Source: Deuterostichococcus epilithicus (taxonomy: Eukaryota; Chlorophyta; Trebouxiophyceae; Prasiolales; Stichococcaceae). Taken from it: 64,000 nt of DNA. Of this stretch, positions 1-64,000 are shown in pieces. Below the pieces are notes generated by a model. It was not told the origin of the DNA. It made no database searches and saw only the letters and a program-made list of their open reading frames with translations. Every line of letters starts with the position of its first letter. The stretch's first letter is position 1. The translations under genes and the position numbers were made by a program. The stretch is taken from assembly GCA_033439295.1 (NCBI GenBank), contig JAVTLE010000021.1, forward strand, positions 3,519,116 through 3,583,115, given 5' to 3'.

Positions 1-3000
1 CACCTTAGCGGGGTCGATGATGCCGGCGGCAAACATGTCCTCGTAGGCGCCGGTGGCCGCGTTGAAGCCCACCTTCACGTCGCCACTCTCCAGCACCTGC
101 AGGAGGGGGCACACAGGAGCGTCGGCACGTACCCTTGATGACGATTAAATGCGCATGACCGTCCAGACCCAGACTAGCACCGTGCGCAGCCGCTCTCCAG
201 ACGGATGTGCTCACGAACTTGCACGCCGGGATCTGCAGGCAACCCACGTCTCCACAATGTGCGCACCTTGCCGACGACGACGGAGCCGTTGGAGCCGGCA
301 TTGCGGGCGATGAGCTTCAGGCTGTAGGGCAGTGCCCGGCGCACGATCTCCGCGCCCACCCGCTGCTCCTCGTTGTCCAGGCCTGCCTGTTTTGCAGCAA
401 GAGTTGAGTTCAGCAGCGTCGTTGAGAAGGTAGGCGAATGGTTTGCCATCGTGGTTGTTGCGTCCGTTGACGTGATGGTCCCACGTTTCTGGCGCGCAGC
501 GGGCCTGCCTTCCCGGCGCCAGGGCTGCCAGGTTCAGGCCCGCACCAGTCACGTTTCTCGCGACACTGAGTTGCATTCGCTCACGCGAGCCGAATGTCCG
601 CGGGCAGGAACTAACCCTGATGTTATCAACGTGCTGGGTGACGCGCGGCAGCGTGAAAGCCACCGCCACTGAACATGAACCGACTGACCGGAGACTGTCA
701 AGGACCAATGTTGCAGCGCAGATCTATAAAACACGTTGATCTCGTCAACGTGCTGGGCAAGGCACAGCAGCGCGCAGCTAGAGATGACTGCGTGTCAAGA
801 GTGTTGACGCTCACTGCCGTCGGTGTGTACCCCTGACAAAGCGGTCGCTGATGACGGTGTGACACTAATGTCGATCGCAAAGACAGCTGTGGGACACGAG
901 ACGCCGACAATGACCTCGTCGATGTTCTCCGCGAGTCGCAGCAGCTCGCAGCTGGCGGTGCTGAAATGCATTTTGGGTACAGTTGGTACCCTTATGTAAT
1001 CTCCCCTAATCACCCCTAGTGGAGCCGCCGCCCGGGACGGTGTCCAGGTCGCATGAGGAGGCAGCATACACACCTTGATATCGTCAATGTACTGCGTGAG
1101 GCGCAGCAGCGCGCAGCCGCCGCCGACGACGATGCCCTCCTCGACTGCGGCCACCAAAAAACGATGCCTTCGACTGCAGACTGTGTTTGGCCACCAACAA
1201 CGTCGCCACCAAACAAACAAACACCAAACAAGCAAACAAACATTTGGTTTGGTCTTGAAGCTTTTGGTTTCAAAGCATTCCATAGATTAGGGGTTTTAGT
1301 CCATTTCACCTGCGGCCTTTGTTGCGTTCAACGCGTCCTCCACCCTCAACTTCTTCTCCTTGAGCTCGGTCTCCGTCTGACTGCCAACCTACGAAACGGA
1401 CAGTTGATGCACGTTTCAGCAGGTCCAAGCACGTGCGATGCTCGAGAGCACCTGTTGGGAGCAGATAAGCCTCCATTGGCTCCGCCGCTGGCTGGGCGCC
1501 CACCCAGGGAATGCGCCGCAGACTTCTTGGGAGCAGTAAAGCTGCACGGTTCGTCAGCCGTCCGCTGGCCAATGCAGCTTTCCAAACATCAGCAGCTGCC
1601 AACGAGCAGCACAGCCCTGGGTGAGGCGCGCTCGCGAGCTTGGCACACACCTGAACATATTAGGGCCACAAAGCTGCCATGCGATCCGATCATCGCACCC
1701 GGACCTGTATGGTTGGCGACACCACGAAGCAGCCGAGCGATGCGATCTCCATCGAGCATTTCCGTCTCGGACCGAAGTGGCCATCTGCACATCTGCTCAT
1801 GTGGACGTGGGGTGTTCACCTGGATGATGGCGACGCCGCCGGAGAGGCGCGCGATGCGCTCGTTGAGCTTCTCCTTCTCGTAGTCCAGCTCGGTGGCCTC
1901 CACCAGGTTGCGGATCTGCTTGACGCGCGCCTTGACCGCATCCTCGGAGCTGCCGTCGCCCACGATGGTGGTGGACTCCTTGGACACCTCCACCTTGGCC
2001 GCCAGGCCGAGCACCTCCTCGCCGACCTGAAAGTTTAACGTTTAGAGTTTAGGGGCCGGCGCAGAGTTACTGTTTGAGTTGAGAGTGAGGCCCTCTTTGA
2101 AAAGCCTCCCTGAAAACCACCACCTTGGCCGCCAGGCCCAGCACCTGTTCGCCCACCTGGGGGAGGGAGAGCGCAGATCTTGGCATGAGTGTCAGGGACG
2201 GGGACAGGTCCCGGTGTTCCGTTCCGGCAGACGAAGCAACTGCCAACGGAACTTCAGCGGCGTGCACAAGCTACTGCTACCTGTGCAGCTTGACGCCATC
2301 GCATGCCACAGCTAGCCGCAGTCGTGGTCTGGGCGGCAGGAGCCTGTCGTGCCGGCAGAAACGAAGCAGGGGCAATGCTGCTAGCGGCAGGAGGCGAGGA
2401 GGCTGAGCTCGTGTGCTTGCTTCACAGCAAAAGTCCATTCACGACACTTGCCGCACATGGCGCGAAACCCTGTACCCTCACCTTGTCCAGGGCCAGGCCC
2501 AGCTCGTCCTTAACAACCTGCGCGCCCGTCAGGATGGCGATGTCCTCCAGGTAGCTGCTCTTACGCTCGCCGAAGCCGGGCGCCTTGACCGCGATCATCT
2601 GCAGCAACGGCACAAGGGAGGGAGGTGAGCACAGCCTCAGGATGCCGAGCGCCACGGTTCGCAGAGGAAGAAGGTGAACGAAAGCGCAGCCTGAGCTTCT
2701 GCGGCTCAACATCCACGTCATTGGGTCCCTGGCTGAGCAGCTCGGGGCTTGCTGTGAGGTCAGGTGAGTTTTAAGCTGTCTGTGAAGGGACGGCACCTCG
2801 CCGCTCTGTCAGAGTAGCGCAGGGCGCTCTGCGATAGGCTCAGCAGGTGCGCGTGTGCAGCCTGCCCTGACATGCGGGCCTGCGCAGACTTACAACATCT
2901 GAAGGGCACCTGTGCACCTCCAGCAGAGCGCTTTAGCGGCGAGCGCGGCGGGACTTCAGTGTATCAACGGACGCGTCCCGGCAGGAGGCAAGGGACGTCC

Positions 3001-6000
3001 TCTGCAGCCGCCCCTCACCTTCAAGGTGCCGCGCAGCTTGTTGACGACGAGCGTGGCGAGCGCCTCCTGCTCGATGTCCTCCGCCATGATGAGCAGCGGG
3101 AAGCCGCCCCGGATGGCCGCCTCCAGGATGCCCACCATGTCGCGGGCGGTGGTGATTTTTTTGTCCACTAGCAGCACGCGGCAGTTCTCAAACTCCGCAA
3201 CCTGTGCGGATGCAGGGTCCCGAGTGTCAGAGCCGGGCGGCTGGGCTCAGGGCAGCGACCCTGGTCACCGCACTGCAGGCGCTGAGGTCCTTGATGCAGC
3301 CCAAGGCAGAATGCGACAGGTGTTCGCCTCTGCCGCCTGCGGCCGGGAGGGTTGGCCCTGGCAGCTGCAGGAGGCGTGCGGCGGTCTGACACGTCCGCCA
3401 GTGTGCCAAAGCGGGCTGCAAGTTGGGCCTTCGTTGTGCCGCTCTGCCTTGAAACATCTGGCAAAAGGGGTGCAGGTTGTGGAACATGCATGAAACACAG
3501 GAACACTGCAGACGTCACGACCGCTGATGCCGAGCGTGACAAGGTCTACATGAGATTCCAAGGAGCCTCAGACTGCAATGCTTGAACTGTCAACGCTTGC
3601 ACCTGATGGGTTGCAGGCAAGGACATGCGCACAGAGCGTGAACCTGCAGCGGTCACCATGGCCGCCCCAGAGTCGGGGCGCCTGGCTACAGGGATATCCT
3701 CTGCCCCAAAGAACCGCAGAGGCGCCTCACCATGCGCTCGGGGTCGGTGACGAAGTAGGGGGAGATGTAGCCGCGCTCGAACTGCATGCCCTCCACCACG
3801 TACAGGTGGTCCTCCGCGGTGCGGCTCTCCTCCATGGTCACCACCCCCGCACGGCCCACCTTGGCCATCGCGCCCGCGATGAGGTCGCCGATCTGCGCGA
3901 GTGCACCGTTTCGAAGGTTTTAGGCCTTCGAAACCACCTCCGACCCCCCCCCCAAAGGGAAGGGGGTCAGCCGGCGAGGCGAGGCTCACAGGCGGCGAGA
4001 GGCGCGGGCCAGAGGTTAGATGGGATGCAGCAAGTGCCGGCTGCCTGCCGCAGCGGCACGAAAACGCGCTTCCGTCTGTCAGACTGTGTGGATGCAGCGC
4101 CGAGCCCGTGCCCACTGCCCTCCGCTCATCCGCTCAGCGACATGACACCCCAGGGAAGCACACGCACCACGCGGTTGTTGCCGGCGGACACGGTGGCGAC
4201 GTCGGCAAGGCCCTCGTCCGTCACCTCTGTGCTGCTCTCCGCGAGACGCTTCACCAGCTGCGCCACCGTCTTCTCAATGCCGCGGGTGAGCTGCGGCAGG
4301 CGGGGGGCATGTCATGCGCGTCAACGCACAACATATACAACTACATCCTGGCATCAGACGCCGCGATGCATGCTACATGCGAAGGCACGAGTCCGAACGC
4401 GCAGCAGATGCAACTTGCTGAGGTGCCATGCGTGGCCCAGACACCCTGAGTCAAGGAGCAGCAAGATGACGGCAGCGGCGGAGGACGCAAGTGGCGCCCC
4501 ACCTGCACGGGGTTGGCGCCGGCGGCAACAATCTTCATGCCCTCCGAAATGATGGCCGCCGACAGGATGGTGGCGGTGGTGGTGCCGTCGCCAGCAATGT
4601 CGTTTGTCTTTGCGGCTGCCTGCAAAGACTCGGCGCATGCTTGTTACAGCCTGGCCGCTGGCGCAGCAGCTTGCCGGCGTGCGCGCCGGTGCATGATAAA
4701 CACACAGAAGCGAGCTTGGGTGCCGAGCCCCAGGCCATCGGGGATCAGAGTGCAGCAGGGCAGGCATAGCACACCAGCATCAGTTTTGCCAGCCTGTCAG
4801 CATCCGCTGTCGCGACACCGGTGCAGAGAAGATCCTCTGGACAGCGGAGAGGATGACCCCGAAACGGAACGAGGATTGCATTGTGACTTGAAAAGCTCCT
4901 TCAGAGTTGCATCCCACCTGGCGCACGAGCTTGGCACCGATGTTCTCCACTGGATCCTCCAGCTCCACCTCCCGTGCCACCGTCACGCCGTCGTTGACGA
5001 TCTTAGGGCTGCCATACTTCTGCTCCAGCACCACGTTGCGGCCCTGCAAGGCTTGCACACAGCTCGCTGTGTCTCGTTGATGTCTCAGAGACTTGGAGAC
5101 TGCTTCGGGGCTGCGCTACTGCTCCAGACGCTGCGGCCCTGGAGGGCGGGTGCGAGTCAGCATGAGTGAGCCGGATTTGCCTCCTGCATCATCTCGCTGA
5201 TGCAGGGCTGATGAGATCCGTGGCTCCTGGCTGACGAGATCGTGAGGCTGCCACCTTCCTCCAGCGATACATTGCAGCAAGTCGCTGCCCAGCCGAAGGT
5301 CGACTGCAACTCGCATTCAGTAAGTACCCATTCCAGCACAGCCCACGACCACACAGCACAGCCCACAGCAGCACAGCAGCACAGCAGCACAGCCCACGAC
5401 CTCTGGCAGACGGCCTGCAAATCCCTCAAATGCTGCGGCCAGGAAGAACGCATGACTGTGCATCGGGTGCCTGCCCGCAGCACTGGAACACGCGCCAGCC
5501 TGCTGGAGACGAGGTCGTGCACAAAGCTGGTGTCGCATGCACAAGCATTGCCCGCTTGCCAGATCATCGGCGTCACCGACAAACTGCTGAAGGGAACACT
5601 CCTGGAACAGCTGACCATCTGACTGCGCTTTCGCGCAGCTGTGCTGCGATGACGCACACCCCCTGAAGCCAACGCACAGCGTCCCAGACATGGGCCATAT
5701 AAACCCCACCTTGGGGCCCAGCGTGACGCCGACGACGGATGCCAGCTTGTCCACGCCGGCCTGCATCCGCTTCAGCGTCTCGCCGCTGCGGTTAAAGTGC
5801 AGCTCCTTCGCAGCGAAGGTCTGCACCGCGCCCCTCCGGCTGCGGCACAGGACGGAAGGCACGCCTGTTGTTCGGGTCTTGCACACTGGCGGCAAGCGGG
5901 GGCAACGCGGCCGGCAGTCTGCAAGCGATTGGCAGGGGAGCAGCGGTTGGCGGTCGGGAGCAGCGTCCCGCGGTTGCATAAAGTCTTACCTGGCCCGGAG

Positions 6001-6117
6001 CGCGTGTGCGCTGTGCTGGAGTGCCGCTGGCAGCACGACGCCGCGCGGGCGCAGCGCGTTTGCGCGCAGCACCGCCGCCGACTGCGATGTGCTGGCAGGC
6101 GCCCTGCAGGCATGCAT
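1..6117 (-). CDS. CPN60B: Chloroplast chaperonin 60 beta subunit (3' end beyond window)
   Basis: Plastid GroEL-type chaperonin that folds imported and newly made stromal proteins such as RuBisCO large subunit, as part of a double-ring Cpn60 complex. Thirteen exons in frame: 6117-5990, 5839-5710, 5043-4918, 4619-4503, 4290-4168, 3892-3731, 3201-3019, 2598-2482, 2026-1820, 1388-1310, 1144-1074, 386-267 and 96-1, giving 553 codons before the window edge, so about 45 residues are missing. Visible family motifs are GVTLGPKGRNVVL, the ATP-binding [30 protein letters not shown] and [15 protein letters not shown]; the last matches plant beta rather than alpha subunits. The start at 6117 has an in-frame TGA nine bases upstream and opens an Ala/Arg/Ser-rich transit peptide of about 45 residues. 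It is divergent from the next gene. Several of its introns contain degenerate copies of neighbouring exon edges. Confidence 0.95.
617..958 (-). repeat. Three decayed copies of the exon 1144-1074 3' end inside the following intron
   Basis: The exon ending at 1074 encodes [12 protein letters not shown] followed by a GTG donor. On the same strand the downstream intron holds three similar blocks, at about 958-909 ([13 protein letters not shown]), 783-735 ([12 protein letters not shown]) and 666-617 ([13 protein letters not shown]). Spacing from the exon outward is roughly 165, 175 and 118 bases. The copies are too diverged and out of context to be needed in the reading frame, which is closed by splicing 1074 to 386. 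They look like tandem-duplication relics. Confidence 0.75.
1156..1183 (-). repeat. Decayed copy of the exon 1144-1074 5' edge in the preceding intron
   Basis: Just upstream (coding sense) of the acceptor at 1145 there is a second CAG acceptor-like site. It is followed by a sequence reading VEGIVF, against VEEGIVVGG at the true exon start. The frame and chaperonin alignment require the inner site, so the outer one is a duplicate. Confidence 0.55.
1700..1770 (-). repeat. Decayed copy of the exon 2026-1820 3' end in the following intron
   Basis: The exon ends with [14 protein letters not shown] and a GTGAAC donor. About 110 bases further on (coding sense) the intron reads [15 protein letters not shown] in an otherwise non-coding stretch. 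The similarity covers about 65 bases. Confidence 0.65.
2034..2054 (+). repeat. Short interstitial telomere-like string
   Basis: Three consecutive 7-mers, TTTAACG, TTTAGAG and TTTAGGG, occur in register inside a Cpn60 intron. On the coding strand they form the pyrimidine/A-rich tract just before the acceptor of exon 2026-1820. Confidence 0.45.
2115..2163 (-). repeat. Near-identical copy of the exon 2026-1820 5' edge in the preceding intron
   Basis: The true exon opens [14 protein letters not shown] after a TTTCAG acceptor. About 135 bases upstream in coding sense the intron carries [14 protein letters not shown] after a CAG. Nucleotide identity is high over about 45 bases, so this is one of the youngest such copies in the window. 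A three-unit TTTAGGG-like string (2034-2054) lies between the two. Confidence 0.75.
5103..5285 (-). repeat. Two decayed copies of the exon 5043-4918 5' edge
   Basis: The exon start encodes [18 protein letters not shown]. The preceding intron contains two recognisable relatives, one at about 5103-5145 (CTGCTCCAG and TGCGGCCCTG blocks kept, plus strand) and a more decayed one at about 5230-5285. Both sit in the same orientation as the exon. Confidence 0.55.
5336..5402. repeat. CAGCAC/CAGCCCACGAC low-complexity tandem repeat
   Basis: Imperfect tandem repeats of CACAGCAG and CACAGCCCACGAC units occupy most of this stretch in a Cpn60 intron. There is no coding significance. Confidence 0.7.
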
Positions 6118-7131
6118 GCAGAGCTGTCAGTCAGTCGTACAAGGAGGAACATCAATGGAGCTGGATGAGTGTGACTGCCATGTTGAAACGCCTCTGGCAG
6201 CACGGTGTGTGGTGCCGTACTGCATTTGCGGACTGCTGGCCGCAAACTTGACTGTGCGCACCATGTTTTGATGAGCCTAGCAAGCGTGCATGCCTGGCCA
6301 AGGACACACAAACGCAATGCCCTTCCACATTGGCGTTCCCTGAAGACGGACTTGCCCTGTTTTCTATCCCAAGGTGCCAGTGGCTGAGGAGACTGCTGAC
6401 TCCCAAATCAGCATGATGCAGCAAGATCCTGCCAAAGCTGCCATTGTGACAGGCGAAGTCGAGCAGGGTGATAGAATCCTTCTCGCTGGGTGTTTCGTGC
6501 TGGCCTGGCGCCCCGAGAAACGCATGCCAGAACGGCAGGGCAAGATCGTTATCTGCCGCTGGGCACGCCACTGCTCTGTGCGACGCTTCATGTACAGATG
6601 AGACTCCTCAACCATCCAGACAACAGCTGCACATCCTGCAATTGGATCATACAAGTCTCCAGTCCTGGCCGACAGCAGGGCACTCACATCCTGCTCGTCG
6701 CGTTCATGATGTCCGTCGCACGCTGCGCCACGAGACCTCTTCGTTGATCGATTCCACGTTCAAGTACGTCCCTTGACTCGTCGTGACGTTCGTTTCAACC
6801 ACACACGCGGGTGCAGCTTGCGAAAAGGGCAGGCCTGCGAGCGTCGTGACGGCTAAAACGCCGGAAGCTTCTAGGCGGCACCATGAGAGTCCCGGAAGGT
6901 TTCGGAGATAAGGCAAGCGCGCTGACGGCACTATTTGCGGTCGACGAACCTAGCTTTGGGTGTTCGGGGTGCCTCTCAGCATACATTGCGGCGCATCTGT
7001 TGAACCTCACTGCGTTTCATCAGGGTTGGAATGTGATCTCCGAAACGAAGCGAGCTTCCTGGGTAGGCTTAGGCCGCTCCGTGTGCACGCGCTAGACATC
7101 TTGCCTTTTCAAAAACATCGTTTCGAACGAC
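6118..7131. promoter_or_regulatory. Divergent intergenic region between CPN60B and the acetyltransferase gene
   Basis: The interval separates two head-to-head start codons, so it should hold both promoters and 5' leaders. No TATA box or convincing heat-shock element array stands out; one isolated GAAGCTTC palindrome (6864-6871) is not enough. Short open frames here have no recognisable product. Confidence 0.5.
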
Positions 7132-9606
7132 ATGTTAGCGCAGCAGCTCCTTGTGCGCGACCAAACAGGCATGCGCTTGGCAAAGCCGCATGCAAGGCTA
7201 CCGCAGCTCACCTTCCGACGTGGAAATACCAGAGAGGCTCAGCTTCGACCAGGGAGCCTCAGGCACGGCACGATCTTCCGCGCGGAGCAGCCTGCGGCGG
7301 CTGCGGCGGAGACAGATGCGGCTCGGCCGTGCGACGGTCTGTCGACAACGGCGGGAGGCGCGATTCCTGCCAGTAATGGGTCATGGGCCGGCAAGGAGCC
7401 GGCAGCCATGGGAGACGCCGCTGGAGAAGTCCTTCTGGAGGTACGACACGACAGCACGTGCCTGTCGCGCAGCGGCGCCTGCACTGCACCGCGTGCACTG
7501 CAGTCTACCATCGGTGGCGGCGTTCAGGCAGCATCGTACTGGGACGCCAATCAGCAACGACCATGACAATTCAGCTGTGGCTGCCTATACCTGGCTGCAG
7601 CGGCAGCTGGGCGTAGGGCGGCTCACGATCGGGCGCATGGCGCCAGGGGAGCTGGGAGCGGCGGCTGTCATCGTGACGCGGGCATTCGCAGGCACGCCCG
7701 AGGCGCAGTCGCTGCGTGACATCAGGTGCTTGATTATATTACCGTGCTCGATAAACCTCATATGTTCATAGCACATATATGCTGCATGCTGTTCCGAGCG
7801 CCTTGATCCAGGAGCCCCGGCCGCAGCGACGGGATCAACCTCAGGACTGACCTGCGCTGTGCTGTTGAGTGCGGCCTCGAGCAGCCGTGTGGGGGTTTGA
7901 GTCCCGGGACTGCATTGTCGCCCCAGCGATCCGACCGACCGGCATCCAGGGTTGGGCTTGCTCGGCTGCATGACCAGGCACCTGGCAGGGGCCTGATCAG
8001 GTCATGGAGTGCAATGCTGAGTTTCTGCGCTCCCGCATGAACACACAAATGTGCTGCCGGCCGAGTAGGTACCGAAACTTGTCAAGCCACCTGCACAGAG
8101 GCCACGATGCTGTGCGGTGCAGGGACTACATCGACACGCTGGCGGAGGATCCCGCGGAGTCACTGGTGCTGGTCGCGCGCCTGCGGCCGGCAGGTGAGCT
8201 GATCTGTTCCAGTTGCAGGGTTCAGGGTCTGCTGTTGCAGCTTGTGGCAAGGATTCGGCCAGTCCTGGACTCAAAGTCACTTGGCAGCATTAGCAGAGGG
8301 ATCTGCAGAATTCTCCGTCTGAGGGGCGGCTAGCAAATCCACCGGTTTCGTGACTGATGTTGACAGCATCTGATTATCCAACAGGCGTGTTCCCGCGAGC
8401 ACCGCATTTGTTCAAAAGCATCAAACCACGTGAAAGCACGAGCGCGTCGCCGCCGCAGACGGCGCAGGGCTGCCGGAGGGACGAGAGGCGCGGGTGGCGG
8501 GCGTCGCGATGCTGTCCTTCGTGCCAGCGACACGGGAGGCGTTCCCCAGCTTGCAGCCGCCGCCTGAGGCGGCGTACCTGTCCAACACCGCTGTGGATCC
8601 GTCCTTCCGAAGGTTAGCTGGTTTGCATATTGGGAGCATGCTCTGATTTTCCGGTAGGAGTCGTTTTACTCCAGCACTGCAGCCGCCCGAGGCGGCACAC
8701 CTGTCCGATGCCGCCTGGCTCCGAAGGCAAGGCGGTTTTGATGCTCAAAATCTGGTGTGGTGGCGGACAGAGGGAAAACCCGTCAGCGTGCAGCCGGCGT
8801 GCCTGCTCAGCACTGCACCGGATGCTTCCTGCAGACAACCGCGCAGTCAGGAGCTTGCATAGTATCACGAAGTTTTGCCGCGGTCGCAGCCTGGCTGTCG
8901 TGCTGGACCCCTGCCTTGCAACTATGATGCTGTGCCGCGAGACCATCAGCCGTGTCCAAAGCAGGGAGCTGAGCGTTTCCCAGCCAGAGCCTCCTCTGCA
9001 GGACTGCAGCTGACGATCAGCGTGCAGCTGCGGCTCGCCGCCAATGCACAGCGCACCTTGAGCATTCGGATTGCAATGCGATCGCTGCAGGCAGGGCATC
9101 GCGCGGGCGCTGCTACAGGCGTGCGAGGACGCCTGCCACGCCGCCGGCAGCGACACGCTCACGTTACATGCTCGCCTGGCGGATGAGGCCGCCTTGCAGG
9201 TGCGACCTCGAGCCACGACAAAGAACTCCACACCTGTGGTGCCAGCCGATCGACAGGGCGGCTCAGGTCCAGGCTGAATTGCCACCGGGGCGCCCAGGCG
9301 CCTTGGCTGCGTGAGGTGCTATTGCAGGGCTTGCAGGCGTGTGCACTGGTCGACCGGCGCAGGGCCTGGATTAGTGCTGCATGCGAGCAGCCCCCTGTGG
9401 CTGGCCAGCACCCTCGGTTTGGTGCCACCTCTGCCCCCTGCCGCGGTCCATTCTCCGTGCGGTACGATTTGGCTCTCGACACGCATTTCCCGTCTGCACC
9501 GCAGCTCTACTCTTCAGCTGAGTTCAGGGACCTGGAGCGAGATCCCACCGGTTGGACTCCCTGGCGGCGCTACCGGCCGCGCGTGCTCATGGCAAAGCAG
9601 CTCTGA
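7132..9606 (+). CDS. GNAT-family N-acetyltransferase, probably plastid-targeted
   Basis: Acetyl-CoA-dependent acyltransferase fold; substrate unknown. Six exons, 7132-7440, 7601-7725, 8123-8193, 8459-8612, 9091-9199 and 9505-9606, join in frame to 289 residues. The first ~105 residues are Arg/Ala/Gln-rich and acidic-poor, as expected of an organelle transit peptide. The GNAT core follows: LGAAAVIVTRAF (helix 1), AGVAMLSF (beta strand), then AYLSNTAVDPSFRRQGIARAL, whose R-R-Q-G-I-A is the acetyl-CoA pyrophosphate loop. The closing ALQLYSSAEFRD matches the usual ALY..xGF element. The start is the first ATG of the open frame and is less certain than the core. The family resembles plant plastid GNATs by layout; specificity (protein N-terminal, lysine or small molecule) cannot be read from sequence. 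Confidence 0.85.
8677..8730 (+). repeat. Decayed copy of GNAT exon 4 3' end within intron 4
   Basis: Exon 8459-8612 ends LQPPPEAAYLSNTAVDPSFRR. About 65 bases beyond its donor the intron reads LQPPEAAHLSDAAWLRRQG in the same orientation, sharing long blocks such as GCAGCCGCC and CACCTGTCC. The true reading frame skips it (8612 joins 9091 to give RRQGIARAL). Confidence 0.7.
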
Positions 9607-10373
9607 CGGTCGTCAGCGGTCTGGGCCCTGCCACACCCCCACCCCGCACATGACTTGGCGGCGCAGCGGCTGGCGCTGCGGCGGGTGCACGCGCAGGGGC
9701 CTGGTGTCTGCGCTCGCTGACTACCGACCCTGCCTGGCCGCCGCGCTTCCTGTGCATGGTGCGACACCATTTCACCTTGAGTTTGAGCACCGCGCTGGAG
9801 CTCCCAGTTGGCGAGTGCAGGTCTGTGGTCTGCAGGCCCAGGCCTGCAGCAGTTGCTGCCCGGCAGTGCTGACCTGATACGAAACTCTGCCCGCATGTGC
9901 CTGCCATCACCTCGTCCCTGCTGACGCCAAGCATGTGATGGGGCCGTAACTGATATCTCAGGCTGTGCCTGCCATCCGACGTTTGGGCTGACATGCTGCC
10001 TGCAACACTGCGCAGGCTGTCGACACGGAGCACGCTCAGTAAGTAGGCAGCGAGCGTGTGTTGATTGCCCGAGTGCGATGAGTCTACTCGTACATGTGTT
10101 TGACGCTGCCTGCGCTTCGGATTCTTCTCAACAATCGCTCGACTTCACAAGGGTGCACTTACAAGCACATTTCAGGCATGAGCTGCTCGTGGATCACACA
10201 GACAAAAGCCGGTTCACAGTCTCTCGAAGGTCATTACCACCGCATCATGTTGCCAAAGTGCGCAAATGGCGCTACTGCCATAACCTTCTTACTTCATCCT
10301 TCTATACGTTGGGCAGCACCGCAGCTTTTTGCTTGCCACCCTTGCATCGCTAGCCGCGTTGCTAGCGGCGCCG
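9607..10373. other. Convergent intergenic region, 3' UTRs
   Basis: This interval lies between the GNAT stop and the exchanger stop. The open frames here are short and unrecognised. It holds a TGTAA element for the minus-strand gene (see 10159). Confidence 0.6.
10159..10163 (-). terminator. Putative TGTAA poly(A) signal of the exchanger gene
   Basis: TGTAA on the minus strand, about 210 bases after the stop codon at 10374. TGTAA is the usual chlorophyte nuclear polyadenylation motif, and the spacing is right for a 3' UTR. Confidence 0.45.
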
Positions 10374-13300
10374 TCACTGCCAGCCAAGGAAGGTGTCGAG
10401 GCTCCAGACCAGCGCCAGGGAAGCAGGGAACAGCGCCAGTGCTGCTGCGCCCCACCACGCGGGGAAGGTCGCACGGCTGCCGCCTGCTGCGCCCACTAGT
10501 GCTGTCACGCCTGCACGGTCGCAAACATCCCGGGATGTGATGTAGCAGAGCGGCATCCGTGCAAAGGAGCATCCTTGTCTACGAGATTCAGTCTGCGGCA
10601 GCCGAGCACGACAGGAGGGAGCATGTGTGATGCTAACGTCGCTGGCTTGCTCGCTCGGCCACACCGGCAATGCCTTCAGCCCCCTGTTTAGACAGCATGC
10701 TCTAGCCACTCGCATGTGCAGTGCTGCCGCAGCTGGCCAAACACGGCTGTTGTGTGTCTGAAAGCCGGTGCCACATGCTTGCGAACGGCGCACCGACAAT
10801 GACGGCCACCTCGGACGAGTACACCCAGTCCAGGCGCTGCTTGGCGACCACCAGCAGGAAGAGGCCCAGGCACAGGGTGTTGTTCATCGTCACGGCGCCG
10901 TACACCTGCATCCTTTCACGGATGTTTGGACAGATGCGAGGGTGGAGCCTAAACCCTATTTGCACCGGCGACGCTGAAAACCCAAGTGCGAACCCTTTCG
11001 TGGCAGAGCCCCAAAGACGGCTGAGCCTATGCTTGCTTGTTATTGTGCAGCTGATGCAACAATGCAAGCTCAACGCCGACAGTGGGCACGAGTGGTCAGG
11101 CAGGGGGGAGGGAATGCGGGAAGGGGGAAGGGGTCGTGCGCTGCACCTGAGCGAAGGTGAGGGAGGCGTTGCGCTGGCGTTTGCGGGCGGCAAACTTGAG
11201 TGACGACAGCAGCTCGCTCGCGTTGCTGGCCAGCGGCGTCAGCACGAAGGCCACGAAGAAGGCGGGGATGCCGCTGGCCTGCGGGCGCGACATCGGCTGG
11301 GTTCAAGGTCATGCCTCAGGCACAGTGCGGGCGGGGCAGGCACCAGTTCGGGGAGCGCGGGCGGGGCAGGCACCAGTTCGGGGAGCGCGAGCTCGTAAAG
11401 GTAAGGGCAGAGTTTTTCGAGGTGCGACACTCGCTGTGAGCAGCACCAGTGCTGCAGAACAGAACAGGTCTGTCCATCACGCACCACCCCAACCCGAGGT
11501 GATGAATGGATGGTCTCCAGGCCTTGCCTGCGACAGGTGCGACAGCGAGTCCACCAGCGGGTCGGAAAAGGCGGCGCACACCGCGAGACCGCCGCCCATG
11601 CCTGCCACGGCGCGCACCGCTATCTGCGAGTCCGACAGCGGCTGCGCACCCTCCTCCAGGTCCGCGTCGTCGCCGTCGTCGCCGCTGACTGCAGCTGAGC
11701 CGCCCGCGCCCTCGGCGCTGCAGGCGGCAGAGTTGCAGAGCCAGCGTCAGGAGCCGCTGCGTCGCATCAGTGCAAGCCCAACCGCTGCATCGCATCCGTG
11801 CAACCCCTGCGTTCTCGGCAGCCAGCTCAGCAGCAAGGAGTCACAGACTCACCTGGCGAGCACATTGTCTGGGACTGCGCCGCCGCCGGCAACGTGCGCT
11901 TCCTTCTCCCGCACCCACCTGCACCATGCAATGTGTCTCGCAGTCAGCTCGCAGAAGCATGAAGCGCGGTTGGTGACGGTGCGATTCCACGGTGCTGCTT
12001 CAGAAGCATTGACGATCAGACGAGCTACTCGTGATGGACCGTTCGACCACCAGATTTGCGGAGGCATGATGCCCATTTGTCAAAAGCCTGCAGCAGCGGC
12101 AGACGCAGTCCAGGTGATGCAACGGGAAAGCGTCTGGCTTTTATGGCATCAGGAACCGCCTTACCCAGCAGCTCTCAGCCGCCGTGATTCGTCGTAGCGC
12201 ACGGTTTCCTCTCGCATTGCAGAAACCCCGTGATTTAGCTGGACTGTGCGCCTGCCCAGCGCGGCGGCAGAGTCGCCGCGGGTGATGCGCCACACCATAT
12301 CCAGGGTTCCAGATTCGGAGACCACCCCTCCCTCAGCAGCTCGACCAACCCTACCTACGGACTGATCCGCCTCAATCTGCAGGTCCACTTTGAGGTGTAC
12401 CTGTCCAGCGCGGTGGCGAACTCCGTGCGGGTGATGCGTCGATCGGCATCAGGGTCCAGCTCCTTCAGCCAGAAGCGCAGCTCGCCCTCCGCATCCGCCA
12501 GCCGTGCCGCGGTGCTGACCTCAAGCGCTTCCAGCATCGCGCCCAGCTCGCCTGGTGGAGCAGGGTCGAGCCTGGTTTCAGCAAGCTTGTCAGACGAGAC
12601 ATGCGGCGATTGCGGCGATCAACCGTGCCACGGCGCTGAACCCCCAGCACCTCCAGCGTCGCGCATCGCTCACCAGAGGTGCCAGGGGTCAGAGGTGGTG
12701 ATCGTGAGGGACTGACAGGCACATGGTGACGGGGCTGAAGTCTACCAGGTTCCGAGTAGAGATGGTGGCTGTGGTCGAAGGTTATCAGCGGCGGCCGTAC
12801 TGCTGCCGCCGCTGCTGTGGCCCACTCCGAGTCGACACATTGCTGGGCTGCTGCTGCTGCTGACACAAGCGGGCTGCTGGAGGAGATGCAGTTGACACGG
12901 CACTGGGCTGTCGATTTTGGACGTTGGCCTGCAACGAAGTGCCACCAAGTGCATGTCAGCATGCCTGTGTCCACAGCGCCGTCGTCGTCGGTGTCGAAGC
13001 GGTCGAACAGTCCGGCGACCGCCTCCTGCCGCAGCGCGCCCCGCGCATCGACCAGCGAGCCCAGCGACGCGGCGGCGTCCACCAGCGCCGCGGCCGCGGC
13101 GATGCGCTGCCGCTTGCGCCGCGCCTCCGCGATCTTGCGCTCCTGCAGCTTTGGCACCGCCACCTGCGGCGGGCCAAGCACAGCACCACTGGGTGCGCTG
13201 CAGGGCTGGCGACAGAGTCGATACCCGAGTGCATTGTTTGGAAGACGCTGTCAGAACCTACGAGGGTCAAGACCCTCAGACGCATCGGACAGATCCGGCA

Positions 13301-15080
13301 GGCAGAGCGACGAAAGCTCATGAAGGTGGCACCCCACATGCTGACCTACCGCAGCACCCTTTACAGACCCGCACCTGGTACGCGCAGTAGGCGGCGAGTG
13401 CGAGCAGGCAGGCGACGCCGCCCGCCGAGGCGGCTACAGGGTCCCCCACGTCCCCTAGGAATGCTGGCACCTGAAGGCAGCACCGGCAGCGGTGGAGCAG
13501 GGCAGTCGCTGAGTTTTGTGACCACGCGTAGAGGCTTCGTAGCTGCACAGAGAGGGTCCCAGGTGATGTGCTCGAAAGGGGCTGGCGCTGCTGAGCCGGA
13601 GGGGGGCCGCAGCCAGCGAGTGCTGCCCAGTCGTCTGACGGTGCCGCAGCAGCTCTCACAGCCGGCAGAGCCCTGGGCCGGGAGCTGCGACAGTCACCTG
13701 GACGCAGCCGTACAGCAAAACGGTGGCCAGCATGATGCGCGCCCCCGGACGCACGTCCGCATCCGTCGTGATGCCGGTGGTCCTCCAGTCGTCATCCCGC
13801 GTAAAAGTCTTGTCGATCGCACGGCCCTGCGGGCAGTGGCCCGGCAGGGCGGCGACCTCAGACCCTCGATTGGCGTGCGGTGCAGCAGCGATGCACGGAT
13901 GTTGGTGCCAGACTCAGAGCCCGCCACCAGCATGGACTGCGGCCACCCATCAGCCTGCGGCCTGTTGCCATGGCAAGTCTGAGCCAGCGCCGCTGCCGCA
14001 TCTCGGCAGATTGTCGGCAACGAGCTCCGCCGCCACCCATGCACTGCGGCTGCAGACACTCGTCTCAGATCCTCACCTGGTCGTCGAAGTCGCAGCGGCC
14101 GGCGAGCACTGAGCCGCCCCACGCCAGGGTCAGGAGCATGACAGTGCTGCCCGCTAGTGTCCCTATGCCAACTGCCACCTGACAGTAAGAGCCAACAAGG
14201 CGCGTCAGACTTCCGCATCACCTCACCAATCCAGACTGTTCGGCAGTGGTATGCCGGTTTTGGATCTGGTCTTGGCGCTTGAAAACATGCGGCCACAGGG
14301 TGAGGCTTTAGGGTTTAGGATCAGGACAATCACCTGCTCCGCAACCTGCTCGCGGCTGCCACCAAGGCCCGACACTGCAATGATGAGTGCGTCCGGGAGC
14401 GCGCCCAGCACCGGTAGTACAAGGCCTGCGGTGTCAGTGGCGCCAGACATGCGTATGCATCATTGACTGCCACACCAGGCTTGCCGGAGCGTGAGCAGCA
14501 CTAGCACTTTATGCAGGGGCGGCGGCGCCAGCACGAAACAGAAACTTCCAAATCTTCAGCGACATTGAGTAGCGGCAGCGTGTCCATCCGCATGTCGGGC
14601 AGGCGGGAATGCTGCGCTTCAATGCAGTGTCGCATCTCTGCCGGTCTCACCTCCAATGAGCCCCGGGTCCAGGATTTCCAGCAGCAGCTCCGAGCCGTCC
14701 GACAGGATGTTGGCGCCGCTCAGGATCACGAAGCCGAAAACCAGCACCTGGGTAAGGTGCAGGGACCAGCAGGCTGGAAAGCAGGGTGAGCTCCCGCAGC
14801 AATGGCGGTAATGAGCTGGGCAATGCGACCAATACGTCGGTCGTCTAAAATGCAGCTTTGTCGAACAAGGGGCTTTATGCTGATCAGCTGGCGGATCGAG
14901 CAGCGATCTTGCATCTACCAGCACAGAGGTGCCGTGCGAGGCAGCACCTCGAGTACGGAAGATGCTAGGGGGCTGCCGCTGAGGTGCAGCACGCTGAGGA
15001 CCGCATCAGGCGCCTGCATAAGCGCCGCAGCAGCCAGGAACGCAGCTGCCAGCAGCAGCTTCCGTGCCGTCTTTCTGATC
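10374..15080 (-). CDS. NCL: EF-hand sodium/calcium exchanger, NCL type (5' end uncertain)
   Basis: Membrane Ca2+/cation exchanger of the plant NCL group: two transmembrane halves of the Na_Ca_ex fold around cytosolic EF-hands. Exons: ~15074-14948, 14747-14651, 14425-14334, 14178-14077, 13826-13698, 13470-13375, 13163-12965, 12551-12401, 11918-11853, 11717-11528, 11278-11147, 10905-10794 and 10510-10374; all phases agree and about 500 residues follow the first exon. The N-terminus has a hydrophobic signal-like segment (LLLAAAFLAAAALM). The first exchanger repeat contains GALPDALIIAVSGLGGS and GTLAGSTVMLLTLAWGG. The second has PAFFVAFVLTPLASNASEL and YGAVTMNNTLCLG. EF-hand 1 is DTDDDGAVDTGE, completed only by splicing a GC-AG intron (donor 12964). 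EF-hand 2, DPDADRRITRTE, has Arg instead of Gly at loop position 6. An acidic linker (DDGDDADLEEG) precedes the second repeat. The initiator ATG was not resolved; ATG 15019 is a minimal alternative. Confidence 0.88.
11327..11386. repeat. Perfect 30-bp tandem duplication in an exchanger intron
   Basis: Two adjacent identical 30-base units (11327-11356 and 11357-11386) lie in the GC-AG intron between exons 11717-11528 and 11278-11147. Their identity implies a recent event. Confidence 0.85.
12250..12292 (-). repeat. Decayed copy of the EF-hand 2 exon 3' end in the following intron
   Basis: Exon 12551-12401 ends RRITRTEFATALDR. About 110 bases downstream (coding sense) the intron reads WRITRGDSAAALGRR, with roughly three-quarters nucleotide identity over 44 bases. 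The reading frame bypasses it: 12401 joins 11918. Confidence 0.65.
14307..14319 (+). repeat. Interstitial telomere-like string
   Basis: TTTAGGGTTTAGG occurs just inside an exchanger intron and is followed by ATCAGGAC. The same ATCAGGAC also follows the first few repeats of the terminal telomere (about 63583-63590). Confidence 0.5.
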
Positions 15081-15996
15081 AAGGAGCCGCTCTGCGCCCC
15101 TGTGGTGTGACACGCCGACTCGGACTGGCATGAGACGCTCAGCCATGTGGAGATGGTCGGAGTGCAGACGGCAGTTGCGATAGCTGCCTGAACTCGCCCA
15201 GATTTTTCTTGCCTGGTGTCTGTTGCTGTGGTGACGCTCCTGACGTGCTGCTATCCGCACAAGTCACCAGTAGCCTCTGTCTTCGCTGCGGCCGTGCCAC
15301 AGCGCAGCGAAGACACTCGCCACGGTGAAGGCTGATTGGAAGCGGCAGCTGGACAGACGTTGGTGCTGCCTGTGCTGCCGGGAGTCCGTGAGTGGCTCTC
15401 GCTGCCTGGCGGGTGAGGCTCAGCTGGATGCCAGCGGCGCCGCAAATAGGTTGTGACCGACGCCCACTGCGGAGAAGTCCAGCTTCCATGTTCGGCTGGC
15501 TTCACACTGTTCAGATGTGCAGTATTCGATGTACAGCAGCTCAAAGCGAGGCTTGCAATTGGTGCATGATCTGTGTGATCAGGTTGTGCTGTTTACCGTC
15601 GCAGAGTCCACGCAAGTGAGCTCGCTGCAGTCCTGCTGCCAGGACCAGCCTCCGCATACGCTTGTGGCCGCAAACAACTTTACCAGCATACCGATGCTGA
15701 CCCCGGAAGCTGGCATGGAAGCTGATGCCGGTGGCAGGGTTTACACCTTGGTCAGTTTTGAGCGATTCGTATTACTTGGAACTCGTCAGCACATTGTTCA
15801 ACGTGCGCCATGAGACAGTGAGGCCCAGAGACTCGGCTTTGCAAGCATCAAGCAGTGCTCGTCACGTCTGCATTGTCTGACGGCTGATCTATCAGCTCTG
15901 AGGTAAACCGGAATCCTGACGCTGCCGGCGCTTCAGAGCGCAGCGTTCATGCCAGACAGGACTTGTGTGACCCAGGTACCGGTCTCGGCACGTGTA
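15081..15996. other. Intergenic region (exchanger promoter side, homoserine kinase 3' UTR)
   Basis: Both flanking genes are on the minus strand, so this holds the exchanger 5' region, possibly including an unresolved first exon near 15.1-15.5 kb, and the homoserine kinase 3' UTR. No other gene could be supported. Confidence 0.5.
15741..15745 (-). terminator. Putative TGTAA poly(A) signal of homoserine kinase
   Basis: TGTAA on the minus strand, about 255 bases beyond the stop at 15997. Confidence 0.4.
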
Positions 15997-18699
15997 CTAG
16001 TCGTCCAGCACGTAGGCGCCTCGGCTGTCCACCCTCACCACCGTCGCAAAATTGACCTCCAGCGGGCCGTGCTCCCGGAACGCTGCCGCCATTGCGTCCG
16101 CCACCTTCTGGCCCGAAGCCTGCGATTGAGGACACCAGGAAGTTATGTTTGAAATGCCGGGGGCTGCCACAGCCACGAAGTTGTGGTGCTTGGTGCGTCC
16201 CGTCTCTCGAGCGCTGGCTGCCACACGCGCACTTTCCAATGCCGAGCTGCATGTCACCATAACCGGGCCCCGCAAAAGGTCGATCCTCATCCCCAAGGGG
16301 TACGATTGCCAAAGTGCCGGCACCTGGTCTGCAACAACCGCCACACAGGTCGGCCCGGCGCCGCTGATGGTGCAGCCGTAGGCCCCCGCCGCCTTGGCCG
16401 CAGCCTTCACCTCCCTGTGCCAGGGAGCCAGGTCTGCATTGCACTTCAAATGTGCATGCGGGCCGGTCGTGTCCATCTGAAAGTACGCCAGGCGAGTGGG
16501 CATACCCCTCTATCGGAGCAGCATGCCAGCTTTCAACGTCAAGCGTGCTGCCTGTCAGCTCAAAGTAGCTGACAAGAGCGTGACCGTTAGCACAGTACCC
16601 CAAGGCTCCATGGAAGCCGACTAGAGCCAAGCATGCAATGTCAACGCACCTGAAGCCGGGGATGAGGGCGCCGCGCACGGGTTCCACGATGATGTCCGAG
16701 TCCAGCGCCCGGCCCAGCAGCTGCGCATTGCCCTCGCAGATGGCTGCCACCTGCACGACGGGGATGGGTTGCCATGTCGTTCAAGAAATGCGGTCTATTC
16801 GAGCAGCATGGCTCCTGAACACCAGACGCTGACCTTGTGCACGACATCGTTGAGAGCGACGGATGAGGGAACTGACGGCTGCAAAATGCAGTCAGGGGAC
16901 CTGGCACCGACGGCGCAGGTGCACAGATTGCCCTATAAAGCCTGCCATTGTGGATCGATGAAATGCATCCCAATCTGACTGCGCACTCAGCGCCTGTGAC
17001 CCACCAGGCTGCCGCCCATGGCGGCGTTGTGGATCTGGCTGCTCATGGGCACCGCCTTTGGCAGTGCCGCCCGCATCTCCGCCGTCGGCGCCTCAAACAG
17101 CGGGTTCACCAGTGCGAACCACAGTGGGCCGCCGCCAAACTCTAGGCGCTGCAGGTCCAGCGGGTCAGCGCTCCTGGCCGGCAGAATAAACAAGAGGTCG
17201 GTGGATGGCAGTGCCAAGGCGGCACTGCAGTCGTCGTCTCGGTCCCCGGGATTTGAAAGCTCAAGACACGATGCACGGCGGGACAGACCGCCAGCCGCTG
17301 CGGGTGATGCGGGTTGGCGCTGCCGTCCGTAGACAGCAGGGACAAGTACCAGCCAAGCTCGGGCATGGCGCCGCGGCTGTGGGGTCAGCGAGCTGATGCT
17401 CGGGACGGGAGGCTGGACAATGCAAGCGCGGCACCGCGGCAAGAGCTTTTCACTGGTTTAGTCTGGGAGTGAGCAGCGTCTGCCTGTCGCTCAGCACATG
17501 TCGCATGCCCGCTGATACCAGCAATCTCTGCTGACACGCCTGACGCTGGTGCGACCCTGACGGCTGAGCATGCTCCAGGCCCCATACTGGTGAGCCTTCC
17601 ACCGTACTGGACGACGCCTGGACGACGGCAGCACCTGACGAGCGTGAAGCCGCCTAGCAGCGCCGGCGCGATGTTGTCCGCGTGGTAGCCGCTGACCACC
17701 GCCTCGGACTTGAGGCCCGCCAGCACGAGAGTCTCCTTGGGCAGCACGCCGCCGAACAGGCCGTTGACTGCTGCAGCGGCCGCCGCCGCGCTGGCTGCCG
17801 AGCTGCCCAGACCGCTGCCCAGCGGCAGGCCCTGATTCGGCAACAGGGTGCACGTCATGGGTGGCAGGCGTGGTAAAAGGTCTGAAGGCACAGCGGCGAT
17901 GTGGCTGCACGTCCGCCGTCAAGTTGCTGCGAGCCATGCTCGTATCAGACAGCCCGATCCGCACAAAGACTACCTTTTGAAGCTGCAGTGCAACGCCGCA
18001 TGCAAGCGGCGACCCCAGCGACGCGGCGAGCAGCGCCATGGTCTCCGCGGCTGCGATGCCCACGCAGTTCTTTTTTGCGTTCAGCGACAGGCGACCGCCA
18101 TCGCCGGTGATGCCGTCGATGCGCACGACGCCCGGCTGATCCGGCAGCACCGTCGCTGTCACAGTGTCTCCATCGCCCTGAGCACGGCAAAGTGCTTGCG
18201 ATTTTTTGTATGATTTTTGAGCCTTCGGACGTGATGAGTGGGTCCTGGTGTCCAGTCAGATGAATATGCTTGTTTCTGCAAGCACAGCCGGCATTGCGTC
18301 GCCGACAATACCATCGCGCAGTACCTCCACGGCGCAGCCCAGCCAGTCGAAGCCGACGCCCAGGTTGGCGATCGTCGCCGGCGCGAAAGCGCGGGCCTGC
18401 TGTCTGGTGGGGTGCACGAGACTTCCCACTGGCCGCTGCTCAGCTCGCACGACCGCGCAGCATTGGTGGCTCCGCTGCTTCGACGGCAGCTGTCCACGTC
18501 GCTGCCGCGTGCCGAGCAGCTGGCAGCGTCTGCCAGCTCGTTGCTGAGGATGCAATTCATTGGACACTAGAACAGGTTTCAGGAGATGCTTGGGATGCGC
18601 TGCAGCATCGAAACCTGTGACTTGACGCATCGCACCCTCAAGTGCAAATCCAAGCTTGTGGATCCTACTGCAATCTACAAGGAAGGTCGTCTGTGGCAC
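15997..18699 (-). CDS. HSK: Homoserine kinase (GHMP kinase), aspartate-family pathway
   Basis: Phosphorylates homoserine with ATP, the branch-point step toward threonine (and, in plants, methionine), normally in the plastid. Seven exons, 18699-18312, 18167-17974, 17831-17635, 17173-17005, 16750-16650, 16414-16324 and 16119-15997, join in frame. Key features are APATIANLGVGFDWLGCAV at the N-terminus of the catalytic domain, the GHMP ATP-binding loop PLGSGLGSSAAS in exon 3, SGYHADNIAPALLGGF, FEAPTAEMRAALP, VEPVRGALIPGF and the GHMP C-terminal GCTISGAGPT. From ATG 18699 the product would be 420 residues, longer than plant enzymes at ~370. The in-frame ATG at 18630 gives 397 and is equally plausible. 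The Arg/Gln/Ser-rich leader before ARAFAPATI fits a transit peptide. It is divergent from ATG16. Confidence 0.93.
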
Positions 18700-19544
18700 G
18701 GGGTGATCGAGCGTAACAGCCGTCTGCCATGCAGTCGATCACCATGCAGAGACTTGCCAGCTCCGCAATGGCTGAAGATGACGAGCGGGCTGCTTTCTGT
18801 AGTGCAGCAATTTCAGGGTCGAAGCATATCTGGATTTGCATTGGCAAAATTGGCATCGAGTTCGGGCTAGCCGCACGAGAAGTAGAAAAAGTACAGGAAG
18901 CAGTCAATTGAAACATTGCTGACGGAGACGCGGGAGAATTGGTTGGAGAAGGTGCGCGCCCGCGACGTGGTGCGCACACACACACAAACTGCATTGTGTC
19001 GTGCAGACCCACGTGGCATCAGAGAACGTTGTGTGCGTGTGAACGCAGACTCATCACCATCCGGAAGAGCCATCATTGAACGGACTGTTTCACGCGGGCG
19101 GGTTTTTGCAACGCAAATTTGGACGCTTGACGGTGCAGTCTTGATAGTGTGCAGTCGTTCCGCTACTTCTCACAGTATCGGAGGCCGAAGCCGGGACAAG
19201 TTGCAGTCAGCATGTCTGTGTCTTCCGCAGCGGGTGTGACAAATTTATGCGCGTGCACATGTGCCGAAAATTTACAACTGCAGCAGTGATCGGCAGGGTA
19301 TCTGCAGCCACCTCGCGGCGCCTCGATAACCCCGTGCCTTTAAGCTGTGCGCTGGAGTGTTGCTTCTGCGCCGGCAGCCGCAGCAATAGAGCATCGTTGT
19401 GCGCCTCGGGTGCGCAGGGAGCACCGCCCGGTGTGCGCAGTTGAGACTCTTTGCCCGTACCCTGCCTGAGGCGACACGGCGGCAGCAAGGGCTCGGGCTG
19501 GCGGCGACGGCAGCACCTAGGGCGGCAGCAGCAACAGCGGCGGC
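18700..19544. promoter_or_regulatory. Divergent promoter region between homoserine kinase and ATG16
   Basis: An 845-base interval between head-to-head genes, more AT-rich than the exons. The last 50 bases before the ATG16 start are GGC/CAG-rich 5' leader. No discrete motif is supportable. Confidence 0.5.
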
Positions 19545-22500
19545 ATGGACGTGCAGCTGACGCCGCAGCAGGAGGCGGCGGCGGCGGACCTGCTGGAGCA
19601 GCTGCGGGCGCTGAATGCCGCGGAGCGGGACGCCTATGCAGACATCGTCGCAGACTACCAGGCAATCTACGCGCAGGACCTGGAGCACCAGGTGCTTGAT
19701 TTCAGACTGAACAGGTGTGAGAGCTTGCAGCTGCACCAGAGCCGTGGCCCGCAACAGGATTGCCGTGGCTGTTCGCAGGCCGTTGCCATGCAAGGTTTGT
19801 GACCAGGTGCTGGATGTGTGAGGGTCCCGGAGTGTTGCCTGTGGTGCATGTGTGCGGGCGGTAGTCATGGGCCATCACGCGCACATGGCGAGCACAAGGA
19901 GTCCGACTGGAGGACCGTCTGCGCTTGCGCCAGCGGCTACAGGGCTCGTGGGTGGAGGCTCACACTCCCTGCGAGGTTTCCGGCACATGGGGAAGCTTTC
20001 CTTAAAACTGCACCTCTCCCCACCCCCCCGCGCACACTGTCCCCGACAGGTGCGGGCGGCACAGCTGGACAAGGAGGCGGGGGAGCTGCGGGAGGAGACC
20101 GCCAGCCTGCAGGAGGAGGTGGAGGCGCTCCGCGCCTCGGCTGCCGCCGGCGCCAAGGTGGGGCCTGAAACCTCAAGTCTTAAATCCGATGAAGCTCGCC
20201 CAGCTTCCCGAAGCGTCCTCTACAGGTGTCGGACCATCAGGCAGCGGGTGCGTGCGCGCCGCCCTATGGTGCTGTCATCACGGCAGCTGCTGCTCAAGGA
20301 GCGACGTCTCATTCAGCAGCGGCGCTGCGTGCGTGTGCGGCCACCCATGTCCGGGTCTTCAAACAGACGGTGACGCACTGGCTGCGCAGGCCGATGCAGC
20401 AGAGGCAAAGGCAGCGGAGCTGCAGGCGGAGCTGGGGCAGGCCTACAAGAGCAAGTCGCAGCTCAGCGAGGACCTGCTGAAGGTGGGTGCGCCGGAGTTG
20501 CATCTGCGGGCCATCGCCCGTTGAAGTGCACCAGCCCAGCGCGTCTGTGTGCGCAGCAGCGGGTGCGGTTGCAGCGGCGGCGCGGCGGCATCAGCAGCAA
20601 CAACCCTGGCGTCGCCAGGGGAATGTCCTGGACCCTCGCCCGCCGTGCAGTGGGGTTTCTCAAGATCACTGCGCCTGGCGGCCCATTCCCGGTGCTTTAA
20701 CCCGACAGGCCAATGCCCAGCTGGCGGTGGTGCGGGAGAGCCACGAACGCACCGGGCGGGAGGTGGAGGCGTGCCAGGGGCGCATCGAGACGCTGCGGGC
20801 GCGCGTCTCGGAGCTGGAGCGGGATTTGAACCAGGCGCACCAGGCCAAAGCGCTCGTCGACTCCGAGATGGAGGTGCAGCTCGACCATTGATCATTGTCC
20901 CACCTCGACAAAGGAGCTCATGCATCGCCCTTCCAACCGTGCGTTTTGTGCGCATCAGGCATTGCGCATGCTGGAGCGGCAGTTTGACAATGCGCGGCAG
21001 GTATACGCGCTGTCGACTCCGAGGTGGATGTGGGCACTGGAACATTTGGACAATGATTCGTCGCGGTGGAGGCTGTTGATGGGAGGGCTTTGGACAGGAG
21101 GCACGCCGTGTTTTCATGGTGCCATCAGCGCAGGCACTTAACCCGGGGAGGTGGCTCAGGGCAGTCGGGTGCAGATGCTCATGAAAATGGCGGTGGCAGA
21201 TGCCGCGAGTCGCCGGCGCAGATGGGGGATCAGGCTGGGCTCTAACCTTGCACTGAGGGCCCTGTCGGAGCCACGACAGCTGGCTCCAGCGGCCATCTGT
21301 GATGATGGCGGCGACCTCGGCTGGGCACCGGTGCTCAGTGCGGCTTCGGGTCATGCTTGATGCGTGCTCGCACCCGCTGCAGGGCCGCCTGGCAGCCAAG
21401 GAGGCGGCGGAGGCGGAGGCTGCGTCGCTGAGAGCCGAGGCGGCTGAGCTGGCGCAGCGCCTTGTACAGCTGAAGGCCACCGAGGCGGAGCGCATGGACG
21501 AGGTCAACAAGATGTGCGAGCAAATGGTGTGACCAGCCCTCCCTGAGCCGGCCGCCGCGGCCTCGAGCTCCTGCACTCACCGCCTGCAAAGTCCGCGCCT
21601 GCTTCGTCGCCCACCCTGAGCTTCCTTGGCCACTGTCAGCGGCGGCCGACAAAACTGTCAGATTCATCACCCTGTTGGATGTACTACGCCTGCGCTATCC
21701 TCTGGCGTGTGCGGCGAGTTTTGCGCAATATTGTGCCCACATCGGCAGTAGACAGGCTTGCTTCCCGCATAGAATGTGAACAACCTTGTACTTTCCCTTG
21801 CCGCAAGATCAGCAATGCGAAGCAGTGGGAGCGCACCGCGGCGGCACAAGCAGCTGCCGCCGGCAGCCGCCTGGCGCTCGCCGCCGGCGCTGGTGCCCGC
21901 GGCTTCATGAACCTGGTGCAGTCGGGGCGGCGGCCTTCCCGTGGCAGCGCCGATGGCGGGCGCCCCAGCGGCGACGGTGGCGCGGCGGAGCCCACCGTGA
22001 GTGCTTTCTGTAGAGCCAACCCCCCAAGTGTGCTACTGGTCTATGCGCGCAGGATGCCTCTTCTGCGCGCTCTTGTGCTCAGCGCGCAGTGGCAAGCTGC
22101 CATGACTTCGTCTAGCAGGCAGGCACAGGCTCCAACACCTGCTTGCAAGCTTGTGTTCAATGCACCTACAGCGAAAGCCCAACCTCAACAAGCCATGTCC
22201 ATGTCGAGTCAAACTCTTCCACATTCACGAGCATCCTACCGTGCAGGAGGCCCCCATCGTGTCAGCGCTACAGGCGGTGCTGCCGACGCGGCTGGCCAAG
22301 TCGGTGCCGGCTCATGCCGGCGGCGCCTACGGCCTTGCGTGGGAGCGGTCCGGCGGGCGCCTCGCTACCGCGGGCGCCGACAAAACCGTCAAGCTGTGGG
22401 ACTCTGGCGGGCACCATCTCATCACGCTGCAGGTGGCGCTCAGCATGCGACCGTGGTGGGGTCTTCTGCGGTGACTGTGGTTGACGGCGAAACAGCTTCT

Positions 22501-24878
22501 CACATGAGACGAGAACACATTTACGGCATGCATTTGCGGCCTGCTTGGGGCTCGAGAGTTTGTGGTCAATTCACTGCAGGGCATGTTGGCAGGGGTCCTG
22601 GATGTGGCCTGGACGTGTGACGGGTCCATGTGAGCCTTCGAAGCGTCCTTCCGACTGCCACATGCTCAGCATTCCCTGTACTGCTCCGAGTCCCTGGCCT
22701 CGTCTGCCTGCAGCGCCGAAGGTGATGGAGCTGCCTGCACGCATCAGACATCCAGGGCATGCTCGCACACGTGTCATGTCATGTGGTAGGGTGCTGGGCG
22801 CGGGCGATGACAAGTCCATCCGGGTGTGGGACCCGCAGTCAGGGCGCGTTCGCCACACCATGACCGGCCACAGCCACCCAGTGAGTGAATCCTCGGCCGT
22901 ATGTGTCAACACTGCCTCCGCAGGCTCGCACGTCTGATTGCAGTCCCTCGCAGCTCGGCCGGATAGAAATGGGGATGCTCCGTGAGGGATGCGAAAAGCG
23001 CCGGCAGCACATCTGCTTTTGCTCAGCCGTGCCGCCGCGCGAATACCGCCCCACCTACCGCCTATCCTGTTGCCGCGCACCCAGGTCACGGCGGTGGAGG
23101 CCAGCCCCATGGAGGCCAGCAAGGCCTTCAGCTCCGGCAAAGACCGCTGCCTCAAGGTGCCGCCCCTCCCCTGTCGTTGCAGTGCGACTGCGGTGGCTGT
23201 TGCAGGAGCCAGGACAGCGGGCTGCGCTGGGCGTGCACCTCTGCGGCAAGGCACGCCTCGCAGTCTGCTTGCACGATCACCCGCGCTGCGACCCTGATGG
23301 TGGTGCCGGGTCAGAGGGTCAGAGGGTCGGAAGCCAGATCTTGTCTGGCTCGCATGAGTCACGGGGTGGACCCTGCGGCGCGGCTCGTGAGTGGCGTTCG
23401 GGGATGCTCATTCCCTTTCCTATTGAGGATTTCGGCTCCCCGCGCAGGTGTGGGACCTCAACCGCGGATACAATGTGGGCTCCTTCCTGACAGCCTCCAC
23501 CTGCAACGCGCTGGTCATCACCCTGGACGGCGGCACCATCGTGTCGGGGCACTTTGACGGCGGGCTGCGGCTGTGGGACGCCCGCAGCGGGCGGCGCGCA
23601 CACGAGGTGGCGGGGCTGCACGATCCGAAAGCGGGCGGCGTGTGCGCCATCGCCGCCGGCGGCCTTGGCGGTGGGTCGTGCTTTGCCTTGTGCCGCTCGG
23701 TGATTTCTCCGGATGGCTTTGAGGGAGTCCGTCAGCACCCTTCAATGTGCGCCGTGCCGCTGCCTAGTTTCTGTCTTCGACGGTCCTGCAGCCGCTCACC
23801 GGAGCGGCTGTGGCTATGATTGCACATGCACCAATGCCGGTCGGGTGGCACGTGCGGTTGCCAACCGCACCTGAGCATGTTCAGCGCTGACGATCTGGCT
23901 GGAGACCGCACCTCGCTCACTGGCGTGACACACCTTGTACACAGCAACCATACGGACTTCGCCTCTGCTCCCCGACGCCTGATCTGCGGACCCCGCGTCC
24001 TCATGCAGAATGCGTGCTGACTGCGGGCAAGGACAACACACTGCGTCTCGTGGACCTGCGCACGCTGCGGCCGCGGCTGGCGCTGCGTGCGCCAGGCTAT
24101 GCCGTTAGCGGCGTGTGGACCGGCGCCGCGCTGGGCCCCGACGAAAAGCACGCCGCCGCCGGTGCGCCCCGTCTCTGGCGGCAGACCGGGACGTGGAAGC
24201 AGAACCTGTTGCGAAAGCAGAACCAAGCAGCCTGCTTGGGGAGGGGAAGGCAGTGCAGCGGCTGCAGGCAGCGCAGCGCAGCGGCACCCGCTGGACCGGA
24301 CAGCAGACCCCTCCTGTCACGTCTTGAGCGTTTGCTCGGGGGGAGCACTGATGCGCCGCTGCAGCCACAACCGGCAGCAGCTTGCTTGGGTCCCCCGGTC
24401 TGAGCGCAACGGTTGACGCGCAGGCTCCTTCGACGGCGCCATCTTTGTTTGGGAGCTGTCCAAGGGCACGGTCGCGGGCACGCTGAAGGGCGGCGGCACC
24501 ACGCCGGTGCTCGGTGCGGCCTGGAGCCCTCAGGTAGCCGCTGGCACTTGCTCCTAGGTTGCTCGGGCTGCTCTATGCACGCGATCTTACGAGTTTGCGG
24601 CGAGCTGGTTTGTGCAGCCTCTAAATGGTAGTCGTTGATCGACTGCTGCTACTGCAGATGTTTGCCTTGGCCCAACTCGTGTACAGCGCTGATTGTCGGG
24701 AGCAGCGGCCGAGTTTGCCATCCAGGTGCTGGACCTTCTGCGCATGGCGACACCCACTGCTGTCACAATGCAGGGCATCCCCCTGGCAACATGCGACGGT
24801 GCAGGGGCCATCAGCTTCTGGGCCGGCCCTGCAGACGCCGCGAACAGCAGCACGGGCTTGGCGCTGCCATCCTCCTGA
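19545..24878 (+). CDS. ATG16: Autophagy protein 16 (coiled coil plus WD40)
   Basis: Partner of ATG12-ATG5 that directs ATG8 lipidation to the phagophore. Fifteen exons: 19545-19691, 20050-20157, 20390-20482, 20709-20873, 20959-21000, 21383-21526, 21808-21996, 22247-22432, 22580-22629, 22790-22880, 23085-23156, 23448-23670, 24009-24161, 24424-24533 and 24774-24878; all phases match, giving 625 residues, close to human ATG16L1 (607). The N-terminal helix LNAAERDAYADIVADYQAIY resembles the ATG5-binding helix. Long Ala/Glu/Gln-rich coiled coil follows to about residue 300, then an Arg/Gly linker, then WD40 blades, e.g. ATAGADKTVKLWD, GAGDDKSIRVWD, SSGKDRCLKVWDL, VSGHFDGGLRLWD, TAGKDNTLRLVDL and GSFDGAIFVWEL. 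The start ATG has a good context (GCGGCATGG). There is no in-frame competitor. Confidence 0.93.
21008..21037 (+). repeat. Decayed copy of ATG16 exon 4 3' end located after exon 5
   Basis: Exon 4 ends CGCTCGTCGACTCCGAGATG plus GAG before its donor. A close relative lies in intron 5, just beyond the 42-base exon 5. A weaker match to exon 5 itself (TTTGGACAATG) follows, so the block exon4-end/intron/exon5 may have duplicated as one unit. Confidence 0.55.
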
Positions 24879-25716
24879 AGCATGATCATATGAAGCGGAA
24901 GAATCAGATGTCAATTACCGGGCACCATAAAGGCAAGTCGCCGCTTCAGTTGCGCTGGCGGTGCTAGGCAACTGCTGCCAACAGCAGCAGAGTTGTAGGA
25001 AGAGAGAAGATTGACGCAAGCGAGAGTAGGAGGCAGCTTGCAGAGCTACGGGGACCGCCGTCAAGGTGTGCTTCACAAGCCGAAGACTACCTGGTGATAC
25101 ACACGAGTACACTACAGCTCAATCATTATTCATCCAGATGTTGCTGCCTGTCTCAGACACCTACCCCAAACCCCAAACATCAACACGTCCAGCAAAGCGC
25201 TGCCCCAAGCAAGGCAGGCACCGCTTCAGGATACCAGTCCAAGGCAGGCACTGCCACACTCCGCATGAAACCCAAACCTCATTTACATCATGAGGGTGAG
25301 GCGGAGCCTCAGCAAATCTCCTATACACATCTGCCTGAACACTGAGAATGTTCCAGCAAAGAGCTATTCATATACTGCCATGTTCTGTACATTGTTGTGA
25401 AGGCGGAAACATTACAGCCCGCCGACTGAATCGACGAGGTGCTCGTCCTTAAAAAGCCACACGTTCGAGCCTAAAACCCTAAGTTACATGCATAGCGACA
25501 GAAGCTCAAGTCAAGGCCACCGCCAACCTTGTGTGAATCGCTTGTTGACGGCGCGGCCTGGGGGGACTGCAGGGAAGACGATGCCAAACAGACACCGACG
25601 AGCATGCATCAGATGTCTGAGATCTGGGACTGCAACGCACCCGGTGCTGCTCACTGTTTTTGTAAGAACTTGTTGATAATTGTGCCAGTGCGGAGGACGT
25701 ACGGCTGTTCCTCCGA
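24879..25716. other. Intergenic region after ATG16
   Basis: Holds the ATG16 3' UTR and, on the minus strand, TGTAA elements (25484-25488 and 25412-25416) that could serve the small gene to the right. A short AAGGCAGGCAC repeat occurs at about 25208-25250. No protein gene is recognised. Confidence 0.5.
25484..25488 (-). terminator. Putative TGTAA poly(A) signal of the small minus-strand gene
   Basis: TGTAA on the minus strand, about 230 bases after the proposed stop at 25717. A second copy lies at 25412-25416. Confidence 0.35.
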
Positions 25717-26240
25717 CTACTCCTTTGGCGTCTTTGCTGCCTTCTGCAGGCGTCGGTCAGGAGAGGGGGTCAAGGCTGCTTGCCTTGCCAGTCAGGGCAC
25801 CAGCACACCAACCGAGGTGGATTTCTCAGCTGCACCTTCGCAATGGTTTGCTCAGCACCGTACCTTGCTCTGAGGTCGCCTGGGCACTGGAGCGATGGGC
25901 CAACGCGGCACATGCTGCTCCGGTGTCCAGTCGAAACTGCAGTTCAGCACGCAAGGTGTCACGAACAGTGCAAGACGCAGCACCGATGCATGCTCAGGTG
26001 CAAAACCGGCTCAAACCAGACTGCTTCAAACAATGAAACAATGAACAACACACCAACCGCCACCAAGCACTCGCCCAACTGATGCACGCCCAGTACCTAC
26101 CTGGGGCCGCTGACCTGCACGCCATAATCTAACGCGTCTCCGAACCGCTTGACGGGCCGGGAGCTGATGAGTACCATATATGTCAAAGACGCTGCCATCA
26201 CCGCGGCCGACAAGGCGGAGAGGTTCTCTGCAAATGCCAT
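25717..26240 (-). CDS. Possible 50-residue single-pass membrane protein
   Basis: Not a recognised family. Exon 1 (26240-26115) starts MAFAENLSALSAAVMAASLT, a plausible transmembrane helix, and continues through SSRPVKRFGDALDYGVQ to a CAG/GTCAGC donor. Exon 2 (25743-25717) after a CTGCAG acceptor adds KAAKTPKE and a stop. The phases agree and two TGTAA signals follow. A stronger-looking donor, GTAGGT, lies 13 bases further (after GGCCCCAG) but would lead into a different frame. The hydrophobic/basic composition resembles small organelle-complex subunits. The evidence is composition and splice logic only, so this is a moderate-to-weak call. Confidence 0.4.
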
Positions 26241-26794
26241 CTTGTGATACACCGAGATCCAGGACGGCTGGAGCTGCGGTACAACAAATGTTTGCGCAAG
26301 GGATGGAAGAAGGCGGTCAGACGTCTTGCAATATGTGCTGCGGCGGATGCAAGCTGGGCCGCCAATGGTCACGTTTCGAACAGCAGCCAGGGAAGGGCGG
26401 AGGGCTGAACCGTCGGGGCAGCGTGTCGCGACAAAAGATAGCAGAAAGGTGGTTAAGCGTCAAAGTGCAGTTCTGGAGTTCTGGAGCACGTGTCGAGTCT
26501 CGAGCAGAGTCTCGAGTGTGGGTCGTCCTGGGATTCCTTCCAGGAATCCCCACCTGGGACGGGCACTGCATCTCCACCAGAGCGCCCTGTACGCACGAGC
26601 CTGGATTCAGACACGCGTTTGATGTTGCTCAGAGGTCCATCTTCGTGCAGTGGCATGTTGGCAACAGCGCGACACGCATGTTCTGCACACCTGATTGAGG
26701 TCCCGGACCGCGGCCCTGTGCGCCTCTGACACTAGACAACTCTCGCGGCATTTGACAAATTGCAAAGCTGGACGGCGATAGAACCAAGGCAGCC

Positions 26795-29700
26795 ATGGAC
26801 AGCGGCGATGGCGACGAGGACCTGGCTCGCGCTCTGGCACTCAGCATGCAGGAGGTACAACCATTCGATGCAAATCAAACCTCTGTGCCTCAACGCGACA
26901 CTTGTGCATCAGCAAATACTACACCTGTTCAAGCAGTCACTTCCGCTTGTCGACGAGGCTGGCAGTGCATGGTGCCTTGGACATGCGCATGCTCATGCTC
27001 ATGCTGCGAATATGTGCACCATTCCTCGTGGGCTGCACTGCAGACCGGACACACCTTTCGTCATCTATCCAGCATTGAGGGCTGATATAAGCTGCTGTGG
27101 CTCTGTTGCGCACGCATCAGCTTGTCTGATGTTCTTGCTCCGGACAGGTGACCACGCAGGACCTGAGCCGCGAGCCGCAGACGGAGGGCGATGCGAGCGC
27201 AGCTGCTGCCGGAAGCCGGAAGCGCGCGCACGACAACGGCGACACAGGCAAGGCAATTGCCGGCTGTGGACGCAGTGTGGGGTTCCAAAATGGTGGGCAA
27301 GACCCGTCCCAAGGGCGAGGGTCAGCATGTGGCCCAGCATGGCGGTCGCTGCTGTACGAAGCTCGAATGTTGTAGCCTGTATGTGCATTTAGGTACCGAA
27401 GCCAGCAAGACGCCGCGCTCGTCTGAGGACCGGGACGTCGCCGGCGGCGCATCGGCCTCCAGCGGCGCGACGGCGGACAGCGGGCAGCCCGGCTGGCGGC
27501 AGCAGCAGCAGCAGCAGGCGCAGGTGCAGACGCATGCGTCTAGCAGTGCTGGCGACGGCGGCGGTGGGGCTGAGCCTTCGGACGACGAGCTGCTGGAGCA
27601 GGCCCGGGCGCTGTCCCTGCAGATGCAGGTGGGGGTACCCTGCAGCTTCCATACTGGCGCACTGTTTTGCCAGAGCCCGAATAACGAGCCGTGCTTTGCG
27701 CTGCCTCATGATCGTCCACACTCATTCTATCGGGCAGCAGCGCCTGCCACATCTGAGGTGCAGCATCCCAGCTGCTGAAGCCGCTGTGTGCCTGAGGCAT
27801 CACCGAGCGCTGTCTGTGACAAGCATGGTTTCTGAGAGGGCAAACGACTGTGTCTGTTCAGGATACACAGCCGAACCCGTCAGCGCCAGCTACGGCACTG
27901 GCAGCGGCGCTGGCAACAATGCAGCAGGGCGAGAGTGGGGGGCCCGCAGGCCCGGCGGCACCGCCTGCGCCAGAGACGTCAGCGCCGCCCGCATCGGCAG
28001 CGCTAGCGGCAGCAGCTTCGGTGATGCCGCCCCCGGCAGACGGGCAGCCGGGTGCAGGCCATGTAGCGGACGACCTCATGGCCGCCCAGCATGTGAGTCT
28101 CTCACGTCATTTGCATCGAACTGTGTGTGCACAAGCGCCAGAGAGGTTGCATGTGCCTCATCCCCGTCATTGGTTGCGTGGCGTCATAGGCGCATGGTGC
28201 CAGGTTTATCAGGATCTCTAAGGATCGCATCTGTGACCGAGCCACTGCGAGAGTCTGCGAGGACTCTTTGAGTTCTCATGGCGTTGCTCAGTGGCCGCAA
28301 TGCGATGGATTCCAGAAATCGTTATGACTTTGCACAGCCGCTGAGAGTTGCGGCTGCAGCGCTGTTCCCATAGACTCGGCATGGCGCGGTGCAGGCGGCG
28401 ATGGCGGGCGGCGGCGCGGCCATGTTCCAGGCGTTGGGAGTGGACGCCGCCACTGCGCAGGCCATGGCTGAGGCCATGGGCTTTGGCGAACCGCCCACGA
28501 CCGGTGGCGGCGATGGCGCACCCGCAGGCGCATCTGCCGGTATGTCTCGTGTCATCACATGCTGCAGTCGGGCGTCCACGATACGCGCGGGCCCCTTTCC
28601 AGATCACGGTCGTCATGGGCTCAGGTCCATTGTTCTGGGGACCAGAGTCGGCAGCCACACAAGGGTGCTGTCACTGCGAGCCCCAAGACAGTTATGCCTT
28701 GCAGCGCGCACACGCGTGGCAAGTCCCATTCGCTGTTCTGCAGACGAGGGCTCCTACTCTGACGAGGACGACGCGATGAGCTACACAGATGGCGAGGACG
28801 ACCTCGGGCCCGGCTTCGGACAGCGTGAGGCTGGGGTGGGGGCTGCGGCTGCAAGGCTCCCGCCGCCGCCCGCATGGCTGGCGCAGATGCGCCACTGGCT
28901 ACCCGCCGAGCCACGTGAGCGTGAGACCACGCTTCTTTTTCCAGTGTTGCAGAAAGGCTCGCAGGGTCCGCACACCAGCATCACTTACGTCCTCTGAAGA
29001 CCTGCAGTGCTTCCGTCAGTAAGGGCTGATGGTTGTAGTACCCTCGACGCATGTGCAGTCTGAAAATCGTGCCAGGAACTGCAATGCTACCTCACTGAAG
29101 CATGCGGAGGGCCTATGGTGCAGGGCCGCTGGCGCCGGTGGCGGTACCGGCAGGCGCCGTCGATGCTGTGCAGGCGGCGCTGACGGCCGCCATGGGGCTG
29201 ACGGTGCGGCTCGCGGGGCCGGGCATGGGGACTCCCGTGGCGGCGGCCAGCGGCAGCGCCAAGGACCCGCTGGCTGTCACGCTGCCGATTGGCGCCGGCG
29301 CTGACGGCGGCGCGTCCATCGGTGCGAGCCAAACCAGGCAGCACGCCAGCCACATGTCTTGCATGATGCTCATATTATAAGGCAGGCCGTGACCAGACAC
29401 ACGGACAGTGCTGCTCGACGAGTGAGTGCAGCTGGCAATCAAGTGGTCCTGTACCAGCGGCTGGATCCGGCTCCGCGTCCAGTCAAAGCGGGAGGAATGC
29501 TTCGGTGTGCAGCGCCGGCGGGCATGGACGCGGCAGTGAAGGCGCGTGTGGCGGGCTTTCGGCTGCGCAAGGAGCGCGCCACGGAGCTGGCGGCCCTGGC
29601 GGCGGCGCAGGCGCGCGCGGCGGCGGGTGCCGCGGCGGCCGGCGGCGGCGCCCATGCTGCCGCCGCCACAGCCGCGCTCGAGGTGCAGCGAGGGCGTGCT

Positions 29701-32700
29701 GCTCTGCTGCTCGGCCCAACCGTGAACTACTGCTGCTTGCAGAGGCACACGGCACCTGTCGACTGGGCTGCTGCGCTGTTTCCGGCTCGCAGCCGCGACC
29801 GTCGGCGCCGGCACGAAGCATCAGTACGAAGCACGTTGTGCCGCGCAGTCCTGCATGCCTTTCAAGCAGTGTCGCCGCATCACACAGGCACTGCAGGGCG
29901 CGGCGGCGCGCCGTGCGGTGGCGAGCCTGGCGGCAGAGGACCCAGATGACCTGTACTTCAAGGATGGCGAGGCGGCCTCGGAGCTGCTGGCCTCGCTGGT
30001 GCGACACACCGGCTCCGCACGCGTGCACATCGAACCACAGTTGTACATGGGCTCTGCATGTCCTGCGGCTCGCAGGCAGTCGCCAGTAAGTCAGGAGCTG
30101 CATATGCCAGGAATGGCTACCCGTGTGGCTTCTTGTGGAGCCTGACCACATCCTGCAGTAGAACGGCTCGAAACCACCTCCCGTGCTTTCATGCATGTGC
30201 AGGCGGCAGAGCGCATCAGGCAGCCCTTCCTGGCACTGATGCTGCTGCATTCCGGGCGCGAGCACGAGGCCATGTGGGAACAGGTTTGCCACCGCAACCT
30301 TGCTTGGATCTTGCGCATTTGTCTCCCTGCACTGCTGCAGCCTGCTCCCTCCACCTGCTGGATTCACGTGATCAGCTAGCAATGCAATTGCGCCTGCACG
30401 GGGTATCACATCACAAAGCGCAGGGCTCAGAGATTGCCCGCAGTGCTGCCCGAACCTGCTTGTGCCGTCCAATGCCATGACCATGACTATGACTTTGGGC
30501 CCCGCAGCTGCTGCGGTCGGCGTTTCGGCAGCTGGCGGACCTGGACTTTGTGCGCGCCGAGGGGCTGGAGGGGGCGCTGTTTACGCTGGACCTGCTCACG
30601 CGGGCGCCCGCCCTGCAGCGCGGCCTGGTGAGCGTGTTGCCCACGTCTGTGGCAGTTTATCGAATGGAGGTCAGAACATGCCGAGTGCTTGGTGGTGACT
30701 TCGCTCTCTTATCAACGCCCGAAGCCGGCGCTGTGGCTGAGCACAGGCGTCGATGCTGCTACGGGAGGCGGAGGCAGCCGCGGCGCAGACGGGCAGCACT
30801 GTGGAGCAGGTCTCCTTCCTGGCGCCGTTGCTGCAAGGTGTGCTGCTGTGTGGTCGTTCTGGCGCTGCATGATCAATGAAAGAGGGAGTGTAGCGTCTTA
30901 GGAAGGGTGGCGTGCAACCCCATGAGACTGCTTGTGATCTGCACCTCATTCTCTAGACTGCACAGCCTGGCACGCGCTTTGTGCAGTGTTTGCCAGACCT
31001 GACAAGGAACCTGCAAGTCACGCGGGCAGTCTCGGGAACATTGCTGGCCCGACTCTAGCTGCCTCGCTATGTCCTGGGCCATGTTCCAGTGTTGCCACGC
31101 CTTCACGCCTCACGCCTGCAATTTGAGTCCTGCAATTTGAGGGCGGAAGACTGCACCGCCTATCCAGCCACACAGCCTCCCGCTGTGCAGCATGTCACAG
31201 CAACGAACCGCGCGCATTCTACATGATCTGCCCTCAGCAGCGCCCCAGTCGACCGTCTCACACCTGGCGCAGTCCCCCTTGGACCGGCAGTGTGGCCCAT
31301 TGGCGCTGTCCCAGAAGCTCCTGAACCCTGCTTGCCTGCTCCTTGCGCGCAGTGGGCAGCGTGCCGGAGGCGCGCTCCGTGCTGCAGGGCCGCCTGGCAT
31401 CGCCGGCGCGGGCGTACCTGGAGGCGCTGCGCGGCTACCCGGCCAACAGGGGAGAGGCGGACGGTGCCGCGTCCTTCATTCGCGGCACGCTCAAGCGGGT
31501 GCAGGAGGCCGCCCGAGAGATCGCGCTGCGCATCATCAAGGCCAAGGTGCGGACACGCACGCTGGCGCCGGGGCAGCACCCCACAGTGCACAGCTGTGCC
31601 AGGGCTGTGTTGAGGCTGCAGGCAGTGCGCCGGCCAGGCTGAGGCGCAATTCTGCAGCTGTTGCTCAATATCGCTATGCGACCCAGCCAGCATTGTGGCT
31701 TGGCAGACATCCTGGCTGTGAAACAGCAAAGTCAATGCCCAAAAGACGTCGCGCCATGCGTCAACAGGCAACATCGCTGCTGCAGCCCGCACGGATGTGA
31801 AAGTCACTGTATAACTTTGCTTGTCTCCAAGCCAGTCTCGTGACACCGTCAGTCGAGTTTCGAGCTTCGTTTCACCTTGCGGTGTTGTACTTCGCCTCGC
31901 TTGCCGGCAGACCACACTTTCATTATCTAGAGCGGCGCGCAGCATGCGATGTCCACCTTGCCTGTGCTTCCTTGGCCTGCGGGAAGCCGCAGCAGCCGCC
32001 TCGCAGTGCTCAACTGACAAGCCCCAGAGGCTGCTGCGGTTGTGCAGCACCACATCTGTCCTGTGGCGCAGGGCACAGAGGTGCCCAAGGCAGGGCAGGA
32101 GGCGGTGCTGGCCTGGCTGGCGGCGGTCGCCGGCGCCAACCTGCCTCGCGTCTCTGGCGGCGAGGTGTGTGTGATGCCCTCAGCACCTGATCGTCCATAC
32201 TCGCAGCAGCCCTGCTGTGCAACGTGTTCTCTCGCTGCAAGGCTCTGCACTGAAGGCTTTGCTGTGCGGCTGCCCTCACTTCTCAGCTCGTACTTCGCTG
32301 GCGACTGCCTTGCCAGCTGCAGCCTGCTGCGTCCCAAGACCTCCCAAGCTCACGCTTTGTCGTGCGCGCAGGTGCGGGGCGTCGTTGGGCGGACACCCAT
32401 CGCGGACGGCTCCAGCGACCGCTTCGCGCTGGGCGCCGCGGCACTGGGGCTGCAGCTGTGCCGCCCCTTCCTGGCGGGCGGGGCCAAGCACACCCGCCAT
32501 CTGACGCCCGATTACTTCGTCGCTGCGGCGCACAGGTGTGTACGCCTCGTTTCGCTGCTGATTCCGGCTCAGTGATGCTCCTCTGGTTCTGCAGTCATGC
32601 TGCTGTGTGCACGCCCACATGGTTACGGGCGGATGCCGCGGACGGCTGTGTGTTTGAGGCCGCTTTGTGCAGTGCCCCCGTTTGCACAGGAATACATGTG

Positions 32701-35700
32701 TCGCTTTGCACAGCAGCTCAGTCGTGTCAAACCCTGTGGCGGCGCAGGCTGTACACGCCGTCAGAGGCGCAGACGCTGGCGGCGGCGCCCGGCGCGGTGC
32801 CAGGCGCTGCTGGCGCCGCCCCGTCGGTGCAGCCGGCGGCGGCAGCCGTGCGACAGGCCACAGCAGCGGCTCCAGCGGCCGGCGCCAATGACGATGCGGA
32901 GGAGGAGCCTGAACCGCCTGCGGCCAGCTTCTATGGGCGACCGTACCTGAGTCTAGATTGCGGTGCCGACGCACCGCAGCCGCCGCACTTCATCGCGGAG
33001 TGCTTCTTCGTCACCGGGCAGCTCATGCACACCGGCACCATCCCGGCAGGCACGTCGGCGGCTGCGGACCCCCATGGCTGAGCTCCCTATGCATGCTCCG
33101 GCTTTTGCTTCGTTGCTCAATGCAGCTGGCTGAATGGATCTGGCGCGATGCACAAGCGCCGAGCTTCAGAGAGAACCTGTGGCCTGAAACCCTTCACCTC
33201 TCGCCTGAGAGCGCTCCCAGCTCTTGGAAACCCGCGACGCCTGCTGTCGCAGTCAATCGGTATGCGCAGCTGCTGGAGGCCGTGCGGCGGGGCGAGAAGG
33301 GCAAGTCGGACGAGGAGCTGGGCGGCGCGCACGGCCTGGGCCGCGCCGCCTGGCTGCTGGTGGACGCCTCCACCGCGCAGCTGCTGGACCCGGGCTTCGC
33401 CTCTGACGCCGTGCAGTTTGCGGTGCTGCAGGCGCGGTTTGCTCTGGAATGTGTAGTGCAGGGTTTCGCTGCCCTGCTCCTTAAAGTTCAGTCGTTTGTG
33501 CGCCCCAACGGGCAGATCCTGAGGTTGGCAGCGCGGTGGGTTCTGCTGGTTTGGGCGCACGATGGATGAGACTGTAAGGTCAGGGGACGCAGCGCCCAGC
33601 ACATCTGGTTGCCGGCAGGCGCTTCGCCTTGCGGCCAATGAGCACAGGACGCTGGCTTATGCGTTCGACACATCTGCACTTCCTGCAGACATGGCGAAGT
33701 CGCTGATGACGGGTCCTACGCTCGCAGGTGCGGTGGCTGGCGAATCTCATCCGGAGGCCGGACGCTCAGGCGGCGCTGTCGCTGGTGCCCGACACCATCC
33801 CCAAGGACGCCGCCACATGGCTCGCGTTCTGCGTCCGCCAGGGCCGCGCAGGTGTGCCGGCACCTCAACGCTGGCGTCACTGCGGTTGCTGTGCAAGCTT
33901 CAATGCAGCAGCCTGCCAGTCTGACGCTTGTCTGCACATGACGACTGCTGCTGTGCAAGACGCTGTGCAGCGGCAGTCGGCATGTGCGACAACCTTGTTT
34001 ACTGCCCTGACCACCACCTTGATCTGGCCAAATCGGTCCACCTCATCGACTGTTTGCGCCCTGCATCGCTTGCGTACCACCCTCCGACCTACATGCAATG
34101 GTGCCGCAGACCTGGTGTCAGGCTCCGATGTGGGCGGCCTGGTGGACGGCCTGACTGCCATCCTGGAGTGCCGCCACATCGGCAGCCCGCTGGTGGCCTC
34201 CAAGATCGTGGAGCTGCTGCTGGTCATGCTGCAGTCGGACCACCGGTCGGCCGGCGCCTTCGCCAGCCCGGCCGCGTCGCGTGCGCTGCGTCTCGCGGTG
34301 CTGGGTGAGCCGCCAGTCACGCCTGAGAGACTGCGGAGCCTGTTGGGGAAGGCCTGTTCTGTCACCTGGCGGCGGAATGCGCAGGGTGGCGGTGCTGTAG
34401 GCGAGTGCATTGGTGTGATAACGCGCAGGGTTTGCTGACAAGACTGCCAGGTTCCATTGTGGCGTGAATGTTCCTGAGGCGTTGACGTCACTCCTTGTCT
34501 CAAGCTGCTCTCAAAACACGGCGTTTTTTACTGTTTGCAGGCACTGGCGCGGCGCAGCAGCACCTGCTGCCGGCGTTGATGCGGGTGTATGCGGTGGCGG
34601 ACGCGGTGGTGGGCTTGGACGTGGACCGGGACGCCTTTGACAAGTTCAGGTGCGCTGCATTCGCAGCGGCGGCGGTGATTTCAAGTCCAGCAAGCCACGG
34701 GTTGCTGCCCGACTGAGTGAGCCTGACTGCCACCGGCAGTTGGGGTTGCACAGCATGTGGGTCTCCTGCCCTCTGATTGCGCATTTCGCAAGTGGCTGTT
34801 GTTGCGCTGCTGCTTGCTGGCTTGCACAAAGCCTGAAGACGGCAATGTGGGGACTTGGTTGCATGTCAGCATGCCAAGCAGGCTTAGCAGGCAGAGCAGC
34901 GCCGACTGACTGTTTGTCCTCCTGGACGCTGCTGAGCCGACGCGGCTGAGCGCCCAAGTTCCCGCGCCCCCCCGCAGCATGCGCCATTACATCGACCTAC
35001 TGCTGTTGGACATCTGGCGGGACCCAGCGCAGAAGCGCGCCCTCACGCGCCTTGCAACCGATGCGGCGGCCGATGGCCAGGCTTCAGCCTCTGCGGAAGG
35101 CGCGGCGGCCGCTGCTTCCGACGACCTACCGGCGGCGGGCGGCGGCGCGCTGCTGGTGGACTATGCCCGCGCGATGCTCAACAGCCTCATGTACATGCTG
35201 GGGGTGAGTGTATCTTGTGCCTTCATCTGAGGCATTTTGGGGGTCGGTTCCTGGGGATCAATACCTGCCACTACAATCTGATGGGCCTGCCCTGCCGCGA
35301 GGTCAGATGTGGTACACCTCGACAGGGTCCATGCAAGGCCGATGTCCGGGTTGGCTGGCGCCTTCCGGCGTGGCGTTTGCACTGGGTCCTGTTGTGGCCG
35401 CTGGCCACGCCGCAGGGTTGCATGGCAAGCTGCATGGCATGAACCGCATCCTTTGAATGGCAGAGCGAGAGAGCAAAAGCTGCATGGCATGAACCGCATC
35501 CTTTGAATGGCAGAGCGAGAGAGCAACCAGAGCCACAAATGGGGATGATTGCTGACGCCTTGCGCACTGCTCTGAGCCAGGACTCCCTGGAGCGCTTCTT
35601 CGACGTGCACACCATTGAGGCCGCGCAGGCCGATGAGGAGGCCTGGTCACAGCTGCCGCCAGGGTAAGCTCTGCTGACGACGAGTGCCCTTTTCGCTACT

Positions 35701-38700
35701 GTTGGCAGCATTGTGTTAGCAACCTCAGAATCGCGCATGCTGTAGTGCTGTGTTCAGGCACGATAGTTCCTTCAGATGATGTTGTTCAACCCAACTTGGG
35801 CCATGGATACCAGCATTCCTCAGCTTGCGATCTCTTCGAGCTTTCTCTGCTCTATCTTTGATTCTGGTGAGTAGGCAAGATCTGTCTTCGACAGGGAGCG
35901 GGAGACCAAGGTGTCATTTGCGGACCACCAGCGCGGCCTGGGCGGCAGCTACATGCGGACAGCGGTCACAACACTGCAGCTGCTGCTGGAGCTCGTGTCC
36001 GACGAGCAGGTGCAGCCTCGACACTGCAATGTGATGGCAGTGCCAATCGATGAATGCAGGCTCTTCTCACTGAGTCGCACATGCTGGGTGCGCCAAAGGA
36101 GGCATGGCCGACTCGCCACCCTGCGGGAGGCCACCACCTCCTTCAGGGGGACACCACCTCCTTCAGGGGACCACCTGTCATCAACTCGAATGCAACAGAA
36201 CATCCGGCCTGACGGCAGTTCCCGGCGCTGCAGGTGGCGGCCACATTCCTGGCGCCTCCGCTGGTGGGCCTGGCGGCCTTTTCGTCGCTGCACTTCCTGG
36301 AGCTGCTGGTCGGGCCCAAGGCGCCGGGCCTCGCCATCAAGGAGCCCGAGAAGATCGGTGCGGGAGCTCTCCGCTGCTCAGCTGGCACGACTGCCCTGTA
36401 TTTTGACGGCATGCCTGCTGGGCTGCTCGTGTGCCAGACGGATGCGATTCAGTGTGTCGCAGGGAGCTCCAGCCATTCACCGACATCTGCTGGTTCGCAA
36501 GGGACTGCCCAGTCGCCAAAAGCCACACAAGAGGGTGAAGCCACTCTGCCTGGACTGGCTCAATGAGTGACGCTGAACCTGCTCGCCTGCAGGCCTCGAC
36601 CCGACCAAGCTGTCGGTGGCGGTGTCGGAGTTTATGCTGCACCTGGCGCGTCGGCCCGCCTTCGTGCGCGCCATTGCCGAGGAGCAGGACTACAATGAGG
36701 CCGTGCTGCAGGCGAGTCCCACACGATACACGATTTATTTGCTCGCTCACAGAGTCCCTGCAAGTCCCACCCTACCTGACGAGCGCTGCGGGGAGTGGCC
36801 TCAGCGCTGGCACTGCTGCGGCTCTGCATGCATGGTTGCAACCGCCGACAGCGGCCCAGCAGTCCAGCTTTCAAGTGTGTACCTGACGCTGCTGCCGCGC
36901 CACTACAGGGCTTCCGTGACAAGGTGGTGTCGGGGGAGCTAGGCGCGCACGGCCATGCCGTCGGCCTGGAGCAGCTCATGCAGCAGGTGAGCAACTTGCG
37001 CCATCCTGCCCGTGCTGTATGCACAAGCGGGGCACGTCGACTGCTGCCCGCCTCGGTCGGCCGCACCACGCCATTGAAGGTGGCTCACAAGTCGTTGTCG
37101 GTGTCTGCAGCACCTATGCAGCCGCGCCGGTCGGTCTACATCCAGCATGACCCCACACTCTACAGTCGAGCGCATCTCGACTTGAACAATTTTGCATGCA
37201 GCATCGATCGAGGCATGCCACCCTTTCACATACGACCGCCCTGTTGGCGCCATGCACAGGTGGCGCGCATCCGAGGCAAGGAGGCAGCCGGCACAGGCGG
37301 CGCGGCATCGAGTGGCGGCCCGCCAGGCGGCCTGGACTCTGCAGAGCTCGCTTTCGAACAGCCAGAGCCTGAAAACCTGGAGGAGGTGGGCCGCTGGTGC
37401 CTGTTGGGGGGCTTGGATACCGTTGAGCGGCATAGCATCTGCGCCAGAACCACACCCGCTTCTGCTGGCGGGTTGCCGAGAGCCGGCCGGCATTGAGGGT
37501 CGGTTCCGGCCAGACCAGTGTCAGCACAACACCCTTCATCGGCCCTGCTATTTAGGGTGGCCTGCGGGGACTGGACAGCGTCGGCATGCCGCAAACCTGT
37601 TGCACCTGAATGTTCATTGCCGCCAGGCGTACCGTGCGGCGCTGGAGCCGGTGGCGCGCGGCGATTTCGACAGCACTGCTCCGCGCGCCTACAGCAGCCT
37701 CTACGCCCAGCTGGCGGCCACCACGCCGGGCGACACTGCCGGCAAGATGCGGCGCCTGCAGAAGGTGCCGTCCGAAGCCTGCCACCTGCATGTTGATGGC
37801 TGCAGGAGTGTGCCTGCAGGGCTGTCAGACACCCCCTGCAAAGCCTCCGCATGCACCGCAACGTGTCTCGCTGTGTCTGCTGGCATATGTTTCGTGCGCC
37901 TAAGGTGTGGATCGGGTTTGCCCTCACATTCGGCCTCTGCTGCACACAGGAGCTGCGAGCACTGGGCGGGCGCACGCAACTGCCGCTGCACGCCGCGGCG
38001 GCGGTGTTCTTGCGCTGGGACGGCGACCGCATTGACAAGATGCGCGCCGTCATCTCAGGCGCGCCCTGCAACCCCGCCCATGCCTGCTGGCTGTCCTCTG
38101 CAACAAGGAATGTGCGGCTCCACCAGCGCCATGCACAGTGCTCTGAAGCGGCAGAGGGCCTCTCTGAAGTCCTTCTGGACGTGCACAGCTCCCAACTCTG
38201 AACAATTTTTGCAGCACCCCATTGCAGCACTGCTGTGCAGCGCGCTGTGACACAAAGATGCGACGCACACGCAGTGCGGTTGCCGCAAGACTGTGCACTC
38301 TCGCTGCAGGGCCGGAGGGCACTCCCTATGAGGCGGGCCTGTTTGTGTTCGACCTGTTCTTCCCGGGGCAGTACCCCAACCTGCCGCCGACCATGAAGCT
38401 GGAGACAACGGGGCAGGGCAAAGCACGCTTCAACCCCAACCTGTGCGCCCCCACATGCCTCGTGACTGTGCTCTCTGGCTGACTCGTCGCCAAGGCTGAA
38501 AGTTAACCAGCTGGTCGGTAATTCCTGGAGGGCCACTGGTGCCTGTGGCATTGCCAGGGTTCGGCGGTGTCTCGTGGGCTGCCACATCAGCAGCTTGTCA
38601 GGTCTCGCCGTGCCGTGCCATCTGGCGCGGTGCTGCTCACACAGCAGTTGCTAGGCGGGCCGCCCTGCCAGAACGTGCAGCTCGCCTGTGCTGACTCCGT

Positions 38701-39660
38701 GCCGCGCAATGCGACGCGCAGGTACGCGGACGGCAAGGTGTGCCTGTCGCTGCTGGGCACCTTCTCTTCGGCGGACGCCTCCGAGCGCTGGAACCCCGCG
38801 TCCTCCTCCCTGTACCAGGTGGGGGCGCCGTCTGTGTCCGCAAGCAGGTGTCAGGCGTCCCTTCCTGGCCTGAGACCCTCCCTGTCTCGAGACCCTAAGC
38901 CATCGCCGAGCCTTCCCGTCACAGGCTTCTTTTCCAATCGTGAATGAGCGGGCCTTCCCTAAAAGCTGGTGGTCAAAGCGCCAAGGCCCGCCGCTCACGT
39001 CTCCGTGCAACCTCTTTTCCCAGGGTCACCACCCCCAGTAGCGCTGCAGGCTGTCGAGTGAATCCCCTGGTAACCCGCGCCGCAGGTGCTGCTCAGCATC
39101 CAGGGCATGATCTTCGTGGCGGACCCCTACTACAACGAGCCGAGCGTGGACCAGATGCGCGGCACCTCGGAGGGCGCCACCACGAGTGCCGAGTACAGCT
39201 TTGGCGTGCAGCTCAACACCATGCGCTGGGCCATGATCGACCAGCTGCGCCACCCGCCGCCCGGCTTCGAGGTGTGGCACTGGGCCGAGCCGGGTGTGCA
39301 GCAGGTCCTGCTTCGAGACAAGACCGCTCCTGGAGAGGCGTCCAGTGTGCGCCTCAAGGCGCGTCTCTGGGTTGGGCAGCCGCTGGCGTCTAGGCTTGTG
39401 CGTGCGCCTGCGAACTATCCTGTCTCTCCAAAGCAGGACCACCAGTCGTGCACAGTGCATCAAGGAAACTCGAATCACAATGATTGTGTCACCTGCAGGA
39501 GGTGGTTGCCACCCACTTCCGGCTGCTGCGCCACCGCATCATGCGCACCGCCGTCAAGTGGCTGGCAGCGGCGGAGACGCTGCACACCATTGATGCCGTG
39601 CTGGTGGCCCGCATGCGCAGCACCATTCAAGAGCTGCACGCCCTGCTGGCAGCGCTGTAG
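26795..39660 (+). CDS. Ubiquitin E4-E2 fusion: UIMs, Ufd2/UBE4 core, BIRC6-type UBC domain
   Basis: Thirty-three exons join in perfect phase to 1596 residues. Residues 7-20 (DEDLARALALSMQE) and about 117-131 (ELLEQARALSLQM) are ubiquitin-interacting motifs, followed by Ala/Pro/Gly-rich linkers. About 380-1280 align with the Ufd2/UBE4 E4 core: AECFFVTGQLMHTGTIPAVNRY, DIWRDPAQKRALTR, FLELLVGPKAPGLAIKEPEKI and AIAEEQDYNEAVLQ correspond in order to yeast, plant and human family members. The U-box that should follow is absent. Instead a Gly-rich linker (exon 37260-37385) leads to a BIRC6-like pre-UBC helix region and an E2 fold: DKMRAVISGPEGTPYEAG, FNPNLYADGKVCLSLL with the catalytic Cys at about 1456, and FVADPYYNEPSVDQMRGT. 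Last exons: 36909-36986, 37260-37385, 37627-37764, 37950-38058, 38310-38442, 38722-38818, 39086-39271 and 39499-39660. Four introns appear to be GC-AG. Single-gene status rests on splice phase and lack of an intervening stop, not on transcript data. Confidence 0.85.
35427..35526. repeat. Perfect 50-bp tandem duplication in an intron of the E4-E2 gene
   Basis: Two identical 50-base units (35427-35476 and 35477-35526) lie between exons 34978-35203 and 35581-35663. A second, shorter duplication of an ACCACCTCCTTCAGGGG unit lies at about 36130-36172 in another intron of this gene. Confidence 0.9.
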
Positions 39661-39822
39661 CGGGCTGTCCAGGCGGCCTCACAGTGGCAGGTGTGGCGTT
39701 GCTGCCGCCGCTGGGAAGATGTCTAACGGCTATATATGCACTTTCAATCACAGCCCACAACGTCGAATGCCCCACGATATGAGGGCAGCAGCGGCAGAAT
39801 GATGTGCTTCAAATTGGGGCCA

Positions 39823-39827
39823 TTACA
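39823..39827 (-). terminator. Putative TGTAA poly(A) signal of oligoribonuclease
   Basis: TGTAA on the minus strand, 134 bases beyond the stop at 39961, in the 300-base convergent spacer that separates it from the E4-E2 gene stop at 39660. Confidence 0.45.
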
Positions 39828-39960
39828 AATAGATGAAACCAGCCTGTGCATGTCTTCTCTTGGCAAAGCGAGCAGACACGCAGGCCCTGTTCATTCCCAT
39901 GCGATAACAGCCGCCTGAGGTCCCGCACTATCTTGAGATGCTGTCTGGATGCTATGGCCG

Positions 39961-41718
39961 TTATGTGACAGAGTGAGCGTGCGACTTGAATATCGCCCGC
40001 CGGTAATGCCTCAATTGCCGAATCGAGTCCTGGATGTCCGATTTCGCCGTGTGCGCCTGCCGCTTGCGCGGCGCCTTTGCATACTCCTGCGGTCGGGGAG
40101 TCGCCAGGGTTCAGCATGTCAAGCGGTACATCATTGTACGCATTGCACCCAGTTGGACCAAGCCACAGGCAGCAGTCCCGAAGCCAGGTGCCCACCTTTG
40201 GAAACCACCGCCGGCACAGCTCCATCACAGTGCTCACGTCCTGCGAGACCCTCAGCCGGAGCGTCAAACTTCATCAACTCAGCAATCTGGCGCAGCGATC
40301 AAGCACGGTAGTCTTCCAGTGCCCCACTTTGCAGGACTGCAGACGCGCGGGGCAGCCAGCGGGTCAGCAGGACAGCAGTGCAGGGCATGTGGATGCAGCA
40401 CATCAGAAGACAGGCGGGTCCCACCACAACCCGGTAGGGGAGGTGTGCCGCAAGCTGCGGCATGTCCTTGCGCAGAAACGCTAGGTCCACATGCACCGAG
40501 CTGCCTGCAGTCCAGAAACGCCCAACAGTCTGCAACCTGTCAAACAAGACAGGCATCGCTGGGGCCTCGGGGCAAACGGCAATCACGTAGGCGCCTTCCA
40601 CACTGGCTAGCGGTCGGCCAGCTGGCACCAAGACCATACGAATCTGCGTGCCGCACCTGCAAGGTGATGTCGTGTGCTGCCGTTCGTGTACCGCTGCACG
40701 AAGCTGAGCACCTGCTCCTCGGCCTCCTGCAACGGGAACATTTCCATCCAGTCGCAGCAGCGCGTGACCAGGCCGAGAAGACCGGGCACCGAGCACGCCC
40801 ACGGGCAGGGTGGCGAGTACGATGTGGGGCTGCGCCTTGACTCGCGCTTGCTGTCCTTATGAAGAGGCTAGCCAGCGATATGAATGCGAAAGCTCAGAGC
40901 CAACTGCTCGCCTGCATGGAAACGGCGCTGGCGCGGCAGCGGCCCGTGAGACCGGAGGCGCCGTGGTGCTCCGTGCTCCACGCGTTCATGCCGTCCAACA
41001 CCGCGTCCCCATGGTGGATCGCCAGCTCCGGGCCCTGCGGCGTGCGCAGAGGCGGTGGCCGCTGGGCCAGGCGTGGGACGCTGCTGCCCTGCCATCCTGC
41101 TGGCGGCTTCCGAGACAGCGCCGCTGTGCTGCGCTGTCGCATGGGCGCATGCAGGGCTGATGTGCATGCAGCTGTTGGCAGGGGATTGGGGTGCGCTGCA
41201 CGCCGCAATGCCACTTAATTGACGCATCCAGTCGAGCTCACCATGATCTCCTCCCGCATGTGGCTGTCCGTCAGGATCACAGCGATCTCGATGATGGTGT
41301 CCCGCTGCAGGTCCAGGCCCGTCATCTCCAGATCGATCCATATCAACGCATTCTGCATGAGTGTCTGTGGCGGCGGCGGTGGCAGCGGCGCGCCGTCTGC
41401 AGCATTGCCGGCGCTTTCGGACTGAAATGCCGCCGCCGCCGCCGCCGCCGCCGCCGCTGCGCCTGCCGCGGCTGCGTAGCTCCGGCGCGCTGCAGGCTCG
41501 GCTGCGCCATTCTGCCTGCATCCTTGGATGAAATTGCATATTGAGCTGAATGCAGTTCCTGTGCTTCAAGTTACATTGCTCTACGCCTCGGGCACGTCAA
41601 CTGCATGCCTGTGTTCAGGATGCGTGGTGGACTTGTCGTCCTCGGCTGCTGGCTGCGGCTCTGCTCCGGCAGGCTGCTCGTCTAAAGAAAGGTGTTGCAG
41701 CGCAGCATAGTAGCTCAT
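39961..41718 (-). CDS. ORN: Oligoribonuclease (DEDDh 3'-5' exonuclease)
   Basis: Degrades 2-5 nt RNA fragments to mononucleotides; eukaryotic homologues (REXO2/SDN-like ORN) act in mitochondria and cytosol. Seven exons, 41718-41609, 41515-41242, 41034-40912, 40726-40657, 40504-40431, 40240-40196 and 40074-39961, give 269 residues in frame. The catalytic D and E are in [12 protein letters not shown], the third D in [15 protein letters not shown], and the final H..D in [20 protein letters not shown]. These complete a DEDDh site. Two introns appear to be GC-AG (donors at 41608 and 40911). The first exon is acidic and not an obvious targeting peptide; ATG in MQNALIWID (41364) could start a shorter form. 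A poly-Ala run (~10 residues) lies before the catalytic domain. Bacterial Orn is ~180 residues; the extra length is N-terminal. Confidence 0.92.
41429..41457. repeat. GCC trinucleotide repeat encoding poly-alanine
   Basis: An uninterrupted GCC/CCG run inside oligoribonuclease exon 2, read as alanines on the minus strand. Such tracts are prone to length change. Confidence 0.8.
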
Positions 41719-42641
41719 TTCTGGCTCCCGCCCTGCGCAGCTGCCGCAACGGCAGCACTTCTGTTTGTATCTGCTGATCTGGTCCCTCGGGTGGGCAGCC
41801 GCAGCAGTTTGAAGTAGCGTGTTACTTGGTTACACGACGAAGAAGCGAGTTTGGCCCGTCAGTCGAGACTTCTCAGATCCCGAAGACCGACACTGCGCCT
41901 GAAATCGAAACCAAGACGCGCGCTGCGCCAGGAGACCAGACTTCACCAGGGGTGAGCGAGCTTGCGAGTGAGAGTCCAGAGAATGTGCAACGGTGCAGAG
42001 TCGCGCCTTCCTGCGAGCTGCCACCTACACTTTCTGCCGTGCACCCTCGTTTTGGGGAACCAGCAGGGGTTCCGGTAATTCAAAGGATTTCAAACCATGC
42101 CAGGACGGATCATGCTTTCCTTTGCAATTACTGAGCAGATTGATCAGCAATGCGTCCGAAAGCGTCTTCGAAGCCATGCCGTTGCAAATTCGTGGCTTGA
42201 GCGGCTCGGCAGTGGGGCGCTGCCGCAGCAGCAATTGTGCCGCCGCCATCAAGGTGGCAGGCCTGGCTTCAATCCGAGCCATATGATGCACATACAATGG
42301 CGCCAATCTCAACAAAAGAAAATCCTCTCGATGCAAATCCAACATCAGAGCGTCCTTCTTCTCTGGCCAACTCAAAAAGCTCGTAGGTGATACCCGATCA
42401 ACTCATCAACCCGAATCTAAACAAAGCGCAGTGACACCCTGTGATGGCAAGCGCTCAGCACCTGGCAACCTCCTTGCCGTGCTGCTTCCAATTGCCGTGC
42501 TGCTTCTGATGGCGGCTCTCCCGATTGTGTACACCATGACTGACAGAAATGAATCGGCGGCACACCGCTGGCGGTGTGTGCCCGGAATTCCAGTGGCGCT
42601 GCTCAGTGCGGTAGACGAATGTCCACAAAATTTGCTAGGCG
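41719..42641. other. Intergenic region between oxidase copy A and oligoribonuclease
   Basis: Holds the oligoribonuclease promoter side and the 3' UTR of oxidase copy A. A minus-strand open frame at 42024-41830 begins with a basic, Ser/Arg-rich stretch like a targeting peptide, but no in-phase splice to the oligoribonuclease gene was found. No other gene is supported. Confidence 0.4.
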
Positions 42642-45600
42642 TCAGTCGACCTGCTTGGTGTGCGCCTGGAACTTCAAATCCTCGTAGATGTCGCCAGTCT
42701 GCGCATCACACGACCAGGGCTGAGATCAAGAGGAGCAATCGGAGGCGAGCTGCGATGCACAGACCTAGAGTCGAGGCGCGGTGTCAGTGGATGCATAAAA
42801 AAAAAGCGGCACCTGGCAGGCGCGCATCGTCTTGACATGCTCGCCCTCGTCGTCCCGGATGTTGATGAAGACGTCGTGCAGGTTCCTCGCAAGAACCAGC
42901 AGCCCCAAGCTCAGACAGCGGCGACGCGCGCGCAGCTGGTTTTGGCAGCACAATGCGGCGGTGCCTAGGTCAGGAGTGCGATGCAGATGTGGCAGCCGGC
43001 GGCAGCCAGGAGAAGTGTCTCGTCTCTCACCGGCAGTGCGGGCGGCGGGGCTCCACCCGCTTGGACGTCTGAAACTCGTCGAACCTGTGTTGCAGGTCAG
43101 GGTTTGAGGGCGAGCACCAGCTCCTGAAGCGATGAGCAGTGCGGCGTGCACGACGCCACGGGCGGCGGTGGATGCAGATGATATCGAGAGCTCACATGTA
43201 CAGGTCGTCTCCCTTGTAGTACTGGAGGGCGACCAGCGGCGGCGGCATGCTCTTCAGCACCGCTTCGTTGGCGTCTGCGAACTCGCCTGCAGGGAGGGAG
43301 GTGCATCCAAGTGACTGCGTCTCAGCAGCCAGATGCTTTGATGCACGTGTCCAGCCAGGCTGGACTCGATCCTGGCCACAGCGGCAAAACAGCGGTCGCA
43401 CCATACGTGTCCACCGCGTGCGCCTGCAATGACACACGCACGCGTCAGCACAGGGTAGCACCACTGAACAACGTGGTCGCACAGCACGATGGCCAACGTG
43501 CTGCGTGATGCATGTCGCATTCGCACATCAGCCGCGAAACAGGATGCACCCCCCTCCTCCAGCAGACTGCACCTCGATCAGCTCGCTGAAGTTGTAGGCC
43601 TGCAGGCGAAGCAGACGGCCGGTTGGTATTTGCCGGTTTCTGGGCAGAGCGCAAAGGCACGATGCGACACGATGGGTGTCTATCGGCACCTTTTCCGGAT
43701 CAAGCCAGAAGAATATCAGAAGGATCCAGTAGTACAGAACGCTCGCGTGCTGCGCAAGAAACCTGCGGCTCATGTAAGACGAGGTGTGAGCACCCGGGCG
43801 TCGCCAGCTGGCAGCAGCTGCACTGCAGATTGCCACATTACATGAATTGTGGCAGTTCAAGAAACAAGCAAGCGTCTCACCTGTCCACCCACAGCTCGTC
43901 ACCCCCCAGGCTCTCCATGATCTGCATACGAAGCAGACCCGATCACCATATCATCTTGCAGGTTGCACGATGCACGCGCAGGCTGGCATCACACAGTGAC
44001 GATCCTGCTGCACAGGCACCCCGGTTTACCTGCAGGTGGTGCAGCTCGTTCCACTCCTCTGTACGTGGACAGGAAACCAATGCAGTTGTGTCAGCGCCAC
44101 ACGATTGTCTCTCCAACCAAGGGTCTCGAGCATGCACCCAGACAAGCGGCAAGTCGGCCGTGCGAGCCACCCTTGGCGGCAAACATCGCACCTGCAAAGT
44201 GCCTGCAGGAAGAAGAGAAAGGGCGCTGAGCTTTTCCGAGGTACAGGTAAGAAGGTAGGATGAAGGGCCCTTGATCACAATTCTGCTGCAGGGCCCATCA
44301 GCAGGAAACTCACACTTTGCGCAGATCGGCTCCGGCTCGCCACCACCCAAATGACTCGTACAGGTGCAGCATCGAGATGTAGCTCTGCACGAAGGAGGCA
44401 GCAGTGCCTGGGCATGTCGTGCCAGAGGTGCTCACGACGCCGCCACCGCCGCATAGAGCAGGAGCACTGTGTACGGTTGGACAGAGGAGGAGCATGCAGG
44501 CAAGTGTATGGAGAAGGAATCTGTCGCACATAGTATGGCATCCTAGCGACGGACTCGAGGAACCTGTGCGCAGAGGACAGCGACATTGCTCGCGTGTGAG
44601 TTTCTGCTGTAACCAGCCTGCAGGATTGTGAGGTGCAGAGCAATCTGGAGCAACTGGATCAGTCAGCAGGAGCCGCACCAAAAGCGCTGGATGGGGCGAT
44701 TTGGGTACACGACATCAATCAGCCAGCACAGCACTGCGGGCAAACATACAGGTGGCTCAGACGTGATGTGGGGGCAGGCGCGCTAGCGAACTCGCATCTC
44801 AGCAGCCGGACCGAGGCAGGTCTTCAACTGCGCAGCACCGCAGCGGCACCTGTGTAGGGTATCCGCACGAACCAGGCGGTCTCGACGCCCTGGCCTTCTG
44901 CCTCCCGCTGCTTCTCCCGCAGCGCCACGCCCCGCACCGACAGTGTCAGCGCCGCCAACTTCTTCCGCATCTGCACGGGTCAGGATCGCGGCCGTCAGCT
45001 GCTTGTTCCATCGTGCAGCGGACACCAGGAACAGCAAGTGCAGCCGCTGTGTGCTGGCTCGGGGTGCGCTGGCTGCAGCACGGCTTGCGGCGCTGGCCGC
45101 TGCGATGGCTGCGCGGCAACGATGGCTGAGGAGCGACCATGCGTGCAGCAAGCATGCTGTCTGCTGCTTCACAGCCTGGTCCCGTCCGAGAGGTTGGCCA
45201 GTCTCGCCTCCTGGGTGCGGACGTCCTGCGACTCCCGACCCTCCAGCTCGAGGTCTGTCTGCGACGCCGTCAGCTGGGACAGGACGCCGCGGTCCTCCAG
45301 CCACTGGTCGATCTGGCCGAAGCTGCGCACCACGCCGGCCGCCAACTTGCGCCACGCCTGCATGGAAGCGGTCAAGTGTGCAGTCGAGCACGGGCTGGAT
45401 GTTCGAGTGCGAGTCAAGCGCGATGCATCACAGAGGCTCAGCCCGGTCGACCCGCAGCTGGGGGCCGGGTGCAGCGCGAGCGGGGTCACCTTGACGAGCG
45501 GCTGGGAAGACGGCGCATTGTCCTCAAACTCCCTCCACTCGTCGTACCTGAAGGACCTATGGCACGAGGCAGCACATACGTGAAGTCCAATCGAGGATTG

Positions 45601-46506
45601 GGTTTGACAGTTAGTTGCATCGCACACTTCGTATGCAATCCTGCATTGCAGACGGGGAGCCTGACCTGCGAAGGGATCTGTATTCGTGCTTGAAGTTTTC
45701 GAACGCCTTCAGGGCACACAAACCCTTACATCGGTCGCCAGTCGCGCTTGTGTTGACGTCGAGCAGGGCAGCAGCTCAGGATGCTCGCAGGAGCTACAGC
45801 AGCCAGCTTGACTCACCAGCTTCGAGCCCGAAGCAGGGATCTTGCCATAGCCTTCCTGGTACAGACGCCCATGCCCAGATCGGAACCCTGCTCTCACAGG
45901 ATGGCATTGTGAGGGTCCACACCATGGCTCGGATGGTTCATTCGTATCTCGGTGGGTCTGGGTCATCATGCTGGACGGATTGACCACTGAACGCTTCACC
46001 AAGTCAGGAAAGAACCGCCGCTTGCAAACATGCACACTATGAATCGCGATGTGCACGCACCATAGTCGTGCGTCATGACCTGCGCCGGCAGTGAGCTGCA
46101 GCTCAGTTTCCAGATGACGGCGCCGCCTGGTTGCTGCGCAACTGGTCCAACCACGACATCATGCGGAGGTTTCGCTCACCTCAATCCAGCTGTCTCCATC
46201 CTGCACATAGAAATTCTGGTCGTCGCCCTTGCCGCGCTCTGGCTGCCCAAACTTGAGCCCTCGCGTCCACAGCGATTTCGGCTTGCCAGAGGGCTCTGCT
46301 GCCTGCTGCACGCGGTCTGCTCCGCCGTCGCTACGCGCCCGCAGGCAGCGCCTGCCCGCCCATCTGCAGGGCCGCTTCGAAATTGTGAGGAGCGCAGGTG
46401 GGTGAAGCACGTGGTCAGCGCCGGAAGCGGCTTGTTCCAGGGACAACTGCTGCAGGCGCTGCTTCCGCAGACCAGTACAAAGCCCTGCGACACATTGTAA
46501 ATCCAT
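42642..46506 (-). CDS. PTOX: Plastid terminal oxidase, tandem copy A
   Basis: Di-iron plastoquinol:oxygen oxidoreductase of thylakoids (IMMUTANS family), acting in chlororespiration and carotenoid desaturation. Twenty exons join in frame to 477 residues; boundaries include 46506-46180, 46079-46061 (19 nt), 45887-45817, 45357-45208, 44970-44850, 44563-44530, 44384-44314, 44202-44192 (11 nt), 43921-43881, 43762-43690, 43286-43196, 42885-42813 and 42698-42642. All six iron ligands are visible: FLESVARMPYY, EEWNELHH, the Glu of FSELIEAHAVDTY, and RDDEGEHVKTM. PTOX-specific SLGGDELWVDRFLAQH and YYKGDDLYMFDEFQTSK separate it from mitochondrial AOX. The start at 46506 is the ATG giving an Arg/Ser-rich leader before KSLWTRGLKFGQP; the open frame continues upstream, so it is not certain. 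One intron appears GC-AG (donor 45207). Confidence 0.9.
44192..44202 (-). other. PTOX: 11-nt micro-exon of PTOX copy A
   Basis: Sequence GCACTTTGCAG between CAG acceptor and GTGCGA donor. With the preceding GT and following AG it spells V-H-F-A-E of the invariant KVHFAEEWNE block. Without it the frame breaks. The equivalent exon exists in copy B (49238-49248). Confidence 0.8.
46061..46079 (-). other. PTOX: 19-nt micro-exon of PTOX copy A
   Basis: Encodes VMTHDY plus the first base of Gly between a GCGCAG acceptor and a GTGCGT donor, linking the leader exon to GFRSGHGRLYQEGYGK. The same-size exon is at 51079-51097 in copy B (VLGHDYG). Confidence 0.7.
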
Positions 46507-47518
46507 GCACCTGCTCTGGGGCGGCCGAACCGTTGCTCTGTGGCGAAGAAGCATTGTGCCCGTGTGGCAGCTGCTCACAGAATTACCAGACACAGCCTGG
46601 ATGGTCATCATCGCTGCTGGGAAAGGCTCCGGCTTTGAGTTCGTGCACCTTCCAATCCCCTGGTCACAACAACCTGCTGTGGTTCCTTGAAGCCGGTCGA
46701 TATTGTTCCAGCTGCAGTCAACTGCGTAGATGAGCGTCTGCCGTGCACGACACCTGCGACAGGGAATGGAATGATAGCTGCACCTCGTGATCTGCTTGTC
46801 TTCAGCGCAGGTGTGTCCACGTGCTCGGCGGGGAAAACTACAGGTGAGCCAACCTTGCGTTCCCAGTAACCCAATGGAAATCAAATGTGTATCAGAGCGC
46901 CGGCGGGTAGAATGCACTGGAGTGGGGTCGTTCGGGCAGAGAATGAACAGGAAGGCAGATGAAATGAGGGCAGTGTCGTCGGACCGACTGGAGGTGGGCT
47001 GTGCTGTGCACAAGGACGGCGGCCCGCAAAAACACCATGCGGGCGTGAAGATGAGGCATAGACATTGCGTGTGGATTGTGCTGCAGGCTGGGAAGACGGA
47101 GGGCTGCATCGCTCGGCAGCGTGGCAGCATTTGCTGGCACGGTGCATCAGGCCACTCGTGCCCCTGTTACCTGGCAGCTTGCCAGAAAATACACCCTACG
47201 CAGCTATGCTAGCAGAAATGGAAAACGAAAGCAAAGATCCCTGAAACACCAGATACATCCTGCCGAGCCTGATGAAGTCAAGACGAAAACTGACATGAGA
47301 AGTTCAGAGCATCAGACGTGCAGATTGGAAGACAATTGCTGATGAGCACGCACGCTGCATCGGCCATCCGATATAGCTCGGTCTGCACTCGAACCATTAG
47401 GTGCCTCGGTGGTTGCTGCTGACTGCCCAGAGATATGGCGGCTGAACCGGGAGATCACTGTTGCGCTGCCTCTTTTGTACCAGCTGCCGAAAGTCCCCGC
47501 CGAGGCGCATCTGCCACC
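46507..47518. other. Spacer between the two oxidase genes
   Basis: About 1 kb containing the 3' UTR of copy B and the promoter of copy A. A long minus-strand open frame (to 47130) continues from copy A's first exon without a recognisable domain; I treat it as 5' flank. Confidence 0.45.
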
Positions 47519-50500
47519 TCACACGGGTGTGTCCTGATGCTTCAAGTCCCGGTAGATGTCGCCATTCTGCAAGGCACGACAGATATCTGCAGTGAGCGAT
47601 GTCTGGACAGGACGCTCAATGCTTCAACCAAGTGGCCGTGGGAAGAGGCAGCCGCTGGTCGCACCCGGCAGGCGCGCATCGTGGTGACATGCTCGCCCTC
47701 GTCGTCGCGAATGTTCATAAAGACATCGTGCAGGTTTCTGGCATGGAAAGGGCTCCGTCATCAGCATCATGTTGATAGGGCATACAGGTGTTCCTCAAGC
47801 CCTCCAGGTCACGAAGCCGCACGTGCACCGCTATCAGCTGAACATGCACGTCTTACCGGCAGGCCGGGCGGCGTGGCTGCACCCGCTTTGTCGTCTGAAA
47901 TTCGTCAAACCTGTACATGGCATATTTGCGCTCAAGACTCGTGCGGCCTGAACTCAGCTGGCGTCAGGGAGCGCGTATTGCTTATGACGCATGTCACATT
48001 TGCAGCAACAGAGTCAGGATTTAGGAAGATGCCATGCCATGCCACGCCACGCCGCATTATGGCAGAATGCGGGTGAGCAAGCACGCAGGGCAGGACGTTA
48101 GAGGGCGCACATGTACAGGTCGTCGCCCCTGTAGTATTGCAGAGCAACCAGCGGTGGCGGCATATCTTTCAGCAGCTCCTCGTTCACATCCACGAACTCG
48201 CCTGCAGCATGCAGAGTGCGCGATGAATGACAGCGTCCTGGCAGCTCCACAGGCTTTTTACAGAAGCTCATCCAGAATCACGGCGGATATAGGGTTCGCA
48301 CCGTATGTGTCCACTGCATGCGCCTGTGTGATGGAAAGCAGCATATGTCAGCGGGTTGAGGCAGCACATATCAGCAGTCGCACGGTAGACACAGGCAGCC
48401 TGCTGCGCATTAGGCCAATGCAGGACGAAAAAGTTCGTGGTCCTTGAGCCGGCCGCACCTCAAGCAGCTCGCTGAAGCTGTAGGCCTACAAACCGAATGA
48501 CAGGATCAGGGCGCAAGAATGCTCTGCCATTTGTGCTACTGGTCGGTTCTGCTGGCGCCGGCCAGATCGCAAGCTACATACAGAAACAGTTCAGCGACAG
48601 GTCAGCAGCTGATATACTACCCACCGCTTCGGGGTCCCAGAAGAACAGCACCAGCAGCAGGAAGTAGTAGACGATGGCAGAGTGTGCTGCAATAAACCTG
48701 CGTCAGCAACCCTTCTCTGTCTGTCTGTCTGTGCGCGCATTGTAGACCGATCGGCATGTTGCTGAGGACCGCCTCTCATACGGTTGACGAGATCACGATT
48801 GCGAAACAACGAGACGCTAGCACGAGCTGACCTGTCCACCCACAGCGCATCGCCGCCGAGGCTTTCCATGATCTGCATCAGCAGAGCAGCCGAACTGTCC
48901 TCAGCAGTGTAGTGTGCCGATGCAGCTGCAGGAATGGAGATAAGAAACCAAAAGCGGCGACGAGCTTCCGGAGCAGCACATAGCCGGGCACTACTATCGC
49001 TTTCCATTCGCAGCAATCGTAGGCGCGCCTGCAGGTGGTGCATCTCGTTCCATTCCTCTGAAGCAGAAGCGACGAACAGTCAGTTTGCCATACTCACGAG
49101 GATGCATCACCGTATGCATGTCGTCCGGCTGCACCACCATGCGGTCTGGACATCAAACAGATGGTAGTGAAAGCGCAGGAACACGAGTACTGCCCAGGCG
49201 TAAGGTGCGCTCCGCATTTTAAGCAGGAGAAACTCGCCTGCAAAGTGGCTGCACGGCAAACAATAGGGTGCTCAGCGTTTCTGTACGGCGCATGAGGATG
49301 TCTGCGAAAACGCAGAGCACCAGCAAGGATGTGCACATGAATCAAAGCGACGTCATCGCACTCGGGCCTCACACTTTGCGCAGGTCCGCGCCGGCGCGCC
49401 ACCAGCCCAGGGTCTCGTACAGGTGCAGCATCGAGATGTAGCTGAAGTATGGCATCCGCGCAACTGTTGCAGAGACATAGATACGGGTCAATCGCACAGC
49501 AGAGACATGCAGGGCGCTGATCGCAGAGGACGCCTGCAGGGTGTCAAGCAGGCAGGCGCACCCTCTTCAAGGAGCCTGCAACACGAAGAGACAGCATTCA
49601 GTGCCGTCCTGAGACTGAAGGGGGAGGCAGCACTGCAGCGCATCTCGGGACTTGAGCATGCAAAGCAGGCAGACTGTGCCACGCAGTCGGAGAAGGCTCA
49701 CCAGAAGCGCTGGATTGGGCGATTCGGGTACACGACATCCAGCAGCCAGCACAGAACTGCACATGGGGGCAGCCCAGGGCGTCAGCATGAAGCTGCAGCG
49801 CCTGAGCCTGAAGGCACGAGGCTGCTGGCGAGAAGCAAGCTGTGCAGCTGGCAAAGCATGTGGACCGGCGCGGAAAGAATTCTAGTGATGTGCGCACCCA
49901 CGTACGGCGTTCGCACAAACCAGGGCACATCGACGCGCTTGCCGAGCGCCTCACGCCGCTTCTCCCGTTGCGTCACGCCCTTCACCGACAGCTGCAGCTT
50001 GGACAGCTTTGCCCGCATCTGTGTTTCGACGGGGTCAGGATGTTGGACAGCAGCATTTTTGCTGCCTACCCATGAACGCACGCACCGAGTTTGTGCGCTG
50101 GCGATGTCACAACCTGCAGCGTCCCTTCTGCCGATTCTCATGGCCAGTCGATGCGAGGACCGAAATCCTTCAGTTCAGGCAGAGCTCGAAGAAGTGTCGC
50201 TCCTCTACAGCGCTGGGGACCATGCAGAAAAGCAGGGTCCATCTCAGCACGGCCCCACCTCGCGGGTGAGCGCATTCTCCGGACCCCTCTCCTGCACCTC
50301 CCTGTCGGTCCTGTCGGTGGTCAGCTCCGACAGGATGCCGCGGTCCTCCAGCGACTTGTCGAAATTGCTAAAGCCAGTGACTACGCGCCCGGCCAGGCCG
50401 CGCGCCGCCTGCATGGAGTCACATACGGTAGCGAGCCAGTGCCGCAGCAGTTGCTTGTGGCGCAGCCAGGCGTGGCAGGGCAGCAAGCTTCGCATGGGTG

Positions 50501-51632
50501 CAGCTGAAGCAGGTGGCCAGGGTGTCCCTGGAAGTCAGCTTGAGAGGCGGGGGGCACCTTGGTGAATGCGTTGTCGGACGGCGAGTTTTGCTCAAACTCC
50601 TGCCACTCATCGTACCGGAACGATCTGCAGCAGTTCAGCGCTCACTAAAAGCTTTGCAGGGGATTGCGGCCTGACCCTCCATTGCACGCCAGCAAGTGAG
50701 TGCTGCGCACCGTCTCAGAGCGCGGAGCTCGTGGCTGAAGTTCTCCAGTGCCTGCGTGCGCATGGCGTCACGATGTCTTTTCCATGTTTCACGCATCACG
50801 TCATCGCACCGCGCATGGTTGGATGCTATGTGTCACTGCGAGCCTCGCTTGCAAGGCGGCGTACCAGCTTCCAGCCGGACGCTGGGATTTTGCCATAGCC
50901 CTCCTGGTACAGCCGCCCAGATCCAGACCTGAAGCCTGCGCAAGGAGCACATCCCCAGTATCGACGGTGCGTAGACCAGCGATACTGCCAGCTAGCACAT
51001 CCGGGTTTCGCGGCGCTGACTGCTGGAGCACATGTGTCAGAAAACTGGTGGGTGCACAGGCGCCGCCGCGCAGCTCACCGTAGTCATGGCCGAGGACCTG
51101 CGGTGGGAGAGGATCCCAAGCTCGATCGCGTGCCGTTGGATGGAACAATACTTAACACTGACTGTGCGGACTCGCTGGGGTAGCATGCCCTTTGATGCTG
51201 CCGCGGCAACAGTCACGGAAGCAGAACAGGTTGATGGGCCAGACGCCCAAAGGCGAGCACTTCGATACGGGTGTCGCCGTCGTGCACGTAATACTTCTCG
51301 TCGGTGCCTGTACCCCGCGTGGGCTGACCAAATTTCAGGCCACGCGCCCGAAGCGGCTTTGGCTGCTGGTGATCTGAGGCGTCGGACTGCACGACGACAC
51401 CGTCGCTGCCGGCCACGACTCGCATCGAGCCACGAGTCTGGCTGCGTGTCGTGAGCCGTCTGCAAGCACGCAGTTTGTTGCTGGAGTCAGGACTGCATTG
51501 CGGTCGCGAATGAGCAAGTGTCGACAACTCACCGCAGCACGGTGTTGGGCATGTCTCAAACGGTCTTGGGGTCTCCGAACGACGCACAGAGAGGCAGGTT
51601 GCTGGCTTTGATGCGGGCTCGAGGTTCCTCAC
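47519..51632 (-). CDS. PTOX: Plastid terminal oxidase, tandem copy B
   Basis: Paralogue of copy A with the same order of segments: leader plus ARGLKFGQPTRGTG, VLGHDYG, GRLYQEGYGKIPASGWKL, ENFSHELR, SFRYDEWQEFEQN, a coiled region, MRAKLSKLQLSVKG, then the oxidase core. The ligands are conserved: LLEEVARMPYF, EEWNEMHH, FSELLEAHAVDTY, RDDEGEHVTTM. Typical PTOX blocks are ESLGGDALWVDRFIAAH and YYRGDDLYMFDEFQTTK. Mapped exons include 51097-51079, 49575-49562 (14 nt), 49463-49373 and 49248-49238 (11 nt, GC donor). The C-terminus is GDIYRDLKHQDTPV, matching copy A's GDIYEDLKFQ region. The start at 51632 gives a Ser/Arg/Thr-rich leader of transit type. The intron inside the VARMPY block differs from copy A, so the copies are not recent. 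Not every exon edge was traced. Confidence 0.88.
49238..49248 (-). other. PTOX: 11-nt micro-exon of PTOX copy B with GC donor
   Basis: CCACTTTGCAG after a GTGCAG acceptor, followed by GCGAGT as donor. It restores KVHFAEEWNEMHH between exons 49463-49373 and the EEWNEMHH exon near 49030-49060. Confidence 0.75.
49562..49575 (-). other. PTOX: 14-nt micro-exon of PTOX copy B
   Basis: Encodes LLEE (with flanking split codons) carrying the first iron-ligand Glu, between TTGCAG acceptor and GTGCGC donor. In copy A the same residues lie in a 34-nt exon that continues through ARMPYY, so intron positions have changed since duplication. Confidence 0.65.
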
Positions 51633-52185
51633 CTGTTCTGCTGCGAGCTAGGGCTCGCTGCACGCCGGAAACTCGCCGCAGTGGTGCTGGGCCGCTGGGC
51701 GGTGCAGCTGCCGGTCAGCATCATGTGAGCTGCTGCAATGCGACGTTGCAAATGCAATTTTGTTTGGAGAAGAATCTCACGGACGAGACAAGATATCACG
51801 ACCGTCGCTTAGTCAGTGTCGGAGGCTTCTTCGGCAGACATCTCTGTGAAGGCTTTTTCGCAACGCAGCTGTGCGATCGCGGTGCTTGCATGTGTCCTAG
51901 ACAACCGCATCGCAGGCCGCGCTGCGGGACGGCCGCTGTTGGCTGCACGCGGCGCTGCGGACGTGCGATCATCACAGATCATCCGAGCGCGGGAAGATCC
52001 CGCGGTGATGTCAGCAACATCGACTCCTTGCATTCAGTCATGCCGGCGACGCCCCACACACGATAAAGTGTTCAATCTGAGGTCCATTGCAGGCTCTCCT
52101 GGCTCCTGACTGGTGCATCCGGTAACAGCAAGGCAGGCGGGCGCTGTGAAAAGTCGCTGGAAACTTGCGTCGCTGTCTCAAGTCG
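51633..52185. promoter_or_regulatory. Divergent region between PTOX copy B and the next gene
   Basis: Head-to-head spacing. A minus-strand open frame (52033-51809) has a transit-peptide-like composition and an acidic tail (AFTEMSAEEASDTD), but no in-phase donor links it to PTOX copy B. It is left unassigned. Confidence 0.35.
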
Positions 52186-55100
52186 ATGTCCCACGAGCGT
52201 GCAGCTCCGGCCTTTGCCATTGATCCCGAGGTGCCATGCATCAGCGTCTCGTCGTTCGGGAGCCCAGGCCCTGCGCTGACGACCCCATGGCCGGCACTCG
52301 ACCTGGCAAATGTCACGCGGCGGGACCGCTTCCGGCCGCTGGCCGGATCCCCAGCGGCAGCCAGCTTCGCAGTGGCCCGTCAGTCCAGCACGCGCGTGCC
52401 TGCAGCAGCACCCATCGCAGACATCGGCGGTGCAGCAGGCTTGCAAGCAACCGGCGGCAGCAGCAGCGGCAGTGGCAGTGGCGGGGCGGCGGCAGCCACA
52501 CCCAGCAGAGCGCTCGACGGCAGCGGAGCAGACAGCGACGACCCTGATTTCTTTGCCGAGCTGGTGATTCTTTTCCGCCGCATGCGTTGCGCAGCAGCAG
52601 TCCAGCCAGCTACCTCTGCGGACATTTGGCGTGCCGAACAGCTGACACCGCGACTCTGCCATGCAGAGTGGCCACAAGCCGGAGTGGACGCGCGAGCGGC
52701 TGCAGACGCTGTCGCGCAAGGTGCGCTAGGCACCAGTCGCTGCGGAGACCATCAGATCACTGCGGCGCCCCTGCTGCGCGCCTGCATGCACCCATCATCG
52801 CTCGCGACTCACAGCCGACGCTGGAGTCCCTTCCCCCGCAGGCGAAACAGCATCGGGCGGCACTCCAGGCTGCGGCGCCGCTGCGAGCGGAAGTTGGCGT
52901 GGTGCCCGCTGTGTTTGTGGGCGACGTGTTCTCCGTCGACAGGTGTTGGCTGGTGCCGCTGTTGCTCCTGTGCACGGGTGACACTGCCACTCCCTACTGC
53001 ACTCGGCAGCGCGGCCGGTTGCCGGCATGTGCACGTGGAAACTGCCAGCGCTGCAGCCGCTGGTGGCCACCCCGCCTCTGATTGCACCCTGAAATCCTCC
53101 ATCTGCGTGTCGACAGACTGGAGGACCAGCAGGGCAGCAGCCTGACAGCTGCCCTGTGGCCGCTGCTGCTCGGTGAGCAACCGCCGGCGTTTGCGCGGTT
53201 GCTGGACCCCTTCTGCAACGATAGCCTGCACATGCACACGTCGCTGGATGCGGCACGCCGGGCTGCGGGGCTGCCCCTGCCGCGCCCCAAGGCCGGCTGG
53301 CTCGGCTTCCCGCCTGCCGGCAGCGTCAGCAGGCTCGAGACGCTGGCCGCGCACGGCCGCTTCATCCTGGCGGCCAGGGATGCGCTGCGGCAGGCGGAGG
53401 CACAGCCAAAGGCGCAGCAACGTGCAGGAACCGCGTCCCACGGCGGGTGCTGGTGGCGGCCCAGGCTCTGGCGTGAGCGCCGGACTGGCCCCGCTGCCGG
53501 CAGCCACACAGGCAGCGCCGCCGGCGCTGGCGAGCAGCTGCCGAGCNCCGGACGCGGCGGCCGCGGCGGCGGCGCGCCGCGGTGGCGCCTCGGCTCGGGC
53601 GAACCGACGCCGGGCTTTGGCACCATCCAATCGTTTGCGCTGGGCACAGCGCTGTCGTTCATCAAGGCGCACCCGGGGCACGCCTTCCTGGTTCCTGACG
53701 AGCAACAGGTCCCTGGTCGCTTGTCCCCTCTCTTTGATTGAGAGCCGATTCAGTGGCGGGCTGCGCAATGTGCTCCTGCAGCACATCGGACACTCCGTCT
53801 GCGAGATGTGTGCCTCACAATTGATCCTGCGCAGTGCTGCGGCATGCTCTGCAGGCAGCCAGCGTGCTTTCAACTTGATGTTGTGGAAGGCTGCTTGCCC
53901 TGGGTCCCGGTGGTGCCTCGAAACAGGGCAGCGGCACCATCCCGTGCGGCTGCCCCGCCCCCAGCTGCAGCTGACGCACGTCCTGCCGCCATTCGTTTCC
54001 AGGTGCGCGAGGCGCAGCGGCTGCAGCAGGCAGACCAGGGCCTCGAGTCCGCAGCCATCAGGTGGAGGCCTGCGCCTCATGGTCGCACCCTGTGCTGTCG
54101 TGATGTCGCACCCTGTGTTGTCATGATGTCAGGGGGCATCTCTGCAAGCTCGTTTGAACATGAAGGCCGTGCTCTCGGATTGCAAGTGGCTCCAGTGATC
54201 AATGAGACAACGATGATGCTGCCGGTGTGACGCAGGGGCGTCCCCGTCTTTGCAATCCCGGGGCTGTACCTGACACTGCCCTCGTCCAAGGGCGACGTGC
54301 GCTTCACGCCGCTGTTCCTCACTCGGCAACTGCTGGACGACACCGTCGCCGCGGCACAGGATCTGGCCATCCGCTCGGTCGGTTTCTCCTCTCCATCTGC
54401 TGCGCGATCTTGTACCCCGCAACAGACGCGCACAGGCTGTACCAGCATCCCTTTATTGCTGTGGGTTTGTGTCCGGAACCGCACCTGTGCAGATGGCATC
54501 TGCAGCTTTACTCTGCAACAATCGTTCCCTGGCTCTGGCTCTGTGCAGGCCCGGATCCAGCGGCGGCAGATGCGCCATGTTGCCAGGCAGCTCGTCGAGA
54601 GCACTGCTGCCCACCTCACAGGCGAGAACCGCTGCACTTTGTCTGTTGTGCCCAAAAGTCACACTGCAGCCGTTGCTCGCTGTGGTCAGAGGACCTGCTG
54701 ATCGTCGACCGCGCAGAGTGCTGTGCTCAAGGTGATGCTGGCGCCTGCTTGCCGATCGGGGTCCTCCAGGCCTCTGCACGGGCGGGTGCTGGGCCATTCA
54801 CACAGGGTCAGCAGGCACACGTCTCCCAGACCCGCCCTGAGCAGGGGGCGCTCCTGCTTTGCAGGCATCCACATGCCGACGGGCGGCGGCGGGCGGCCGA
54901 GCAGCCACGACGAGGACAGCGCCGAGCTGCCAGAGGTGGACGAGTTCCTGAAGGTGTGGTGTCCAGTTGCATTGGGTTGTCGACACGTTGCCAGTCAGTC
55001 CCACGATTGTCTCGGATGAAGCAGAACAGGCATCGCCCTCCTCAGCCTGCGGCGCTTGGAGCGTGCTGTGGGCATGCACAGTGCCCAGCCGCCCGCATCG

Positions 55101-56785
55101 CCCGCTGCAGCAGCGTGTTCCCTGAGCGAGTGCATGCAGCGTAGCACACTCCGCTACCACCTACGCACTCGAGCCGTGCGCGCAGGAGCTGGGCGAGGGC
55201 ACCAGGCCGGCAGGCGGCGGATCTGCCCGGCCCAGCGGCCTGGGCGCCACCGTGTCCTTCGCGGCGGTGGGCGGCGTGTCGCTGTGGTTTCGCGGCATAG
55301 TGGGCGCCATGAACGCGGTCGACCGCGCTGTGTCGAGCGTCGGCCTGGGTGAGTCTGTTTCCTGCAGGGCATCATCTGTAGCGGTGTGATCCTGCTGGCC
55401 GCCCCTGTCGTGCAGCGCAGGGGGTCCACAGTGGAATCCGCAGCACCGCCGGCAGCCAAAGCAGCAGCGGCGGCGACGCGGCACCGGTGGCGGCGACGGC
55501 AGCAGGTCCTGTGGTCCCGCGCACCAACGACGGCCGTGACAGCAGCGCCAGCGACTGCGGCAGCAACGCAGGGTTTGCAACAGGCTGGCGGAGATCACTT
55601 TCGAAAGCCTTCCGCCGGCCTGCTGCCAGCCGATAGCCATGCCTGGCGGTCGTTGCTGGCCGCTGACAAGCCTCCCCCCCTTGACGCAGATGTGCGGCTG
55701 TCCGCGGCACGGCGCCAGGTGGTCGTCACGCCGCACTCACTGCAGGAGTATGTCGCGGACTGCGGGCGCTGGAACAACCAGCCGCGCGGCGGCGCCGGTG
55801 AGTCACACTCTTTGGCAGAGCTGCCCGCTCCTCGCTCTAGGTGCACTTGCTAGCATCATCCAGTACGAGGAGGCTGCTCGACCCAGCGAGTCAGCCTGCG
55901 CCACTTGGGCATGAAATTGCGCGCCGACCGGGAGAACGCGCGCCTGCTGCTGACATCGGTTGCTGCAGTTGCAAACGCACTGCGGCCAGCCTCTGTGTGT
56001 AGCTCTGCATCGCCACACGAGCGGGGGTGGCGTCAAAAGCAGGATCCGACTCTCCCAGCATGCTGTGCGGTCACACATGGTCTGTTGCGCAGGCTCCGCC
56101 GAGCCCTGGACCGCCAGCGACCTCGGCGAGCTGAAGGAGGGTGTCACAGACACCATCAAGATGTCGCTCAAAGCCGCCGTCGAGCTGCTGCAGAAGGTCG
56201 GGTGCTGCCAGCTGCGTGCCCGCCCAAGACACCAGCCAGCCGACAACGAACTCCTGTCCGGTCGCCCACTGTGGAGTTCGATTTCGATTCCCGCAGATGC
56301 GCTGGGCGCGCTGACATCCCTCGCCTGTCGCACCTTGAGCACAGGGCCCTCCAGACGACGGGTCCGCGGACGGCTACAGCTTCTCCCTCAGCAGCGGAGA
56401 CACCGCCAGCGAGGCAGAGGCGGCCGCGGCTGCCAGCGATGGCGCGGTGTCCGGCGTCGCCTCCCTCCAGCTGAACGGCGCCAAGGCACGGGCCGTCGCC
56501 GTGCCGGTCTGTGCATGGATGTGACGCGGCGTGCCCTGGCACACGTGTGTTGCCGTTGCACATGAGTGGCGCATGTCTGTGCGCACAAGAACTGAGACCT
56601 GCACGCAGGCGTTTGGCGAGGTGCCGCCCGACTCGGCGTGCGACCTGGAGCTGAAGCCCAATCGGGGCATCATCCTGATCGGAGAGGCAGCGCCTGGCAC
56701 GTCGGGCATCAAAGTCGGCGGCCGCACCCTGCAGGTCCCGAGGGTCATCCTTGCGGACGCAAACCCGCTGGCTACTGCTGGATAG
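52186..56785 (+). CDS. Unrecognised multi-exon protein with a segment loosely like Tic22
   Basis: No confident family. A phase-consistent path starts at ATG 52186 with a Ser/Ala/Gly-rich region ending DSDDPDFFAEL. It runs through SGHKPEWTRERLQTLSRK, AKQHRAALQ..VPAVFVGDVFSVDR, then LEDQQGSSLTAALWPLLLGE and a longer Ala/Leu-rich region. Next are VREAQRLQQADQGLESAAIR, GVPVFAIPGLYLTLPSSKGD..RFTPLFLTRQLLDDTV, EDLLIVDRAECCAQG, a Gly-rich acidic exon, a hydrophobic segment (AAVGGVSLWFRGIVGAMNAV), TPHSLQEYVADCGRWNNQPRG and KEGVTDTIKMSLKAAVELL. It ends GIILIGEAAPGTSG..RVILADANPLATAG. The GVPVF..RFTPLFLTRQLL stretch resembles the Tic22 import-component repeat, but the rest does not clearly follow that family. 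Two apparent donors are GC. A base call N at 53547 lies in a Gly/Arg-rich stretch. It could be two genes; exon edges are less certain than elsewhere. Confidence 0.5.
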
Positions 56786-57373
56786 AACGGCCGGTGTCTC
56801 GTCACCTCTGTCTGTGTTCCCGATCTCGGAGCATTTCACGGTTGACACGACAGATCAATATGGCGAGTGACTGAAAAACAATCTCAGCCCCGCCTCGGCG
56901 TGATGCAAGCCAGACTTGCCTGCCACCCGGTCAGGGTTTGGAACACCCTGTCGCTTGATTCAACCCCGATGCCCTTCCAGGCGCAGACAGCGTCACATGT
57001 TCAATATCCAACTTTCAGCAAGCCCGTCTGTATTCGATTCTGGTGCCGAGCTGCTGCGCTGGCAAGGTTTTGTGCACAGCAGCCTTACAGCGCCGCCGCC
57101 ATGCGTCCACCACGTCCGACACTGTTGCCCATCTTGCGCGCTGCCCAAAGCTGCCGTGCCGCACATTGCCCTGTTGCGCCTCTTCCAGGAGCCACCACCA
57201 AGAGTGCGTGTCTGTCCTACTGTACGTCCTACTGGCACGCCGCCGCTGCGACTTCAAACTTCGGTTCCCAGCTCAATTGGGCAGTCACTTCTGGGGACAC
57301 TTCAACCTCATTCGCTCATGCAATGCTGCAACACACGTACAGAAAGGCCCGCTGCTTTGAAGGAGCCCCGCCT
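56786..57373. other. Convergent intergenic region, 3' UTRs
   Basis: This interval lies between the stop at 56785 (plus) and the MetAP2 stop at 57374 (minus). It contains a minus-strand TGTAA at 57085. No gene is seen. Confidence 0.6.
57085..57089 (-). terminator. Putative TGTAA poly(A) signal of MetAP2
   Basis: TGTAA on the minus strand, 285 bases beyond the MetAP2 stop codon. Confidence 0.4.
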
Positions 57374-60174
<2,801 letters not shown>

Positions 60175-61238
60175 GCCCGCGTACACCTGTGACACACGAC
60201 AAGGTTGGTGGGCGTGCCCGGCCGCTACCACAGCGGGCGGCCAAGAACTTCGTGCTGCCCCAAAAAAGACAACCTGCCCACGACTCAACTACCTCAGCAG
60301 CTTCGGGACGTGCATGTCCAGCGTCTCTATGTGCCACAGGCTCTGCAGCAGGCTGCATATCTGCTGCCGGCTTGGTGTTGATCACGGCGTCCAAGGCCAT
60401 GGTTGTGCTGCAGTAGTGGTTCCTTCGCAAGCATGCTTTTTGCGATCTGCAATTCTGCTACCAACTCAGGATGCCGATTGGGTTATGGCTTCACGAGGCG
60501 GTCAGCTGCTTGATCTTGCGAAGTCGCTGCAGTGCACGTGCCGTTGACGTAACTGTCACCGCCAACGCTCCATACCAGCCGAGTGGAGCTGGTATGGAGC
60601 TTGAAAACCGACTGGGTCGACGAGCTGGGGAGAGGCGTGCGGAGGTTCCCGCAAGATCGACTTCTAGGTCAACAGCTGGCAGTCATGAAGCGCCAGCACG
60701 CATAGCACCGACGCTCCCAAGGAATTCGCGAACGACATTCTGCACCGTTTGATTCGTGGATGGAGTTTCGATTCAACACCTGAACAGGCAGCACGAAGCC
60801 TAGTGGAGCCCGCCTCCTCCCGAGCGGGAATGCGGTCGTGCACAAGCGCCGGGCAAGAGGTGCAGATGCGCCGGCCTTGCACGTCAACACAGGAGCTGTG
60901 TCGCTGCACCGCTCGCGAGCAGAATGAACCAAGTGCCGCCAGTGCTTGCCGACAGTATATACACGATTGATACAGCACGAAACGGCATCAAAACTCGGTA
61001 CACAAGTGTGCTCAGCGGTAGGCGGCCAGGCAATGCCTGCGTAGTGTTGCTCGGCGCTTCAAGCCGCTATTGGACCACTTGAACCTGCGTGATGCGTGCA
61101 ATCGCTACGCTGCACCCCATGCTAGCCGTGGCTCTGCCACCAGAGCGAGTCTCTACCTAATCTCACATGTGGGTCTGCCAGCCAGCGCGCCGCTGCGCCT
61201 CCTCCGTCCTGGGTGGTGCCGTCCAAGTGTTGGCACAA
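60175..61238. other. Gene-poor stretch upstream of MetAP2
   Basis: Contains the MetAP2 promoter side and a perfect inverted repeat (60567-60600). Several short open frames on both strands have no domain, splice logic or biased composition to support them. Confidence 0.45.
60567..60600. repeat. Perfect 13-bp inverted repeat (hairpin) with 8-base loop
   Basis: GCTCCATACCAGC (60567-60579) and its exact complement GCTGGTATGGAGC (60588-60600) flank the loop CGAGTGGA. It is intergenic, ~400 bases upstream of MetAP2. Confidence 0.85.
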
Positions 61239-61640
61239 ATCTAGCCTGACTCGCTCTCCTTGCGGACCACCTCCAGCTCCCCGTCCACCACACCAGCAGC
61301 GAAGCGGCCGCTCCTTGCGGCAAGCCATCATCAGGGAGCCGCATCACAACCAAGGTAAGCGTGCGACCTCGTGCCGGCGGCCTCGCTCGCATTGCAGTGG
61401 GATCTCCCTTGCATCACTCGTCTGTGCCTCCTGAGCCTGCTGGGGCACCACTCTGCACCCTCCAATGCACGGATCCCGCCCATTGCGGCAAGCCCCATGC
61501 AGCTCGGGCAGTGCATGTTGTGCACCTCGTCGAGCTGCCGTGCCTCCGCATCATCTTCGGGTTGATGACGCTCGGCAGGGTGGCGGCCAGAAACATGTTG
61601 ACGAGAGCAGTGTTGATCCCGCTGCATGTTTGGGAGCCCG
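61239..61640 (-). other. Possible 3' exons of an unidentified minus-strand gene
   Basis: A hydrophobic coding-like stretch (INTALVNMFLAATLPSVINP, then KMMRRHGSSTR; about 61610-61510) ends at an AG/GTGCAC donor. It joins in matching phase, via a GCAAG acceptor near 61309, to SGRFAAGVVDGELEVVRKES and a stop at 61239. Together they read like the end of a membrane protein. The 5' part was not found, although ATGGAGGGG..AAG/GTACGT near 61800 looks like a first exon in another phase. Weak support. Confidence 0.28.
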
Positions 61641-61829
61641 CATGGCATTCGAAGTTGTCTTCGCTGACGGCCTGCAGGTTGCTCTGCCTGTGGCGGTCAT
61701 CGCCCGGGGTGTGGGCATGCGTCCTGGGTGCACACGAGCAGCGCCGTGCCGTCTTGTAGCCGCCCTGAAGAGGTGGGCTAGACGTACCTTTCTTTTCCCC
61801 TCCATAGTCGTGCTCCCTGTCACCGCGCC

Positions 61830-63027
61830 CGCCTTCTCCTAGCTCCTGCCGGCTGTGCACTCGGAGCGGTGGCTGCCGCCCTGGGTGAGCTCTGCCGGCC
61901 CTTTGGGTCGCTGCTGATGCAGCCATGACAAGTGGGAAGGATTGGGGGGGGGGTCGGCCGGCCGTCGGCGCCAGCTCTCTGCCGTGCGCCGCCACTGCCG
62001 TCACCTCAGCTGGCGCGTGGCTGCGTTGGGCAACGTGCTGCAAAATGAATCAGCGCTGATCTGGCTTTCGTTGGTGCGCGCGCGCACAGGTCGTTGGCCA
62101 TCTGCGATGGACTGCAGCCGCTGGTCGCCCATGTCTGATGTCGCATGCCTTGTCCAGCCTCGCTGTCGGCGTCGCCGCCTCGATCGACGGCTCACATAGA
62201 CGCCCATCGATGAACGTACGATGTCTTGTCGGTGTGTTCAAGGGCACATCTGCTGTGCTCCTTATCTGCGCAACATATGTACAGGCATCGGTCTGTCGGG
62301 GGCCGCTGGCTTTGCCTCCGTCAGCCGCACGGCAGGGCAGAGCTCGGCAGATTCCAACGTGCTGCCTGTGCAGTTACTGCCGCCTCCAGCAAAGCGAGCT
62401 GGCGCGTGGAGAGTGTCCGCAGTGTTGCTTGTGTGCATTCGATGGGGGCCCATGCCCGCCGTCCCCTTGCACAAACAGCCCCTGAGAACTGTGCCCTGAC
62501 CAAGGCGAGGCGCGGGGCCGCGGCGCGGCGCTTGCGGAGGCAACTGCGTGGCACGGGCGGGCAGCAGCCACTGTAGAGTGCGGCGCCCCGGCAGCGCAGC
62601 GGCATTTGACGCTTTTGCAGTCGCACCATCTTCGTAGTTGTTCTGGCAGCATGCTTCTTCTGCATTGTGTTCTAGCAGCACTGCGATCTTCCTGCACTCG
62701 TTGCGACGTTAGCCTTGCGAATTATCCTATGTAAAACCCAGTTTGTCTGTTGTGTGCGACATTGCGCTGTCGCAACGCAAGGTGCACCCCTGTCTGACTC
62801 CTGTGGCTCCCTGGCTTCTTGCCGTGTGCTCGCTCGCCTATTGTAGCTGAAAAACCCATCTCGAATGATGCATGTCGCGACTAGAATGCGTGCCAGGCAG
62901 TGCCAAACACTCTCGTGTGTGGCGCTGGCTCGCTGCGGCTCCTGTGTGGCGGCAGCATTGGCAGAACTCATGGCAGCACGCCTGGAGGCGCCTTCCGTGC
63001 AGGCTCTCGTTTCTGTGCGTACGCCAT
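61830..63027. other. Subtelomeric stretch without a supportable gene
   Basis: Open frames of 60-140 residues occur on both strands, but none shows a family motif or a consistent exon chain. Confidence 0.45.
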
Positions 63028-63559
63028 GAAACCGTCCGCCCGCTCTGAAAGTGCCTCAACCGGCAGCTAGTGGCGAGACCGCTGACGGGCGCGTTTCCCG
63101 CCGCTCCCGCCGGTGTCGCAACCACACAGCCGCCGGCCAAGCCTGCCTGTGGCACCGCAGCCGCCGCTTGATGTAGTCGCTAATACTCCTTGGATAAGTC
63201 CCAGAACCGTTCGATCGGCTTGAAAGTGCGCCGACCAGCTGCTCATTGCAATGCCGCTGCAGCGCGCGCATTTTGCTGTTCTGCCGGCGTTTAAACAGCT
63301 CCGCCGCCGGTCCAGGCCCGTGGCACGGCAAATGACACATCGTGTGGCTTGGCCGAGTCCCTAGCAACGCCCCTGAACCGTTGGACCGGCTCGAAAGTGC
63401 GTTGACCGGCTGCTTGTTGCGATACCGCCGCGGTGCGCGCATTTTGCCGTGCCGCTGGCGTTTAAATCGCTCCCCCGCCGGTCCAGGCTCGTGGCACGGC
63501 AGCTACCACTTCGTGAAGTTTGGCTGAGTCCCTAGCAACGCCCCTGAACCGTTGGACCG
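63028..63559. repeat. Subtelomeric 171-bp tandem array abutting the telomere
   Basis: The anchor GAACCGTT(C/G)GA(T/C)CGGCT recurs at 63204, 63375 and 63546, exactly 171 bases apart. A diverged unit starts near 63028 (176 bases earlier). Units share TGAAAGTGCG, GCGCGCATTTTGC, GGCGTTTAAA and GGTCCAGG..CGTGGCACGGCA. The fourth unit is cut after 14 bases by the telomere. The two inner units are clearly more alike to each other than to the outer one. Confidence 0.9.
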
Positions 63560-63562
63560 NTA

Positions 63563-63940
63563 TTTAGGGTTTAGGGTTTAGGGATCAGGACTTCAGGGGT
63601 TTAGGGTTTAGGGTTTAGGGGTTAGGGGTTAGGGTTTACGGTTTAGGGTTAGGGTTTAGGGTTTAGGGTTCAGGGTTAAGGGTTCAGGGTTTAGGGTTTA
63701 GGGTTTAGCGTTTAGGGTTTAGGGTTTAGGGTTTAGGGGTTTAGGGTTTAGGGTTTAGGGTTTAGGGTTTAGGGTTTAGGGTTTAGGGTTTAGGGTTTAG
63801 GGTTTAGGGTTTAGGGTTTAGGGTTTAGGGTTTAGGGTTTAGGGTTTAGGGCTTTTAGGGTTTAGGGTTTAGGGTTTAGGGTTTAGGGTTTANGGTTNAG
63901 NNTTTAGTGTTTATGGGTTTGGGTTTAGGTTTAGGGGTTT
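63563..63940 (+). repeat. Telomere, TTTAGGG type
   Basis: About 50 head-to-tail TTTAGGG repeats with the G-rich strand 5'-to-3' toward the right end, so this is a right chromosome end. The proximal ~150 bases mix variants (TTTAGGGG, TTAGGG, TTCAGGG, TTTACGG, TTTAGCG). The central part is homogeneous. N calls cluster at 63560 and 63893-63902. Confidence 0.97.
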
Positions 63941-64000
63941 TGCGTGTGCGTAAGAAATAAATGGTGGTGGGGGGAGAGTGGGTGGGTGAGGGGGGGGGGG
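63941..64000. other. Non-telomeric tail after the telomere, probable artefact
   Basis: The last ~60 bases (GTGTGCGTAAGAAATAAATG, then GGT/GGG-rich sequence ending in a G homopolymer) do not continue the repeat, and they follow a stretch with ambiguous bases. Low-quality read end or assembly noise is the simplest reading. Confidence 0.6.

Follow-up and report, generated by a model that had tools for sequence, protein, structure and literature searches.

Can a scaffold of the UBE4/Ufd2 family carry its own E2 at the place where a U-box would be expected? This question is raised by a locus of the trebouxiophyte alga Deuterostichococcus epilithicus, which lies in a window of 64,000 nucleotides (C18:3519116-3583115, the whole stretch of DNA that was analysed) within a genome of 46.8 Mb and 21 contigs, all of which was searched. 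Two enzymes frame the question. UFD-2 interacts with E2s through its U-box, as stated in an excerpt of PMC5797217, and BIRC6 is presented, in an excerpt of PMC10827748, as both an E2 and an E3, with a flexible C-terminal UBC on a large armadillo-repeat scaffold.

Architecture of the predicted protein

The predicted gene begins with the ATG at 26795 and ends at 39660 on the forward strand, and its 33 exons keep a single frame and code for 1,596 residues, with the terminal TAG (39658-39660) as the only stop. The splice sites were read by hand and checked by script, and the outcome agrees with the 33-exon, in-frame model of the initial annotation. Twenty-eight introns are of the GT-AG type and four are GC-AG, with lengths of 119 to 525 bases; the choice of the N-terminal exons and of the four GC donors was a matter of judgement. 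A parser that used generic signals, and was trained on its own output only, returned 31 exons, including 20 that coincide with the hand model, 10 with another boundary and one extra exon of 4 nt. Exons 4, 10 and 27 of the hand model were omitted by this parser, which spliced exon 26 to exon 28 with the frame intact; as exon 27 has 126 bases, its omission does not shift the frame. When the splice matrices of the hand model were used, all 33 exons were retained (exon 17 with a different end), although this second parser is not independent because its matrices come from the hand model. The four tiny extra exons that it added (18, 10, 8 and 3 nt) were rejected.

The spliced protein matches the Pfam family Ufd2P_core (PF10408) in one stretch, from position 3 to position 627 of a profile of 628, with 205 bits and an E-value of 2.6e-60, so that the full Ufd2/UBE4 core reported initially is upheld. 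Among the five structure sequences listed for this core, four are yeast UFD2 (about 6e-12, with the best stretch at about residues 1091-1250), while the fifth is unrelated (E 0.19). The U-box had been described as missing, and indeed none (PF04564) was found in the spliced protein by Pfam at E<=1 or at this locus among the 30 matches listed by a genome-wide U-box scan. At the same Pfam threshold there was no BIR domain, nor anything other than Ufd2P_core, UQ_con and UIM. Any claim of a missing U-box must be read with the caution that a snail ufd-2 model provides: it holds Ufd2P_core only, and its authors, in an excerpt of PMC6548493, thought that missing U-boxes were possibly due to annotation. 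At the N terminus there are two UIM-like motifs (Table 1); when residues 1-380 were shuffled 2,000 times, 8 of the shuffled sequences gave at least two matches to the UIM pattern, counting overlapping ones.

The C-terminal part contains a UQ_con domain (PF00179) at residues 1392-1503 (Pfam, 78.6 bits, 4.5e-22), in which the catalytic cysteine predicted earlier near residue 1456 falls at Cys1456, within FNPNLYADGKVC. Among solved structures, human BIRC6 is the best match (3ceg, 2.5e-63, residues 1349-1569), followed by UBE2O (5.6e-37) and UBE2Z (2.5e-27), and thus the earlier assignment to the BIRC6 type also holds. For the BIRC6-like helix region that had been placed ahead of the UBC the indication is weak: similarity begins at residue 1349, 14 residues ahead of Met 1363, and does not extend back to where exon 28 begins. 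When this E2, human BIRC6 and a second E2 of the alga, on contig C11, were aligned together, the segment from RFNPNLY to GKVCLS varied at two positions only, and the overall identity of the fusion E2 is 44% to the C11 E2 and 48% to human BIRC6. An intron lies just before the VL(L/V)SIQ motif in these two algal E2 drafts and in a third, on contig C15. A search of the E2 part against NCBIfam, a prokaryotic library, gave nothing.

Table 1. Positions of the features of the predicted fusion gene within the window.
Feature	Positions	Strand	Evidence
Whole gene	26795..39660	+	33 exons, 1,596 aa
UIM-like motif 1, residues 7-20	26813..26854	+	Pfam UIM 20.3 bits, below the curated cut-off of 21; pattern match
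UIM-like motif 2, about residues 117-129	27581..27619	+	Pattern match alone; absent from Pfam output
Exons 8-12 (part), residues about 381-567, upstream of the Pfam core, partly alanine-rich	29513..30824	+	No Pfam match
Ufd2P_core, residues 568-1281, exons 12-27	30825..37262	+	Pfam 2.6e-60; structures of yeast UFD2 at about 6e-12
Exon 26, end of the core	36909..36986	+	Donor rank 1 of 671 GT sites of the gene, leave-one-out
Exon 27, linker residues 1281-1322, at the UBE4 U-box position	37260..37385	+	Codon score higher than in all 1,619 open intron windows; omitted by generic-signal parser
Exon 28, residues 1323-1368, reaching the first UBC helix	37627..37764	+	Codon score of the part ahead of the ATG higher than in all 1,619 open intron windows; similar to BIRC6 from residue 1349 on
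Exons 29-33, BIRC6-type E2 (UBC) and C-terminal part, residues 1369-1596	37950..39660	+	UQ_con, BIRC6 match
Predicted catalytic Cys1456 codon (FNPNLYADGKVC)	38741..38743	+	Aligned with BIRC6

Searches of the window with Rfam (gathering threshold) and for tRNAs returned nothing. A crude parser merged the draft models on the reverse strand at about 1098-17714, in which a Cpn60 chaperonin, an Na/Ca exchanger with EF hands and a GHMP (homoserine kinase-like) protein can be recognised. Around 22313-24878 (forward strand) and upstream of it, on the 5' side of the fusion gene, an ATG16-like coiled coil is followed by WD40 repeats, in what is likely to be an autophagy protein. At about 41272-58845, again on the reverse strand, we observed an RNase_T family exonuclease, an M24 metallopeptidase and what appear to be two related copies of the alternative oxidase type (Pfam AOX, in two stretches of one merged draft).

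A canonical UBE4 elsewhere and the proposed function

In the initial annotation, the locus was taken for the E4 gene of the organism, with another domain in place of the U-box, and a search of the genome for a separate U-box UBE4 was suggested. Such a gene was found at C12:3172922-3178762, with a draft protein that scores 482 bits for Ufd2P_core and 92 bits for the U-box, and consequently the idea of a replacement is not supported. The seven matches of an exon-by-exon Ufd2P_core scan of the genome were all located at C12:3172922-3177785, and the U-box of this gene (C12:3178619-3178762) is one of the 30 matches listed by the U-box scan. The exon-by-exon scan did not pick up the core in the window and, therefore, another diverged core might lie elsewhere. 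When the genome was searched with the core from the window, the 17 matches were all at the fusion locus. Pairwise alignment of the fusion core with the C12 draft gave 266 identical residues in 895 aligned positions (30%), and of their 27 and 26 introns, respectively, none coincides in both column and phase (one same-phase pair lies one column apart), in a comparison where the C12 draft includes a few doubtful tiny exons. Given this identity and the lack of a common intron, the fusion core is not a recent copy.

With the E2 part as query, nine matches were obtained in the genome, five of them in the window and four at C11:1657046-1657490 and C15:318737-319284. The C11 E2, of which a part was searched, is of the BIRC6 type: the value for 3ceg is 2.1e-32, whereas UBE2Z reaches 1.6e-16 and UBE2O 5.7e-15. 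For the C15 E2, the values for BIRC6 (4.3e-35) and UBE2O (1.7e-34) are nearly tied, and its identification as UBE2O was dropped. As to their surroundings, the C15 draft (C15:303553-320762) shows by eye two WW-like motifs ahead of its UBC, which may be real or may come from two genes merged by the parser, and in the C11 draft (C11:1630103-1658861) a segment upstream of the E2 looks, also by eye, like a UBC fold that is inactive. As an ordinary UBE4 and a separate BIRC6-type E2 are present, the fusion would be an extra, strongly diverged E4-like paralogue joined to an E2; since both partners also occur as ordinary genes, the fusion gene is an addition.

What would such a protein do? The reading that we prefer, with a probability of about one half, is a single-chain 'E2-E4' enzyme, made of a diverged paralogue of the UBE4/Ufd2 scaffold with a linker and a BIRC6-type UBC at the U-box position. 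By analogy, the position of the UBC suggests that this is the BIRC6 plan on a Ufd2 scaffold. Everything beyond the domain assignment is what we infer for its mode of action. The UIM-like motifs and the Ufd2 solenoid would hold a client, already ubiquitylated or otherwise delivered, E1 would load ubiquitin on Cys1456, and the tethered UBC would pass it directly to the client or chain, as described for the E2/E3 BIRC6. If the UBC passes ubiquitin itself, there would be no separate E2 to recruit, and it is plausible that the fused E2 has made recruitment through a U-box unnecessary. As the ordinary UBE4 remains, the fusion protein probably serves separate clients instead of taking a general E4 role. 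A more ambitious version, which we put forward tentatively and consider rather less probable than its opposite, is that of a self-sufficient E4 in which E2 recruitment by the U-box was swapped for a tethered BIRC6-type E2, which arose beside a conventional UBE4 and which would represent a new E2-E4 hybrid class.

The chief rival accepts the fusion gene as real and takes the Ufd2 part as what is now a docking scaffold only, in an E2-E3 hybrid similar to BIRC6 or UBE2O that would have its own clients and no part in chain extension. The divergence of the core makes this a serious rival: with a match of 205 bits where the canonical copy reaches 482, the fusion protein may have lost E4 function. 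The retention of a canonical UBE4 and the fact that BIRC6 already pairs a solenoid with a C-terminal UBC (excerpt of PMC10827748) point the same way. Nevertheless, the core still matches the whole length of its profile in one stretch, and the UIM-like motifs would suit ubiquitylated clients, so that on balance we regard an E2-E3 hybrid of this kind as somewhat unlikely.

One gene or two

Both the single-chain 'E2-E4' enzyme and this rival presuppose one gene. The weak point recognised in the initial annotation was that the junctions between exons 26 and 27, 27 and 28, and 28 and 29 are all in phase 0, as they are in the rebuilt model, and a run of this type cannot decide the matter. The alternative would be two adjacent genes, namely a Ufd2 core gene lacking a U-box and a stand-alone BIRC6-type E2 that would start from an ATG like those at 37215, 37252 or 37747. 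A separate E2 gene is made formally possible by ATGs at 37116 and 37215, in the frame of exon 27, and at 37252 and 37747, in that of exon 28, and the phase-0 junctions give no help against the split. However, the frame, the exon 26 donor, the codon scores and the parses all favour one gene, which we consider very probable from these features of the sequence.

Between 36780 and 37493, through intron 26 and the whole of exon 27, no stop interrupts the frame of exon 26. Therefore, an unspliced core gene would cross exon 27 and end at 37494, and the first of two genes would need another end. Exon 26 finishes, moreover, at the best donor of the gene, which ranks first among 671 GT sites (when left out of training) and fits an internal exon. 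Exon 28 counts on the other side, as neither of its splice sites stands out (rank 213 of 770 for the acceptor and 103 of 671 for the donor).

With exons 26-28 excluded from the codon table, the score per codon is 0.26 for exon 27 and 0.53 for the stretch of exon 28 that precedes the ATG at 37747; the values become 0.26 and 0.54, respectively, when introns 25-29 are also excluded from the background. The background maximum is -0.003 among 1,619 overlapping open windows of 42 codons in 30 introns, whose scores are lowered by construction because these introns made the background. Intron 26, when read in frame, scores -0.28 per codon. For a separate E2 gene, the sequence leading from 37215 into exon 27 and that from 37252, read unspliced into exon 28, score -0.53 and -0.29 per codon and are not coding-like, whereas for a start at 37747 both the coding-like sequence of exon 28 and the similarity to BIRC6 begin ahead of the start codon.

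Parsing the region as one gene gave a score of 788.6, against 777.1 for the best of the two-gene parses (88 cuts between 36990 and 38295), and this best cut splits the UBC; with a cut up to 37755, the best value was 775.8. The two-gene parse scored lower for each of the 88 cuts even though starts and stops were free of cost. The comparison is biased in both directions: free starts and stops help the two-gene parses, while the one-gene parse profits from a parser that was trained on the fusion model, and the codon background likewise came from the introns of that model. The polyadenylation motif TGTAA is absent between exons 26 and 28, and it is also absent from the stop codon to 41000. Altogether, two adjacent genes appear improbable.

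A decaying pseudogene, or a chimaera produced by misassembly, which the divergence of the core might suggest, is highly improbable in view of the 33 open exons with intact splice sites, the conserved catalytic cysteine and its surroundings, the positive in-frame codon score of the 32 exons scored (exon 33 was left out), the position of the locus well within a contig of more than 3.5 Mb and the search with the core, which matched this locus in 17 of 17 cases.

Relatives and comparison with known systems

Among the papers listed by searches of the open PMC full text, none deals with a Ufd2-core/UBC fusion in its title or at the start of its abstract, and excerpts of PMC11354881, PMC4378952, PMC2408969, PMC4327156, PMC5095918 and PMC6548493 do not mention one. 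The last of these is the sole paper in that collection holding both Pfam names. Related algae may carry the combination of core and E2, and databases may already list it. Single-query scans of viral and genome contig collections, which are non-eukaryotic, found no relatives of the fusion, and neither did a scan of the viral contigs with a three-sequence E2 alignment; such an absence says little because these collections are not eukaryotic. The E2 alignment did match one locus among the genome contigs, in a Rickettsiales MAG, a candidate that was discarded: it lies on a short, AT-rich-looking contig with an ordinary-looking UBC, and none of its five listed ORFs looked like a Ufd2 core by eye.

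If the preferred reading of a single-chain 'E2-E4' enzyme is correct, the scaffold role of Ufd2 (the binding of clients and cofactors) would be separable from that of the U-box, the BIRC6-type UBC would be shown to be able to move between scaffolds, and a single-chain enzyme would be at hand for studies of chain extension.

Three known systems may be compared with the fusion protein. With UBE4/Ufd2, represented by yeast UFD2 and by the C12 copy, it has in common a full-length Ufd2P_core, but it differs from them by the lack of a U-box and the presence of a C-terminal E2, as well as by a long N-terminal extension with UIM-like motifs. In relation to the C12 UBE4 in particular, its core is far more diverged and has no intron at a common column and phase with the draft. 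With BIRC6 (BRUCE/Apollon) it shares the UBC subtype, its C-terminal location on a scaffold and the context of the catalytic cysteine. By contrast, no BIR was detected in the fusion protein, the scaffold is a Ufd2 core and the chain has 1,596 residues, against 4,859-4,898 for the long BIRC6 chains listed. Finally, UBE2O, an E3-independent E2, is likewise a large protein whose UBC lies towards its C-terminal end and represents the next best E2 family (5.6e-37), although the fusion E2 is clearly less similar to it than to BIRC6.
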